Position numbers and translations under genes: made by a program. Source: Nevskia sp. (GTDB lineage: Bacteria; Pseudomonadota; Gammaproteobacteria; Nevskiales; Nevskiaceae). From it: DNA of 52,397 nucleotides. How positions within the stretch are numbered: position 1 is the first letter of the stretch; every line of letters begins with the position of its first letter. The stretch lies in assembly GCA_016779605.1 (NCBI GenBank), contig JADHNH010000013.1, positions 1 to 52,397 of the forward strand, in the 5' to 3' direction. The notes beneath the pieces were generated by a model. It saw nothing but the letters and a program-made list of their open reading frames with translations. It made no database searches and was not told where the DNA came from. Of the stretch, positions 1 to 52,397 are shown piece by piece.

Positions 1-833
1 CCCTCCGCCAGCGCCCGCCGCGGCGGCGCATTCTGGCCGGTCAGCAGGATGTCGGCCATCTCCCCGAACAGGGCCTTGAGCGCCAGCGCCGGCGTGCGCA
101 GCAGGGCGGGCCGGCGCAGCACGCGCGCCAGGGTGCGGGCGAAATCGCGGTTGCGCACCGGTTGGGGCGCGGTACCGTTGTAGGCGCCGCGGGCCTGCGG
201 GTTCTGCGCCAGCCAGCGGATCAGGGCGGTGAGGTCGCGCAGGTGCACCCAGCTCATCCACTGGCGGCCGTCGCCCATCGGGCCGCCCAGGCCCAGCCGG
301 AACGCGGGCAGCATGCTGGCCAGGGCGCCGCCGCCGGCGCCCAGCACGATGCCGATGCGCAGCAGGCACACGCGCACGCCGAGCGCCTCGGCCTTGAGCG
401 CCTCGGCTTCCCAGCGCTGGCACAGCGCGGCGCCGAAGTCGCCGCCGGCCGGCGCGTCCTCGCCCAGGGGTGCGTCGCCGTGCGGGCCGTAATAGCCGGT
501 GGCGGAGGCCGACACCAGTACCGCCGGGCGGCGGGCAGCGGCATCCATCCATTGCAGCAGGCGTTGCGTGGTCTGCAGGCGGCTTTGCAGCAGCACCTGC
601 TTGCGCGCTGCGCTCCAGCGGCCGCCGACGATGCTGGCGCCGGCGAGGTTGACCACCGCGTCGGCGGCGCTGACCTGGGCCGTTTCGGCCACCGTGCGCA
701 CGCCGGCCGGCAGCACGCGCGCGGCCGCCGCCGGCGAGCGCGTGAGCACGGTGACGGCGTGGTCCTGCTCCAGCAGTTCGGCGCAGAGCCGCCGGCCGAT
801 GAAGCCGCTGCCGCCGCTGATGAGGAAGTGCAT
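1..833 (-). CDS. TIGR01777-family NAD(P)-dependent epimerase (YfcH/SulA-like), 3' end cut by window
   Basis: The reading frame runs from an ATG at 833 to the window edge with no stop, so the C-terminus is missing; about 277 residues are visible. The N-terminus MHFLISGGSGFIGRRL carries the Rossmann GxxGxxG motif of extended short-chain dehydrogenases. Further on, VNLAGASIVGGRW, an SASATGYYG segment and a C-terminal NGTAPQPVRNRDFARTL stretch are typical of the TIGR01777 (E. coli YfcH) family. The substrate of this family is unknown, so no reaction is assigned. It is divergent from rarD with 134 bp between the starts. Family assignment is firm and function is open. Confidence 0.9.
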   Translation of the reverse strand, partial: MHFLISGGSGFIGRRLCAELLEQDHAVTVLTRSPAAAARVLPAGVRTVAETAQVSAADAVVNLAGASIVGGRWSAARKQVLLQSRLQTTQRLLQWMDAAARRPAVLVSASATGYYGPHGDAPLGEDAPAGGDFGAALCQRWEAEALKAEALGVRVCLLRIGIVLGAGGGALASMLPAFRLGLGGPMGDGRQWMSWVHLRDLTALIRWLAQNPQARGAYNGTAPQPVRNRDFARTLARVLRRPALLRTPALALKALFGEMADILLTGQNAPPRRALAE

Positions 834-967
834 GCGAACACCCCGCGCTGCGCAGGAGCCTGGTCCGGCACTGTAACGCCGCGGCGCCGTACCACGCGAA
901 GCCGGCGCCGCGGCCGCACCGGAATTGTGCGCTATGATGCGCGCCCTTTGCTGTCCACCGGCGTGTC

Positions 968-1873
968 ATGAACCGCGGCTTCTGGGCCGTCTTCGGCTCG
1001 TTCGTCATCTGGGGCCTGCTCCCCATCTACTGGCACCAGCTGCGCCAGGTGCCGGCGATGCAGATCGTCGCCCACCGGGTGGTCTGGTGCGCGCTGCTGG
1101 TGGTGGGCTACCTCACCCTGCGCCACGGCCGCGGCTGGCTGCGCGAAACGCTGCGGCGGCCGCGGGTGCCGCTGCTGCTGGCAATCTCCAGCGTGCTGAT
1201 CAGCTGCAACTGGGGGCTGTACATCTGGTCGGTCAACCACGGCCACGTGGTCGAGGCGAGCCTGGGCTATTTCGTCAACCCGCTGGTCAACGTCATGCTC
1301 GGCGTGCTGCTGCTGCACGAGCGGCTCAACCGCGTGCAGTGGACCGCGGTCGGCATCGCCGCCGCCGGCGTGGCTTACCTCACCGTGCAGCTCGGCGCCT
1401 TGCCGTGGATCGCGCTGTGGCTGGCGTTCTCCTTTGGCTTCTACGGGCTGATCCGCAAGGTCGCGGCGGTGGAGGCGATCCCCGGCCTGGGGGTGGAGAG
1501 TCTGTACCTGGTGCTGCCCGCGCTGGCCTACCTGCTTTTCGTGCAGAGCAACGGCAGCGGCGTGTTCGGCCGCCTGGACCTGCTGCACGACGCCATGCTG
1601 GTGGTCGGCGGCGCCATCACCGCGGTGCCGCTGGTCTGGTTCGCCTATGGCGCGCGCCGCATCGCCTACTCGGTGGTGGGCCTGGTACAGTACGTCGGCC
1701 CGACGCTGCAGCTGCTGATCGGCGCGGTGCTGTTCGGCGAGCCGTTCAGCCGGGTGCAGGCCTGCGGCTACGCCATCATCTGGGCGGCGCTGGCGATCTA
1801 CACGGCCGACGGCCTGCTGCGTGCGCGCCTGCGCGACGCCGGCGCGGGGCTGCCGGTGACCGAGCCGGAGTAG
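968..1873 (+). CDS. rarD: RarD-type EamA/DMT permease
   Basis: A 301-residue, highly hydrophobic protein with about ten predicted transmembrane segments. It starts MNRGFWAVFGSFVIWGLLPI and contains the RarD-typical stretches SCNWGLYIWSVNHGHVVEAS (residues about 78-97) and LGYFVNPLVNVMLGVLLLHERL. RarD belongs to the drug/metabolite transporter superfamily and is described as a chloramphenicol-sensitivity protein; its natural substrate is not established. A TATGAT hexamer at 933-938 could be the -10 element, although no good -35 is visible. No strong Shine-Dalgarno sequence precedes the ATG. It converges with waaA, 16 bp separating the stops. Confidence 0.93.
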   Translation: MNRGFWAVFGSFVIWGLLPIYWHQLRQVPAMQIVAHRVVWCALLVVGYLTLRHGRGWLRETLRRPRVPLLLAISSVLISCNWGLYIWSVNHGHVVEASLGYFVNPLVNVMLGVLLLHERLNRVQWTAVGIAAAGVAYLTVQLGALPWIALWLAFSFGFYGLIRKVAAVEAIPGLGVESLYLVLPALAYLLFVQSNGSGVFGRLDLLHDAMLVVGGAITAVPLVWFAYGARRIAYSVVGLVQYVGPTLQLLIGAVLFGEPFSRVQACGYAIIWAALAIYTADGLLRARLRDAGAGLPVTEPE

Positions 1874-1889
1874 CTGTCGCCGGTAGCGA

Positions 1890-3167
1890 TTAAGGTAGCG
1901 CCGGCGTCCGATCGGCCAGGGCGGTCTGCTCCAGCAGCGCCAGCAGCCGCTCCACCGCGCCGCGGTTGGCGGCCACCGCCTCGCTGCCGGCTGCGCCCAT
2001 GCGCGCGCGCAGGGCCGGCGCCTCGAACAGCTCGCCCAGGCGCTGCGCCAGCGTGGCGGCGCCGTCGACCGCGTAGGCGGCGCCGGCCTGCAGCAGGAGC
2101 TCGCGCGCGGCGGCGAAGTTGTGCATGTGCGGGCCGAACAGCACCGGCAGGCCCAGCGCCGCCGGCTCCAGCACGTTGTGGCCGCCCACCGGCGCCAGGC
2201 TGCCGCCGACGAACGCGGTGTCGGCCGCGGCGAGGTAGGCGAACATCTCGCCCATGCTGTCGCCCAGGAATACCTGCGTGCCCGGCTCGGGCTCGCCGGC
2301 GCTGCGGCGCGCAAGGCGCAGGCCGGATTTTTCCACCAGGCGCGCCACCTCGTCGAAACGCTGCGGATGGCGCGGCACCAGGATCAGCGCCGCGTCCGGC
2401 CAGCGCGCCAGCAGCTCGCGGTGGGCGGCCAGCGCGGCGGCTTCCTCGCCTTCGTGGGTGCTGGCGGCGGCCCACACCGGCCGGCCGGCGCCCAGGCGCG
2501 CGCGCAAAGCCCTGCCGCGCTCGCGCTGCGCGGGCGGCACCGCCAGGTCGAACTTGATGTTGCCCATCACGCTCACCGCCGGCGCGCCGAGCTGCTCGAA
2601 GCGCGCGGCGTCGGCCGCGCTTTGCGCGGCGATGCGGGTGCAGTCGGCCAGCACGCCGGCGATGGAACGGCGCCAGCGCGCATAGCCGCGGAACGAGCGC
2701 GGCGACAGGCGCGCATTGGCCATCACCAGCGGCACGCCGCGCCGGCGCACGGCACGGTACAGGTTGGGCCAGATCTCGGTTTCCATCACCACCACCTGAC
2801 GCGGCCGCACCCGCTCCAGGAAGTGCGCCACCGCCTGCGGCAGGTCGTAGGGCGCGTAGCTGTGCCGCACGCGCCCGCCGAGGGCGGCGCGCACCCGCTC
2901 CGAGCCGGTCGGCGTGGTGGTGGTCACCCACACCCGGCCGGCGCCGTGCCGTTCCACCAGGCGCTCGATCAGGGGCAGGGCGGCGAGCGTCTCGCCCACC
3001 GACACGGCATGTACCCACACCGCGGTGCCGCCGTCGGCGGGCGGCACCCGGCCGAAGCGCTCGCCGATGCGCCGGCGGTATTCCGGCTGGCGCCGGCTCT
3101 TCCACAGCAGGCGCAGCAGCACGAACGGCACGGCGAGGTGGAGCAGCAGCGTGTAAAGCGCGCGCAT
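1890..3167 (-). CDS. waaA: 3-deoxy-D-manno-octulosonic acid (Kdo) transferase
   Basis: Transfers Kdo from CMP-Kdo onto lipid IVA at the inner membrane, the first step of LPS inner-core assembly. The 425-residue protein begins with a membrane anchor (MRALYTLLLHLAVPFVLLRL), then a GERFG motif near residue 36 carrying the family's catalytic glutamate. WVHAVSVGET, TETEIWPNL-like and GGSLAPVGGHNVLEPAALG segments are diagnostic of GT30 enzymes. The frame is open to 3221, but the ATG at 3167 puts the anchor at the N-terminus as in homologues and is preferred. It is divergent from the lipid A acyltransferase, which fits a shared LPS role. Confidence 0.95.
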   Translation of the reverse strand: MRALYTLLLHLAVPFVLLRLLWKSRRQPEYRRRIGERFGRVPPADGGTAVWVHAVSVGETLAALPLIERLVERHGAGRVWVTTTTPTGSERVRAALGGRVRHSYAPYDLPQAVAHFLERVRPRQVVVMETEIWPNLYRAVRRRGVPLVMANARLSPRSFRGYARWRRSIAGVLADCTRIAAQSAADAARFEQLGAPAVSVMGNIKFDLAVPPAQRERGRALRARLGAGRPVWAAASTHEGEEAAALAAHRELLARWPDAALILVPRHPQRFDEVARLVEKSGLRLARRSAGEPEPGTQVFLGDSMGEMFAYLAAADTAFVGGSLAPVGGHNVLEPAALGLPVLFGPHMHNFAAARELLLQAGAAYAVDGAATLAQRLGELFEAPALRARMGAAGSEAVAANRGAVERLLALLEQTALADRTPALP

Positions 3168-3325
3168 GGGGGTTGTTCGAATGGCTTGCGTCAGGATGGC
3201 GGGCGGCACGGCGCGGCGCAACCGCTAAAATACAGCGCCTTCGAGCCGTGCGTCTTTCGCGCGGCCGCCGGGTTTCCGCCACGACTTCTTCAAGGACACT
3301 GCCGGGCCCGCCACCGGGAATTCAG

Positions 3326-4282
3326 ATGCAGCCTACTGCCACCACCGCCGCGCCCGCGGCACTGCCGCCGCGCCCGCTGCCGCGCGCGCTGCTGGCGCCG
3401 CGCCACTGGCCGGGCTGGCTGGGCCTGGGCCTGCTGCGCCTGCTGGCGCTGCTGCCGCTGCCGCTGCTGCGCGCGCTCGGCGCCGGGCTCGGCGAGCTGT
3501 TCCACGCGCTGGTGCCGAGCCGGCGCCGCATCGTGCGGATCAACCTGCGGCTGTGTTTCCCGGAGCTGTCGGAGGCGCAGCGGCGGCGCCTGGCGCGGGC
3601 GCATTTCCGCGCGCTGGGCATGGGCCTGTTCGAGGTGCCGGTGGCCTGGTTCGCCTCCGACCGCCGGCTGCGCCGCTGCACCGAGTTCGTCGGCGTGGAG
3701 CACCTGCGCCAGGCCTGCGCCGACGGCCGCGGCGTGCTGCTGCTGACCGGGCACTTCAGCACCATGGAGCTGGGCTGCCGGCTGGTGCACCTGGCCGGCT
3801 TTCCGTTCCACGGCATGTACCGGCGCGCCGACAGCGCCTTTGCCGACTACTGGATGTGCCGGCTGCGCGAGGCGCGCCTGGGCCTGCCGATGGTGCCCAA
3901 GGAGGACCTGAAGCGCATCGTGCGGCTGCTGCGCCGCGGCGGCCTGGTGTGGTACGGGCCGGACCAGACGCTGGAGGCGGCCAACGCGGTGTTCGTGCCG
4001 TTCTTCGGCCAGCCGGCGCTCACCCTCACCGCCACCTCGCGGCTGGCCGACATGGGCCGCGCCCGGGTGGTGCCGTATTTCCCGCAGCGCGTGAACGGGC
4101 GCTACCGCCTGGTGTTCGAGCCGGCGCTTGAGAACTTTCCCAGCGGCGACGACACTGCCGATGCCGCCCGCATCAACGCGCTGCTGGAGCAGGCCATCCG
4201 CCAGGTGCCGGAGCAGTACTTCTGGGTGCACCGCCGCTTCAAGGACGGCCCGCCGGGCCGCCGGGACCCTTATGCGCGCTAG
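3326..4282 (+). CDS. lpxL: Lipid A biosynthesis acyltransferase (LpxL/HtrB family)
   Basis: Adds a secondary acyl chain to Kdo2-lipid IVA at the inner membrane. The 318-residue protein has an N-terminal hydrophobic anchor (residues about 28-60) and the family HX4D/E catalytic motif as HFSTMELG (His143, Glu148). YGPDQTLEAANAVFVPFFG and the C-terminal QYFWVHRRFKDGP are also typical of the family. I chose the ATG at 3326; the open frame reaches 3173 but would run through the divergent promoter region, where CGCTAAAATACAGC (3222-3235) holds a possible -10 element. Which secondary chain is added (LpxL or LpxM role) cannot be told from sequence alone. Confidence 0.92.
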   Translation: MQPTATTAAPAALPPRPLPRALLAPRHWPGWLGLGLLRLLALLPLPLLRALGAGLGELFHALVPSRRRIVRINLRLCFPELSEAQRRRLARAHFRALGMGLFEVPVAWFASDRRLRRCTEFVGVEHLRQACADGRGVLLLTGHFSTMELGCRLVHLAGFPFHGMYRRADSAFADYWMCRLREARLGLPMVPKEDLKRIVRLLRRGGLVWYGPDQTLEAANAVFVPFFGQPALTLTATSRLADMGRARVVPYFPQRVNGRYRLVFEPALENFPSGDDTADAARINALLEQAIRQVPEQYFWVHRRFKDGPPGRRDPYAR

Positions 4283-4312
4283 TGCAGCGTTGCCGGTTTG
4301 CGGGGGCTGCCA

Positions 4313-5377
4313 TTGAAGATCGCCGACGCCGGCTTTTTTGAATCGGTGCGCGGCAGCCGCCGCATCCTGCTGATCGTGTTCGGCGGCCTCGGCGACGTCG
4401 TGCACAACGTGCCGGCGCTGCGCTCGGTGCGCCTGAATTTCCCGCAGGCGCGGATCGACGTGCTGGTGCAGGCAGGCGGCGCGGCGATCCTGCGCGAATG
4501 CCTCGACGGCTTCGACCACATCATTCCGCACTACGCCCGCCAGGCCGGCTGGAGCGGCCGCAACCTGCGGCAGTTCTGGTCGCTGTTCCGCGCCCGCTAC
4601 GACCTGTGCATCAATTTCTGGGGCTCCAACCATTCCAGCCTGGTGGCGCTGTGCACCGGCGCGCGCGTGCGCCTGGGCCGGCAGCCGTTCGAAGTTTGGA
4701 AGAAGGGCTGGCGGCTGTGCCATACGCACGTGGCGGTGTACCCGTACCAGGCCGAGCCGATGCACGTGCAGTGGAGTTCGATGCTGGAGCAGCTCGGCTT
4801 TCGCGTCGACCGGCGCTTCGCCCTGCGGCCCGATGCGCAGCGCTTCGCCGCCACCGGCCTGGAGCCGGCGCTGGGCGGCCGCTACATCCACATCAGCACC
4901 AACGCCGGCGACGTGGTGCGGGAACTGCCGCCGGCGCTGCTGGCGCAGGTCGTCAACGGCCTGGCGCGGCGCCTGCCGGAGCATCCGCTGGTGCTCAGCA
5001 CCAGCCCGGCGCCGCGCCACCAGCAGTTCCTGCGCGAACTGCTGCCGCTGCTGGAGCGGCCGCCGGCGCGGGTCCTGGCCGGCACGCTCGACACCGGCGG
5101 CCTGCTGGCGGTGATCCAGAACGCCGCGCTGCACCTGTCCGCCGACTCCGGCCCGCTGCACATGGCGGTGGCCGCCGGCACGCCCTCGGTGAGCTGGTTC
5201 ATCGAAAACCGCGGCATGCTCGAGTACCTGCCCTCCGGCCCGCGGCACTTCGCCTTCGTGGTGCCGGAAAAGCGCGCGGAAGGCATCGTCGACATTGCGC
5301 CGGCGGCGATCGTCGAAAAGTGCGTCGAGCTGCTGTCGGCCACCCCGGCCGGATCGGCCCCGGAGCGGGCGTCGTGA
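4313..5377 (+). CDS. Glycosyltransferase family 9 (heptosyltransferase-like)
   Basis: A 354-residue GT-B protein of the ADP-heptose:LPS heptosyltransferase family. The N-terminal FGGLGDVVHNVPAL (residues 23-36) and the C-terminal LSADSGPLHMAVAAGTPSVS with its DSGxxHxA donor-site motif identify family 9. No ATG is available. A TTG at 4313 is preceded by GGGGG at 4302-4306 and yields MKIADAGFF; a TTG at 4298 is the alternative. It follows lpxL by 30 nt and overlaps the next glycosyltransferase (GTGA), suggesting one LPS-assembly operon. It could be a heptosyltransferase II or III; the acceptor cannot be deduced. Confidence 0.88.
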   Translation: MKIADAGFFESVRGSRRILLIVFGGLGDVVHNVPALRSVRLNFPQARIDVLVQAGGAAILRECLDGFDHIIPHYARQAGWSGRNLRQFWSLFRARYDLCINFWGSNHSSLVALCTGARVRLGRQPFEVWKKGWRLCHTHVAVYPYQAEPMHVQWSSMLEQLGFRVDRRFALRPDAQRFAATGLEPALGGRYIHISTNAGDVVRELPPALLAQVVNGLARRLPEHPLVLSTSPAPRHQQFLRELLPLLERPPARVLAGTLDTGGLLAVIQNAALHLSADSGPLHMAVAAGTPSVSWFIENRGMLEYLPSGPRHFAFVVPEKRAEGIVDIAPAAIVEKCVELLSATPAGSAPERAS

Positions 5378-6171
5378 GCGCCGCCGCGCCGGCGGCTCGG
5401 CCGCGCATTTCCGCCGTGCTGATCACGCGCGACGCGCAGGCGCACCTGAGCCAGTGCCTGGCCTCGGTGGCCTGGTGCGACGAGATCGTGGTGGTGGACG
5501 GCGGCAGCACCGATGCGACGCCCGCGATCTGCGCCGAGGCCGGCGCGCGCCTGTTCACCGAAACCGACTGGCGCGGCTTCGGCGTACAGAAAAACCGCGC
5601 GCTGGCGCGTGCCGCCGGCGACTGGGCCTTTTCCATCGACGCCGACGAAGTCTGCACGCCCGCGCTGCGCGCGCAGATCGAATCGCAACTGGCTGCGCCC
5701 GGCGCGGCGGTGGCGCTGGAGATGCCGCGGCGCTCGAGCTTCTGCGGCCACTGGATGCGCCACGGCGGCTGGTGGCCGGACCGCGTCACCCGCGTATTCC
5801 GGCGCGACCGCGCGCGCTTCTCCGACGACCTGGTGCACGAGCGCCTGATCGTCGACGGCGCGGTGGCGCGGCTGACCGAACCGCTGCTGCACTACACCTA
5901 CGACACGCTGGAGCAGGCGCTGGCCAAGCTGGACCGCTATTCCACCCTCGGTGCGCGCCAGGCGCATGCGCGCGGCAAGCGCGCCACGCCGGCGGGCGCG
6001 GTGCTGCGCGGCGCCTGGGCGTTCTTCCGCACCTACGTGCTGCGGCTGGGGCTGCTGGACGGCTGGGCCGGCGTGATGCTGGCGCTGTACAACGCGCAGG
6101 GCACCTATTACCGCTACATGAAGCTGTGGCTGCTCGGCCGCGGCGAACCGCCGGGGCCGCCGCCGGCCTGA
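5374..6171 (+). CDS. Glycosyltransferase family 2, WaaE/KdtX-like LPS core transferase
   Basis: A 265-residue GT-A enzyme. It shows the nucleotide-sugar binding DGGSTDAT motif (around residue 46) and the metal-binding SIDADE (around residue 90). A C-terminal DTLEQALAKLDRYSTLGA segment, followed by a weakly hydrophobic tail, resembles the WaaE family, which transfers glucose to LPS heptose. The GTG start at 5374 overlaps the stop of the preceding GT9 gene (GTGA), indicating translational coupling. It converges with waaC 16 bp downstream. WaaE-like is the best family-level label; the sugar transferred is inference. Confidence 0.88.
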   Translation: MSAAAPAARPRISAVLITRDAQAHLSQCLASVAWCDEIVVVDGGSTDATPAICAEAGARLFTETDWRGFGVQKNRALARAAGDWAFSIDADEVCTPALRAQIESQLAAPGAAVALEMPRRSSFCGHWMRHGGWWPDRVTRVFRRDRARFSDDLVHERLIVDGAVARLTEPLLHYTYDTLEQALAKLDRYSTLGARQAHARGKRATPAGAVLRGAWAFFRTYVLRLGLLDGWAGVMLALYNAQGTYYRYMKLWLLGRGEPPGPPPA

Positions 6172-6187
6172 GCGCGGACGCACGTCA

Positions 6188-7165
6188 TCACAGCAGCGGC
6201 GCCAGCGCCGCCTGCACCCGTTCCAGGGCAACCGTGTTCGGCCGCGCGCGCTCGATGCGGCCGGACGTGTCCGAGACGAGCCAGACCTGGTTGGCGCCGA
6301 CCGCGCCGGTGAGCTGCGGCACGGTGGGGCCGTACAGGCTGACCTGCGGCGTGCCCAGCGCTGCCGCCAGGTGCGCCAGCCCGGTGTCCACGCCGACGCA
6401 GGCGCGCGCGTGCGCCAGCCAGCCGGCCAGCGCGGTCAGGCCCAGGCGCGGCAGCACCAGGCCTGCGCAGGCCGCGGCGATCGCCTGGGCCTGCCGCTGC
6501 TCGGCTTGGCTGCCCCAGGGCAGCACCACGCGCAGGCCGCGCGCCGCCAGCCAGGCCGCCAGCTCCGCCCAGCGCGGCTGCGGCCAGCGCTTGCTCTCCC
6601 AGGTGGTGCCGTGCAGGAGCACCACGTACGGCTGCGCAAGGTCCGGGGCGGCAAAGCGCGCACGCTGCAGGCCCGCGTCCGGCGCGTATTCGGGCAGCGG
6701 ATACGCCAGCGCCTGCGCGAACAGCCGGCGCGCGCGCTCCACCGCATGCGCGGCGTCGTGGCGCGGCACGGCGTAGCGGTAGCGGTAAAAGGCGGCGGCC
6801 AGGGGCTCGCGTGCGCAGGCCGCGTCGGGTCCCGCCACCGGGCCGCGCGCCTGCCAGGCCAGCCAGGCGCTCTTGACCAGGCCCTGCGCATCGACCACGC
6901 GGTCGTAGCGCTGCATGCGCAGCGCCTTGCGGAACGCCGCCCAGCCGCCGCCGAAGGCGGTGCGCAGGGGCTGCCGGCGCCAGCCGCGCAGGTCGCAGGC
7001 GACGGTGCGCGCCACGCCCGGATGCCAGGCCGGGATCTCGCTGAAGGCCTGTTCCACCAGCCAGTCGCAGCTCAGGCCCGGAATCGCGCGCACGGCGTCG
7101 GTCAGCGCCGGCAGCGTGTGGACGATGTCGCCCAGCGAGGAGGTCTTGACGATCAGGATATGCAA
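6188..7165 (-). CDS. waaC: Lipopolysaccharide heptosyltransferase I
   Basis: Adds the first L-glycero-D-manno-heptose to Kdo in the LPS inner core. The 325-residue protein opens with HILIVKTSSLGDIVHTLPAL, the WaaC hallmark. It contains LLHGTTWESKRWPQ in mid-protein and GVDTGLAHLAAALGTP before the C-terminus, the ADP-heptose binding region of GT9. The only start matching the family is a TTG at 7165; the open frame continues to 7432, but no homologous residues precede the TTG. It lies head-to-head with the TPR gene, with an AT-rich stretch (7249-7270) in the 134-bp intergenic region that may hold promoters. Confidence 0.92.
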   Translation of the reverse strand: MHILIVKTSSLGDIVHTLPALTDAVRAIPGLSCDWLVEQAFSEIPAWHPGVARTVACDLRGWRRQPLRTAFGGGWAAFRKALRMQRYDRVVDAQGLVKSAWLAWQARGPVAGPDAACAREPLAAAFYRYRYAVPRHDAAHAVERARRLFAQALAYPLPEYAPDAGLQRARFAAPDLAQPYVVLLHGTTWESKRWPQPRWAELAAWLAARGLRVVLPWGSQAEQRQAQAIAAACAGLVLPRLGLTALAGWLAHARACVGVDTGLAHLAAALGTPQVSLYGPTVPQLTGAVGANQVWLVSDTSGRIERARPNTVALERVQAALAPLL

Positions 7166-7299
7166 GGTCGCTATGAATCCGTGGCCGGCGCGGCGGGATC
7201 GGACCGCTGGGGCTTCGCGAACCGCCGCCGGCTCCGCCGCGAAGGCAACTGCTGATATATTAATTTGATCGGGGCGAAATACGGTACAAGAGGGACTGC

Positions 7300-8319
7300 G
7301 TGAAACGGACTGTGTGCCGCGCGGCGGCGATCGTGATTCTCGCTGCAACCTCCACCGCGCCTGCCCTGGCAACGGCTCCTGCAGTCCAAAGCGCCCAGAC
7401 GCTGATGGCGCAGGGCGACCTGCCCGGCGCACTCACCCGCGTCGAACGCTACCTCGCCAGCTCGCCGCAGGATCCCGAGGCGCGCTTCACCCGCGGCCTG
7501 GTGCTGACCCGGCTCAACCGCACCGACGACGCCATCAAGGTGTTCGCCGACCTCACGCGCGACTACCCGCAGCTGCCGGAACCCTACAACAACCTCGCCG
7601 TGCTGTACGCGCAGAAGGGCAACTACGAAAAGGCCCGCGATGCGCTGGAAGCCGCGCTGGCCACCCACCCGTCCTACGCCACCGCCTCCGAGAACCTCGG
7701 CGACATCTACTCGGCGCTGGCCGGCGCGGCGTACAACCGCGCGCTGCAGCTCGACCAGGGTAACCAGTCGGTGCGCGACAAGCTGTCGCTGATCAACCAG
7801 CTCAGCGGCAGCGGCGGCCCCGGCACCGCCATCGCCAGTGCCGCGCCGCCGGCCGCTGCGCCCGCTGCGCCCGCGCCGCCGCCGGCCGCGGCAGCGCCCC
7901 CGGCAGTTGCTGCCGCAACCCCGGCTCCCGTGGCGGCGGCACCGGCAACGGCTGCGCCGGCCGCCGCGGAGCCGAAACCGGCACCGGTACAGCCGGTCGA
8001 GCTGCTGCAGGCCTGGGCGCGCGCCTGGTCCGCCAAGAAGGTGGACGACTACCTGTCCTATTACGCGCCCGACTTCCGGCCCGACGGCGGCATCAACCGG
8101 CGCCAGTGGGAGGTGCAGCGGCGCGAGCGCGTGGCCAAGCCGGGCCGGATCGCCGTGCGCGTGCTCAATCCGCAGGTCAGCCGGGTCGACGCGCACCATG
8201 TGCGGGTCAGCTTCCTGCAGGACTACCGCTCGGAAAACTTCTCCGACCAGGCCAGCAAGTACATCGAGTTGAGCGACGCCGCCGGTTCCTGGAAAATCGT
8301 GCGGGAAATCGTCCGCTGA
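7300..8319 (+). CDS. Exported TPR protein with C-terminal NTF2-like (Cds6-type) domain
   Basis: A 339-residue protein with a signal peptide (cleavage near residue 24, PALA-TAP). Tandem TPR helices span about residues 30-165. An Ala/Pro-rich linker (about 173-225) leads to an NTF2-like domain from about 228 to the end (LLQAWARAWSAKKVDDYLSY to SWKIVREIVR). The GTG start at 7300 has an AGAGGG Shine-Dalgarno 7 nt upstream. The C-terminal domain is clearly paralogous to that of the L,D-transpeptidase encoded 2 bp downstream, so the two proteins probably work together in the periplasm, perhaps as a cell-wall scaffold. The exact role is unknown. Confidence 0.85.
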   Translation: MKRTVCRAAAIVILAATSTAPALATAPAVQSAQTLMAQGDLPGALTRVERYLASSPQDPEARFTRGLVLTRLNRTDDAIKVFADLTRDYPQLPEPYNNLAVLYAQKGNYEKARDALEAALATHPSYATASENLGDIYSALAGAAYNRALQLDQGNQSVRDKLSLINQLSGSGGPGTAIASAAPPAAAPAAPAPPPAAAAPPAVAAATPAPVAAAPATAAPAAAEPKPAPVQPVELLQAWARAWSAKKVDDYLSYYAPDFRPDGGINRRQWEVQRRERVAKPGRIAVRVLNPQVSRVDAHHVRVSFLQDYRSENFSDQASKYIELSDAAGSWKIVREIVR

Positions 8320-8321
8320 CC

Positions 8322-9536
8322 ATGCCCCGACCCACCGACGCCCTGCACAGGCTGCGCCGGCCCTTTACCGCTGCCATCCTGGCCGCGGCTGTTGCGCTGC
8401 CCGCCTGGTGTTGGGCGGTGGCCGATCCGCCGCGTCCCGAGCAGGAGCTGCTCGCGGCCATCGACAATCTGCGCAGCGGCGATTCGGGCGCGGCGCTGAA
8501 AAACCTGGAAGACCTGGTCAAGCGCGAACCGAACTTCCGCCTGGCGCAGCTCCTCTACGGCCAGGTGCTGGCCGAGCGCTCCGGCGTGGCGCCGGCGACG
8601 CCGCTGGTCGACATCAGCGACCCGCGCGTGCGCGACCTGCTGGACGAGTACCGGGTGCGGGTGGCGGAGGCGGAAAAAACCCCGCCGCCGGACGCGCTGC
8701 CGTCGCCGATCCTCAAGCTTTCCGCCCGGCATCGATACGCCATCGTGGCGGACCTGCCGCGCTCGCGCGTCTACGTGCTGCAAAACGTCGCCGGCACGCT
8801 GCACCGCATCGGCGACTACTACGCCACCATCGCGCGCAACGGCTTCGGCAAGCGCAACGCGGGCGACCTGCGCACCCCGGTGGGCGTCTACCGCGTCACC
8901 GGCTTCACGCCGGGCGGCCGCCTGCCGCCGTTTTACGGCGCCGGCGCCTATCCGCTGGATTATCCCAACGCCTGGGACCGCGCCCACGGCCGCACCGGCT
9001 CCGGCATCTGGCTGCACGGGGTGCCGCAGACCACCTATTCGCGGCCGCCGCACGCCAGCGAAGGCTGCGTGGTGCTGGCCAACAGCGACCTCATCGCGCT
9101 GCGCTCGATGATCGTGCCGGGCGCCACGCCGGTGGTGCTCAGCGACCGCGTCGACTGGCTGTCGCCGGCCCAGTTGGAGCTGGAGCGCAACGCCCTGCTG
9201 CACGACATCGAGGACTGGCGCCAGAAATGGTCGCGGCTGGACACCGACGCCTATCTCGACTACTACGACGACAACTTCCACAGCGACGACGGCATGGGCA
9301 AGCCGGCGTTTGCCGCCTACAAGCGCCGCGTCAACCAGGGCCGGCGCCGTATCGAGGTGCGCTTGTCGGACATCGACCTGTTCAGCTACCCGGGCGAGCC
9401 CAACGTGGTGCTGGCCGAGTTCACCCAGCTCTACCGCAGCGACAACTACAGCTCCACCTCGCACAAGGAGCAATACTGGCGGCGCGGGCCGGACGGCGCC
9501 TGGAAGATCCTGCGCGAGGAAAGCCGCGATCTGTAG
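8322..9536 (+). CDS. L,D-transpeptidase (YkuD domain) with C-terminal NTF2-like domain
   Basis: A 404-residue exported protein: signal peptide (residues 1-32), a short TPR-like helical region (about 40-85), a YkuD domain (about 137-275) and a C-terminal NTF2-like domain (about 296-404). The YkuD site is intact, with His232 in WLHG and SEGC holding the catalytic Cys249. Such enzymes make 3-3 peptidoglycan crosslinks or attach proteins to the wall. The architecture matches L,D-transpeptidases annotated with a Cds6-type C-terminal domain. It follows the TPR gene by 2 bp, so the two are co-transcribed. A palindromic element begins 3 bp after its stop. Confidence 0.9.
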   Translation: MPRPTDALHRLRRPFTAAILAAAVALPAWCWAVADPPRPEQELLAAIDNLRSGDSGAALKNLEDLVKREPNFRLAQLLYGQVLAERSGVAPATPLVDISDPRVRDLLDEYRVRVAEAEKTPPPDALPSPILKLSARHRYAIVADLPRSRVYVLQNVAGTLHRIGDYYATIARNGFGKRNAGDLRTPVGVYRVTGFTPGGRLPPFYGAGAYPLDYPNAWDRAHGRTGSGIWLHGVPQTTYSRPPHASEGCVVLANSDLIALRSMIVPGATPVVLSDRVDWLSPAQLELERNALLHDIEDWRQKWSRLDTDAYLDYYDDNFHSDDGMGKPAFAAYKRRVNQGRRRIEVRLSDIDLFSYPGEPNVVLAEFTQLYRSDNYSSTSHKEQYWRRGPDGAWKILREESRDL

Positions 9537-9538
9537 GG

Positions 9539-9716
9539 CCCATCTCAAAAAATACTGCGCTTGCCATTTGGCGCGCCAGCGGTGCTCGTTCGGGCTTGGC
9601 GAAGCTGCGCTTCGCCCGAACCAGCCCTCACCCTCACATACGTATATGTATGCTCCGGTTCTAAGCGCGGCCTGCGGCGCGCCAACTGCCTGCGCTCGCT
9701 ACGTTTTTGAGATGGG
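9539..9716. repeat. 178-bp element bounded by 13-bp perfect inverted repeats (MITE-like)
   Basis: The ends are CCCATCTCAAAAA (9539-9551) and its exact reverse complement (9704-9716). Inside there is a second inverted pair, TTGGCGCGCC (9568-9577) and GGCGCGCCAA (9676-9685). A bulged hairpin lies at 9588-9621 (arms GTTCGGGC...GAAGC and GCTTCGCCCGAAC), and a near-palindromic AT-rich CATACGTATATGTATG at 9637-9652. No reading frame in it looks coding and no target-site duplication is evident. The concentric symmetry suggests a non-autonomous mobile or REP-type element; it could also act as a terminator for the L,D-transpeptidase gene. Confidence 0.6.
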
Positions 9717-9803
9717 TTCCAGTTGCGCCGGGCCGCAGGGAATTTTCTGGTGGCGTGACGGCACGAATCTGGCTTATCTTCCTGTCAGGCCCCGTCCGGC
9801 GAC

Positions 9804-10067
9804 ATGGCGATGCGAGCGTCACTCACCCGCGAAGACCTGCAGCGCAGGAACCCGTTCGTCCAGCCCCAGCGACCCAGGCGCTGGGCCGCGGTGCCCGCCG
9901 GCTGCCGGCCGCTGCGCGCCGACGAGCCGATCCGCCGCGGCGACGTGATGTGCGTGGCGCAGAACTGGTACGAGGAATACTCCGGCTTCAGCCTGGTCGG
10001 CAAGCTGCCCGGGCCGCCCTCGCGGATCTACGCAGCCACCTGGTACCGCTGGGAGCGGCTGTCCTGA
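9804..10067 (+). CDS. Hypothetical small protein (87 aa)
   Basis: I do not recognise a family. The frame encodes 87 residues, basic in its first half (MAMRASLTREDLQRRNPFVQ) and aromatic-rich at the end (WYEEYSGFSL, YAATWYRWERLS). Codon third positions are almost all G or C, as in the neighbouring real genes, which argues that it is translated. No signal peptide, membrane segment or known motif is visible. It sits alone between the palindromic element and a REP-like inverted pair. The start may be ATG 9804 or ATG 9810. Confidence 0.62.
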   Translation: MAMRASLTREDLQRRNPFVQPQRPRRWAAVPAGCRPLRADEPIRRGDVMCVAQNWYEEYSGFSLVGKLPGPPSRIYAATWYRWERLS

Positions 10068-10117
10068 AGCGGGTGGAGTGCGTTGGCAACCCCGTGATTT
10101 TCCCTGCTGCAGATGAA

Positions 10118-10191
10118 GTTGGGGTTCGCCCGTCGGCTCACCCCAACCTACCCCTGCGGCCGTAGGTTGGGGTGAGCCTGCGGACCCCAAC
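10118..10191. repeat. Head-to-head pair of REP-like palindromic units
   Basis: Two related units face each other around a 10-nt spacer. The left unit (10118-10151) begins GTTGGGGT and ends CTCACCCCAACCTAC; the right unit (10162-10191) begins GTAGGTTGGGGTGAG and ends ACCCCAAC. Their outer 15 and 8 bases pair perfectly, forming one long hairpin with a mismatched middle. Motifs of the GTAGGTTGGGGTGAGC...AACCCCAAC type are, from memory, common dispersed repeats in proteobacterial genomes. The pair lies between the small orphan gene and the stop of the DUF2062 gene and could serve as a bidirectional terminator. Confidence 0.65.
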
Positions 10192-10206
10192 ACCGCGCTC
10201 CCCGGA

Positions 10207-10713
10207 TCAAGTAGCCGCCTGCGCCCGCCGCGTGCGCAGCGCCAGCAGCCGCAGCGGTGCCCGCAGCGCCAGGTACAGCAGGCCGCCGGCCAGCGGCGCC
10301 GCCAGGCACCAGACGCCGATGCCGCCCAGGGCGATGGCGGCGAAATCGGCGAGGAACTTGAGCGGGCCGGCGCCGAAGCGCTGCATCAGCTGCGGGATCG
10401 ACAGCGCCAGGTGCGGCGCTCCCAGCGCCTCGCCGGCGCGGTAAAAGGGGATCAGCAGCGCCAGCTGCAGCGGCGCGCACAGCCAGTTCACCAGCTGCAT
10501 GACCGGCTGGTTCAGGCGCAGCCACAACGCCACTGCGCCGCACAGCAGCGTGGTCGCGCCCAGGATCGGGAATATCGACAGCATGCCGCCCAGCGCCAAG
10601 GTCAGCGCGATCTGGTCGGCGCTGGTGCCCTGGCGCAGCTGCGCCAGCAGCAGGCCCAGCACGCGGCGGCGCCAGAAGCCGCCCGCGGCGGCCGGCGGCA
10701 GGGCCGCGCTCAT
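10207..10713 (-). CDS. DUF2062 membrane protein
   Basis: A 168-residue integral membrane protein with three or four hydrophobic segments. The motif LALGGMLSIFPILGATTLL and the following NQPVMQLVNW are characteristic of DUF2062, a family of unknown function. Its ATG at 10713 overlaps the stop of the upstream DUF1475 gene (ATGA), so the two are translationally coupled. The pair lies downstream of the fatty-acid-modification genes on the same strand, hinting at an envelope role, which is inference. Convergent REP-like repeats follow its stop. Confidence 0.85.
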   Translation of the reverse strand: MSAALPPAAAGGFWRRRVLGLLLAQLRQGTSADQIALTLALGGMLSIFPILGATTLLCGAVALWLRLNQPVMQLVNWLCAPLQLALLIPFYRAGEALGAPHLALSIPQLMQRFGAGPLKFLADFAAIALGGIGVWCLAAPLAGGLLYLALRAPLRLLALRTRRAQAAT

Positions 10714-11042
10714 GGCCGGCGCAACAGCAGATCCTCGACCCCGGCGCCGCGCGGCAGCCGGTAGAGCTGGATCAGCATGTAGCCGGCGATGGCCATGTTG
10801 CCCAGCGCGAAGATCAGCACCAGCCAGGCGGCGCGCGCCAGGTTGGAGGTTTCCTTGTAGGCCACCCACAGCCAGAAGGTGAAGAAGGCCAGGTAGGTGT
10901 CCACCAGCGTGGCGATGAACCAGGGATGGCCGACCACTGCCGCCGGCGTCTTCCAGAACGCCATTTGCGACGAGGCCCAGCCGGTCGCCGCCAGGATCGC
11001 GCACAGCGCCAGGGCGAAGATCAGCTTGAGCCTGGTGGTCAC
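10710..11042 (-). CDS. DUF1475-like small membrane protein
   Basis: A 110-residue protein with three predicted membrane helices: residues about 7-25, 42-62 (FIATLVDTYLAFFTFWLWVAY) and 72-93 (WLVLIFALGNMAIAGYMLI). The pattern of a conserved aspartate in the second helix and a KETSNLARAAW loop fits DUF1475. Function is unknown. It begins 10 bp after the stop of the cyclopropane-synthase homologue and shares an ATGA overlap with the DUF2062 gene, so it is probably part of the same lipid-related transcript. Confidence 0.78.
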   Translation of the reverse strand: MTTRLKLIFALALCAILAATGWASSQMAFWKTPAAVVGHPWFIATLVDTYLAFFTFWLWVAYKETSNLARAAWLVLIFALGNMAIAGYMLIQLYRLPRGAGVEDLLLRRP

Positions 11043-11052
11043 GGATACGCTC

Positions 11053-12336
11053 TTAGCCGGCCAGCGTGAGCTGCATGAGATCGATGCTGCCGGTGCGGAA
11101 GCCGCACTCGCAGTAGCTCAGATAATAGCGCCACATGCGCAGGAAGCGGCGGTCGAACTGGCGCTCGATCGCCTCGCCGGCGGCCAGCACGTTGCGGTGC
11201 CACTGCGCCAGCGTCTGCGCGTAGTCCAGGCCGAAGAAGCGCGCTTCCTCCGGCGCCAGCCGGGCGGCGCGCGCGAGCTCCTGGAACCGCCCCGGCGGGC
11301 ACAGCATGCCGCCCGGGAAGATGTATTTCTGCACGAAGTCGCGCTTGCGGCGGTAGTTGTCGAAGATCGCCGGGTTGATGGTGATGCCCTGCAAGGCGGC
11401 GCGTCCGCCGGGCTTGAGCGCACGCCTGATCGCGTCGAAGTAGCCCGGCCAGTATTCCTCGCCGACGGCCTCGTACATTTCGATGGACACCACGCGGTCG
11501 TAGCGGCCGGCAACGTCGCGGTAATCGCGCAGCTCGAAGCGCACGCGGTCCGCCACGCCGGCCTGCTGCGCGCGCCGCTGCGCCTCTTCGAGCTGCTGCT
11601 GCGACAGCGTGATGGAATGCACGCGGCAGCCGGAATGCTGGGCGGCATACACCGCGAAGCCGCCCCAGCCGGAGCCGATCTCCAGCAGGCGGTGCTCCGG
11701 CCCCAGCTGCAGGCGCTCGAACATCAGGCGGAACTTGTTGAGCTGCGCTTCCTGCAGCGGCTGCCCGGGGCGTGCATAGACCGCGGCCGAATAGGCCAGC
11801 GACTCGTCCAGCCACAGCTTGTAGAAGTCGTTGCCGAGGTCGTAATGGTGCTCGATGTTGCGCCGCGCGCGCCGGCGCGTGTTGGCGCGGCGCCGGTGCT
11901 GCCACCAGCCGTAGGCGCGGCCCAGCCAGTTTTTTTCGAACGGGCCCTTGTAGTGCGCCTCGTTGAGGTAGAGCACGTGCAGCAGCGTGGTCAGGTCCGG
12001 CGATTCCCAGCAGCCGTCGACGTAGGAGTCGCCGATGCCGACCTCGCCGCCGGCCAGCACGTGGCGGATCAGGCGCGCGCTGTGGATCTGCCAGATGCCG
12101 TGCGGGCCCGGCAGCGCACCCTCGTAATGGCGCGAAGTGCCGTCGGGCAGGCGCACGGTGACGCTGCCGACGCGCAGGCCGGACAGCATGTAGAGCAGCA
12201 GCCGCAGCCCCAGCGAAGTCTTGCCGCCGCCGGCGTCGGCCGCGCCCGCCAGGCCCTCCGGCAGGTCGGGCGAAAAGCCGTCGCGGCCCATGATGCGCGA
12301 CAGCGCATCGTCATCCCTGAACCTGCGGTCCCCCAT
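11053..12336 (-). CDS. Cyclopropane-fatty-acyl-phospholipid synthase family methyltransferase, non-canonical
   Basis: A 427-residue SAM-dependent lipid methyltransferase with EHHYDLGNDFYKLWLD (residues 162-177) and the SAM motif LEIGSGWGGFAVY (218-230). Compared from memory with E. coli Cfa, two residues of the bicarbonate/active site differ: the YSC cysteine is Ala184 (AYSAAV) and the LLHTI histidine is Gln316 (ALQGIT), while Glu289 and Tyr372 remain. That pattern belongs to homologues making other methylated lipids as well as to divergent synthases. The ATG at 12336 has GGGGAT about 8 nt upstream. Its neighbours (DUF1365, FAD oxidoreductase) form the usual cluster. Confidence 0.9.
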   Translation of the reverse strand: MGDRRFRDDDALSRIMGRDGFSPDLPEGLAGAADAGGGKTSLGLRLLLYMLSGLRVGSVTVRLPDGTSRHYEGALPGPHGIWQIHSARLIRHVLAGGEVGIGDSYVDGCWESPDLTTLLHVLYLNEAHYKGPFEKNWLGRAYGWWQHRRRANTRRRARRNIEHHYDLGNDFYKLWLDESLAYSAAVYARPGQPLQEAQLNKFRLMFERLQLGPEHRLLEIGSGWGGFAVYAAQHSGCRVHSITLSQQQLEEAQRRAQQAGVADRVRFELRDYRDVAGRYDRVVSIEMYEAVGEEYWPGYFDAIRRALKPGGRAALQGITINPAIFDNYRRKRDFVQKYIFPGGMLCPPGRFQELARAARLAPEEARFFGLDYAQTLAQWHRNVLAAGEAIERQFDRRFLRMWRYYLSYCECGFRTGSIDLMQLTLAG

Positions 12337-12428
12337 CCTGACGATCCCCTGTGCGGTCCTGCCGATCGCGGCACGCCCCTGAACTACGCAGGCACAGTGT
12401 AAGCAGATGCCGCCCCCGCGACTGTGCC

Positions 12429-13196
12429 CTAGGTCACCGGCAATTCCGGCGGCCGCGGCTTGCGATGGAATTTTGCGCCGCGCAGCCACAACTTCAAAGC
12501 CTGCCAGTGGATGCCGGCGACCACCTTGAGCGTCATCAGCGGCATCGCCGCGGCCAGGCGCAGCAGCGCGCCGTCGGTGAGCGGGCGCCGCTCGGCCGCC
12601 AGGGTGGCGTCGAGGATCGGCTGGCCCAGCCGGCTTTCGTGGATCGCCACGCGCAGGCGCTCGCCGGGCAGCGACAGCACGAAGCGGTAGCGCCCCGCGG
12701 TGTCGAGGAACGGCGAGACATGGAAGCACTTGTCCTTTTCCAGCGGCGTCGAATCCTGCAGCGGCAGGCCGCCGGCGGCGAGCAGGTAGCAATGCTTCTC
12801 GCCGAAGGTGTTGCGCACCTCGGCGATCACCGCGCGCAAGCCGCCGTCGCGATGCTCGCAGTACCACAGGCTGAGCGGGTTGAAGGCGAAGCCCAGCAGC
12901 CGCGGCAGCGCCAGCAGCCGGATGCGGCCGCCGTCGAGCGCGATGCCGCCGCCGGCGAGCACACGCTCGGCCCAGGCGCGCAGCGCGCCGCTGCCGTCGC
13001 CGTGGTCGCGGTCGTGGAACGCCGCCAGGTTGAAGCGGTTGTGCGAGAACAGCCGCAATCCGGCGGCGGCCTCGGCGACGCGGTCCACGTCCACCAGCAC
13101 GTAGAACAGCCGGTAGACGAAGCGGTAGAACGGCGCCACCCGCCGCCGGTGCATCACGCGCGCGGTGTACAGCGCCGCTGCCTGATGCGCGCTCAT
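12429..13196 (-). CDS. DUF1365 protein (lipid-modification cluster)
   Basis: A 255-residue protein with the DUF1365 features YTARVMHRRRVAPFYRFVYR near the N-terminus, FNPLSLWYCE (around residue 110) and FGEKHCYLL. The family has no assigned reaction but almost always lies between an FAD-dependent oxidoreductase and a cyclopropane-synthase homologue, as here. Its ATG at 13196 overlaps the oxidoreductase stop (ATGA). A 92-nt gap separates it from the methyltransferase gene downstream. A role in the same fatty-acid modification is inferred from context. Confidence 0.88.
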   Translation of the reverse strand: MSAHQAAALYTARVMHRRRVAPFYRFVYRLFYVLVDVDRVAEAAAGLRLFSHNRFNLAAFHDRDHGDGSGALRAWAERVLAGGGIALDGGRIRLLALPRLLGFAFNPLSLWYCEHRDGGLRAVIAEVRNTFGEKHCYLLAAGGLPLQDSTPLEKDKCFHVSPFLDTAGRYRFVLSLPGERLRVAIHESRLGQPILDATLAAERRPLTDGALLRLAAAMPLMTLKVVAGIHWQALKLWLRGAKFHRKPRPPELPVT

Positions 13197-14557
13197 CGGC
13201 CGCCCTGCGGCAGCAGCGCCGCTGCCGGCTCCAGCGGGCCAGCGTCCTGCGCTTTGGCCGCGGTGGCGCGCGCCTCGGCGCCGATGGCGGCGGCCCAGGC
13301 GGGCAGGCAGGCGGGGTCCAGCCCGGCCACGGCGCGCAGGCCGGACTTGAAGCCGTCCTCGTGGAAGCCGTTGGCGGTCCAGGCGCCGGCCCACCACAGC
13401 CCGCGGCGGTCCTGGATCTGCGGCAGGCGCCGCTGCGCCTGCACCGTGGCGGCGGTGTATTGCGGATGCGCGTAGCGCGTGGCGTAGAGCACGCTGTCCT
13501 GGCGCGGCGGCCGCGGCGGGTTGAGCGAGACGATGTATTCGGTGGGGCCCGGCAGCCGCTGCAGCTTGTTCATCCAGTAGCTCACGCCGATCGGCTCCTC
13601 GCTCAGCGCGTCCTGCGCCAGGATCGCGTTCCAGCTGCTCCAGGCGCGCCGCCGCTTCGGCATCAGCGCGGTGTCGGTGTGCAGGTAGGCCTGGTTGACG
13701 GCGTAGGGCACCGCGCCGAGCACGGCGCGTTCGTCGGCGTCGGCGTCGGCCAGCAGCGCCAGCGCCTGGTCGGCGTGGGCGGCGCACACGGCGCGATCGA
13801 AGCGCTCTTCGCCGGCGGCGCTGGCCAGCAGCACGCCGCCGCCGGCGCGTCGCAGGCGCAGCGCCGCGCAGCCGGGGCGGAAGCGGTCGCCCAGGCCGGC
13901 CAGCACGCGCTCGACATAGGCGCGCGAGCCGCCGGCCACGGTCTGCCACTGCGGCCGCTGGTAAACGTTGAGCAGGCCGTGCGAGTCGAAGAAGCGGGCG
14001 AAGGCGGGAAACGGGAACGCCATCACGCCGCGCGTGGAGGTGCTCCAGATCGGGCCGGCCATCGCCGCGACGTAGCGCACGCGCAGCGCCATCGGGTAGC
14101 GGTTGGCTTCGAGGAATTCGCCCAGCGTGACCTCGGGCAGCGCGTCGGCTGCGAGCAGCGCCTTCACCTGGCGGTTGAAGCGCAGCACCGCCAGCAGCAT
14201 GCGCAGGTGCACCGGTGAGAGCATCAGCGCGGGCTGCGCGAAGATCTTGGCCAGGTTCTCGTCGCCGGCCCATTCCACGCGGCCGCCGGCCACCGACACG
14301 CCCAGCGACATGTCGGTGTCCTGCCGGGCCACGCCCAGCTCGTCGAGGAAACGGTAGAAATGCGGATAGTTGACCGGGTTGCAGACGATGAAGCCGGTGT
14401 CCACCGCCAGCCCGCCGGCGGCGCTGGCCACCGTCACCGTGTTGGTGTGGCCGCCGGCGCGGCGCTCCTGCTCGAACAGCACCACCTCGTGCGCGCGCGA
14501 CAGGTAATGCGCCGCGCACAGGCCGGAGATGCCGCTGCCGATGACCGCGATCCTCAT
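13193..14557 (-). CDS. FAD-dependent oxidoreductase (amine-oxidase/desaturase-like)
   Basis: A 454-residue flavoprotein. The N-terminal MRIAVIGSGISGLCAAHYLS holds the dinucleotide-binding GxGxxG, followed by the EQERRAGGHTNTV segment typical of this NAD/FAD-binding family. A WWAGAWTANGFHEDGFKSG motif near residue 390 is also characteristic. Related flavoproteins beside CFA-synthase homologues act on methylated or unsaturated acyl chains, for example in 10-methyl and furan fatty acid pathways. It is first in a minus-strand operon with DUF1365 and the methyltransferase. The substrate is inference. Confidence 0.9.
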   Translation of the reverse strand: MRIAVIGSGISGLCAAHYLSRAHEVVLFEQERRAGGHTNTVTVASAAGGLAVDTGFIVCNPVNYPHFYRFLDELGVARQDTDMSLGVSVAGGRVEWAGDENLAKIFAQPALMLSPVHLRMLLAVLRFNRQVKALLAADALPEVTLGEFLEANRYPMALRVRYVAAMAGPIWSTSTRGVMAFPFPAFARFFDSHGLLNVYQRPQWQTVAGGSRAYVERVLAGLGDRFRPGCAALRLRRAGGGVLLASAAGEERFDRAVCAAHADQALALLADADADERAVLGAVPYAVNQAYLHTDTALMPKRRRAWSSWNAILAQDALSEEPIGVSYWMNKLQRLPGPTEYIVSLNPPRPPRQDSVLYATRYAHPQYTAATVQAQRRLPQIQDRRGLWWAGAWTANGFHEDGFKSGLRAVAGLDPACLPAWAAAIGAEARATAAKAQDAGPLEPAAALLPQGGR

Positions 14558-14590
14558 GGCGTGCCGGGTCTCACCTGTCGTGCCTGGAGT

Positions 14591-15295
14591 TCAATACGCC
14601 GGCTTGCCGCCGGCGGGATGCGGCGAACCTTTCAACCGCGGCGCCAGCAGCGGCCACACCGCGTCGAGCAGCTGCGCCTGCGCCTGCGCGTTCGGGTGGA
14701 TGCCGTCGTCCTGGAACCAGCGCGGACGGTCGGCCGCCACCGCGGCCAGGAAGAACGGCACCAGGGTCGCCTGCTCGTCCCGCGCCACTTCGGCGAAAGC
14801 CGCTTCGTAGCGCTGCGTGTAGACCGGGCCGTAGTTCTGCGGGATGCGCATCGCGAACAGCAGCGGCGCCGCGCCCGCGGCGCGGCACAGCCGGATCATG
14901 CCGGCGAGGTTGGCGCGCATCGCCGCCACCGGCAGCGCGCGCAGGCCGTCGTTGGCGCCCAGTTCGAGCAGCACCAGGTCCGGGTGGAACCGCGCCAGCG
15001 CGTCCGGCAGGCGCGACAGGCCCCCGGCGGTGGTTTCGCCCGACACCGAGGCGTTGACCGCCGCGTAATCCGGCGCCTGCGCCTGCAGCCGCTGCTGCAG
15101 CAGCCGCACCCAGCCGGCGCCGTTGTCCAGCCCATAGCCGGCGCTGAGGCTGTCGCCGAAAACCAGTATCGTGTGCGCAGGCGCGGCGGCCGCGGTAGCG
15201 GCCGCCAGCAATCCCCATAGCAGCGCGAGCCGGCGCAGCGACCCGAAAATCGCCGCGACTATCGCAGCAGCATTCGCCCCGACAATCATTTTCAT
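14591..15295 (-). CDS. tesA: TesA-like SGNH arylesterase/lysophospholipase
   Basis: A 234-residue periplasmic SGNH hydrolase. After a signal sequence ending near AAAAPAHT, the GDSL block FGDSLSAGYG, the block III GANDGLR and the catalytic block V DDGIHPNAQAQ are all present, so the Ser-Asp-His triad is intact. E. coli TesA hydrolyses acyl thioesters and lysophospholipids. As in E. coli, it lies divergent from the ybbA-ybbP transporter. Here the two start codons share the bases CATG (15293-15296); an internal ATG at 15289 is the alternative start. Confidence 0.92.
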   Translation of the reverse strand: MKMIVGANAAAIVAAIFGSLRRLALLWGLLAAATAAAAPAHTILVFGDSLSAGYGLDNGAGWVRLLQQRLQAQAPDYAAVNASVSGETTAGGLSRLPDALARFHPDLVLLELGANDGLRALPVAAMRANLAGMIRLCRAAGAAPLLFAMRIPQNYGPVYTQRYEAAFAEVARDEQATLVPFFLAAVAADRPRWFQDDGIHPNAQAQAQLLDAVWPLLAPRLKGSPHPAGGKPAY

Positions 15296-16028
15296 GGACG
15301 CATCTGAGCAGGGCCGCAGGACTGCGGGCACGGAAGCCGCAAGCGGCGCCGAGATCGTATCGGCGCAGGGCGTGCGCAAGCAAATCGCCACGGGCGCGGC
15401 CGACGCGCCGGTGCTGACCATCCTGGACGGCTTGTGCCTGCGCATCTGCGCCGGCGAAAGCGTGGCCATCGTCGGCGCCTCCGGCTCCGGCAAGACCACC
15501 CTGCTGTCGCTGCTGGCCGGCCTGGACTCGCCGAGCGCCGGCGACATCCGCCTCGCCGGCGCGTCGCTCGCCGCGCTCGACGAAGACGCCCGCGCGCGCC
15601 TGCGCGCCGGGCGCGTCGGCTTCGTGTTCCAGTCGTTCCAGCTGCTGGCCGGGCTGACCGCCCTGGAGAACGTCATGCTGCCGGGCGAGCTGGCGGGCCT
15701 GGCCGACGCCGAGGCGCGCGCGCGCCGCACGCTCGGGCAGGTCGGGCTGGGCGAGCGGCTCGGCCACTATCCGCACCAGCTGTCGGGCGGCGAGCAGCAG
15801 CGCGTGGCGATCGCGCGCGCCTTCGCCGCCGAGCCGCAGGTGCTGTTCGCCGACGAGCCCACCGGCAACCTGGACCTCGTCACCGGCGGCCGCATCGCCG
15901 AGCTGCTGTTCGAGCTCAACCGCTCGCGCGGCACCACCCTGGTGCTGGTGACGCACGACATGAGCCTGGCGCGCCGCTGCGGGCGCGTGCTGACGCTCAG
16001 CGACGGCCGCCTGCATGAAGACGCCTGA
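15294..16028 (+). CDS. ybbA: ABC transporter ATP-binding protein, YbbA type
   Basis: A 244-residue ATPase of the MacB/LolD-like class: Walker A GASGSGKT (residues 61-68), a Q-loop in VFQSFQLL, the signature LSGGEQQR and Walker B VLFADEPTGNLD. It pairs with the YbbP permease, whose ATG lies within its last codons (14-nt overlap). The start at 15294 (MDASEQGRR) is chosen because upstream residues encode the tesA signal peptide on the opposite strand. The ybbA-ybbP-tesA set suggests handling of lipids or hydrophobic compounds in the envelope. Confidence 0.92.
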   Translation: MDASEQGRRTAGTEAASGAEIVSAQGVRKQIATGAADAPVLTILDGLCLRICAGESVAIVGASGSGKTTLLSLLAGLDSPSAGDIRLAGASLAALDEDARARLRAGRVGFVFQSFQLLAGLTALENVMLPGELAGLADAEARARRTLGQVGLGERLGHYPHQLSGGEQQRVAIARAFAAEPQVLFADEPTGNLDLVTGGRIAELLFELNRSRGTTLVLVTHDMSLARRCGRVLTLSDGRLHEDA

Positions 16029-18537
16029 GGCAGGGCGGCGCCGCGCCGGCTGGGGCGCTGCGCTGCGCCACGCCGTGCTGCGGCTGCGCCGCGGCCTGCG
16101 CTCCGGCGAGCTGCGGGTGCTGGCGCTGGCACTGGCGGTGGCCTGCGCGGCGGCGGTTTCGGTGGGCCTGTTCGCCGACCGCGTGCGCCAGGCGCTGGAG
16201 CGCGGCAGCGCCGACGCGCTGGGTGCCGATGCGCTGATCGACGCGCGCGACCCGCTGCCGCCGGCCTTGCTGGAGCGGCTGCAGACCCTGGGCTTGCGCG
16301 TGGCCCAGCTGCAGCAGTTCCCCAGCGTGGTGGCCGGTGCCGGCGACCAGGTGCAGCTGGCCACGGTCAAGGCGGTGGATCCGGGCTACCCGCTGCGCGG
16401 CACGCTGAGCGTGTCGGCCGAGCCCTACGGCCCCGCGCACCCCGCCGGCGGCATCCCGCCGCCGGGCGAAGCCTGGGCCGACACGCGGCTGTGGACGGCG
16501 CTCGGCCTGGCGCCCGGCAGCGTCGTGCAGCTCGGCACCCGCGGCATCCGCATCACTGCGGCGATCGCCGATGAGCCGGGCCGCGGCGGCGCCTTTGCCG
16601 AGCTGGCGCCGGAACTGCTGATCAACCGTGCCGACCTCGCCTCCACCGGCCTGCTCGGCCCCGGCAGCCGGGTGCAGTACCTCGTCCAACTGGCCGGCGC
16701 TGCGCCGGCGCTGGCGGCGGCGCGCAGCCTGCCGCTGCCGCCGGGCATGCGCCTGCACGGCGCGGCGGACGGCAGGCCGGAAATCGAGTCGTCGCTGACC
16801 CGCGCGCGGCAGTTCCTCGACATCGCCGTGCTCGCCGCGATCCTGCTCGCCGCCGCGGCGGTGGCGCTGTCGGCGCGGCTGCACGCGCAGCGCCAGCGCG
16901 ACGAGGTCGCGCTGCTCAAGTGCCTGGGTGCCAGCCGCGCCTTCGTGCTGCGCGCGCTGTCCCTGCAGGTGCTGCTGCTGGGCCTTGCCGCCGGCCTCGC
17001 CGGGGTATTGGCCGGGGCGGCCGGGCAGGCGCTGCTCGGGCACTTCCTGGCGCCGCTGCTGGGCACGCCGCTGCCGGCGCCGGGCTGGGCGCCGGTGCCG
17101 GCCGCCCTGCTGCTGGTCGCGCTGCTGCTGGCCGGCTTCGCGCTGCCGCCGCTGTTCGACGCGGCGGACACGCCGCCGGTGCAGGTGTTCCAGCGCGCCG
17201 CGCGGCCGCGCCGCGGCGCCCACCTGGCGATGGCGGCGGCGGCCGTGGCGGTGGCGGTGCTCACCGCGCTGCAATCCGGCCAGATCCGGCTGGCGGCCTA
17301 CGTGCTGGCCGGCGCGGCCGCCACCGCTGCGGCGCTGGCGCTGGCCGCCTATGCGCTGGTGCGGGCGCTGGGCGGGGTGCGCGCGCGCGGCGGCGTGGCC
17401 TGGCGCTTCGGCCTGGGCAACATCGCACGCCGGCGCGGCGCCGCGGTGGGCCAGATCGTCGCCCTGGGCGTGGCCGGGCTGGCGCTGCTGCTGGTGACGG
17501 TGGTGCGCGCCGAGCTGCTGGCGAGCTGGCGCGACCGCCTGCCGCCGCAGACGCCCAACCAGTTCCTGATCAACATCCAGCCGGCGCAGCTCGAGCCGCT
17601 GCGCCAGTTCTTCGCCGCGCGCGGTTACGGCCAGCTGCAGTTCTGGCCGATGGCGCGGGCGCGCCTGGTGGCGCTCGACGGCCGGCCGGTGACCGCCGAC
17701 AGCTTCGCGGACCAGGAAACGCGGCGCTGGATCAACCGCGAGTTCAACCTGTCCTGGACCCAGGACTTCGGCGACGACAACACCCTGGTGAGCGGGCGCC
17801 GGTGGGGCGCAGGCGGCCGCGGCCAGCGCTGGCTTTCGGCCGATCAATACGCCGTGGAGCGCCTCAAGCTGAAGCTCGGCGACACCCTCACCCTGGATTT
17901 CGCCGGTCGCCAGCTGACGTTCACCGTGCACGACACGCGCAAGGTGCGCTGGGACAGCTTCCGCCCCAACTTCTTCCTGGTCGCCCCGCCGGGCGTGCTG
18001 GAGGACATCGGCGAGGTGCAATGGATCACCAGCTTCTACCTGCCGGCGCAGCGGCGCGCGTTGCTGCGCGAGCTGGTGCGGCAGTTCCCCAACGTCACCG
18101 CGCTGGACCTGGACGCGGCGCTGGCGCAGGTGCGCGGCATGATCGGGCGCATCGTGGCCGCGCTGGAGTTCATCTTCGCCTTCGCCCTCGCCGCCGGCCT
18201 GGCGGTGATGCTGGCGGTGATCGAAGGCTCGCGCGCCGAGCGCGTGCGCGAAACCGCGCTGCTGCGCGCGCTCGGCGCCGGCTCGCGCGTCATCCTGCAA
18301 GGGCTGCTGGCCGAGTACGCGGTGCTCGGCCTGCTCGCCGGCGCTGTCGCCGCCGTCGCCGCCCAGCTGCTGGCCTGGTGGCTCGCCGCGCGCGTGTTCG
18401 ACATGCCCTATGGACCGCGGCCGCTGCTGTGGCTGGCCGGCGCCGGCGGCGGCTGCGCGCTGGTGTCGCTGGTCGGCTGGCTGAGCCTGCGCGGCACCCT
18501 GCGCACGCCGCCGCGGCAGGTGCTGGCCGGCGGCTGA
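16015..18537 (+). CDS. ybbP: ABC transporter permease, YbbP/FtsX-like
   Basis: An 840-residue permease. It has an N-terminal helix (about residues 34-52), a periplasmic domain, then the FtsX-type three-helix unit (about 265-385 and more helices to about 495). A second periplasmic domain and a second FtsX-like unit (about 715-835) follow. FtsX hallmarks include DEVALLKCLGASRAFVLRA and ETALLRALGAGSRVI. It overlaps ybbA by 14 nt. The transported compound of this family is not known; the linkage to tesA suggests lipids or hydrophobic metabolites. A promoter for the next gene begins within its last codon. Confidence 0.92.
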   Translation: MKTPEAGRRRAGWGAALRHAVLRLRRGLRSGELRVLALALAVACAAAVSVGLFADRVRQALERGSADALGADALIDARDPLPPALLERLQTLGLRVAQLQQFPSVVAGAGDQVQLATVKAVDPGYPLRGTLSVSAEPYGPAHPAGGIPPPGEAWADTRLWTALGLAPGSVVQLGTRGIRITAAIADEPGRGGAFAELAPELLINRADLASTGLLGPGSRVQYLVQLAGAAPALAAARSLPLPPGMRLHGAADGRPEIESSLTRARQFLDIAVLAAILLAAAAVALSARLHAQRQRDEVALLKCLGASRAFVLRALSLQVLLLGLAAGLAGVLAGAAGQALLGHFLAPLLGTPLPAPGWAPVPAALLLVALLLAGFALPPLFDAADTPPVQVFQRAARPRRGAHLAMAAAAVAVAVLTALQSGQIRLAAYVLAGAAATAAALALAAYALVRALGGVRARGGVAWRFGLGNIARRRGAAVGQIVALGVAGLALLLVTVVRAELLASWRDRLPPQTPNQFLINIQPAQLEPLRQFFAARGYGQLQFWPMARARLVALDGRPVTADSFADQETRRWINREFNLSWTQDFGDDNTLVSGRRWGAGGRGQRWLSADQYAVERLKLKLGDTLTLDFAGRQLTFTVHDTRKVRWDSFRPNFFLVAPPGVLEDIGEVQWITSFYLPAQRRALLRELVRQFPNVTALDLDAALAQVRGMIGRIVAALEFIFAFALAAGLAVMLAVIEGSRAERVRETALLRALGAGSRVILQGLLAEYAVLGLLAGAVAAVAAQLLAWWLAARVFDMPYGPRPLLWLAGAGGGCALVSLVGWLSLRGTLRTPPRQVLAGG

Positions 18538-18562
18538 TCGGAGCCGGCGGCCTGCGTATAAT
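18535..18562 (+). promoter_or_regulatory. Predicted sigma-70 promoter of the prohibitin-like gene
   Basis: A perfect -10 hexamer TATAAT at 18557-18562 is preceded, after 16 bp, by TGATCG at 18535-18540 as a weak -35. It begins in the ybbP stop codon and lies 45 bp upstream of the prohibitin-like ATG, leaving room for a leader with a GGGGAT Shine-Dalgarno. Confidence 0.45.
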
Positions 18563-18607
18563 TGCGGTCAAACCGGGAACCGGGGCGGTCTGGATTGGGG
18601 GATCCGC

Positions 18608-19423
18608 ATGTCGCCGAAAAACATCTTTCGCATCGTCGCCGTGGTGGCGGCGTTGGCGCTGCTGACGCGCCTGTCGCCGTTCGTCACCGTTCCGGCCGGC
18701 GCCAAGGGCGTGGTCACGCTGTTCGGCAGGATCCAGCCGCTGGCGCTGGATGCGGGCCTGCACGTGATCAATCCGTTCGCGCGCGTCACCTCCATCAGCA
18801 CGCGCATCCAGAAGACCGACTCGCAGGGCGACGCCGCCAGCCGCGACCTGCAGCAGGTGACCACGCACATCGCCCTGCAGTACCACATCAACGCGCAGGA
18901 CGTGCCGCAGTTCTACCAGAAGGTGGGACTGAACTACGACGAGACGGTGGTGGCGCCGCAGATCCAGGAGACCTTCAAGGCGGTCACCGCGCGCTACACC
19001 GCCGAGGAGCTGATCACCAAGCGCGAGGACGTGCGCGCCGCCATCCGCGACCTGCTCGACGCCAAGCTCAAGGACCTGAGCGGCAACGGCCTGCTGGTGG
19101 ACGACTTCTCCATCACCAACTTCGCCTTCTCGCGCAGCTTCAGCGCCGCCATCGAGGCCAAGCAGGAAGCCGAGCAGCTCGCGCTCAAGGCCCGCCGCGA
19201 CCTCGAGCGGGTGCAGGTGGAGGCGCAGCAGAAGATCGCGCTGGCGCAGGCCGAGGCCGAGAGCCTGCGGCTGCAGAAGCAGGAGATCACGCCGGACCTG
19301 ATCAAGCTGCGCGAGATCGAGGTGCAGCGCCAGGCCATCGACAAGTGGGACGGCCACCTGCCCAACGTCAACGGCGGCGCGCTGCCGTTCATCAACCTGG
19401 GGCCGGAAGGCACGCCGCACTAA
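18608..19423 (+). CDS. Prohibitin/SPFH-domain membrane protein
   Basis: A 271-residue protein with one N-terminal membrane helix (residues about 6-22) followed by an SPFH domain: VPAGAKGVVTLFGRIQP, GLHVINPF and the RYTAEELITKREDVR segment are prohibitin-like. The C-terminal region (about 180-235) is a charged coiled coil, ending in a short globular tail. Such proteins oligomerise in membranes and often regulate membrane proteases, but no partner is encoded next to it. HflK/HflC were considered; the length and tail fit prohibitins better. The promoter at 18535-18562 and the hairpins after its stop suggest a single-gene unit. Confidence 0.9.
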   Translation: MSPKNIFRIVAVVAALALLTRLSPFVTVPAGAKGVVTLFGRIQPLALDAGLHVINPFARVTSISTRIQKTDSQGDAASRDLQQVTTHIALQYHINAQDVPQFYQKVGLNYDETVVAPQIQETFKAVTARYTAEELITKREDVRAAIRDLLDAKLKDLSGNGLLVDDFSITNFAFSRSFSAAIEAKQEAEQLALKARRDLERVQVEAQQKIALAQAEAESLRLQKQEITPDLIKLREIEVQRQAIDKWDGHLPNVNGGALPFINLGPEGTPH

Positions 19424-19430
19424 CTGGTTG

Positions 19431-19546
19431 CTGAAAAAAGCCATCCATGGCTTTTTTCAGGTCGCTTCGAAAAGGCGTGACTTTTCTACGCTCCCGAAGA
19501 TCGATCACATCCGTGCTCGATCTTCGTTGGCACCTCCATGTGCCAA
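19431..19546. repeat. Cluster of four hairpins between convergent genes, ATCC/TCCAT loops
   Basis: Four hairpins lie in 116 bp. First: arms CTGAAAAAAGCCAT and its complement with a CC loop (19431-19460); the T-run in either direction makes it a credible bidirectional terminator. Second: GAAAAG/CTTTTC (19469-19486). Third: CGAAGATCGA/TCGATCTTCG (19495-19526), whose loop itself holds CAC-ATCC-GTG. Fourth: TTGGCAC/GTGCCAA (19527-19546). The unit CATCC(A/G)TG at the tip recurs in the hairpin block at 43827-43972. It sits between the stops of the prohibitin-like and NTF2-like genes. Confidence 0.75.
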
Positions 19547-19577
19547 GCACTGCCGCCCCAGCGGGTCGCCGCGGCCG

Positions 19578-20042
19578 CTACTTCTCGTCCATGGTCATGT
19601 CGTCGCTGATGCGCCAGCCTTCGGCGGTGCGCACCAGCACCTGCAGGAAGTGCGATTTGCGCTGGCCCAGCGGCTGGCCGTTGCGGTCGTCGACCTGGCC
19701 GCCGGTGCTTTCCTCGCTCCACACCACGGCGACGTCGGGCGTGCGGAAACGCACGTCGGTGACGTGCAGCGGGCTGAGCATCGTCACCGACTGGAAGCCG
19801 GGCTCGGCGAACATGCGGTCCAGGAACCGCTCGATGATCTTGCGGCCGGCCAGCTTGGCGCCGAACGGGTTTTCCCACACCGCGTCCTCGGTGTAGTTGG
19901 CCGCCACCTGCCTGGCGTCGAAATTGGCGTAGCCGGCGGCCACGTCGGCGATCACCGCGCGCACGTCCGCCTCCGGGGTGGCGGCGGCTGTCGCCGCCCA
20001 GCACAGCAAGGAGAGGGGCAGCGCGATCTTGAGCAGCTTCAT
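19578..20042 (-). CDS. Exported NTF2-like/SnoaL-type protein
   Basis: A 154-residue protein with a signal peptide (MKLLKIALPLSLLCWAATAAA) and an NTF2-like fold. ADVRAVIADVAAGYANFDAR, YTEDAVWENPFG and the C-terminal RKSHFLQVLVRTAEGWRISD resemble the SgcJ/EcaC and DUF4440 groups. These small domains may bind ligands or have enzymatic activity; no catalytic residues can be assigned. It is monocistronic, converges with the prohibitin-like gene, and is divergent from the OppF-type ATPase. Confidence 0.82.
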   Translation of the reverse strand: MKLLKIALPLSLLCWAATAAATPEADVRAVIADVAAGYANFDARQVAANYTEDAVWENPFGAKLAGRKIIERFLDRMFAEPGFQSVTMLSPLHVTDVRFRTPDVAVVWSEESTGGQVDDRNGQPLGQRKSHFLQVLVRTAEGWRISDDMTMDEK

Positions 20043-20181
20043 GGGCGACCTTGCGGGCAGGCGTGAGAAAGGATCGGTCTGATTTTAGGGGGTATTCGCC
20101 GCGGCCGTTGCGCAGGCGCACGCGCGGCCGCGCGCGCAGGCACGTGCACGGGCCGGGCGGCCACTCTGGCAAAATACGCGC

Positions 20182-21213
20182 ATGTCCACCCCAGTTCCGC
20201 CGGCCCCGGCGCTGCTGTCCGTCCGTCACCTGAAGATCCGCTTCCGCCAGCGACGCTCCTGGCCGTGGCAGCGGCGCGGCTGGATCCAGGCGGTGGACGA
20301 CCTGCACCTGGACCTGCGCCCCGGCGAAACCCTGGGCATCGTCGGCGAATCGGGCAGCGGCAAGTCGACGCTCGCGCGCGCGCTGCTTGGACTGCAGGCG
20401 CCTGCCTCGGGTTCCATCCGCCTGTGCGGCCGCGAGGTCGTCGGCCTGCCGGAAAAGGAGTGGCGGCCGCTGCGGCGCGACATCCAGATGGTGTTCCAGG
20501 ATCCGCTGGGCAGCCTGGACCCGCGCATGAGCGTGGCGCAGATCGTGGAGGAGCCGCTGCGCGAGCTGTACCCGGACCTGTCCAAGACCGAGCGCGCGCA
20601 GCGCGTGCAGGACATGATCGCGCGGGTGGGTTTGCCGGAAGACGCCGCCGGCCGCCTGCCGGGCGAATTCTCCGGCGGCCAGGCGCAGCGCATCGGCATC
20701 GCGCGGGCGCTGGTGGCGCGGCCGCGCATCCTGGTCTGCGACGAGGCGGTGTCGGCGCTGGACGTGTCGATGCGCGCGCAGATCGTCAACCTGCTCGCCG
20801 GCCTGCGCCGCGAGTACGGCCTGTCGATGATTTTCATCGGCCACGACCTGCCGGTGGTGCGCTACCTGAGCGACCGCGTGGTGGTGATGTACCTGGGCCG
20901 GGTGATGGAGCAGGCCAGCGCCGACGAGCTGTTCGGCGCGCCGCAGCATCCCTACACGCGCACCCTGCTGGCGGCGTCGCGCAGCGCCCCGGCGCAGCCG
21001 GCTGCGGCGCCCGCGCAGGACGCCGGCAAGAAGCCGGCGGCGCGCAAGCCGCAGCCACCGGCATCGGCGGTGCCCACGCCGACCGGTTGCGTGTTCCACG
21101 GCCGCTGCCCGCTGATGGAAGGCGTGTGCGTGCGGCAGGTGCCGCAGCTGCGCCGCACCGCCGTCGAGCATTACGCCGCCTGCCACTTCCTGGCCGCTCC
21201 CGCAAGCGGCTGA
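20182..21213 (+). CDS. Oligopeptide/dipeptide ABC transporter ATP-binding protein (OppF/DppF type)
   Basis: A 343-residue ATPase with Walker A GESGSGKS (around residue 56), a Q-loop in MVFQDPLGSLDPR, signature FSGGQAQR and Walker B ILVCDEAVSALD. The C-terminal oligo/dipeptide-type extension ends with a cysteine-containing GCVFHGRCPLMEGVC. An Ala/Pro/Lys-rich linker precedes that tail. No permease, OppD partner or binding protein is encoded nearby, so it must work with subunits encoded elsewhere. An AAAAT-rich hexamer (20170-20175) ends 6 bp before the ATG and no Shine-Dalgarno is seen, which would fit a leaderless transcript. Confidence 0.9.
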   Translation: MSTPVPPAPALLSVRHLKIRFRQRRSWPWQRRGWIQAVDDLHLDLRPGETLGIVGESGSGKSTLARALLGLQAPASGSIRLCGREVVGLPEKEWRPLRRDIQMVFQDPLGSLDPRMSVAQIVEEPLRELYPDLSKTERAQRVQDMIARVGLPEDAAGRLPGEFSGGQAQRIGIARALVARPRILVCDEAVSALDVSMRAQIVNLLAGLRREYGLSMIFIGHDLPVVRYLSDRVVVMYLGRVMEQASADELFGAPQHPYTRTLLAASRSAPAQPAAAPAQDAGKKPAARKPQPPASAVPTPTGCVFHGRCPLMEGVCVRQVPQLRRTAVEHYAACHFLAAPASG

Positions 21214-21517
21214 GCGGGCGGGCGCCGGCTTGGACGCTGCCGGGAGCCGGTGGAAATCTGGATTACTAATGCTGTTGCCGCGTCCTGTTTCAATTCCGCC
21301 TCCAAGATTCGATTCTCGGCGGCGGCCGCACCCGCTTGCGCCCCGCGCATCCGGGCGGCAAGGCGCCGCCCAGGCCGTTTCCGGCCGCTTCTCATCGGCT
21401 TTCGAAACGCGGTAAATTGTCCGTGGGCTTCAAAATTGCCCATGGGGGCGGCCTGACGGCCGCGTTCAATTACAAATTGCGAGCGGTGGTCGACGCCTAG
21501 AGGAAGGCTTTGGTTTT
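21214..21517. other. 304-bp intergenic region with the leader of the cold-shock gene
   Basis: No coding frame is supported here. The second half is locally less GC-rich and contains three copies of AAATTG (21414-21419, 21433-21438, 21474-21479). It also holds a GCGGCC/GGCCGC hairpin with a TGAC loop (21448-21463). An AGAGGAAGG Shine-Dalgarno lies at 21500-21508 before the cold-shock ATG. A long structured 5' leader is usual for cspA-type genes, where it adjusts translation at low temperature. No unambiguous -35/-10 pair is visible. Confidence 0.5.
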
Positions 21518-21727
21518 ATGGCTAATCGTGAAGAGGGGAAGGTGAAGTGGTTCGACAACGCCAAAGGTTACGGCTTCATCCAGCGTAATGCCGGCGACGA
21601 CGTATTCGTCCACTTTCGCCAGATTCGTGGGGAAGGGTTCCGCACCCTGCAGGAAGGCCAGCAGGTCTCGTTCAACATCGTCCAGGGGCAAAAAGGGCTG
21701 CAGGCCGAGGACGTTGCCCTGGTCTGA
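21518..21727 (+). CDS. Cold-shock domain protein (CspA family)
   Basis: A 69-residue single-domain nucleic-acid chaperone. [16 protein letters not shown] contains the RNP1-type KGYGFI motif, and DVFVHF is RNP2. The family binds single-stranded RNA and DNA and prevents secondary structure. The C-terminal part ([13 protein letters not shown]) matches the usual end. It has a strong AGAGGAAGG ribosome-binding site, a long leader and its own terminator, so it is a monocistronic gene. Which Csp paralogue it is, and whether it is cold-induced, cannot be told. Confidence 0.93.
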
Positions 21728-21762
21728 CGATCCGAACACCCGAGGATCCGGCAGCGGCCCAC

Positions 21763-21789
21763 GCGCCGCGCGCAGGCGCGGCGCTTTTT
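21763..21789 (+). terminator. Rho-independent terminator of the cold-shock gene
   Basis: A perfect 9-bp GC stem, GCGCCGCGC (21763-21771) and GCGCGGCGC (21776-21784), with a GCAG loop and a TTTTT run at 21785-21789. It lies 36 bp after the cold-shock stop and just ahead of the convergent SDR gene. Confidence 0.9.
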
Positions 21790-21824
21790 CACATTCGCCT
21801 ATCGCGTTCGGGTATGCACCCGGC

Positions 21825-22664
21825 TTACTCGATGACGCCGTCGCTCTTCGGCTGCGGCGGCGCCGACAGCAGTTTCTTCAGGCCGGCGCCGGAAGCGGCG
21901 AAGCCGCCCAGCGACCAGCCGCCGTCCACCGGCAGCACCACGCCGGTGACGTAGGCGGCATAGGGGCTGGCCAGCCACAGGCAGGCCTGTGCGATGTCGC
22001 CGGTGGAGCCGAAGTGTCCGAGCGGCACGCTGTCCGTCACCAGCTTGCGCAGGCTTTCCGTGGGTGCCAGGCGCCGCATGCCTTCGGTGTTGTCGATCGG
22101 CCCGGGGCTGACCGAGTTCACGCGTACGCCGGCAGCACCCCATTCCATCGCCGCCACCCGCGTGATCATGTCCACGCCGGCCTTGGCGGCGCAGACGTGC
22201 ATCTGTAGCTCCATCGGGATGTACGCCTGCGGCGCGGAGATGTTGACCACCGCCGCACCGGGCTTGTTGAGGTGGGCAAAGGCCGCGCGCAGCACGTGGA
22301 ACGTGCCGAGCAGGTCGATGTCCACCACCGACTTGAAGCCGTTGGGCGAGATGCCCAGGGCCGGCGCGGGGAAGTTGCCGGCGGCGCCGGAGATCAGCAC
22401 GTCGATGCCGCCGAACTGCGCCCCCGCCTGCCGCAGCGCGGCTTCCACTGCCGCCGGCTCGCGCACGTCGGCGGCAAAGCCGGTCGCCTCGCCGCCGTGG
22501 GTCTTCAGCGCCGCCACCGCCGCGTCGACTTTTTCCTGGCTGCGCGACAGCACCGCCAGGCGCGCGCCGGCGCGGGCGAAGGCATGGGCCACGCCCAGGT
22601 TGATGCCGCTGGTGCCGCCGGCCACGAACACGCTCTTGCCGCTGTAGTCGTAGGGTACTTCCAT
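21825..22664 (-). CDS. SDR-family oxidoreductase (2,4-dienoyl-CoA reductase-like)
   Basis: A 279-residue classical short-chain dehydrogenase. The cofactor motif is GGTSGINLG (residues 16-24), the DV segment is AADVRE, and the structural motif is SGAAGN. The active site departs from the usual YxxxK: the region after VVNISAPQAYIPMELQMHVCAAKAG offers Lys but the tyrosine position is taken by His (HVCAAK), a pattern shared with peroxisomal 2,4-dienoyl-CoA reductases. SPGPIDNTEGM follows. A role in unsaturated fatty-acid oxidation is therefore plausible but unproven. It lies 18 bp downstream of the phosphatase gene in the same direction. Confidence 0.85.
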   Translation of the reverse strand: MEVPYDYSGKSVFVAGGTSGINLGVAHAFARAGARLAVLSRSQEKVDAAVAALKTHGGEATGFAADVREPAAVEAALRQAGAQFGGIDVLISGAAGNFPAPALGISPNGFKSVVDIDLLGTFHVLRAAFAHLNKPGAAVVNISAPQAYIPMELQMHVCAAKAGVDMITRVAAMEWGAAGVRVNSVSPGPIDNTEGMRRLAPTESLRKLVTDSVPLGHFGSTGDIAQACLWLASPYAAYVTGVVLPVDGGWSLGGFAASGAGLKKLLSAPPQPKSDGVIE

Positions 22665-22682
22665 TGCGCACTCCGCAGGGCG

Positions 22683-23468
22683 TCAGCCGGGTGGCAGGTA
22701 GCGTAACGCCTCCAGCAGCGGCTCGTGCAGGGCGCGCGTCGCCGCCAGCACGCTGGTGGTGGCCAGGCCCAGCGGCTTGCCCTGCAGGTCGGTGAAGCTG
22801 CCGCCGGCCTCGGCGACGATCACGCTGCACGCGGCGACGTCGAGGATGTTCACGTCGGACTCCACCACCGCGTCGAGCTTGCCCGCCGCCAGCCAGTGGT
22901 AGTGCAGGAAATCGCCGTAGCCGCGGATGCGGTGCAGCTTGGGGATCAGCGCGCCGAAGCGGTCCCAGGCGCCGCTGCGGGCCAGGCTGGCGAGGTTGCC
23001 GGTGGACAGGATGGCCTTGTCGATGCTGCGGGTCGCGGCCACCTGCAGGCGCTCGCCGTCGAGCCAGGCGCCCTGTCCTTTTTCGGCCCAGGCGATCTCG
23101 CCGACGCCGCCGTTCCAGCACGGCGCGGAGGACACGCCCAGCACCAGCTCGCCGCGCTTCATCAGCGCGATCTGGATGGAGAACACCGGGTAGCCGCGCA
23201 CGAACGCCTTGGTGCCGTCGATCGGGTCGACCAGCCACAGGTGCTCGGCGTCGCCGGCCTCGCGGCCGAGCTCCTCACCGTAAAAGCCGTGCTTGGGGAA
23301 ATGGGCCTTGATCGCCGTCTTGATCGCCTGTTCCGCGGCCACGTCGACTTCCGTCACCGGGCTGGCGTCGGCCTTGTAGCGCACCTGGAAATTTCCCCGG
23401 TAGGCCTTGCGGATGACCGCCGCGGCGGCCTCCGCGGCTTCCAGTGCCACGGTCAGATAATTGTCCAT
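22683..23468 (-). CDS. Inositol-monophosphatase-family phosphatase (HisN- or CysQ-like)
   Basis: A 261-residue Mg-dependent phosphatase. Metal-binding motifs are GEELGRE and WLVDPIDGTKAF, and the C-terminal WD-type motif appears as VNILDVAACSVIVAEAGG. The IRGYGDFLHYHWLAAGKLD segment resembles histidinol-phosphatase HisN more than CysQ, but members of this superfamily are hard to separate by eye. Candidate substrates are histidinol phosphate, inositol phosphate or PAP. It is divergent from the cobalamin riboswitch, with about 170 bp between its start and the aptamer. It leads a two-gene unit with the SDR gene. Confidence 0.85.
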   Translation of the reverse strand: MDNYLTVALEAAEAAAAVIRKAYRGNFQVRYKADASPVTEVDVAAEQAIKTAIKAHFPKHGFYGEELGREAGDAEHLWLVDPIDGTKAFVRGYPVFSIQIALMKRGELVLGVSSAPCWNGGVGEIAWAEKGQGAWLDGERLQVAATRSIDKAILSTGNLASLARSGAWDRFGALIPKLHRIRGYGDFLHYHWLAAGKLDAVVESDVNILDVAACSVIVAEAGGSFTDLQGKPLGLATTSVLAATRALHEPLLEALRYLPPG

Positions 23469-23636
23469 AACGTCTTGAGCGGGCAGGTAGGAGCGGAATC
23501 ATAGCGCCGCCGCTATTGCGGCGACTGTGCCGCAGATCGCGCAGCGCGCCGAACGGCGGCCGCCGCCAGCCCGGCGGCCAGCTGCGGCATCGCCTCTGGC
23601 CGCGGTGGCGCCGCGCCGTATAGAATCGCGCCGTCG

Positions 23637-23870
23637 CAGGTGGTTTCGCCACGCCAACGTGGCGGGACTTAAACGGGAAGCCGGTGCGGTGCGTGCTCTC
23701 CACGCCCCCACTCCGGCGCTGCCCCCGCAACGGTAGATGGGAGTAGTGCGGCAATAGGCCACTGGGTTTGCGCGATCCGCCGGTAACAAGGCGGCCGCGT
23801 CCCGGGAAGGTGCTGCACACGGCGGACACGCTGCAGGTTACGCCACCCCATGAGCCCGGAGACCGGCCCG
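23637..23870 (+). ncRNA. Cobalamin (B12) riboswitch
   Basis: All diagnostic blocks appear in order: AAACGGGAAGCCGGTG at 23671-23686, GCTGCCCCCGCAACGGTA at 23718-23735, GCCACTGG at 23758-23765, GGGAAGG at 23804-23810, and the B12 box GAGCCCGGAGACCGGCC at 23852-23868. These are the conserved elements of the Cbl riboswitch family. A TATAGAAT at 23619-23626 would be a well-placed -10 element. Between the aptamer and the receptor ATG (23969), a GCGCCGGC/GCCGGTGC hairpin ends about 7 nt before the GGAG ribosome-binding site, so control of translation initiation is likely. Confidence 0.95.
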
Positions 23871-23968
23871 CGGCAGGCCGGCCGTCCATGCGTGCCTTGT
23901 CGGCGCGTGGCGGCCCATTGCAACCGTGGCAGCGCCGGCGGGGACGCCGGTGCGCGTGGAGACCCTTG

Positions 23969-25828
23969 ATGAAAATCCTTGCTGTCGTGGCGCTGGCCGC
24001 AGCGCCCTTGCTTGCCTTTGCGGCCGATCCGTCCTCCCCCGAGGTTCAGCTCGGCCCGGTGGAGGTCACCGCCACGCGTACCGACGTGCCGCTGCAGCGG
24101 GAGCTGCCGGAAACCCTGGTGGTGGACCGCGCGCAGATCGAGCGCTCGCAGGCCACCGACGTGGCCGACGTGCTGCGCGACTACGCCGGGCTGGAGGTGG
24201 CGCGCACCGGCGGCCCGGGCCAGCCGGCCTCGCTGTTCGTGCGCGGCGGCAACAGCAACTACACCGTGGTGCTGATCGACGGCATCCGCGCCAACAACAG
24301 CTCCGACGGCAGCGCGGCGCTCAACAACATCGTGCCGGAAATGATCGAGCGCATCGAGGTGGTGGAAGGGCCGCGCTCGACCCTCTACGGGCCCGACGCC
24401 ATCGGCGGCGTGGTCAACATCGTCACGCGCCAGCCCGGCCCGGCGCAACTCGACGCCAATGTCGGCGGCGGCTCGTTCGGCACCGTGCAGGGCGGCGCGG
24501 GCCTGCGCGGCGCCGGCCGGCTGGGCGACGACGCCTGGGGCCTGAGCTTCGGCGCGCAGCAGCAGCGCGCCACCGGCATCCCGGCGTTTGCCGGCGCGGC
24601 CGACGACGTGGCGTTCCGCAACCGCACCCTCAACGGCAGCGCGCAGCTGCAGGTGGGCGGCGTCCGGCTGGAGGCGCGGGCCTGGGACGCCGAGGGCAAC
24701 ACCCAGCTGCAGAACGCCGTGTTCGATCCGAATACCTTCGCGTTCACCGGGCGCTTCACCACCACCGGCGAGGACTTCCGCCACCGTATCTTCGCCGTGC
24801 AGGCCAGCACGCACCTGCTGCCCAACTGGCTGAGCAGCCTCACTTTGAGCCAGTCCGAGGACCGGCTGGCGCAGAACCAGAGCAGCGACTTCGTGCGCAC
24901 CGTGCGGCCCGAGGCCGACTGGCACAACGTGGTGGACCTGACGCAGGGCAACCGCCTGTCGTTCGGCCTGCGCGCAAGCCGCGACCGCGTGGATGCGCTG
25001 TCGTTCGGCAGCGCCTTCGGCGAGGCCAAGGACAGCGACTACGTCTACCTGCAGGACGAGGCCGACGCCGGCCGCCACCACGCGGTGGGCGCGGTCAGCT
25101 ACTTGAACGACGGCGGCTTCGGCAAGCGTTTCAACTGGAACGCCGAATACGGCTTCGACCTGTTCGATGCCACCCGCCTGATCGTCAACGCCGGCAGCGC
25201 TTTCCACGCGCCCACCGCCGACGACCGCTTCTATCCCTTCGCCGGCAATCCGAACCTGCGGCCGGAAAAGGCGCTGGTGTACGAGGCCGGCGTGCGCCAA
25301 TGGCTGGGCGCCGGGCACAGCCTGGACCTGCGCCTGTTCCGCAGCGACGTGCGCGACCTGATCGAATACGTGCCGCCGAACTTCACCGCCGTCAACATCG
25401 GCCACACCCGCAGCCAGGGCCTGCAGGGCGGCTGGAATTACAGCGGCGGCGGCTGGACCGCCCGCCTGGGCCTGGTCTGGCAGGACCCGGAGGACCGCGA
25501 CGCGCACGCGCCCCTGCTGCGCCGCGCGCGGCTGTCGGCCAGCGGCGCGGTGCAGCGCCGCATCGGCCGCTTCGACCTCGGCGCGCAGTTCTACACCAGC
25601 GGGCGGCGCCACGACATCGGCGCCATCGACTTCCTGCCGACCACCGACGGCGGCTACACCACGTTCGGCCTGAGCGCCGGCGTGCGGCTGCTGCCGGGAC
25701 TGCGCCTGGACACACGGCTGGAGAACGCGCTCAACCACCGCTACCAGACCGCCGCCGGCTACAACCAGCCGGGCAGTGCGGTCTATGCCACCCTGCGCTA
25801 CAGCCTGCCGCTGGCGCAGGGCCGCTAG
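23969..25828 (+). CDS. btuB: TonB-dependent cobalamin receptor (BtuB-like)
   Basis: A 619-residue outer-membrane receptor with signal peptide MKILAVVALAAAPLLAFA. The TonB box region is VEVTATRTD (residues about 31-39) and the plug spans about 45-155, with DVLRDYAGLEV, LFVRGGNSNYTVVLIDG and GPRSTLYGPDAIGGVVNI. A 22-strand barrel ends in NALNHRYQTAAGYNQPG and a terminal barrel strand. The ATG at 23969 has GGAG 8 nt upstream. The B12 riboswitch in its leader and the adenosyltransferase gene 97 bp downstream support cobalamin or a related corrinoid as ligand. Confidence 0.93.
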   Translation: MKILAVVALAAAPLLAFAADPSSPEVQLGPVEVTATRTDVPLQRELPETLVVDRAQIERSQATDVADVLRDYAGLEVARTGGPGQPASLFVRGGNSNYTVVLIDGIRANNSSDGSAALNNIVPEMIERIEVVEGPRSTLYGPDAIGGVVNIVTRQPGPAQLDANVGGGSFGTVQGGAGLRGAGRLGDDAWGLSFGAQQQRATGIPAFAGAADDVAFRNRTLNGSAQLQVGGVRLEARAWDAEGNTQLQNAVFDPNTFAFTGRFTTTGEDFRHRIFAVQASTHLLPNWLSSLTLSQSEDRLAQNQSSDFVRTVRPEADWHNVVDLTQGNRLSFGLRASRDRVDALSFGSAFGEAKDSDYVYLQDEADAGRHHAVGAVSYLNDGGFGKRFNWNAEYGFDLFDATRLIVNAGSAFHAPTADDRFYPFAGNPNLRPEKALVYEAGVRQWLGAGHSLDLRLFRSDVRDLIEYVPPNFTAVNIGHTRSQGLQGGWNYSGGGWTARLGLVWQDPEDRDAHAPLLRRARLSASGAVQRRIGRFDLGAQFYTSGRRHDIGAIDFLPTTDGGYTTFGLSAGVRLLPGLRLDTRLENALNHRYQTAAGYNQPGSAVYATLRYSLPLAQGR

Positions 25829-25925
25829 GCGCCGGCGGGGCGCCGCCGCTGCGCACCGGCGCCCCGCTGGTTTAATCTGCGCCACCGAATTCGATTCCGT
25901 TGCCGATTCCCGGAGACCGCCGCCC

Positions 25926-26483
25926 ATGGGCCATCGCCTTTCCAAGATCGTCACCCGCACCGGCGACGCCGGCGAAACCGGCCTTGCGGACGGCACGCGG
26001 CTGCGCAAGTCGGCGCCGCGCGTGGCCGCGCTGGGCGAGGTGGACGAGCTGAACTGCGTCATCGGCGTGCTGCTGACCCACGGGCTGCCGGAACCCGTGC
26101 GCGCGCCGCTGGCGCGCGTGCAGAACGAACTGTTCGACCTCGGCGGCGAGCTGTCGCTGCCGGGCGCGGCGCTGGTGCAGGAGGCCTACCTGCAGCGTCT
26201 GGAGGCCGACGTGGCGCAGCTCAACGCGTCGCTGCCGCCGCTCAAGGAATTCGTGCTGCCCGGCGGCAATCCGCCGGCGGCGGCGGCGCACCTGGCGCGC
26301 GCGGTGGCGCGCCGCGCCGAGCGCGCGGTGTGGGCGCTGGATGCGGCCGAGCCGCTCAATCCGCTGGCGGCGCGCTACCTGAACCGCCTGTCCGACTTCC
26401 TGTTCGTGTGCGCGCGCACGCTGGCGCGCCGGGACGCGGGCGGCGAGGTGCTGTGGCAGCGCAGCGCCAAGTCAAAAAAATAG
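25926..26483 (+). CDS. PduO-type cob(I)alamin adenosyltransferase
   Basis: A 185-residue enzyme that converts cob(I)alamin and ATP to adenosylcobalamin. The N-terminal SKIVTRTGDAGETGLADG is the family ATP-binding loop. ALGEVDELNCVIG, RRAERAVWAL and RYLNRLSDFLFVCAR follow in the usual order. The ATG at 25926 is chosen because the family begins just before the TRTGD motif. It probably shares the riboswitch-controlled transcript of the receptor gene, coupling corrinoid uptake to cofactor activation. An A-run at the end of the gene (26474-26480) and an inverted-repeat element follow. Confidence 0.93.
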   Translation: MGHRLSKIVTRTGDAGETGLADGTRLRKSAPRVAALGEVDELNCVIGVLLTHGLPEPVRAPLARVQNELFDLGGELSLPGAALVQEAYLQRLEADVAQLNASLPPLKEFVLPGGNPPAAAAHLARAVARRAERAVWALDAAEPLNPLAARYLNRLSDFLFVCARTLARRDAGGEVLWQRSAKSKK

Positions 26484-26624
26484 GCCACACCGGCCACGGC
26501 CGCCGCATCTGCCGGCTCGCCGGTTCGCGGGGACCAGTCGTGGCGCCGGGGCGATGGTGGTCGCAGCCGGCGCTCCCGTGAGCAAACGCGTGTCGGCAAC
26601 GGAAGGCCAATGGCCGGTGTGGCC
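26483..26624. repeat. 142-bp intergenic element with 14-bp perfect terminal inverted repeats
   Basis: GGCCACACCGGCCA (26483-26496) at the end of the adenosyltransferase gene is repeated as its exact reverse complement, TGGCCGGTGTGGCC, at 26611-26624. The interior is GC-rich and structured (for example CCGGC/GCCGG near 26512-26523) and has no convincing coding frame. Read on the minus strand, the element ends in a T-run, so it may terminate the ampD-ampE-btuF transcript. A further small hairpin, ATTGAT/ATCAAT (26657-26672), straddles the btuF stop. It may be a non-autonomous mobile element or a terminator. Confidence 0.5.
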
Positions 26625-26667
26625 ATCGAAATATGGCGCCGCGAAGCGGCGGCGGCATTGATTTGTA

Positions 26668-27525
26668 TCAATCCGGCAGCCGCGTGCGCGCTCGTTCCAG
26701 GTCTTCGCAGACCTGCTCCACCCCGTCGAGCAGGCGCGGGGCGGCGCGCGCCAGCAGGTCCGGATCCACTGCGAACAGGTTGCCGGCGCGCACCGCCGGC
26801 ACCGCCGGCAGCCGCGACCAGTAGCCGGCGATGGCCTGCGGATCCTCCTCGCGGCCGTACAGCACCGCCTGCGGCGCCGCCGCCAGCATGGCTTCGGCGC
26901 TGACCGGCGCGCCGAGCTGCGGCAGCGCCGCGAACACGTTCACCCCGCCGCACAGCGCAATCGCTTCGCTGATCGGGCTGTGGCCGTTGACCGTGTAGGC
27001 CGGCGCGGTTTCGATCTGGTAGACCACGCGGACCGGCCGCGCGTGTTCCCAGCGCCGCCGCAGCCGCTGCAGGTGTTCGCGATAGGCCTGCGCGGCCGCG
27101 CCGGCCTGCGCGCCGGTGCCCAGCAACGTGCCGAGCCGCGTCAGCGCCTCGGCGACGTCGCCCAGGCCGCGCACCGCCAGCGGCTCCACCCGCAGGCCCA
27201 GCCCGCGCAGGCGGGCGATGGTTTCCGGCGACGTGCCGCCGCTCCAGGCCAGCACCAGGTCCGGCTTCAGCCGCAGCACGGTTTCCAGGCTGACCGTGGT
27301 GGCGTCGCCGACCTGCGGCAGGCTGCGCACCGCCTGCGGATAGTCGCTGTAGACCGATACGCCGACCAGCCGCTCGCAGGCTCCGGCGGCACAGACCAGC
27401 TCGGCCAGGTGCGGCGCCAGGGTGACGATGCGCTGCGGCGCCGCCGCCTGCGCGCGCACGGCCGCGCCGCACGCCAGCAGGCCGAGCACGGCGCATAGCA
27501 GGACGCGCAAGGCACGCCGGCGCAT
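26668..27525 (-). CDS. btuF: Cobalamin-binding periplasmic protein (BtuF-like)
   Basis: A 285-residue TroA-type binding protein with a signal peptide (residues 1-28). The BtuF-like IVTLAPHLAELVCAAGACERLVG start is followed by KPDLVLAWSGG and a C-terminal GNLFAVDPDLLARAAPRLLDG. In E. coli BtuF delivers B12 to BtuCD; no BtuC or BtuD gene is present here. The ATG at 27525 overlaps the ampE stop by one base (TGATG), so it belongs to the ampD-ampE operon rather than to the riboswitch-controlled unit it converges with. Heme or siderophore ligands are possible alternatives. Confidence 0.87.
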   Translation of the reverse strand: MRRRALRVLLCAVLGLLACGAAVRAQAAAPQRIVTLAPHLAELVCAAGACERLVGVSVYSDYPQAVRSLPQVGDATTVSLETVLRLKPDLVLAWSGGTSPETIARLRGLGLRVEPLAVRGLGDVAEALTRLGTLLGTGAQAGAAAQAYREHLQRLRRRWEHARPVRVVYQIETAPAYTVNGHSPISEAIALCGGVNVFAALPQLGAPVSAEAMLAAAPQAVLYGREEDPQAIAGYWSRLPAVPAVRAGNLFAVDPDLLARAAPRLLDGVEQVCEDLERARTRLPD

Positions 27526-28382
27526 CAGGCGATCCACGCCCCCATGGCGAGCAGCGCGGCGAAGGCCAGCAGGATCAGCAGCGCGCGGGTCTGCATGCGC
27601 AGCACCTCGGACAGCGCCGCGTCCAGCGACGAGGCCAGCACCGGCCCGCCGCCGTCCTCCCAGTCCAGCGCCGCGTTGGCCACCTCCGACAGCACCGCCC
27701 AGGTGTGCTGCCGCCAGTCGGCGGCGCCGTCCTCGTGGCGCAGGCGCCGCCAGGCCCACATCGAATCGTCCATGCTGCCGGCCAGCGCGAACAGCAGCGC
27801 CGTCAGGCGCGCCGGCAGCCAGGCGAACAGCGCGTGCTGCAGGGCCGCGCTGCGCGTGGCCGGCGTCGCGGCGTCGTCCAGCCCGAACGGCAGGCGGCTG
27901 GCCAGCCGGTAGGCGACGGCGCCGGCCGGGCCGCAGGCGATGAACCACCACAGCGTGCCGAACAGGCGCTCGTGCGACTGGATGAACAGGGCGCCGAGCA
28001 GGCTGCGGTGGTCCGCGTCCGGTTCCGGGCCCATCTGCAGCAGGCGGGTCAGCCGCGCCACCTCGCCGGAGTTGCCGGCGGCGCGCGCCGCGCGCAGCCG
28101 CTGCACGTCGTCGGCCAGATCGCGCGGGCCCAGGCACAGGAACAGCACGATGCCGGCATACAGCAGCCGCAGGGGCTCGGCCGGCAGCTGCCGCTCCAGC
28201 AGCAGGGCGAGCGCCGCGGCGCCCAGCACCAGCAGCGGCGGCATGATCGCCGAGTGCCAGAACGCCGGCAGCGCCAGGCGCTGCCGCAGCGCCGCCCACA
28301 GCCGCCGCTGCGCGGCGGCATCGCGGTACGGCGACAGCAGCCGCTCCGCCCCCAGCGCCACCAGCATGGCCAGCAGGTTCAT
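27525..28382 (-). CDS. ampE: AmpE-like inner-membrane protein
   Basis: A 285-residue protein with membrane segments near residues 1-15, 45-65, 70-90, 140-165, 190-215 and 265-283. MNLLAMLVALGAERLLSPYR, the FIQSHERLFGTLWWFIACGP stretch and ARLTALLFALAGSMDDSMWAW match AmpE, a member of the CobD/CbiB superfamily with a poorly understood role beside AmpD in beta-lactamase signalling. The ATG overlaps the ampD stop (ATGA). CbiB, a B12 enzyme, was considered because of the btuF neighbour; length and the ampD linkage favour AmpE. Confidence 0.85.
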   Translation of the reverse strand: MNLLAMLVALGAERLLSPYRDAAAQRRLWAALRQRLALPAFWHSAIMPPLLVLGAAALALLLERQLPAEPLRLLYAGIVLFLCLGPRDLADDVQRLRAARAAGNSGEVARLTRLLQMGPEPDADHRSLLGALFIQSHERLFGTLWWFIACGPAGAVAYRLASRLPFGLDDAATPATRSAALQHALFAWLPARLTALLFALAGSMDDSMWAWRRLRHEDGAADWRQHTWAVLSEVANAALDWEDGGGPVLASSLDAALSEVLRMQTRALLILLAFAALLAMGAWIA

Positions 28383-28945
28383 GCGGCCGCTTCCAGGTCG
28401 CGGCGCAGGCGCGCCCAGTCGAAATGCGGGCCGGGGTCGGTCTTGCGGTCCGGTGCGATGTCGCTGTGGCCAGCGACGCGTGCCGGCGTGATCGCCGGAT
28501 AGGCGCGCAGCAGGGCGCGGCCGATCGCCGCCAGCGCCACGTACTGCGCCTCCTCGAACGGCTTGGTGTCGCAGCCTTCGAGCTCGACGCCGATGGAGAA
28601 ATCGTTGCAACGGCTGCGCCCACCGTAGCTCGATTCGCCGGCGTGCCAGGCGCGCAGGTCGAACGGCACGTACTGGGTGACCGAGCCGTCGCGGAAGATG
28701 CAGGCATGCGCCGACACGCGGCGCCCGCCGAGGCCGGCGAAATAGGGATGCGCCGTGGTATCCAGGCGGTTCAGGAACAGGTCGTCGATGTACGGGCCGC
28801 CGAACTGGTCCGGCGGCAGCGAGATGGCGTGGATCACCAGCAGCGAGATCTCCGCCGGCTGCGGGCGCTGGTCGAAATTCGGCGACGGCTCGTACTCGGC
28901 GCCGGCCAGCCGGTGGCTGCCCGGGTCCACTGCCGTGGCCCGCAT
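28379..28945 (-). CDS. ampD: 1,6-anhydro-N-acetylmuramyl-L-alanine amidase AmpD
   Basis: A cytoplasmic zinc amidase that removes the peptide from anhydro-muropeptides in cell-wall recycling and lowers AmpC induction. Zinc ligands are visible: His in LLVIHAISLPP, then His and Asp in GHSDIAPDRKTDPGPHFDW, with the catalytic glutamate in GVELEG. PSPNFDQRP near the N-terminus aligns with PSPHYDCRP of E. coli AmpD. Aligning that segment favours the ATG at 28945 (188 aa); ATGs at 28951 and 28981 are alternatives and none has a strong Shine-Dalgarno. It is the first gene of ampD-ampE-btuF. Confidence 0.93.
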   Translation of the reverse strand: MRATAVDPGSHRLAGAEYEPSPNFDQRPQPAEISLLVIHAISLPPDQFGGPYIDDLFLNRLDTTAHPYFAGLGGRRVSAHACIFRDGSVTQYVPFDLRAWHAGESSYGGRSRCNDFSIGVELEGCDTKPFEEAQYVALAAIGRALLRAYPAITPARVAGHSDIAPDRKTDPGPHFDWARLRRDLEAAA

Positions 28946-29089
28946 CGGCATGCCGGGCCGCGCTCGTACCGGCGTGGTCATGGCGGGGTCGGCGCGGGTG
29001 GTGCCGGGGCGTCCGCCGACGGCCGCGGCGGCGGCCCAGCCAAACCGGCCGCCGCAGGCTCTACACTGGCGCTTCCAACGGGAGTCCCC

Positions 29090-31891
29090 ATGCGCACCAT
29101 TTTCACATTCGCCGCGGTGTTTTGCCTGGCCGCGTGCGCCGCATCCGCGCCGAGCCAGCCCGCCGCACCGGCCGACGCCGCGGCGCCGGCGGCTGCAGCG
29201 GCGGCCGCAGCGGGCGCCGGCGCGCTGCCGGAGGTGGACATCCCCTACACCCGGTTCGTGCTGCGCAACGGCCTGACCCTGCTGGTGCACGAGGACCACA
29301 AGGCGCCGGTGGTGGCGCTCAACGTCTGGTACCACGTCGGTTCCAAGGACGAGCCGGACGGCCGCCACGGTTTCGCGCACCTGTTCGAGCATCTGATGTT
29401 CGAGGGCTCCAAGCATTTCGACCACGACTTCTTCCGCGTGCTCGAGCCGGCCGGCGCCACCGACATGAACGGCACCACCAACGTCGACCGCACCAATTAT
29501 TTCGAGACGGTGCCGGTGTCGGCGCTGGACCGCGCGCTGTGGATGGAAGCCGACCGCATGGGCTTCCTGGCGCAGGCGATCAGCCAGGCCAAGCTCGACC
29601 AGCAGCGCGGCGTGGTGGAAAACGAAAAGCGCCAGGACGAGAACCAGCCGTACGGCAAGGTCGACGACCTGCTGGCGGCGCAGACCTACCCGCCGGGGCA
29701 CCCGTACTCCTGGACCACGATCGGTTCCGAAGCCGACCTCGACGCGGCCACGCTCGACGACGTGCGCAAGTGGTTCGCCACCTATTACGGGCCCAACAAC
29801 GCGGTGCTGGCGGTGGCCGGCGACGTCGACGCGGCGGCGTTGCGCGGCAAGGTGGAGCATTACTTCGGCTCCATCCCGCCCGGCCCGCCGGTGCCGCACC
29901 TGCGCAGCTGGCCGGCGCCGCTGTCGGCGGACAAGCGCATGACCACCGTGGACCGCGTGCCGCTGCCGCGCCTGTACCTGCTGTGGAACATGCCCGGCGA
30001 CGGCGAGCAGGACACCGTGATGCTGCAGATGCTGGCCGACGCCCTCGGCGGCGGCAAGGACAGCCGGCTGTACTCGCGCCTGGTCTACCGCGAGCAGATC
30101 GCGGCCGACGTGTCCGCCTCGGTGGACGCCAACGAGGCCGGCGGACAGTTCCAGATCGTCGCCACCGCCAGGCCCGGCGGCGACCTGGCGCCGGTGGAGC
30201 AGGCGATCCGCGAGGAAGTGCGGCGGATCGTCGAGCAGGGGCCGACGGCGCCCGAGCTGGAGCGGATCAAGACGCAGGACTACGCGGCCATGGTGCACGG
30301 CCTGGACAAGGCCGGCGGCCAGGGCGGCAAGGCCGGGCTGCTGGCCGCCAACGAGACCTTCCACGGCGACGCCGGGCATTACCGCATCGAGATGGCCTGG
30401 GAGCGGCAGGCCACCCCGGAGCAGGTGCAGCAGGCGGCTGCGCGCTGGCTCTCGCAGGGCAGCTTCGCGCTGCGCGTGCTGCCGCAGGACGACTTGAAGG
30501 CCGGCGCCGAGATCGCGGACCGCGCGCAGCTGCCGCCGCTGGGTACGCCGCCGCCGCTGAAGCTGCCGCCGCTGGCGCACGACGTGCTGTCCAACGGCCT
30601 GAAGCTGATCGTCGCCGAGCGCCACGGCGTGCCGGTGGTCAACGTCGGCCTGATGGTCGACGCCGGCCGCGCCGCCGACGCCGGCATCAAGTCCGGCACC
30701 TCGGCGCTGATGCTCGACATGCTCGACGAGGGTGCCGGCGCGCTGGACGCGATGGCAATCGCCAGGCGCCAGGCCGAGCTCGGCATCGGCATCTCCACCT
30801 CGATCACCCGCGACACTTCGCAGATCGGCTTTTCGGCGGTCACTTCCAAGCTGCCGGATGCGCTGGCCCTGTACGCCGGCATGCTGCGCCAGCCGACCTT
30901 CGCGCAGGCCGACCTGGACCGGGTCAAGCAGCGCCTGCTGGCCGCGATCGCCCAGGAAAAGGCCGAGCCGTTCGGCATCGCCCGCCGCGTGCTGTCGCGC
31001 CAGCTCTACGGCCAGGGCAGTCCCTACGCCTACGCCGGCCTGGGCCTGGAAAGCGACGTGCGCGCCATCACCCGCGAGGACCTGGTCGCGTTCCACGCGC
31101 GCTGGCTGCGCCCGGACAACGCCACCCTGCTGGTGGTGGGCGACACCACGCTGGCGCAGGTCAAGCCGCTGCTCGAGGCCAGCCTGGGCGCCTGGAAGGC
31201 GCCGGCTGAGCCGGTTCCGGTCAAGCACCTGGACGCGGTTGCCGCCGCGCCGGCGCCGCGCCTGATCCTGATGGACATGCCGGGCACCTCGCAGTCGCTG
31301 GTGCTGGCGGCCAACCTGGCGCCGCCGGCGTCCGACCCGGACGAGGAAGCCATGGAAACCGTCGAAACGGTGCTCGGCGGCATGTTCAATTCGCGGCTCA
31401 ACCTCAACCTGCGCGAGGGGCGCCACTGGAGCTATGGCGCCAGCGCGGCGCTGATCCGCGCGCGCGGGCCGCAGATCTTCCTGGCCTTCGCCAACGTCGA
31501 GCAGGCGCACACCGCCGATTCGCTCAAGGAGATGCGCAGGGAGTTGTCGGCCATCACCGGCGCACAGCCGCCGACCGCCCCGGAAACCGACGCCGCCAAG
31601 CAGTCGCAGGTGCGCTCGCTGCCGGGCGAATTCGAAAGCACCGGCGAAGTCGCCGGCGCCATCGGCCACCTGGTGGAGTTCGCCCTGCCCGACGACTACT
31701 GGAACCAGTATGTGCCGCGCGTGGAGGCGCTGCAGGCGCCGCAGCTGCAACAGGCCGCGGCCAAGATGATCAAGCCGGAGCAGCTCACCTGGATCGTGGT
31801 CGGCGACCTGTCCAAGGTGGAAGCGCCGGTGCGCGCGCTGGGCTTTACCGACGTCCGCGTGATGGACGCCGACGGCAAGCTGCTGCGCTAG
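29090..31891 (+). CDS. M16-family zinc protease, predicted lipoprotein
   Basis: A 933-residue protein with a lipoprotein signal (lipobox LAAC, Cys16) and an Ala/Pro-rich linker. Two M16 repeats follow. The first carries the inverted zinc motif HLFEH (His96, Glu99, His100) and the downstream glutamate in GVVENEKRQ. The second half (from about residue 500) lacks HxxEH and is the usual inactive partner, with RSLNL-like FNSRLNLNLREGRHWSYGA near residue 770. The pitrilysin-like pair would degrade peptides in the periplasm. The ATG has GGGAG 6 nt upstream. It is divergent from ampD and monocistronic. Confidence 0.92.
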   Translation: MRTIFTFAAVFCLAACAASAPSQPAAPADAAAPAAAAAAAAGAGALPEVDIPYTRFVLRNGLTLLVHEDHKAPVVALNVWYHVGSKDEPDGRHGFAHLFEHLMFEGSKHFDHDFFRVLEPAGATDMNGTTNVDRTNYFETVPVSALDRALWMEADRMGFLAQAISQAKLDQQRGVVENEKRQDENQPYGKVDDLLAAQTYPPGHPYSWTTIGSEADLDAATLDDVRKWFATYYGPNNAVLAVAGDVDAAALRGKVEHYFGSIPPGPPVPHLRSWPAPLSADKRMTTVDRVPLPRLYLLWNMPGDGEQDTVMLQMLADALGGGKDSRLYSRLVYREQIAADVSASVDANEAGGQFQIVATARPGGDLAPVEQAIREEVRRIVEQGPTAPELERIKTQDYAAMVHGLDKAGGQGGKAGLLAANETFHGDAGHYRIEMAWERQATPEQVQQAAARWLSQGSFALRVLPQDDLKAGAEIADRAQLPPLGTPPPLKLPPLAHDVLSNGLKLIVAERHGVPVVNVGLMVDAGRAADAGIKSGTSALMLDMLDEGAGALDAMAIARRQAELGIGISTSITRDTSQIGFSAVTSKLPDALALYAGMLRQPTFAQADLDRVKQRLLAAIAQEKAEPFGIARRVLSRQLYGQGSPYAYAGLGLESDVRAITREDLVAFHARWLRPDNATLLVVGDTTLAQVKPLLEASLGAWKAPAEPVPVKHLDAVAAAPAPRLILMDMPGTSQSLVLAANLAPPASDPDEEAMETVETVLGGMFNSRLNLNLREGRHWSYGASAALIRARGPQIFLAFANVEQAHTADSLKEMRRELSAITGAQPPTAPETDAAKQSQVRSLPGEFESTGEVAGAIGHLVEFALPDDYWNQYVPRVEALQAPQLQQAAAKMIKPEQLTWIVVGDLSKVEAPVRALGFTDVRVMDADGKLLR

Positions 31892-31967
31892 CTAGCGAAC
31901 CTTGAACGGCAACGGCACTTGCATCGGCGCCGGCGCCGGCAATGGCGCCGCGCGGCCGCCGCACGGC

Positions 31968-32276
31968 CTACTTCATCTCGCCGATCGGGCGCTGGAAGGT
32001 GTACTTGGCCGGTCCGCCGATCAGGGTGCGCGCGGGCCCGGAGAAGTTGCCGGTCACCGCCTCGAACGGCAGCCCGACCAGGAAGATACCGGTGCCGATC
32101 ACGGTGGCGGCCACGCCCAGGGGGCGCACCACGACCAGGTCCGCGGTCACGGCCTCGGGCGAAGGACCGGCGTCGGCGTTGGAATACAGGTTCGCGCTGT
32201 CGGCGCCGGCGCCGGCGGAAGCCGCCAGAAGCGAAGCGGCCAGGCCCAGGCTCAATCGACGAAACATGGCGGACAT
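31968..32276 (-). CDS. Small exported protein of unknown function (102 aa)
   Basis: A 102-residue protein with a signal peptide (cleavage near ASAGAGA) and one hydrophobic segment (about residues 52-72). The pattern RPLGVAATVIGTGIFLVGLPF then GPARTLIGGPAKYTFQRPIG resembles a small family in gammaproteobacteria that is often loosely labelled a multidrug transporter; I see no basis for a transport function. GGGGAGAGG 3 nt upstream of the ATG at 32276 supports that start over the ATG at 32267. It is divergent from trmL. Confidence 0.75.
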   Translation of the reverse strand: MSAMFRRLSLGLAASLLAASAGAGADSANLYSNADAGPSPEAVTADLVVVRPLGVAATVIGTGIFLVGLPFEAVTGNFSGPARTLIGGPAKYTFQRPIGEMK

Positions 32277-32389
32277 CTGCCTCTCCCCAATCGGTGCTCT
32301 CGAATATCTGCCGGCAGCCTAGGCCCCCCCTGCGCCAGTGTCAACTGCCGGATTCCGCGACGTTTTTGCCCGTCGAAAGGGCCGGCCCG

Positions 32390-32911
32390 ATGATCCGCGT
32401 GGCGCTGTTCGAGCCCGAGATCCCGCCCAACACCGGCAATATCATCCGCCTGTGCGCCAACAGCGGCGCGGCGCTGCACCTGGTGCGGCCGCTGGGCTTT
32501 ACGCTAGACGACGCGCAGCTGCGCCGCGCTGGCCTCGACTACCGTGAATATGCGCCGGTGCAGGTGCACGACAGCCTCGACGCCCTGCTGGAGACGCTCG
32601 CGCCGGTGCGCATGCTGGCGTTCAGCACGCGCGGGAAAATCCCCTACGATCGCTGGCGCTACGGCGCGGACGACCTGCTGCTGTTCGGGCCGGAGACGCG
32701 CGGGCTGCCGGCGGCGGTGCTGGAGCGCGTGCCGGAAGCGCAGCATCTGTACATTCCGCAGCGCCCGGGCATGCGCAGCCTCAACCTGTCCAACGCGGTG
32801 GCGGTGGCGGTGTACGAAGCCTGGCGGCAGGTCGGGTTCGCCGGGGCTGCGGTCCCGGACCCGGCGCAAGCCATACCCGCGCCGCACGCGGCAGGCGATA
32901 ATGCGGGCTGA
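32390..32911 (+). CDS. trmL: tRNA (cytidine(34)-2'-O)-methyltransferase TrmL
   Basis: A 173-residue SPOUT methyltransferase that 2'-O-methylates the wobble base of leucine tRNAs. MIRVALFEPEIPPNTGNIIR, LLFGPETRGLP and the knot segment GMRSLNLSNAVAVAVYEAW are the three SPOUT motifs in order. The ATG at 32390 is chosen by homology, since the open frame continues far upstream. It lies 21 bp ahead of the deoxysugar genes on the same strand and may share their transcript, although its function is unrelated. The C-terminal Ala/Pro-rich tail is not conserved. Confidence 0.92.
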   Translation: MIRVALFEPEIPPNTGNIIRLCANSGAALHLVRPLGFTLDDAQLRRAGLDYREYAPVQVHDSLDALLETLAPVRMLAFSTRGKIPYDRWRYGADDLLLFGPETRGLPAAVLERVPEAQHLYIPQRPGMRSLNLSNAVAVAVYEAWRQVGFAGAAVPDPAQAIPAPHAAGDNAG

Positions 32912-32932
32912 ACCGCCCCTGGAACCGGTCAC

Positions 32933-33700
32933 TTGAAAGCAGTCATTCTCGCCGGCGGCCTGGGCACCCGGATTGCCGAGGAAACCAGCCTGCGGCCCAA
33001 GCCGATGGTGGAGATCGGCGGCAAGCCGGTGCTCTGGCACGTGATGAAGATCTATTCGTCCCACGGGATCAACGATTTCATCATCTGCCTCGGCTACAAG
33101 GGTTACGTCATCAAGGAATATTTCGCCAACTACTTCCTGCACACTTCCGATGTGACCTTCGATCTGGCCAACAACCGGATGGACGTGCTGCACCGCCACG
33201 CCGAACCCTGGCGCGTGACCCTGGTCGACACCGGCGAGGCCACCCAGACCGGCGGGCGCCTGAAGCGCGTGCGCGACTACATCGGCGCGGAGGATTTCTG
33301 CCTGACTTACGGCGACGGCGTCGCCGACGTCGACATCGGCGCGCTGGTCGCCTTCCACCGCCGCCAGAAGACTCTGGCCACGCTGACCGCCTCGCAGCCG
33401 CCCGGGCGGTTCGGCGCGCTCGACATGGACGGCCACCTCATCACCGCCTTCCGCGAGAAGCCGCAGGGCGACGGCGCCTGGATCAACGGCGGCTTTTTCG
33501 TATTGTCGCCGCGGGCGCTGGACCTGATCGACGGCGACGACACCGCCTGGGAACGCGAGCCGCTCGAGCGGCTGGCTGCGCAGGGCCAGTTGTCGGCCTA
33601 CCAGCACACGGGCTTCTGGCAGTGCATGGACACGCTGCGCGACAAGAAACTGCTCGAGTCCCTATGGGAGTCGGGGCGAGCGCCCTGGAAGAGCTGGTGA
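32933..33700 (+). CDS. rfbF: Glucose-1-phosphate cytidylyltransferase
   Basis: A 255-residue nucleotidyltransferase making CDP-glucose from glucose 1-phosphate and [23 protein letters not shown] holds the GxGTR nucleotide loop, and [16 protein letters not shown] the catalytic lysine region. [14 protein letters not shown] and the C-terminal [20 protein letters not shown] are diagnostic of RfbF as opposed to the thymidylyltransferases. The start is TTG at 32933. It overlaps rfbG by 4 nt (GTGA). It commits sugar flux to the CDP-deoxysugar route encoded by the next five genes. Confidence 0.95.
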
Positions 33701-34782
33701 GCGGCGCGGCTGCGTTCTGGCCTGGCCGGCGGGTATTCCTGACCGGCCACACTGGCTTCAAAGGCGGCTGGCTGGCGCTGTGGCTGCGGCGCCTGGGCGC
33801 GATAGTGCACGGTTACGCGCTAGCGCCGCCGACCGAGCCCAACCTGTTCTCCCTGGCGCGGGTCGGCGAGGGCCTGCATTCGGTGATCGCGGACCTGGAC
33901 GATTGCGCCGCCCTGCGCCGCGCCGTAGAGCAAGCGCGGCCGGAAGTGGTCTTCCACCTGGCCGCGCAGGCGCTGGTGCACGAGGGCTACGAAGATCCGG
34001 CCGCCACCTACCGTACCAACGTGCTGGGCACTGTGCATCTGCTGGATGCGGTGCGCCATTGCCCAGGCGTACGCGCGGTGGTCAACGTCACCAGCGACAA
34101 GTGCTACGAAAACCGCGAGTGGGAGTGGGGCTATCGCGAGAACGACCGACTCGGCGGCTACGATCCCTACAGCAGCAGCAAGGCCTGCGCCGAACTGGTG
34201 ACCGATTCCTTCCGCAACGCCTTCTTCCCCCCAGCGCGCCACGCCGAGCACGGCGTGGCGCTGGCCAGCGCGCGCGCCGGCAACGTCATCGGCGGCGGCG
34301 ACTGGGGCCGCGACCGCCTGCTGCCTGACGTGTTCCGCGCCATCGACGCTGGCGCGTCGGCGCTGATCCGGCGGCCGCAAGCGGTGCGGCCCTGGCAGCA
34401 CGTGCTGGAGCCGCTGCAGGGCTACCTGCTGCTGGCGCAACGGCTGGTCGAGCAGGGCGCGGCGTTCGGCGAAGGCTGGAATTTCGGGCCGCCTGCGGAG
34501 GATGCCCAGCCGGTGCGCGAGGTCGTCGAGCGCCTGGTGCGGGCCTGGGGCGCCGAAGCCCGCTGGCACTGCGAGCCGATCGCGGCGGGTGCCCACGAGG
34601 CCGGCCAGTTGCGGTTGGACTGCGCCAAGGCGAGGGCTCGGCTCGGCTGGCAGCCGCGCCTGCGCTTGGAGCAGGCGTTGGACTGGACCGTGGCCTGGCA
34701 CCGCGCGCGCCGCCGCGACGAGGACCTGCGCGCGGAAAGCCTGCGGCAGATCGCCGCGTACGAAGCGCAGGGCGCCGCGTGA
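33697..34782 (+). CDS. rfbG: CDP-glucose 4,6-dehydratase
   Basis: A 361-residue extended SDR that converts CDP-glucose to CDP-4-keto-6-deoxy-D-glucose. [20 protein letters not shown] matches RfbG closely, with the NAD motif TGHTGFKG. The active-site stretch contains [14 protein letters not shown] and YDPYSSSK (Tyr-x3-Lys). [17 protein letters not shown] and [14 protein letters not shown] follow. The GTG at 33697 is preferred: it overlaps the rfbF stop (GTGA), has GGAAGAG just upstream, and gives the family N-terminus; an ATG at 33664 is the alternative. Confidence 0.95.
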
Positions 34783-36017
34783 GCGCCAACGCCTGCCGCT
34801 TCTGCGGCGCGCCGCTGTCGCATTCGTTCTGCGACCTGGGCATGTCGCCGCTGTCCAACGCCAACCTGCGCGCCGACCAGCTCAATGCGGCGGAGAAGTT
34901 CTATCCGCTGCACGCGTATGTGTGCGACCGCTGCTGGCTGGTGCAGCTGCCCGACCACGAAACGCCGGAAAACATCTTCGCCCGGGACTACGCCTATTTT
35001 TCCTCGTATTCGGACACCTGGCTCGCGCATGCGCGCGCCTACGTCGAGGAGATGATCGCGCGCTTCGGTTACGGTGCGCACAGCCACGTCGTCGAGATCG
35101 CCAGCAACGACGGCTACCTGCTGCAGTATTTCCAGCGCCGCGGAGTGCCGGTGACCGGCATCGAGCCGGCGCCGAACTGCGCCCGCGTGGCGCAGGACAA
35201 GGGCATCCCGACGGAAGTGCGGTTTTTCGGCGTCGCGGCCGCGCGCGAGCTGGCCGCGCAGGGCCGCTGCGCGGACCTGCTGCTGGGCAACAACGTGCTG
35301 GCGCACGTGCCCGACCTCAACGATTTCGTCGCCGGCTTGCCGCTGCTGCTCAAGCCGGGCGGCGTGGTGACCATGGAATTCCCGCATCTGCTGCGGCTGA
35401 TCGAGGGCAACCAGTTCGACACGATTTACCAGGAGCACTACTCCTACCTGTCCCTGCTCACCGTCGAGCGCGTCTTCGCCCGCCATGGGCTGGTGCTGTT
35501 CGACGTGCAGGAATTGCCCACCCACGGCGGTTCGCTGCGGATCTTCGCGCGGCACGCGGCGGATGCGTCGCGGCCGGTGGGCGCCGCGGTGCAGACCCTG
35601 CGGCGGGCGGAGCTCGCCGCAGGGCTCGCCGACACCGCCGCCTACGCGGCCTTCGCCGACCGCGTCTGCCGGACCCGTTACGCGCTGCTGGAATTCCTCA
35701 TCGCGGCGCGGCGCCAGGGCAAGACCGTGTGGGGCTACGGCGCGCCCGCCAAGGGCAACACCCTGCTCAACTACTGCGGCATCCGCGGCGACCTGCTGGC
35801 GGCCACGGTCGATCGCAGCCCGCACAAGCAGGGCCTGTTCCTGCCCGGCACGCACATCCCGATCCTGGCGCCGGAAGCGGTGGCGGCGGCGCGGCCGGAC
35901 TACCTGTTGATCCTGCCCTGGAATCTGCGCGACGAGATCACCGGGCAGATGGCGTATATCCGCCAATGGGGCGGGCGCTTCGTCGTACCTATTCCCGAAG
36001 TCGAGGTGCTGCCGTGA
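34779..36017 (+). CDS. SAM-dependent sugar C-methyltransferase (TylC3-like)
   Basis: A 412-residue protein with the three-part build of NDP-hexose C-methyltransferases. An N-terminal zinc-binding region (CRFCGAPL, then CDRCWLVQ) comes first, then a SAM-binding domain with VVEIASNDGYLL (around residue 106) and EFPHLLRLIEGNQFDTIYQE. A C-terminal domain carries WGYGAPAKGNTLLNYCGI. Homologues such as TylC3 methylate C-3 of 4-keto sugars. Sitting between the 4,6-dehydratase and an epimerase, it probably makes CDP-3-C-methyl-4-keto-6-deoxyhexose. The GTG start overlaps the rfbG stop (GTGA). Confidence 0.9.
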   Translation: MSANACRFCGAPLSHSFCDLGMSPLSNANLRADQLNAAEKFYPLHAYVCDRCWLVQLPDHETPENIFARDYAYFSSYSDTWLAHARAYVEEMIARFGYGAHSHVVEIASNDGYLLQYFQRRGVPVTGIEPAPNCARVAQDKGIPTEVRFFGVAAARELAAQGRCADLLLGNNVLAHVPDLNDFVAGLPLLLKPGGVVTMEFPHLLRLIEGNQFDTIYQEHYSYLSLLTVERVFARHGLVLFDVQELPTHGGSLRIFARHAADASRPVGAAVQTLRRAELAAGLADTAAYAAFADRVCRTRYALLEFLIAARRQGKTVWGYGAPAKGNTLLNYCGIRGDLLAATVDRSPHKQGLFLPGTHIPILAPEAVAAARPDYLLILPWNLRDEITGQMAYIRQWGGRFVVPIPEVEVLP

Positions 36018-36547
36018 AATTCGCGGACACGCCGCTGCCCGGTGTCGTAGTCATCGAGCCGGAACCGATCGTCGATGAGCGCGGCTTTTTCGCACGCCTG
36101 TTCTGCGCGCGGGAATTCGCCGCGCACGGCCTGGTGCCGCACCTGGAGCAGTACAGCGTGTCGTTCAGCGCACGCGCCGGCACCTTGCGCGGCATGCATT
36201 ACCAGGCCGAGCCTCACGCCGAAGCCAAGCTGGTGCGCTGCACGAGCGGTGCGATTTACGACGTGGCGCTGGACCTGCGCAGCGACTCGCCGAGCTTCAA
36301 GCGTTGGTTCGCGGTTGAGCTGTCGGCCGGCAATCGCCGTGCGCTGTATCTCCCGCAGGGTTGCGCCCACGGGTTCCAGACCTTGTGCGACGACGTCGAG
36401 GTGAGCTATGGCATTTCGGCTCCCTACGTGCCGGCCGCGGCGCGCGGCGTGCGCTGGGATGACCCGGCGTTCGGCATCGAGTGGCCGGCGGCGGCTTGCC
36501 GCACCATGGCCGAGCGCGACCGCACCTATCCGGATTTCCGCGGATGA
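36014..36547 (+). CDS. Sugar nucleotide 3,5-epimerase (RmlC/RfbC family)
   Basis: A 177-residue cupin. RGFFARLFCAREF, the catalytic-His segment RGMHYQ (around residue 64), YLPQGCAHGFQTL and the C-terminal GVRWDDPAFGIEWP define the RmlC family. The tyrosine acid is probably in SAPYVPAAARG. No dTDP-rhamnose genes (rmlA, rmlB, rmlD) are present, so the substrate is more likely the CDP-4-keto sugar made by the neighbouring enzymes; epimerisation at C-5 would give the L-configuration. With C-3 methylated, C-3 epimerisation may not apply. The GTG start overlaps the previous stop (GTGA). Confidence 0.9.
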   Translation: MKFADTPLPGVVVIEPEPIVDERGFFARLFCAREFAAHGLVPHLEQYSVSFSARAGTLRGMHYQAEPHAEAKLVRCTSGAIYDVALDLRSDSPSFKRWFAVELSAGNRRALYLPQGCAHGFQTLCDDVEVSYGISAPYVPAAARGVRWDDPAFGIEWPAAACRTMAERDRTYPDFRG

Positions 36548-37452
36548 AGCGGGTGCTCGTGACCGGCGCTTCCGGCTTCATCGGCCGGCAGGTGCTGGCG
36601 CCGCTGCTGGCCAGCGGCTACGAAGTGCACGCGGTGGCGCGTCGCTGCGCGCCGTCAGCCGGGATCGCCTGGCATTGCGCCGACTTGCTCGAACCCGGCA
36701 GTGCGCGCCGGGTGCTCGATGCGGTGCGTCCCAGCCACCTGCTGCACCTGGCCTGGTATGCCGAGCACGGCAAGTTCTGGAGCGCCGCCGAGAACTACGC
36801 CTGGGTCGGTGCCACGCTGGAGCTGCTGCGCGCGTTCGCCGACGCCGGCGGCCGCCGCGCGGTGGCGGCAGGTACCTGCGCCGAATACGACGTGCGTTAC
36901 GGCTATTGCGACGAATCCATCACGCCGACGGCGCCGGCCAACGATTATGGCGTGTGCAAGAACGCGATGCGCGCGCTGTTCGACGCCTATTGCGCACGCC
37001 GCGGTGTGAGCGGCGCCTGGGGCCGGCTTTTCCATCTCTACGGCCCGCATGAGCATCCGGCCAGGCTGGTGGCATCGGTGGCGCGGTCGCTGCTGCAGGA
37101 CGAAGACGCCGCCTGCAGCCATGGCCGCCAGCTGCGTGACTTCCTGCACGTGGCCGACAGTGCCGCGGCGCTTGTGGCGCTGCTCGATAGCGACGTAACC
37201 GGCGCCGTCAATATCGGCTCCGGGCAGGCGGTCAGCATCGGCGAAGTGGCGCGGCGGCTGGCGCTGCTGGCCGGGCGCCCGCAGCGGCTCCAGCTGGGTG
37301 CGCGACCCGCGCCCGCGGGCGAGCCGCCGGTGCTGATCGCGGCCACCCGGCGACTGCACGAGGAAGTCGGCTGGCGGCCGCGCCACGGGCTCGACGCCGG
37401 CCTGCAGTTGACGCTGGACTGGTGGCGCAACGAATTGAAATCCCCCGCTTAG
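36544..37452 (+). CDS. NAD(P)-dependent sugar epimerase/4-ketoreductase
   Basis: A 302-residue extended SDR with the Rossmann motif GASGFIG (residues 8-14), a Thr/Cys catalytic region AAGTCAEYD and a YGVCK (Tyr-x3-Lys) active site. GRLFHLYGPHEHPARLVAS and NIGSGQAVSIGEVARRLALL are typical of the family. In this position it is expected to reduce the 4-keto group of the CDP-sugar and finish the deoxyhexose. Epimerase activity cannot be excluded. The ATG overlaps the epimerase stop (ATGA), so its translation is coupled to the upstream gene. Confidence 0.88.
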   Translation: MKRVLVTGASGFIGRQVLAPLLASGYEVHAVARRCAPSAGIAWHCADLLEPGSARRVLDAVRPSHLLHLAWYAEHGKFWSAAENYAWVGATLELLRAFADAGGRRAVAAGTCAEYDVRYGYCDESITPTAPANDYGVCKNAMRALFDAYCARRGVSGAWGRLFHLYGPHEHPARLVASVARSLLQDEDAACSHGRQLRDFLHVADSAAALVALLDSDVTGAVNIGSGQAVSIGEVARRLALLAGRPQRLQLGARPAPAGEPPVLIAATRRLHEEVGWRPRHGLDAGLQLTLDWWRNELKSPA

Positions 37453-37471
37453 ACCCGCGAGACGCCCGCTA

Positions 37472-38239
37472 GTGAAAATCCTCATCGACACCGACGGCAA
37501 AACCCTGGTCTGCGGCGAAGGCGCTGCCGCGCGCACGCTGCCGCTGTACGGCGACGAAGCCTTCGAGATCCTGTCCGAACATTGGCTCAAGGTCGGCTGG
37601 AACCAGAAGTACCCTTATACCTTCAGCTGGATGGGCCGGCCGGTCATCCAGCTGCCGGAAGACCTGCTGCGCGCGCAGGAAGTGATCTACCGGCTCAAGC
37701 CCGACGTTATCATCGAGACCGGCGTCGCCCACGGCGGTTCGCTGATTTTCTACGCCAGCCTGTTCAAGGCGATGGGCCATGGCGGCCGCGTGATCGGCGT
37801 GGACATCGAGATCCGCCCGCACAACCGGCGTGCGATCGAAGCGCATGAGCTGTTTCCCTATCTCACGCTGATCGAAGGCAGCTCGACCGATCCGGCGATC
37901 GTGGCGCGGGTCAAGTCCCAAGCCGCTGCGGGGCAGTCGGTGTTGGTGATCCTCGACTCCAACCACAGCAAGGCGCATGTCGCAGCGGAACTCGTCGCCT
38001 ACCACGACCTGGTGACCCCGGGTTCATATATCGTGGCCACCGATGGCAGCATGAAGGACCTTCACGATGTGCCGCGCGGCAAGCCGGAGTGGATCTGGGA
38101 CCATCCGACCGCGGCGGCGGCGGAGTTCGCCTTGGCCCATCCGCAGTTCGTGCTGGAGCAGCCGCCCTGGCCGTTCAACGAGAGCAGCCTCAAGCACAAC
38201 ATCACGCACTGGCCAGGCGCCTGGCTCAAGCGCCTGTGA
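37472..38239 (+). CDS. CmcI/cephalosporin-hydroxylase-family sugar O-methyltransferase
   Basis: A 255-residue protein of the CmcI family. Despite the hydroxylase name, these are SAM-dependent methyltransferases that include rhamnosyl O-methyltransferases. The SAM-binding core is IIETGVAHGGSLIFYASL, followed by the acidic GVDIEIRPHNR and a metal-binding type LVILDSNHSKAHV. SYIVATDGSMKDLHDVP and EQPPWPFNESSLKHNI are characteristic. Next to the deoxysugar genes it probably O-methylates the CDP-sugar or the finished glycan. The start is GTG at 37472. Its stop overlaps the next gene (GTGA). Confidence 0.88.
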   Translation: MKILIDTDGKTLVCGEGAAARTLPLYGDEAFEILSEHWLKVGWNQKYPYTFSWMGRPVIQLPEDLLRAQEVIYRLKPDVIIETGVAHGGSLIFYASLFKAMGHGGRVIGVDIEIRPHNRRAIEAHELFPYLTLIEGSSTDPAIVARVKSQAAAGQSVLVILDSNHSKAHVAAELVAYHDLVTPGSYIVATDGSMKDLHDVPRGKPEWIWDHPTAAAAEFALAHPQFVLEQPPWPFNESSLKHNITHWPGAWLKRL

Positions 38240-39570
38240 GCTTTTCGCCGCTCGTGGTGCTGCCCACGCGCAACCGCGCGGAGCTGGCGCTGACCGCCCT
38301 GGGTTCGGTGCTGGAGTGCCCGGAGCAGGAACTGCGCGTCTGGGTTTCCGACAACTCCACCGACGCCGCCCAGGCCGAGCGGCTGCGCGCCGCCTGTGCC
38401 GGGCTCGGCGATCCGCGCCTGCAATACCTGCGGCCGGACGAGCCGCTGTCGATGAGCCGGCACTGGGAGTGGATCGTTCAGCGTGCGCTGGCCGAGGGCG
38501 CAAAGCCGGGTGCGGCGACGCACCTGGCCATGCTCACCGACCGCATGGTATTCGTCGCCGGCGCGCTGACGGACCTGCTGCGCGCGGCCGCGCGCCATCC
38601 GCAGCATGTGCTGGTCTACCCCAACGATCACCTCGACGACCTGCGCCAGCCGGCGCGGCTCAACCAGCACGAATGGACCGGCGCCGTGGTCGAACTGGAC
38701 AGCACGGCCTTCATTGCGCACATGCGTGCGAGCGGCTGGAGCATCGCACTGCCGCGGCTGCTCAACTGCATGGCGCCGCTGGCGGTGTGCGAGCGCCTGC
38801 GCGCCGCTTACGGCAACGTGCTCGACTCCATTTCGCCCGATGTCTGCTTCGGCTTTCGCGTGCTGGAACGCGAGCCGAATTTCCTGTTCCTGGACCGCCC
38901 GCTGATCGTCGACTACGCCATCGCCAGGAGCAACGGGCACAGCGCCGCGCGCGGCATACAGACCGGCGACTTCAAGGATTTCCTGCGGCAGCTCGACGCC
39001 CGCGGCATGAACTTCCTGGCGCCGGTGCCCGGACTGCCGGGCCCGGTCAGTTCGGTGTTCCACGAATACAACGCGGTGCGCGCGCACTCGCATAGCCCAC
39101 GGTTTCCCGCGCTCAACCTGGCGACCTCGCTGCGCCTGCTGCGGGGCGAGCTGCGCCGCGTGGAGGACCCGCAGGAGCGCCAGCTGCAGCAGGCGGCGGT
39201 GGCGCACTGGCGCCGCCGGCGGCTGGCCGAAGGCATGCCCGCCGGCACCTGGCGCGACCGCGCCGGGCGCATCGGCGCCAAGCTTGCGCCGGGCTATCTC
39301 GGCCGCAAGCTGGTCAAGTCGCTGTCGCGGCGCCGCAGCGATTACCGGAGCGCCTTCTGGCGCCTCCTCGGGCGTTGCGGAATGCGGCCTTACGCGGTGG
39401 GCGAGCGCATCAGCGAGTGGCTGGATCCCGCGGCCGCGCTGGCGCACGCCCGCACCCGGCCGCTGCCGCCCGTGCCGGCGCTTCCGGGCCTGGCGTACCG
39501 GGTACCGGGGCGGCTGGTCGAGGTGGGCTCGCCGGCGTCGTCGGGCGGTGCGGGCGAGGCGGCGCCTTGA
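38236..39570 (+). CDS. Glycosyltransferase family 2-like protein
   Basis: A 444-residue protein with an N-terminal GT-A domain: PLVVLPTRNRAELALTALGS at the start, a DNSTDAAQAERL nucleotide-binding segment, and the metal site apparently as MLTDRMVF. The C-terminal third (about residues 290-444) is basic and rich in Arg, with no recognisable domain. The start is GTG at 38236, overlapping the O-methyltransferase stop. It probably transfers a sugar to a surface glycan; the donor is unknown but may be the CDP-deoxysugar made by the upstream genes. Confidence 0.82.
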   Translation: MSFSPLVVLPTRNRAELALTALGSVLECPEQELRVWVSDNSTDAAQAERLRAACAGLGDPRLQYLRPDEPLSMSRHWEWIVQRALAEGAKPGAATHLAMLTDRMVFVAGALTDLLRAAARHPQHVLVYPNDHLDDLRQPARLNQHEWTGAVVELDSTAFIAHMRASGWSIALPRLLNCMAPLAVCERLRAAYGNVLDSISPDVCFGFRVLEREPNFLFLDRPLIVDYAIARSNGHSAARGIQTGDFKDFLRQLDARGMNFLAPVPGLPGPVSSVFHEYNAVRAHSHSPRFPALNLATSLRLLRGELRRVEDPQERQLQQAAVAHWRRRRLAEGMPAGTWRDRAGRIGAKLAPGYLGRKLVKSLSRRRSDYRSAFWRLLGRCGMRPYAVGERISEWLDPAAALAHARTRPLPPVPALPGLAYRVPGRLVEVGSPASSGGAGEAAP

Positions 39571-40691
39571 GCACGGAGCAGCCCTTCATCCTGTTCGTGC
39601 CGTCCTACGGCAAGGGCGGCAGCGGGGAGTTCGTGCGCTCAGTGTCCTTGGCGCAGGCCGCCCAGGCGCGCTGGCCTCAAGCGCGCATCGAGTTCCTGCT
39701 GCCGGGCGGCGCGGGCACGCGCCAGGATGCGCCGTTTCCCAAGCATTGCCACGCGGGGCCCGAGGACGACAAGGACGCCTTCGACCGCGAACAGATCCTG
39801 CGGCTGCGGCCGCAGCTTGCCGTGTTCGATTCAGGCTGCCGCACCTCGACCCTGCGGCTGTGCCACCGCCTGGGCATCCGCACGGCCTATATCAGCGATC
39901 GTCACGGCACCCTGCGCAAGGCCTTCCGCCTGGAGTGGCTGTGGCGTCTCGACGCGCATTGGCACCAGCGCGAGCACCTGACCGCCCCCCCATTCACGCC
40001 GCGCCAGCGCCTGCTGGCGCGGCTCGGCCGCACGCGGCGCCTGCATTTCGACACCTATTTTCCGGAAGCAGCGGCAGACTGGAGCCAGCTGCCGGCGGTC
40101 CTGCGCGAGCGCCTGGTGCGCGGCTACGTGCTGTTCTCGCCCGGCGGCGGCGGCTACCGCGTGGATGGCCGCCTGATCACCGACGTGTTCCTCGACGCGG
40201 CGGCGCGCGTTCGCCGGGGCGCCGGCCTGGAATGCCTCACCCTCCTCGGCCCGCTGTATCCCGGTGCCGCGCCCGACGACCCGGAACTGCCGACGCTGCG
40301 GGAAGTGCCGCAGGCGCTGTTCCTCGAGCTGATGCGCAGGGCCAGGGTGGTGGTGACCAACGGCGGCCATTCCCTGCATCAGGCGCTGGCCCGCGGCGCG
40401 GTGTGCGTCGCCGCGCCGCTGGGCGGCAGCGACCAGCCGGAACGCATCGAGGCCTATGGCAAGGCCGGCTTGGTGCGCGCGGCGGCGCCGGCGGCGGAGA
40501 CGCTCGCCGCGGCGGCCTGTGCGCTGGCGGGGGACGCCGCCGCCTGCTCGGCGATACGCCGGCGCATCGCCGCCCTGTCGATCCGCAACGGCATTCCGGT
40601 GATGCTCGACGGCATCGCCGGCCTGCTCGGGGAGGCCGCCGCCCCGGCCGTGCCGGCAGCTTGCTCCGGCACGGATGTAAGCTCAGTGTAA
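39567..40691 (+). CDS. GT-B-type glycosyltransferase-like protein (MurG/PseG-like C-terminus)
   Basis: A 374-residue protein. The N-terminal half (FILFVPSYGKGGSGEFVRSV) and the second half (LFSPGGGGYRVDG, then VVVTNGGHSLHQALARGAV and APLGGSDQPERIEAYGKAG) look like the two Rossmann halves of GT-B enzymes related to MurG or PseG. The glycine-rich GGHS loop would bind the nucleotide. The only start that overlaps the previous gene is TTG at 39567 (TTGA). Activity and acceptor are unknown; the context indicates surface glycan synthesis. Confidence 0.75.
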   Translation: MSTEQPFILFVPSYGKGGSGEFVRSVSLAQAAQARWPQARIEFLLPGGAGTRQDAPFPKHCHAGPEDDKDAFDREQILRLRPQLAVFDSGCRTSTLRLCHRLGIRTAYISDRHGTLRKAFRLEWLWRLDAHWHQREHLTAPPFTPRQRLLARLGRTRRLHFDTYFPEAAADWSQLPAVLRERLVRGYVLFSPGGGGYRVDGRLITDVFLDAAARVRRGAGLECLTLLGPLYPGAAPDDPELPTLREVPQALFLELMRRARVVVTNGGHSLHQALARGAVCVAAPLGGSDQPERIEAYGKAGLVRAAAPAAETLAAAACALAGDAAACSAIRRRIAALSIRNGIPVMLDGIAGLLGEAAAPAVPAACSGTDVSSV

Positions 40692-40802
40692 AAAACTGTG
40701 AACTTGCTGCCGAGTGCCCCGATAGAAGCCGGATTTCCCGTACCCTCGCGGTTGATCGCCTTGAAGCTCCCACCAGCCCAACGACTGGCAAGGTATCCAC
40801 CG

Positions 40803-41780
40803 ATGAAGCAGCGGGCCCTCAGAAAAGTCTTCGTGGTCGGTTGCCAGCGCTCCGGCACGTCCGTCATGCAGTCCGCGATCGCGCGCGCGGCCGGGCTGTA
40901 CACGCTGCGCGAGACCCACTACTTCGTGCACCTGCTGGGCGGCCAGGATCACTGGGTCTTCGACGACGAGGCGCTGTTCCGGCGCAAGCTGCGCGGCCGG
41001 CTTGCGCTGATGCGCGCCCGCACCTACAGCGAGTTGCGCCAGGACATGAGCGAGCTGCTGGGCGACCCGGCGCTGCGGCTGCGCCTGCGGCCGCGGCTGA
41101 CCGGGGCCGGTTACGTGGCCGAGTTCCAGCGCCTGATGAACGCGGCGGCGAGCCATTACGGCACCGCCGGGTGGCTGGAAAAAACGCCGTGGCACCTGCC
41201 TTACCTGGACATCATCCGCAGCCATATCCCGGATGCCCGCTTCATCCATGTCGCCCGCAACGGCGAGGACGTGGTGGCCTCGATCATCGACGGCGAGATG
41301 CGGCATTTCGAGCAGCGCTGGTTTCTGGGCGGCCTGGGCTATGCCGTGCGGCTATGGAACCGCGCCATGCAGACCCACCTGGCCTACGCCGGCCAGCCGG
41401 GCCACCTGGTGCTGCGCCACGAGGACTTCGTCGCCGACCCGGTGCAGACCCTGCGCCGGGTGCTGCAATTCCTCGACCTGCCGGCCGACGCGGTCGACCT
41501 GGGCACCGCCGCGCCGCCGGCGGCGGCGGAGCTTGCCGCCGCGCCATGGAAAAAGCATTGGCTGGCCGGTCCGGTCACCGCCCAGCGGCGCAAGTTCGAG
41601 ACCTTGATGAGCCCGCCGATGCAGCAATGGGTAAAGACGCGATTGGAAGACTACGAAAGGGTCTCGGAGGTGTTGGCCGAATGCCTGGCGCGCGCGGGCC
41701 ATGCCCTGCACGAACCGCGTTCGATGCAAGGCAGGGCGGCAGTGCAGGGCGTGGCATTCGCCAGCGGGGTCGGCCGCTAG
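40803..41780 (+). CDS. Sulfotransferase-family protein
   Basis: A 325-residue protein with the PAPS 5'-phosphosulfate loop GCQRSGTS (residues 13-20) and a 3'-phosphate segment FIHVARNGEDVVAS (about 144-157). WLEKTPWHLPYLDIIRSHIP and LRHEDFVADPVQTLRRVLQFL also match PAPS-dependent sulfotransferases. It probably sulfates a sugar or lipid of the same glycan. The ATG at 40803 is chosen; the 111 bp upstream (40692-40802) are less GC-rich than the flanking genes, appear non-coding, and may hold an internal promoter. Its stop overlaps the next GTG by one base (TAGTG). Confidence 0.87.
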   Translation: MKQRALRKVFVVGCQRSGTSVMQSAIARAAGLYTLRETHYFVHLLGGQDHWVFDDEALFRRKLRGRLALMRARTYSELRQDMSELLGDPALRLRLRPRLTGAGYVAEFQRLMNAAASHYGTAGWLEKTPWHLPYLDIIRSHIPDARFIHVARNGEDVVASIIDGEMRHFEQRWFLGGLGYAVRLWNRAMQTHLAYAGQPGHLVLRHEDFVADPVQTLRRVLQFLDLPADAVDLGTAAPPAAAELAAAPWKKHWLAGPVTAQRRKFETLMSPPMQQWVKTRLEDYERVSEVLAECLARAGHALHEPRSMQGRAAVQGVAFASGVGR

Positions 41781-42826
41781 TGCGCGTCGCGCTGGTGCAC
41801 CATGCCCTGAGCCGTTCCGGCGGCATGGAGTCCTACCTGGTGGACCTGGTCAAGGGCTTCGCGCAGGCCGGCGACTCGGTGGACGTCTGGGTGCGGCAGT
41901 TGGACCGCTCGCTGGCCGGCGAGCTCGGCGTCAAGGCGCGGCAGGTCGCGCGTCTGCCCCTGCCGCGGCTGGTGCGCAACTGGGCGTTCGCACTGGAGAT
42001 CGAGCGCGAGCAGCTGCGCGAGCGCTACGACCTGGCGATTTCGCTGGCGCGCACCGCCGGCCAGCACGTTGCCGTCAACGGCGGCACGCACCCCGGGTTC
42101 CTGGCCGCGATGGGCAAGCCCGCCTCGCTCAAGGACCGCATCGAGATCCGCCTGGAGCGGCGCGGCGTGCTGGCTTCCGGCCATGTCGTCGCGCACTCGG
42201 CGATGCTGGCGCGCGAGCTGTCCGCCTATTACGCGGTGGACCCGGCGCGGATGCAGGTGCTGTACCCGCCGATCGATACGCGCCGCTTCGAGCGTCGGCG
42301 CGCCGCGCGGCGCAGCCATGCGCGCGAAGAGCTGGGCCTGCGGCCGGGCGACTTCGCCTTCGTGTTCCCGTCCATGAGCCACGAGCGCAAGGGCCTGCCG
42401 GCGCTGCTGGCGGCGTTTGCCCGCCTGCAGGATCCGCGCGCGCTGCTGCTGGTGGCCGGCCGCGTCAGCGGCGCGCAGGCGAACGGCGTGCGCCTGCGCG
42501 AGCTCGGCTACGTCAAGGACATGCCGGCGCTCTACGCGGCGGCCGACTGCACCGTGCTGCCCTCGCGCTACGAGCCGTTCGGGCTGGCGGTGGCCGAGTC
42601 GCTGCAGTGCGGCACGCCGGCCATCGCCAGCGCCGCTTCCGGGGTGGCCGAGCTGATGGACGAGGACGACGGCGTGCGCCTGGCCGCCACCGACGCGGAA
42701 TCCATTGCCGCCGCCTTGCGCCAGGTACTGGAGCGGCGCTACCAGCCCGCCCCGGATTTCGCGCGGCGGCACGGCCTGGAAATCGCGCCGCACGTGGCGG
42801 CCTTGCGCGCCTTAGCCGGCGCTTAG
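41780..42826 (+). CDS. Glycosyltransferase family 4
   Basis: A 348-residue GT-B enzyme. The N-terminal [20 protein letters not shown] includes the GGMES-type acceptor loop, [19 protein letters not shown] opens the donor domain, and the EX7E motif is EPFGLAVAE with the following [19 protein letters not shown]. The [19 protein letters not shown] region resembles WaaG-like enzymes of LPS cores. The GTG start shares a base with the sulfotransferase stop. Its 3' end overlaps the convergent UDP-xylose synthase gene by 15 bp. A role in LPS or capsule assembly is inferred. Confidence 0.9.
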
Positions 42827-43783
42827 GACTTTTTCAAAGTAGGGAATGGTGCGCTGCAGGCCCTCGCGCAGCGGTACCTGCGCCTCCCAGCCCAGCGTGG
42901 CGCGCGCGCGGGCGGTGTCGGGCTGGCGCTGCATTGGATCGTCCTGCGGCAGCGGCTTGAACTCGAGCTTGGATGCCGAGCCGGTCAGCTCGATCACCAG
43001 CTCGGCCAGCTCGCGGATGGTGAACTCGCCCGGATTGCCGAGGTTGATCGGTCCGGTCACCTCGGCCGGCGTGTTCATCAGCCGCACCAGGCCTTCGACC
43101 AGGTCGTCGACATAGCAGAACGAGCGCGTCTGCGTGCCTTCGCCGTAGATCGTGATCGGCCGGTTGCGCAGCGCCTGCACGATGAAATTGCTGACCACGC
43201 GGCCGTCGTTGGGGTGCATGTGCGGGCCGTAAGTGTTGAAGATGCGCGCCACCTTGATCGACAGCCGGTGCTGGCGCCAGTAGTCGAAGAACAGGGTTTC
43301 GGCGCAGCGCTTGCCCTCGTCGTAGCAGGAGCGGAAGCCGATCGGGTTGACGTGGCCCCAGTAATCCTCGGCCTGCGGGTGCACCTGGGGGTCGCCGTAG
43401 ACCTCGCTGGTGGACGCCTGCAGGATCGGCGCGCGCAGGCGCTTGGCCAGACCCAGCATGTTGATGGCGCCGTGCACGCTGGTCTTGGTGGTCTGCACCG
43501 GGTCGTGCTGATAGTGCACCGGGCTGGCCGGGCAGGCCAGGTTGTAGATGCCGTCGGCCTCGACGTAGAGCGGGAAGGTCACGTCGTGGCGCAGCAGCTC
43601 GAAGCGCGGGTCGTCCAGCAAGCCGAGCACGTTGGTCCGCGTGCCGGTGTAGAAGTTGTCCACGCACAACACCTCGCAGCCGTCGGCCAGCAGGCGTGCG
43701 CACAGGTGCGAGCCGATGAAGCCGGCGCCGCCGGTGACGAGGATGCGCCTGGGGCCGTATTCGCGCGTCGACAGCTTGGTCAT
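42812..43783 (-). CDS. uxs: UDP-glucuronic acid decarboxylase (UDP-xylose synthase)
   Basis: A 323-residue extended SDR that decarboxylates UDP-glucuronate to UDP-xylose. The NAD motif [10 protein letters not shown] is at residues 17-26; [12 protein letters not shown] and the active-site stretch [10 protein letters not shown] come next. [20 protein letters not shown] contains Tyr-x3-Lys, and [17 protein letters not shown] follows, as in UXS enzymes. It supplies a second nucleotide sugar to the glycan locus but is read on the opposite strand. Upstream lies the five-hairpin block. The related ArnA-type dehydrogenase is larger and is excluded by length. Confidence 0.94.
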
Positions 43784-43826
43784 CGGGTTTCCGGCTCTTC
43801 GATCATGGTCAGTGACAGCGGCTCAA

Positions 43827-43972
43827 GGAAGCCCCGATTAATCGGGGCTTCCCGCTTGGGCCACGGATGGCCCAACCATTTCAACGGCGCAAGCCGTTGA
43901 AATGGAAGGCCGTTGAAAATCACACTTTTCAACGGCCGTCATCTGAACAAGTCCAGGATGGATTTGTTCAGA
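43827..43972. repeat. Block of five contiguous perfect or near-perfect hairpins
   Basis: Five inverted repeats fill 146 bp. (a) 43827-43852: arms of 13, GGAAGCCCCGATT and complement, no loop. (b) 43856-43875: TTGGGCCA/TGGCCCAA. (c) 43876-43905: CCATTTCAACGGC and complement with a GCAA loop. (d) 43908-43937: GGCCGTTGAAAA/TTTTCAACGGCC. (e) 43942-43972: TCTGAACAAGTCC/GGATTTGTTCAGA with one wobble. Arms of c and d can also pair with each other. On the minus strand, b and e carry the CATCC tip seen at 19431-19546. The block separates the cyclase gene from uxs and is probably a terminator/repeat cluster. Confidence 0.8.
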
Positions 43973-43992
43973 GTGCCCTTAAGTGTAGCCGC

Positions 43993-44766
43993 TCAGTCGA
44001 AGATGGCCACGGCCCGGGTCCAGCCGGCCGAAGCGCCGCGGATCTTGAAGGGAAAGCAGGAGATGGTGAAGCCGTCGGCCGGCAGCGCCTCCAGGTTGTG
44101 CAGCTTTTCCAGGTGGCAGTAGCCGATGTCGCGGCCGGCCTTGTGGCCTTCCCAGATCAGCCGGGCGTCGCCGCTGGCCTGGTAGCGCTGCGCGGTGTGC
44201 ACGAACGGCGCATCCCAGCTCCAGCCGTCGGTGCCGGTCAGGCGCACGCCGCGCTCGAGCAGGTACATGGTCGCCTCGTAGCCCATGCCGCAGCCGGCGG
44301 CGACGTAGTCGTCGTGGCCGTAGCGCGCGCCGGCGCGCGTGTTGACCAGCACGATCTCCAGCGGCGCCAGGCGGTGGCCGATGCGCGCAAGCTCGGCCTC
44401 GACGTCGGCGGCGGTGACCACGTAGCCGTCCGGCAAGTGGCGGAAATCGAGCTTGACGCCGGGCTGGAAGCACCATTCCAGCGGCACCTCGTCGATGGTG
44501 GAGGCGCGCTCGCCCTTGTTCATGGTGCTGGCGAAGTGGTAGGGCGCGTCCAGGTGGGTGCCGTTGTGCGTGATCAGCTCCACTTTCTCGATCGCCCAGG
44601 CCTCGGCGTCGGGCAGGTCTTCGGGCTTCAGGCCGGGAAAGAACGGCAGGATCTGCGGCAGGCAGTCGCGGTGCGTCAGGTAATGGATTTTCGGCTGGTA
44701 CCCGGGCGGGTCCGAGCGCACGTCGTTTTCCAGGTAGATCGACAGGTCGACGAACTTCCGGCTCAT
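43993..44766 (-). CDS. Cyclase-family metal hydrolase (kynurenine formamidase-like)
   Basis: A 257-residue protein of the cyclase/KynB superfamily. The metal-binding HxGTHxDxPxH motif is present as [11 protein letters not shown] (His67 to His77). [23 protein letters not shown] and [13 protein letters not shown] follow. Members hydrolyse N-formylkynurenine, isatin or unrelated amides, so the substrate is open. The ATG at 44766 has GGAGA 7 nt upstream, better than the ATG at 44817 inside the gpsA end. It lies 50 bp downstream of gpsA and may be the last gene of that operon. No kynurenine-pathway genes are nearby. Confidence 0.87.
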
Positions 44767-44816
44767 GGGCAAGTCTCCTCGTGTCTTGTTTGGCGTCCGC
44801 GGCCGGCCCGAGGCCA

Positions 44817-45824
44817 TCAGCCCTGTTCGGCGCGCAGCGGGCGCTCCGAGAGCTGCTTCATCGCCTCCACCGGTGTCACCGTGCCGGACAGCACCGCCAC
44901 CGCCATTTCGTGCAGCGGCATGCGCACCGACCGCTGCCGCGCCAGCCGCACCACCTCCGGCGCCGCCTTGACGCCTTCCACCACGCCTTCGATCGACGCC
45001 AGCGCCTGCGCGGCGGTTTTACCCTGGCCCAGGGCCAGGCCGAAGCGGCGGTTGCGCGAATGGTCGTCGGTGCAGGTCAGCACCACGTCGCCCAGCCCGG
45101 ACAGGCCCATCAGGGTTTCCGGCTGCGCGCCCAGCGCGGCGGCCAGGCGTGCGATCTCGCCCAGGCCGCGGGTGATCAGCGCGGCCCGCGTGTTGGCGCC
45201 CAGGCCGAGCCCGTCGGCGATGCCCACGGCGATCGCCAGCACGTTCTTGGCCGCGCCGCCGATCTCCACGCCGACCAGGTCGCCGGAGGTGTAGGCGCGG
45301 AAGCCATCGCCGTGCAGCGCCTGCGCCAGGCGCGCGGCGAACGCCGGGTCGTTGGAAGCCACGGTGACGGCGGTGGGCAGGCCGGCGGCCAACTCGCGCG
45401 CGAAGGTCGGGCCCGATACCACCGCCACCGCGCGCCCTTCGCCCAGTTCCTGGCCGATGACCTGGTGGGCGAGCAGGCCGCTGCCCGGCTCCAGGCCCTT
45501 GCTGCCGCAGGCGATGCCCTGGCCCGGGCGCACCAGGGGCTGCAGCTGGCGGCACAGGCCGCGCAGGGCCGGGCTGGGCGCGGCGATCAGAAGGTCAGCG
45601 CTGCCGGCCACCACCTGCGGCAGGTCCGCCGAGACGGTCACGCCGTCCGGCAGGCGGCAGCCGTGCAGGTGCAGCGGGTTGTCGCGCGAGGCCTGCAGCG
45701 TCGCGGCGGCCGCGGCATCGCGCGCCCACAGCCAGCAAGCCGCGCCGCGCCGCGACAGCTGGATCGCCAGCGCGGTGCCGAATGCACCGGCACCCAGCAC
45801 GCCGACCGCCGCGGCACCGTTCAC
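44817..45824 (-). CDS. gpsA: NAD(P)H-dependent glycerol-3-phosphate dehydrogenase
   Basis: A 335-residue cytosolic enzyme that reduces dihydroxyacetone phosphate to sn-glycerol 3-phosphate for phospholipid synthesis. The Rossmann motif is [32 protein letters not shown] and the catalytic-lysine segment [15 protein letters not shown] are all present. [21 protein letters not shown] is a strong GpsA signature. The GTG at 45824 gives the family N-terminus ([13 protein letters not shown]). It follows secB by 22 bp, the usual gammaproteobacterial order. Confidence 0.95.
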
Positions 45825-45846
45825 GTCGGGCCGCCGGCGCGAAGCG

Positions 45847-46329
45847 CTACTGCACCGTGACGATGCCGCCGGCACCCGCGCCGGCCTCGGCGCGCGCGCG
45901 CGCAACATGCTCGGCGAACAGCGCCTCGAAGTTGATCGGCTGCAGCAGCATCGGCGGGAAGCCGGCGCGCTGCACCAGCTCGGCCACCGCCTCGCGCGCG
46001 AACGGGAACACCACGCCGGGACAGTAGCCGCCGAGCACCGCCTGCACCTCGGTCTCGTTGGCAAAGCCGCTGACATGGAAAATGCCGGCCTGGTGCACTT
46101 CGGCCAGGAAGCCGACATCCTCCTCGAGCTTGGCCGTCACCGTGACCGACAGGGTGACCTGGAACAGCGGCGCTTCCAGCGGCACGGTGGCGGCGGACAC
46201 CTGCACGTCGACCTGCGGGTTCCACTGCCGCGCGAACACCTGCGGCGCATGCGGCACCTCGAGCGAGGCGTCCTTCAGGTAGATCCTCTGCAGCAGGACC
46301 TGGCGGGTATTGGGCGGGGCTTCGGCCAT
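45847..46329 (-). CDS. secB: Protein-export chaperone SecB
   Basis: A 160-residue cytosolic chaperone that holds preproteins unfolded and delivers them to SecA. RIYLKDASLEVPHAPQVF, WNPQVDVQVSAATVPL, HQAGIFHVSGF and the signature YCPGVVFPFAREAV with LLQPINFEALF are characteristic of SecB. It lies between grxC and gpsA, matching the conserved order yibN-grxC-secB-gpsA. The C-terminal tail is Ala/Gly-rich (EAGAGAGG) rather than acidic, a minor difference from E. coli. Confidence 0.96.
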   Translation of the reverse strand: MAEAPPNTRQVLLQRIYLKDASLEVPHAPQVFARQWNPQVDVQVSAATVPLEAPLFQVTLSVTVTAKLEEDVGFLAEVHQAGIFHVSGFANETEVQAVLGGYCPGVVFPFAREAVAELVQRAGFPPMLLQPINFEALFAEHVARARAEAGAGAGGIVTVQ

Positions 46330-46390
46330 GAGGTTCGGGCGGGCTCTGTGCGTGGTAGGACAACGATGGGGAAGGGCCGCTGATGACCGG

Positions 46391-46651
46391 CTAGGTGTCG
46401 GCGAGCAGCGGATCGAGCTGCCCGGCGCGCTCCAGCGCGGCGAGGTCGTCGTAGCCGCCGACGTGGCGCTCGCCGATGAAGATCTGCGGCACCGTGCGGC
46501 GGCCGCCGGAACGCTCCAGCATCTCGGTGCGCCGCGCCGCGTCGGCGTCGACTGCCACGTCGACGAACTTCACGCCCTTGCTGCTCAGCAGCCGCTTGGC
46601 CATCACGCAATACGGGCAGATGCGCGTACTGTAAACGACCACGGGCTTCAT
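46391..46651 (-). CDS. grxC: Glutaredoxin 3
   Basis: An 86-residue thiol-disulfide oxidoreductase with the CPYC active site at residues 12-15, TVPQIFIGERHVGGYDDL for glutathione binding and the compact glutaredoxin length. It reduces disulfides with glutathione, which links functionally to the glutathione reductase encoded at 49986-51356. It starts 25 bp after the rhodanese gene and precedes secB, as in E. coli. Confidence 0.95.
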   Translation of the reverse strand: MKPVVVYSTRICPYCVMAKRLLSSKGVKFVDVAVDADAARRTEMLERSGGRRTVPQIFIGERHVGGYDDLAALERAGQLDPLLADT

Positions 46652-46676
46652 CGAGCGGTCCTCGGTTTCGTCGCGG

Positions 46677-47105
46677 CTACTTGGCGGTCACGGGCAGGTT
46701 GCTGTTCATCCAGCCGTTGAGGCCGCCGCGCAGGGGATAAACCTCGGCGAAGCCGAGCTTGCGCAGCTTGGCGGCCGCCTCGTTGGCGGTGCCGCCGAGC
46801 GCGCAGTACACCAGCAGCGGCCGCGCGCGGTCCTTGCCCAGCTCGCCGGCGCGCTCCTCGAGCTTGGCCAGCGGCAGGTTCACGGCGTTGAGCAGGTGGC
46901 TTTTCTTGAAATCGGCCGCCGTGCGCACGTCCACCACCAGCGCCTCGCGGTCGTTGATCAGCCGCACGGCGTCCTGCGGCGTCAGGCGCCTGCCGCCGAT
47001 CAGGTTGCCGTGGATTTCGTTGGCGATCAGCGCCGCCACCAGCGCTCCCAGCGCGGCGAACAGGCCGGCGTGGTGGTGAAAGAATTCGACCAGGATGAGC
47101 ATCAT
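46677..47105 (-). CDS. yibN: Membrane-anchored rhodanese-like protein (YibN type)
   Basis: A protein of about 142 residues with an N-terminal membrane helix (residues about 10-30, AGLFAALGALVAALIANEI) and a single rhodanese domain. The active-site loop is YCALGGTANEAA with the catalytic cysteine. RLTPQDAVRLINDREALVVDVR and FAEVYPLRGGLNGW are typical. E. coli YibN occupies the same place before grxC-secB. The start may be ATG 47105, 47102 or 47129; 47105 best fits the family. It is divergent from envC. Confidence 0.9.
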   Translation of the reverse strand: MMLILVEFFHHHAGLFAALGALVAALIANEIHGNLIGGRRLTPQDAVRLINDREALVVDVRTAADFKKSHLLNAVNLPLAKLEERAGELGKDRARPLLVYCALGGTANEAAAKLRKLGFAEVYPLRGGLNGWMNSNLPVTAK

Positions 47106-47251
47106 CGGCTGCGGCGGTCCCGTCCACATGATCCGGATGGGTACGCAAGCGGCGTACCGGCGCGAACCGCCATGGCGGGCGGGTGATCCAGGCGGCGCGC
47201 CGGTTTCCGGTTTCCCGGCGCGCCCGCATGGTTCATTATCGCATTCGCCGC

Positions 47252-48409
47252 ATGATCGCGAAAAGCCGAAAATCGAGTCGCATCGCAGCCGCCGCGGCGG
47301 CGCTGTGCCTGACTGCGGCCGCTGCGGACGAAAATTACCAGCGCAGCGCCGAGCAGCTGGCCAAGGTGCGCAGCCGCATCGAGGCGGTCAGCCAGGGCAT
47401 CGAGCGCGACCGCGGCCAGCAGGGCGCGCTGCGGGCGGCGGTGGAAGCCGCCGAGCGCAAGATCGGCCAGGCGCAGGCCGAGGTGCAGCGCATCGCCGGG
47501 CAAATCGACGCGCAGGAGTCTCGCGTGCGCCAGGCGCAGGCGGCGCGCGCCGCCGCGCAGCAGCGCCTGGCGGACCAGAAGGACGCTCTGGCCAGGCAGC
47601 TGCGCGCGGCCTACATCATGGGGCGCGGCGGCAAGCTGGAGACCGTGCTCAGCGTCGCCGACCCGGATCGCATCGACCGCATGCTGGTCTATTACGACGC
47701 CCTGGACAAGGCCCGCGCCGCCGCCATCGCCGGCATCGCCCGGGAAATCGCCCAGGTCGACGCCCTGCAGGCGCAGTACCAGGCGCAGCTCGATACGCTG
47801 CGCGGGCTCAAGCAGAACCGCAGCGACGCCCTGGCGGCGCTGCAGGCCGACCGCGCCGAGCGCAGCCAGGCGGTGGCGGCGCTGTCCGCGCGCATCGCCG
47901 GGGAAGCCGGCGAGCTCAAGGGCCTGCAGGCCAACGAGAAGCAGCTGCGCGACCTGCTGGAGCAGCTGCGCCGGGCCCTGGCCGACACGCCGGTCGAGCC
48001 CGGTTCCAACAAGCCGTTTCCGCAGCAGCACGGGCGGCTGTCGTGGCCGCTGCGCGGCGAACTGCTGGCGCGCTTCGGCGACCCCAAGGCCGGCGGCCGG
48101 CTGCAGTGGAAGGGGGTGTGGATCGCCGGCGCCGACGGCGAGCCGGTGCGCGCCAGCGCCCGCGGCCGGGTGGCCTACGTCGGCTGGCTGTCCAGCTACG
48201 GCCTGATCGTGGTGCTGCAGCACGAGGCCGGCTATTTCACGCTTTACGGGCACACCAGCAGCGTGTCCCGCAATGCCGGCGACTGGGTGAACGCCGGCGA
48301 TGTCATCGCCCAGGCCGGCAGCACCGGCGGCTACGATCGCAGCGGCCTTTACTTCGAAGTGCGCAGGGGCGCCGAACCGGTCGATCCGATCCAGTGGCTG
48401 GCGCGCTGA
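47252..48409 (+). CDS. envC: Murein hydrolase activator EnvC
   Basis: A protein of about 385 residues: signal peptide (SRIAAAAAALCLTAAAA), a long coiled coil (about residues 35-250, Gln/Arg/Ala-rich) and a C-terminal LytM/M23 domain. The metal-site residues are degenerate: the first histidine is replaced (LQWKGVWIAG) and the HxH motif reads LYFEVRR. As in E. coli EnvC, it should activate cell-division amidases rather than cleave peptidoglycan. The ATG at 47252 is preferred over those at 47228 and 47183. It is followed after 130 bp by the S41 protease, the common envC-ctpA pairing. Confidence 0.93.
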   Translation: MIAKSRKSSRIAAAAAALCLTAAAADENYQRSAEQLAKVRSRIEAVSQGIERDRGQQGALRAAVEAAERKIGQAQAEVQRIAGQIDAQESRVRQAQAARAAAQQRLADQKDALARQLRAAYIMGRGGKLETVLSVADPDRIDRMLVYYDALDKARAAAIAGIAREIAQVDALQAQYQAQLDTLRGLKQNRSDALAALQADRAERSQAVAALSARIAGEAGELKGLQANEKQLRDLLEQLRRALADTPVEPGSNKPFPQQHGRLSWPLRGELLARFGDPKAGGRLQWKGVWIAGADGEPVRASARGRVAYVGWLSSYGLIVVLQHEAGYFTLYGHTSSVSRNAGDWVNAGDVIAQAGSTGGYDRSGLYFEVRRGAEPVDPIQWLAR

Positions 48410-48539
48410 AGGCCCGCTAAAAAAAGCCTGCCGCGACGCGAACCGCGCGCCTGCGGCCGCGGTCAAAGGGCTCACAAACCGAAGAGCGTGCGTGTGGTAT
48501 CTTCGGACACTTACCGAACCCGCGTCTTCGTCGCCCCCC

Positions 48540-49904
48540 ATGTCATCATCTTTCCGGATTTCCCTGGCCCTGGCCCTCGGCGTCGTTCTGGGCGCCGGCG
48601 TCACGCTGACCCACGGTGTGCTGGCCGAGCACGAGGCGATCGCCACCGCGCAGGGGCCGGGCGGCCTGCCGATGGACGACCTGCGCAGCTTCGTCGACGT
48701 GCTCAACAAGGTGAAGGCGGACTACGTCGAGCCGGTGGACGACAAGACGCTGCTGCAGAACGCGCTGCGCGGCATGCTGGCGGGGCTGGACCCGCACTCG
48801 GCCTACATGGACAAGGACGAGTACCGCGACATGAACGTCACCACCACCGGCCGTTTCGGCGGGCTGGGCATCGAAGTGCAGATGCAGAGCGGGCTGGTCA
48901 AGGTGGTTTCGCCGATCGACGACACCCCGGCGGCCAAGGCCGGCCTCAAGCCCGGCGACCTCATCGTCAAGATCGACGATGCGCCGGTGCAGGGCATGAC
49001 CATCAACGACGCGGTCAACAAGATGCGCGGCGAGCCTGGCACCGCGGTCAAGATCGTGGTGGTGCGCGACAACACGCCGCAGCCGCTGACCTTCGAGCTC
49101 AAGCGCGACATCATCAAGGTCGCCAGCGTGCGCGGCCGCATGCTCGAGCCCGGCTATGCCTACCTGCGCATCTCGCAGTTCCAGACCGGCACCGGCAAGA
49201 GCTTCGACGACGAGCTGGACAAGCTGAAGAAGCAGGCGCCGGGCGGAGCCCTCAAGGGCCTGGTGCTGGACCTGCGCAGCAACCCCGGCGGCGTGCTCAA
49301 CGCCGCCGTGGACATCTCCGACGCGTTCCTGGACAAGGGCCCGATCGTCAGCATCCGCGGGCGCGATCCGGGCGCCAGCCACGAATTCGACGCCACCCCT
49401 GGCGACGAGATGGACGGCAAGCCGGTGGTGGTGCTGGTCAACGGCGGTACCGCCTCGGCCGCCGAGATCGTCGCCGGCGCGTTGCAGGACCAGCACCGCG
49501 CCATCCTGGTCGGCAGCAAGACCTTCGGCAAGGGTTCGGTGCAGACCATCCTGCCGCTGCAGAACGAGGATGCGATCAAGCTCACCACCGCGCGCTACTA
49601 CACGCCCAGCGGCCGCTCGATCCAGGCCGAGGGCATCGTGCCCGACGTCGCCCTGCAGCCGGTCAAGGTGAGCAAGCTCGACGGCCAGGATCTCGACGGC
49701 TTCGTCAAGGAAGCCGACCTCAAGGGGCGGCTGGACAACCCCAACGGCAAGGTCGATCCGGACAAGGCCAAGGCCCTGGAGAGCCTCAAGGTGGACCCGT
49801 CCAAGGCCGGTGACCAGCCGCAGCAGCCGCTGGAGCTGACCGACTACGAGCTGTTCGAGGCGCTGAACCTGCTCAAGGGCCTGGCGATCGCGCGGGCCAA
49901 CTAA
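48540..49904 (+). CDS. ctpA: S41-family C-terminal processing protease (CtpA-like)
   Basis: A 454-residue periplasmic protease: signal anchor (residues 1-29), an N-terminal helical region with DPHSAYM, a PDZ domain (about 103-180) and a peptidase S41 domain. The catalytic Ser306 is in NGGTASAAE and Lys331 in KTFGKGSVQ. The C-terminal region (about 395-454) is Lys/Asp-rich. Such proteases trim C-termini of envelope proteins and can degrade murein hydrolases, which suits its place beside envC. An inverted repeat CCGAAGA/TCTTCGG (48479-48506) lies in its upstream region. Confidence 0.94.
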   Translation: MSSSFRISLALALGVVLGAGVTLTHGVLAEHEAIATAQGPGGLPMDDLRSFVDVLNKVKADYVEPVDDKTLLQNALRGMLAGLDPHSAYMDKDEYRDMNVTTTGRFGGLGIEVQMQSGLVKVVSPIDDTPAAKAGLKPGDLIVKIDDAPVQGMTINDAVNKMRGEPGTAVKIVVVRDNTPQPLTFELKRDIIKVASVRGRMLEPGYAYLRISQFQTGTGKSFDDELDKLKKQAPGGALKGLVLDLRSNPGGVLNAAVDISDAFLDKGPIVSIRGRDPGASHEFDATPGDEMDGKPVVVLVNGGTASAAEIVAGALQDQHRAILVGSKTFGKGSVQTILPLQNEDAIKLTTARYYTPSGRSIQAEGIVPDVALQPVKVSKLDGQDLDGFVKEADLKGRLDNPNGKVDPDKAKALESLKVDPSKAGDQPQQPLELTDYELFEALNLLKGLAIARAN

Positions 49905-49932
49905 AAAGGCAAGGCAGCGGGCCGGTGAACCG

Positions 49933-49950
49933 CCGGCAGCGCGCTGCCGG
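49933..49950. repeat. 18-bp perfect palindrome downstream of ctpA
   Basis: CCGGCAGCGCGCTGCCGG is a perfect palindrome 28 bp after the ctpA stop. No T-run follows, so it is not a standard intrinsic terminator; it may stabilise the 3' end of the ctpA message. Confidence 0.55.
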
Positions 49951-49985
49951 GCAGCCGGAACCCCGGCCAAACAAGGGCGCCGCCG

Positions 49986-51356
49986 ATGTCCGCCGAAAAT
50001 ACCGCCGTCTACGACTTTGACCTGATCACCATCGGCGCCGGTTCCGGCGGCGTCGCCGCCAGCCGTTACGCCGCCGCGCAGGGCGTGCGCGTGGCGATCT
50101 GCGAGGCGGACCGCGTCGGCGGCACCTGCGTCATCCGCGGCTGCATCCCGAAGAAGATTTTCATGTATGCGGCGCAATTCGCCGAAAGCTTCGCCGACGC
50201 GCCGGCCTACGGCTGGGCAGCCGCCACGCATGCATTCGAAATGGAGCGCCTGACCGGCGCCAAGAACGCCGAGACCGAGCGCCTCGAAGGCATCTACCGG
50301 CGCATGCTCAGCAGCTCCGGCGTGCGCTTGTTCGCCGGCCGCGCGCAGGTGGCCGATGCGCACACCGTCGTGGTCGACGGCCAGCGGCTGAGCGCCGGGC
50401 GCATCCTGGTGGCCACCGGCGCGGCCACCGCCAGGCCGCCGATTCCGGGCATCGAGCTGGCGCTGACCTCGACCGAGCTGCTCGACCTGCGGGAGCTGCC
50501 GCACCGGCTGCTGGTGCTCGGCTCCGGCTACATCGCCCTGGAGTTCGCCAGCATCTTCCGCGGACTGGGCAGCGAGGTCAGCCTGGCGTTCCGCGCCGAG
50601 GCGCCGCTGCGCGGCTTCGACCAGGACCTGCGTACGCGCAGCGCCACGGCATTGCGCGAGCGCGGCATCGACCTGCGCCCCGGATTCAAGTTCGCGCGGC
50701 TCGAGCGGCAGGCCGGCGGCATCGTCTGCCACGGTGCCGACGGCCAGGCCGTCGAAGCGGACGTGGTGCTCAACGCCATGGGCCGGCTGCCCAACAGCGC
50801 CGGCCTGGGCCTGGAGGCGCTGGGCGTGAAGCTCGATCCGGGCAGCGGCGCGGTCTGCGTGGACGCGTATTCGCGCAGCTCGGTGGACAGCATCTTCGCG
50901 GTGGGCGACGTCACCGACCGGCTGGCGCTGACGCCGGTGGCGATCGCCGAAGGCCGCGCGTTCGTCGACACCGAATTCCGCGGCAAGCCGCGCCGCATCG
51001 ATCACTCCACCGTGGCCAGCGCGGTGTTCTGCCTGCCGCCGGTGGCCTGCATCGGCCTGACCGAGGCCGCCGCGCGCGAGCGCGGCCTGCGAACGACCGT
51101 GTTCGAGGCCGACTTCCGGCCGATGAAGAACGTGATCTCCGGCCGCGCCGACCGCAGCTACATGAAGCTGGTGGTGGACGCCGCCAGCGACCGCGTGCTG
51201 GGCGTGCACATGCTGGGCGTCGACGCGCCGGAAATCGTGCAGAGCCTGGCGGTGGCGGTGACCATGGGCGCCACCAAGCAGCAGTTCGACGCCACCATGG
51301 CGATGCATCCGACGGCGGCCGAGGAGTTCATGCTGATGCGCACGCCGCGCGCCTGA
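49986..51356 (+). CDS. gor: Glutathione-disulfide reductase
   Basis: A 456-residue FAD enzyme that reduces oxidised glutathione with NADPH. The FAD motif is TIGAGSGGVAASR, the redox-active disulfide is Cys48/Cys53 in GGTCVIRGC, the NADPH-binding motif is LGSGYIALEFA, and FAVGDVTDRLALTPVA precedes the interface domain. The catalytic His-Glu pair is in MHPTAAEE. GGTCVIRGC with RSYMKLVV is the glutathione reductase pattern rather than the dihydrolipoamide dehydrogenase one. It converges with the response regulator gene. Confidence 0.93.
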   Translation: MSAENTAVYDFDLITIGAGSGGVAASRYAAAQGVRVAICEADRVGGTCVIRGCIPKKIFMYAAQFAESFADAPAYGWAAATHAFEMERLTGAKNAETERLEGIYRRMLSSSGVRLFAGRAQVADAHTVVVDGQRLSAGRILVATGAATARPPIPGIELALTSTELLDLRELPHRLLVLGSGYIALEFASIFRGLGSEVSLAFRAEAPLRGFDQDLRTRSATALRERGIDLRPGFKFARLERQAGGIVCHGADGQAVEADVVLNAMGRLPNSAGLGLEALGVKLDPGSGAVCVDAYSRSSVDSIFAVGDVTDRLALTPVAIAEGRAFVDTEFRGKPRRIDHSTVASAVFCLPPVACIGLTEAAARERGLRTTVFEADFRPMKNVISGRADRSYMKLVVDAASDRVLGVHMLGVDAPEIVQSLAVAVTMGATKQQFDATMAMHPTAAEEFMLMRTPRA

Positions 51357-51420
51357 GCGCGCCGCGACCGTCTTGCCGCGCAGCCGGCGCCTGGCACACG
51401 CCAAGTGGTGCAGCAAACGG

Positions 51421-52377
51421 TCAGATCGTGCGCTGCCGCAGGCGGCCGAGGAAGCCGAGCACGCGCTGCGCCATGCTGGTCTCCTCGGCCTGCTTGATCC
51501 GCTCCACCATATGGCGCCGGCGCAGCTGCGGCGAGGCCTGCAGCAGGCGGTGCTGGCGCAGCGCCGAGGCGATGTTCATGCCCAGCGGGCCGCGCCGCAT
51601 CGGCTTGGGCAGCAGCCGGTAGACCTGGCCCTGGTTGATCAGGTTGACCAGCACCGCGGTGTCCTCGAACGGCGTCAGCACCACGGTGACGACCTCCGGG
51701 TACTGCGCCTTGAGCAGCTTCAGCGCGGTGGCGAGGCTTTCGCCGCGCACCGCCAGCTCGGACACGATCACGCCCACCGGGTGCCGCTCGAGCAGGGCGA
51801 AGGCCTCGTCCAGGCTCCTGGCCCAATGCACCGGCTGGCTCGGCCCGACCAGGCCCTGCACCGCATGGAACACCTCGGCGTCGTCCTCGATCACCAGGAT
51901 GCCCTCGGCGCTCGACGGCGCGGCCGGCACCATGTCCGCGGCGGTGACGGCGCGCGCCGCCGCCGCCGGCGCGGACTCGGCCGGCGGCATCTCGAACAGG
52001 GCGCTGGCGATCTGCGCGGCCTGGTCCACCGTGCTGCGCAGCTCGGCGGCGTCCCAGGGCTTGCTGACGTAGCGGAAGATCTCGCCCTCGTTGACCGAGG
52101 CCATCACCGCGTCCAGCTCGGAATACCCGGTCAGCAGGATGCGCATGGTCTTCGGGCTGCGCTCCTTGACTTCGCGCAGCAGGTCCGCGCCGCGCATCAG
52201 CGGCATCTTCTGGTCGCTGATGACCACATGCACCGGCTCGCGTGCCACCAGCTCCAGCGCCTCCTGCGGGTTCACCGTGGAGTGCACGCGGTATTGCGCG
52301 CGGAACAGCATGGCCAGGGAGCGCAGGATGCGCTCTTCGTCGTCGACCAGCAGCAGGGCAGGCTTGCCGGCGGCCAT
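51421..52377 (-). CDS. Double-receiver response regulator; second receiver degenerate
   Basis: A 318-residue protein with two receiver domains and no recognisable output domain. The first (residues about 6-122) is complete: acidic pair Asp12/Asp13, phosphoacceptor Asp55 in VVISDQKMP, Thr83 in LLTGY and Lys106 in YVSKPW. An Ala/Pro-rich linker follows. The second (about 158-270) keeps Asp165/Asp166, Thr235 and Lys258, but the acceptor position is Glu207 (VIVSELAV). A basic C-terminal tail (RRRHMVERIKQAEE) closes the protein. The ATG at 52377 lies 20 bp from the window edge, so its partner kinase may be just outside. Confidence 0.88.
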   Translation of the reverse strand: MAAGKPALLLVDDEERILRSLAMLFRAQYRVHSTVNPQEALELVAREPVHVVISDQKMPLMRGADLLREVKERSPKTMRILLTGYSELDAVMASVNEGEIFRYVSKPWDAAELRSTVDQAAQIASALFEMPPAESAPAAAARAVTAADMVPAAPSSAEGILVIEDDAEVFHAVQGLVGPSQPVHWARSLDEAFALLERHPVGVIVSELAVRGESLATALKLLKAQYPEVVTVVLTPFEDTAVLVNLINQGQVYRLLPKPMRRGPLGMNIASALRQHRLLQASPQLRRRHMVERIKQAEETSMAQRVLGFLGRLRQRTI

Positions 52378-52397
52378 CCGGCCTAGCCGCCTTTGCC

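Follow-up and report, generated by a model that had tools for sequence, protein, structure and literature searches.

Within deoxysugar metabolism, the CDP branch is best known for 3,6-dideoxyhexoses and for ThDP-branched sugars. It also holds an orphan nucleotide sugar, CDP-vinelose, known for decades from Azotobacter vinelandii, in which the sugar is 6-deoxy-3-C-methyl-2-O-methyl-L-talose, already O-methylated on the nucleotide. The locus described here shares its C-methyltransferase family and catalytic residues with TylC3, TcaB9 and MtmC of the dTDP-mycarose and D-tetronitrose pathways, but those are dTDP systems of antibiotics, whereas ours is a predicted CDP system in a surface glycan setting, and its operon shows no 2-deoxygenation genes, which mycarose needs. 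Its predicted product resembles the CDP-linked branched 6-deoxy sugars yersiniose and erwiniose, which, according to PMC12247030, are made by ThDP enzymes adding to the ketone of CDP-3,6-dideoxy-4-keto-glucose; unlike this YerE-type route, our locus encodes a SAM-dependent enzyme, and rfbH has no match here. As annotation the core set is already known, as a table entry in PMC4053727 assigns the consecutive tags SMb21416-21418 of S. meliloti to ddhA, ddhB and a 3-C-methyltransferase for an NDP-hexose. In the literature searched, whose coverage takes in few subscription journals, we found no mention of vinelose and no prior gene assignment for a C-methyltransferase with rfbF/rfbG or CDP-4-keto-6-deoxy sugars, and, judged by listing, nothing relevant on an Azotobacter branched sugar or Azotobacter flagellin glycosylation. 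What that literature holds on 6-deoxy-3-C-methyl sugars mostly concerns Coxiella. If true, SAM-dependent C-methylation on CDP would add another type of branch; the core of this one is found again across many genomes.

The locus lies in a 52,397-nucleotide stretch of Nevskia sp. DNA (contig JADHNH010000013.1, positions 1 to 52,397), the whole of which we call the window. A first-pass annotation, made from the sequence alone, had placed six consecutive sugar genes at 32933-38239, and there they are, adjacent, co-directional and free of internal stops, with four of the five junctions 4-bp overlaps and the fifth a 19-bp gap; the family matches agree with the identities it had proposed (RfbF, RfbG, TylC3-like, RmlC-like, SDR and CmcI-like). 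The operon probably extends further, through two family-less proteins, a sulfotransferase and a GT4 glycosyltransferase (Table 1). The first of the family-less proteins had no Pfam or NCBIfam match and no meaningful match in a PDB search (best E 0.71), and a relative with 33% identity is encoded near the C-methyltransferase cluster of another surveyed locus, L023; the second likewise had no Pfam or NCBIfam match.

Table 1. The predicted sugar operon and its probable extension in the window.
Feature	Position	Strand	Basis
rfbF, glucose-1-phosphate cytidylyltransferase (CDP-glucose)	32933..33700	+	TIGR02623 466.6 bits, cut-off 300.25
rfbG, CDP-glucose 4,6-dehydratase (CDP-4-keto-6-deoxyglucose)	33697..34782	+	TIGR02622 481.8 bits, cut-off 278.45
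TylC3/TcaB9-type sugar C-methyltransferase	34779..36017	+	Pfam PF08421+PF13489+PF08484 (Methyltransf_13/23/14)
RmlC-type 5- or 3,5-epimerase	36014..36547	+	TIGR01221 170.1 bits, cut-off 155.75
Extended SDR, probable 4-ketoreductase	36544..37452	+	PF01370 143 bits; function inferred from pathway place
CmcI/rhamnosyl-O-methyltransferase-family methyltransferase	37472..38239	+	PF04989 236.7 bits
Probable GT-A glycosyltransferase (by eye)	38236..39570	+	Overlaps cmcI-like gene; no family match
374-aa protein	39567..40691	+	4-bp overlap with preceding gene; no family match
Sulfotransferase	40803..41780	+	PF13469 90.8 bits
GT4 glycosyltransferase	41780..42826	+	PF00534, PF13692, PF13439, matched on the frame 41777-42826; GTG start at 41780

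Our main reading, to which we give a probability of about two in three, is that the six genes make a CDP-6-deoxy-3-C-methyl-L-hexose bearing an O-methyl group, for glycan use by the downstream glycosyltransferases. RfbF would form CDP-glucose and RfbG CDP-4-keto-6-deoxy-D-glucose, the TylC3-type enzyme would then transfer a methyl group from SAM to C3 beside the ketone, the RmlC homologue would epimerise C5 to give the L-series, the SDR would reduce the 4-ketone, and the CmcI homologue would O-methylate the sugar, by analogy with vinelose most likely at O2, before it is taken by the operon's glycosyltransferases for a cell-surface glycan. Each chemical step, their order, the regiochemistry and stereochemistry, and the acceptor are predicted from sequence, in which the enzyme families, active-site residues, operon and recurrence of the set are directly observed. 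Both RfbF and RfbG exceed the cut-offs of their models, as a CDP-6-deoxyhexose pathway requires. For RfbH, the C3-dehydratase of a CDP-3,6-dideoxyhexose pathway, the assembly that holds the window (94.99% complete) gave no model match at E<=1e-10, and the best match in the same assembly to RmlB, of the dTDP-L-rhamnose pathway, reached 149.8 bits against a TIGR01181 cut-off of 365.1, so the absence of rfbH and rmlB that had been claimed for the window holds across the assembly.

The C-methyltransferase has the Zn-binding, SAM and C-terminal domains of the TylC3/TcaB9 family, and its closest solved structures are a D-mycarose 3-C-methyltransferase (4rv9, E 5e-82) and TcaB9 (3ndi, E 3e-73). All five TcaB9 active-site residues are kept, Tyr76, His181, Tyr222, Glu224 and His225 in TcaB9 numbering, and the sugar C-methyltransferases named among its 11 PDB matches are all C3 enzymes (D-mycarose 3-C-methyltransferase, TcaB9 and a sugar 3-C-methyl transferase). 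The RmlC-type protein (P0004) scores above its model cut-off, and its His66, Lys76, Tyr136 and Asp173, the catalytic positions of RmlC epimerases, do not vary across 7/7 aligned rows; with the GTG at 36014 as residue 1 they become 62, 72, 132 and 169. NovW (2c0z) is among its PDB matches, and in A. vinelandii the rmlC gene lies upstream of the C-methyltransferase gene, both of which would suit a noviose-type route in which the RmlC homologue epimerises C3 before methylation at C5, giving a 5-C-methyl, 4-O-methyl product on CDP; the noviose enzymes NovU/NovW/NovS/NovP, which act in this way, are of the same classes as the window's. We regard this as improbable, given the C3 specificity of the named relatives with their conserved catalytic residues, the 3,5-epimerase model whose cut-off the RmlC homologue passes, and the 3-C-methyl group of CDP-vinelose.

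The annotation had proposed searching A. vinelandii for the same gene set, and the search returned a single cluster with all six classes in strain CA, a producer species of CDP-vinelose from which the set is therefore not absent. The genome has one RfbF (E<=1e-40), one RfbG (E<=1e-30) and one such C-methyltransferase (E<=1e-10), all in the same cluster as the RmlC, SDR and CmcI genes, at ~2.855-2.861 Mb and in the order rfbF-rfbG-rmlC-CMT-(hexapeptide)-SDR-cmcI; this single cluster most likely makes CDP-vinelose. It sits between flagellin and probable fliA/flhF/flhA/flhB/cheZ, a location that suggests use of CDP-vinelose for a flagellin glycan. The assignment opens this orphan metabolite to a deletion test, with a likely role at the flagellum. 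The window holds the A. vinelandii-type core of RfbF, RfbG, RmlC and C-methyltransferase together (68%, 53%, 47% and 54% identity, respectively), but its SDR (26%) and CmcI (38%) are of other subtypes. Three further genes of the A. vinelandii cluster encode a hexapeptide protein, an oxygenase of the PhyH family and a methyltransferase of TylF type; the hexapeptide and TylF-type genes had no match in window positions 26001-45000 at the score limits of the neighbourhood survey described below.

The end enzymes of the window are nearer those of A. chroococcum DSM 2286 (CmcI 66%, SDR 42% identical), whose cluster has all six gene classes, as in the window, but with an extra Methyltransf_23/14 protein between SDR and CmcI. 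This closeness suggests that the window pathway, a sister of the A. vinelandii cluster, may make a vinelose isomer, either a C4 epimer or a positional isomer. An Azospirillum lipoferum plasmid, however, carries a window-type CmcI (58%) and an SDR of the A. vinelandii type (44%) alongside RfbF and a C-methyltransferase, with no RfbG in 17 kb. This locus argues against a tie between CmcI and RfbG and against any fixed coupling of the SDR subtype to the CmcI subtype, a coupling that the neighbourhood survey had at first suggested and that we state more softly for this reason, and it leaves the isomer reading less than firm. By the same token subtype need not set product, and with the core and six gene classes in common the window could make CDP-vinelose itself; we consider this unlikely, since the SDR and CmcI diverge as given above and the extra hexapeptide and TylF-type genes had no counterpart in the stretch searched. 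Of the vinelose-like product first proposed, a branched, O-methylated 6-deoxy-L-hexose on CDP, the enzyme identities, the CDP scaffold and the lack of a 3-deoxygenation gene stand, whilst vinelose itself is not established. More broadly, and tentatively at somewhat below even odds, the A. vinelandii cluster would make CDP-vinelose, from which the neighbouring TPR/GT41/GT2 protein would glycosylate flagellin, and would belong to a widespread CDP C-methyl-sugar family whose final steps can be exchanged (two subtypes of ketoreductase and of CmcI methyltransferase, or an aminotransferase and an acyltransferase), the window being an isomer-making branch.

Among 321 genomes of the class, the window's own included, 20 hold both the C-methyltransferase and rfbG (Fisher p 1.9e-9), and rfbG lies within 6 kb at 18 of the 35 loci whose C-methyltransferase is at least 46% identical; of the remaining close loci, 14/35 are in genomes without an RfbG match, 2/35 have rfbG on another contig and 1/35 has it 6.8 kb away, which counts against our main reading. 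The neighbourhood survey covered 42 of 46 stretches and the window, leaving out L032 and L033 (34% identical enzymes) and L053 and L148 (flanks), and it kept L139, whose C-methyltransferase (in-frame TGA, 243 residues aligned) is outside the tree. RfbF lies near the C-methyltransferase group in 37/41 loci by score, counting a doubtful match at L122 (36% identical), in support of the CDP scaffold, and in 12 of the 16 loci without RfbG. These loci rule out RfbG as a requirement of the group, and some of them instead carry an FAD oxidoreductase and another SDR. An apparent FAD-SDR-C-methyltransferase fusion at L118 (1157-aa frame) was rejected, as its first 750 residues lack a Pfam match and it is probably a G+C artefact.

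The window SDR has Gly8, Gly11, Gly14, Tyr135 and Lys139 invariant in 7/7 aligned rows. Its top match among solved structures is the epimerase MoeE5, and named epimerases are among its best matches, which would fit a C-methyltransferase that reduces the 4-ketone itself and leaves epimerisation to the SDR. The D-mycarose relative 4rv9 points the same way, as does the ketoreductase activity given for the S. argillaceus TylCIII-type enzyme in PMC3539893. Eight of the 25 RfbG loci have no nearby SDR match, although some contigs end close by; 17/25 do have one, counting a weak and doubtful match at L022 (26%, opposite strand, remote), and this makes a ketone-reducing C-methyltransferase quite unlikely in our view.

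A cmcI-type gene lies near 16/25 loci with RfbG against 1/16 without (p 2.2e-4). The window's CmcI protein belongs to the broader family PF04989 and scores 87.5 bits on the rhamnosyl O-methyltransferase model NF045824 (cut-off 400). Its gene overlaps that of the probable glycosyltransferase, some enzymes of its Pfam family bear names that place them at the glycan level, and window-type CmcI is found with two SDR types, all consistent with a nucleotide sugar that lacks the O-methyl group and is methylated by CmcI in the glycan after transfer, in the manner of the mycobacterial rhamnosyl O-methyltransferases. We hold this to be rather unlikely, though the least so of the alternatives, because CDP-vinelose is already O-methylated and because, the Azospirillum exception apart, the window types of CmcI and SDR co-occur among the 25 RfbG loci (5/5 vs 1/20), with the SDR limit (>=36%, >=170 bits) chosen after the table was seen, so that L137 (36%, 173 bits) falls inside and L131 (35%, 103 bits, other CmcI subtype) outside.

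Also counting against our main reading, the window C-methyltransferase is 60-67% identical to several enzymes of RfbG-less loci but 54% to that of A. vinelandii, and the tree places it and the Azotobacter enzymes in separate subgroups of a 37-row clade. Its near relatives at L022 and L023 stand in clusters without the SDR, and L022, the one profiled, has in its place a DegT aminotransferase together with a protein resembling hexapeptide acyltransferases, which supports a branch point at the 4-keto sugar.

The six genes which the first-pass annotation read as a route to a CDP-linked, O-methylated 6-deoxy-3-C-methyl-L-hexose are present and intact in the window with their families matched, and the sugar class is well supported; neighbouring genes overlap by 4 bp at four junctions and stand 19 bp apart at the fifth, and no gene contains an internal stop.

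Six-gene set of the window (32933-38239)
Feature	Coordinates	Strand	Match
rfbF	32933-33700	+	over NCBIfam equivalog cut-off
rfbG	33697-34782	+	over NCBIfam equivalog cut-off
sugar C-methyltransferase	34779-36017	+	complete Methyltransf_13/23/14 architecture
rmlC homologue	36014-36547	+	over NCBIfam equivalog cut-off
extended SDR	36544-37452	+	
cmcI homologue	37472-38239	+	PF04989, 236.7 bits

Among solved structures the C-methyltransferase matches the D-mycarose 3-C-methyltransferase 4rv9 (E 5e-82), TcaB9 (E 3e-73), which acts at C-3' in D-tetronitrose production (excerpt of PMC9539859), and 5t64, a 'sugar 3-C-methyl transferase' (E 1e-71). TcaB9 residues Tyr76, His181, Tyr222 and His225 are identical in all 44 aligned C-methyltransferase rows, and Glu224 is kept in 43 of 44, including the window and both Azotobacter rows. 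These residue numbers are those we take TcaB9 to carry, and an offset of 2 fits two mutant chains among the solved structures. A specificity for C5, as in NovU, would be an alternative for this enzyme. TylCIII-type methylation leads to inversion at C3, and one Streptomyces argillaceus enzyme of this type is stated to reduce the 4-ketone (both from an excerpt of PMC3539893). In a tree of the 44 rows the window clusters with its nearest relatives, from the neighbourhoods L022 and L023 of other genomes (73% and 72% identical; support 100/100), and A. vinelandii pairs with A. chroococcum (100/99), the two groups falling in separate subgroups of a 37-row clade (100/100).

The prediction of no dTDP-rhamnose and no CDP-3,6-dideoxyhexose agrees with searches of the window's assembly (4.08 Mb, 188 contigs), in which no protein exceeded the curated RmlB cut-off (best 149.8 vs. 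365.1 bits) and RfbH had no model match at E<=1e-10, though at 94.99% completeness absence is not proof. Branching of CDP-3,6-dideoxy-4-keto-glucose is attributed to the ThDP enzymes YerE and ErwE in the consulted part of PMC12247030. The RfbF-RfbG-C-methyltransferase core is already annotated at family level in public records, as Sinorhizobium meliloti SMb21416-21418 are tabulated as ddhA, ddhB and NDP-hexose 3-C-methyltransferase (excerpt of PMC4053727), and a Peteryoungia desertarenae plasmid (L155 1-9763) carries two such cores with RmlC, arranged back to back in opposite orientations, of which one also includes DegT and a cephalosporin-hydroxylase-family (CmcI) gene. Our literature search found no product assigned to this core.

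Counting the window's own genome, the C-methyltransferase occurs in 13 of 146 genomes at E<=1e-40 and in 45 of 321 genomes of the class at E<=1e-60, and RfbG in 53 of the 321 at E<=1e-70. Thirty-five of the 48 C-methyltransferase loci in the class are at least 46% identical; these have rfbG within 6 kb in 18 cases, at 6.8 kb in one and on another contig in two, and lie in genomes without an rfbG match in 14, compared with rfbG within 6 kb in 1 of the 13 more distant loci. Both genes co-occur in 20 genomes (rfbG is in 53 and the closer enzyme in 34; Fisher p 1.9e-9), figures less biased than our survey of 42 fetched neighbourhoods plus the window, whose loci were partly picked for having matches. 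Within that survey the C-methyltransferase is at least 44% identical in 41 of 43, with RfbF nearby in 37, RfbG in 25 and RmlC in 35; the 25 with RfbG have RmlC in 23, an SDR match in 17 and a CmcI homologue in 16, and the 16 without it have RfbF in 12, RmlC in 12 and CmcI in one. The enzyme group is therefore linked, through RfbF, to CDP, and CmcI mostly to RfbG-type loci (p 2.2e-4). Beyond these loci, C-methyltransferases at E<=1e-80 occur in 110 of 72,556 plasmid records, two of which were examined.

What speaks against this interpretation is that RfbG is missing from the neighbourhood of many close C-methyltransferases (60-67% identical). One such cluster type comprises RfbF, an L-2-hydroxyglutarate-oxidase-like FAD protein, another SDR, the C-methyltransferase and RmlC, profiled in L120 4859-11138 (with DUF4910 too) and L121 2379-9437 and assigned by gene sizes only in L123, L125 and L126; here the 4,6-dehydration step is unaccounted for, and the product is perhaps a different CDP-sugar. 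The L022 and L023 clusters have no SDR, and L022 has a hexapeptide protein, weakly PglD-like at its N-terminus, and a DegT aminotransferase (10107-12628) in the ketoreductase's place beside CmcI, which fits a common 4-keto intermediate with another end step; L022 perhaps makes a 4-amino form of the same branched sugar. The end product is thus not readable from the core genes.

A contig search with VnfG gave 13 loci, A. vinelandii CA among them, and the genomes of six were searched: A. vinelandii CA and A. chroococcum DSM 2286 encode both the C-methyltransferase (E<=1e-10) and RfbG (E<=1e-30), neither of which was found at these limits in A. beijerinckii, two Azomonas and one Pseudomonadaceae metagenome assembly. 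The proposed search for the set in A. vinelandii found all six families clustered, in a different order: ugd (read by eye), rfbF, rfbG, rmlC, C-methyltransferase, hexapeptide protein, SDR, cmcI, PhyH and a TylF-type methyltransferase. Its single RfbF (E<=1e-40), RfbG and C-methyltransferase all lie here, and RfbH falls far below cut-off (138.6 vs. 423 bits). The cluster is followed by a TPR/GT41/GT2 protein and flagellin on the opposite strand and flanked on the other side by probable fliA (a sigma factor) and flhF (an SRP54-type GTPase) genes and by flhA, flhB and cheZ. The whole region (L052 3014-18190, L053 3869-12344; about 2.847-2.875 Mb) looks like a flagellin glycosylation island, and this location suggests a putative role of that kind. 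If CDP-vinelose, known from A. vinelandii, is a CDP-6-deoxy-3-C-methyl sugar, this cluster is the only candidate locus by the models used. Vinelose now has a single candidate locus in A. vinelandii but is unproven for the window.

Identities between the window and A. vinelandii are 68% (RfbF), 53% (RfbG), 47% (RmlC), 54% (C-methyltransferase), 38% (CmcI) and 26% (SDR), against 70, 54, 47, 53, 66 and 42% for A. chroococcum. By best identity CmcI forms two subtypes, one with the window, A. chroococcum, L028, L132, L137 and L145, the other with A. vinelandii and eleven more (L131 and L147 placed by small margins). A window-type SDR (at least 36% and 170 bits) accompanies window-type CmcI in 5 of 5 RfbG loci and occurs in 1 of the 20 others (p 1.1e-4, a guide only, as the limit was set after the table was seen). 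This hinted that the CmcI methyltransferase recognises stereochemistry set by the SDR reductase, but the pairing is not strict: the Azospirillum lipoferum 4B plasmid (L154 8001-12557) carries C-methyltransferase, RfbF, an A. vinelandii-type SDR (44%) and window-type CmcI (58%) side by side, with no RfbG or RmlC match within the 17 kb read. The window may make the type of sugar that A. chroococcum makes, and this could either match vinelose or depart from it at C4 or in O-methyl position. A second Methyltransf_23/14-like protein stands beside window-type CmcI in A. chroococcum (L054 12801-13970), L132 (4002-5405) and L028 (6700-7560); in the part of the window that was searched, no match to it passed the score limit.

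The window's transcription unit probably extends to 42826, taking in two proteins (38236-39570 and 39567-40691) with no Pfam or NCBIfam match, a sulfotransferase and a GT4. The first has an N-terminus that, by reading, resembles a GT-A glycosyltransferase, which makes this protein a candidate for transferring the new sugar. The sulfotransferase gene (40803-41780) follows a 111-bp gap, and its place within the glycan operon suggests possible sulfation, either of the glycan or of a sugar made alongside it.
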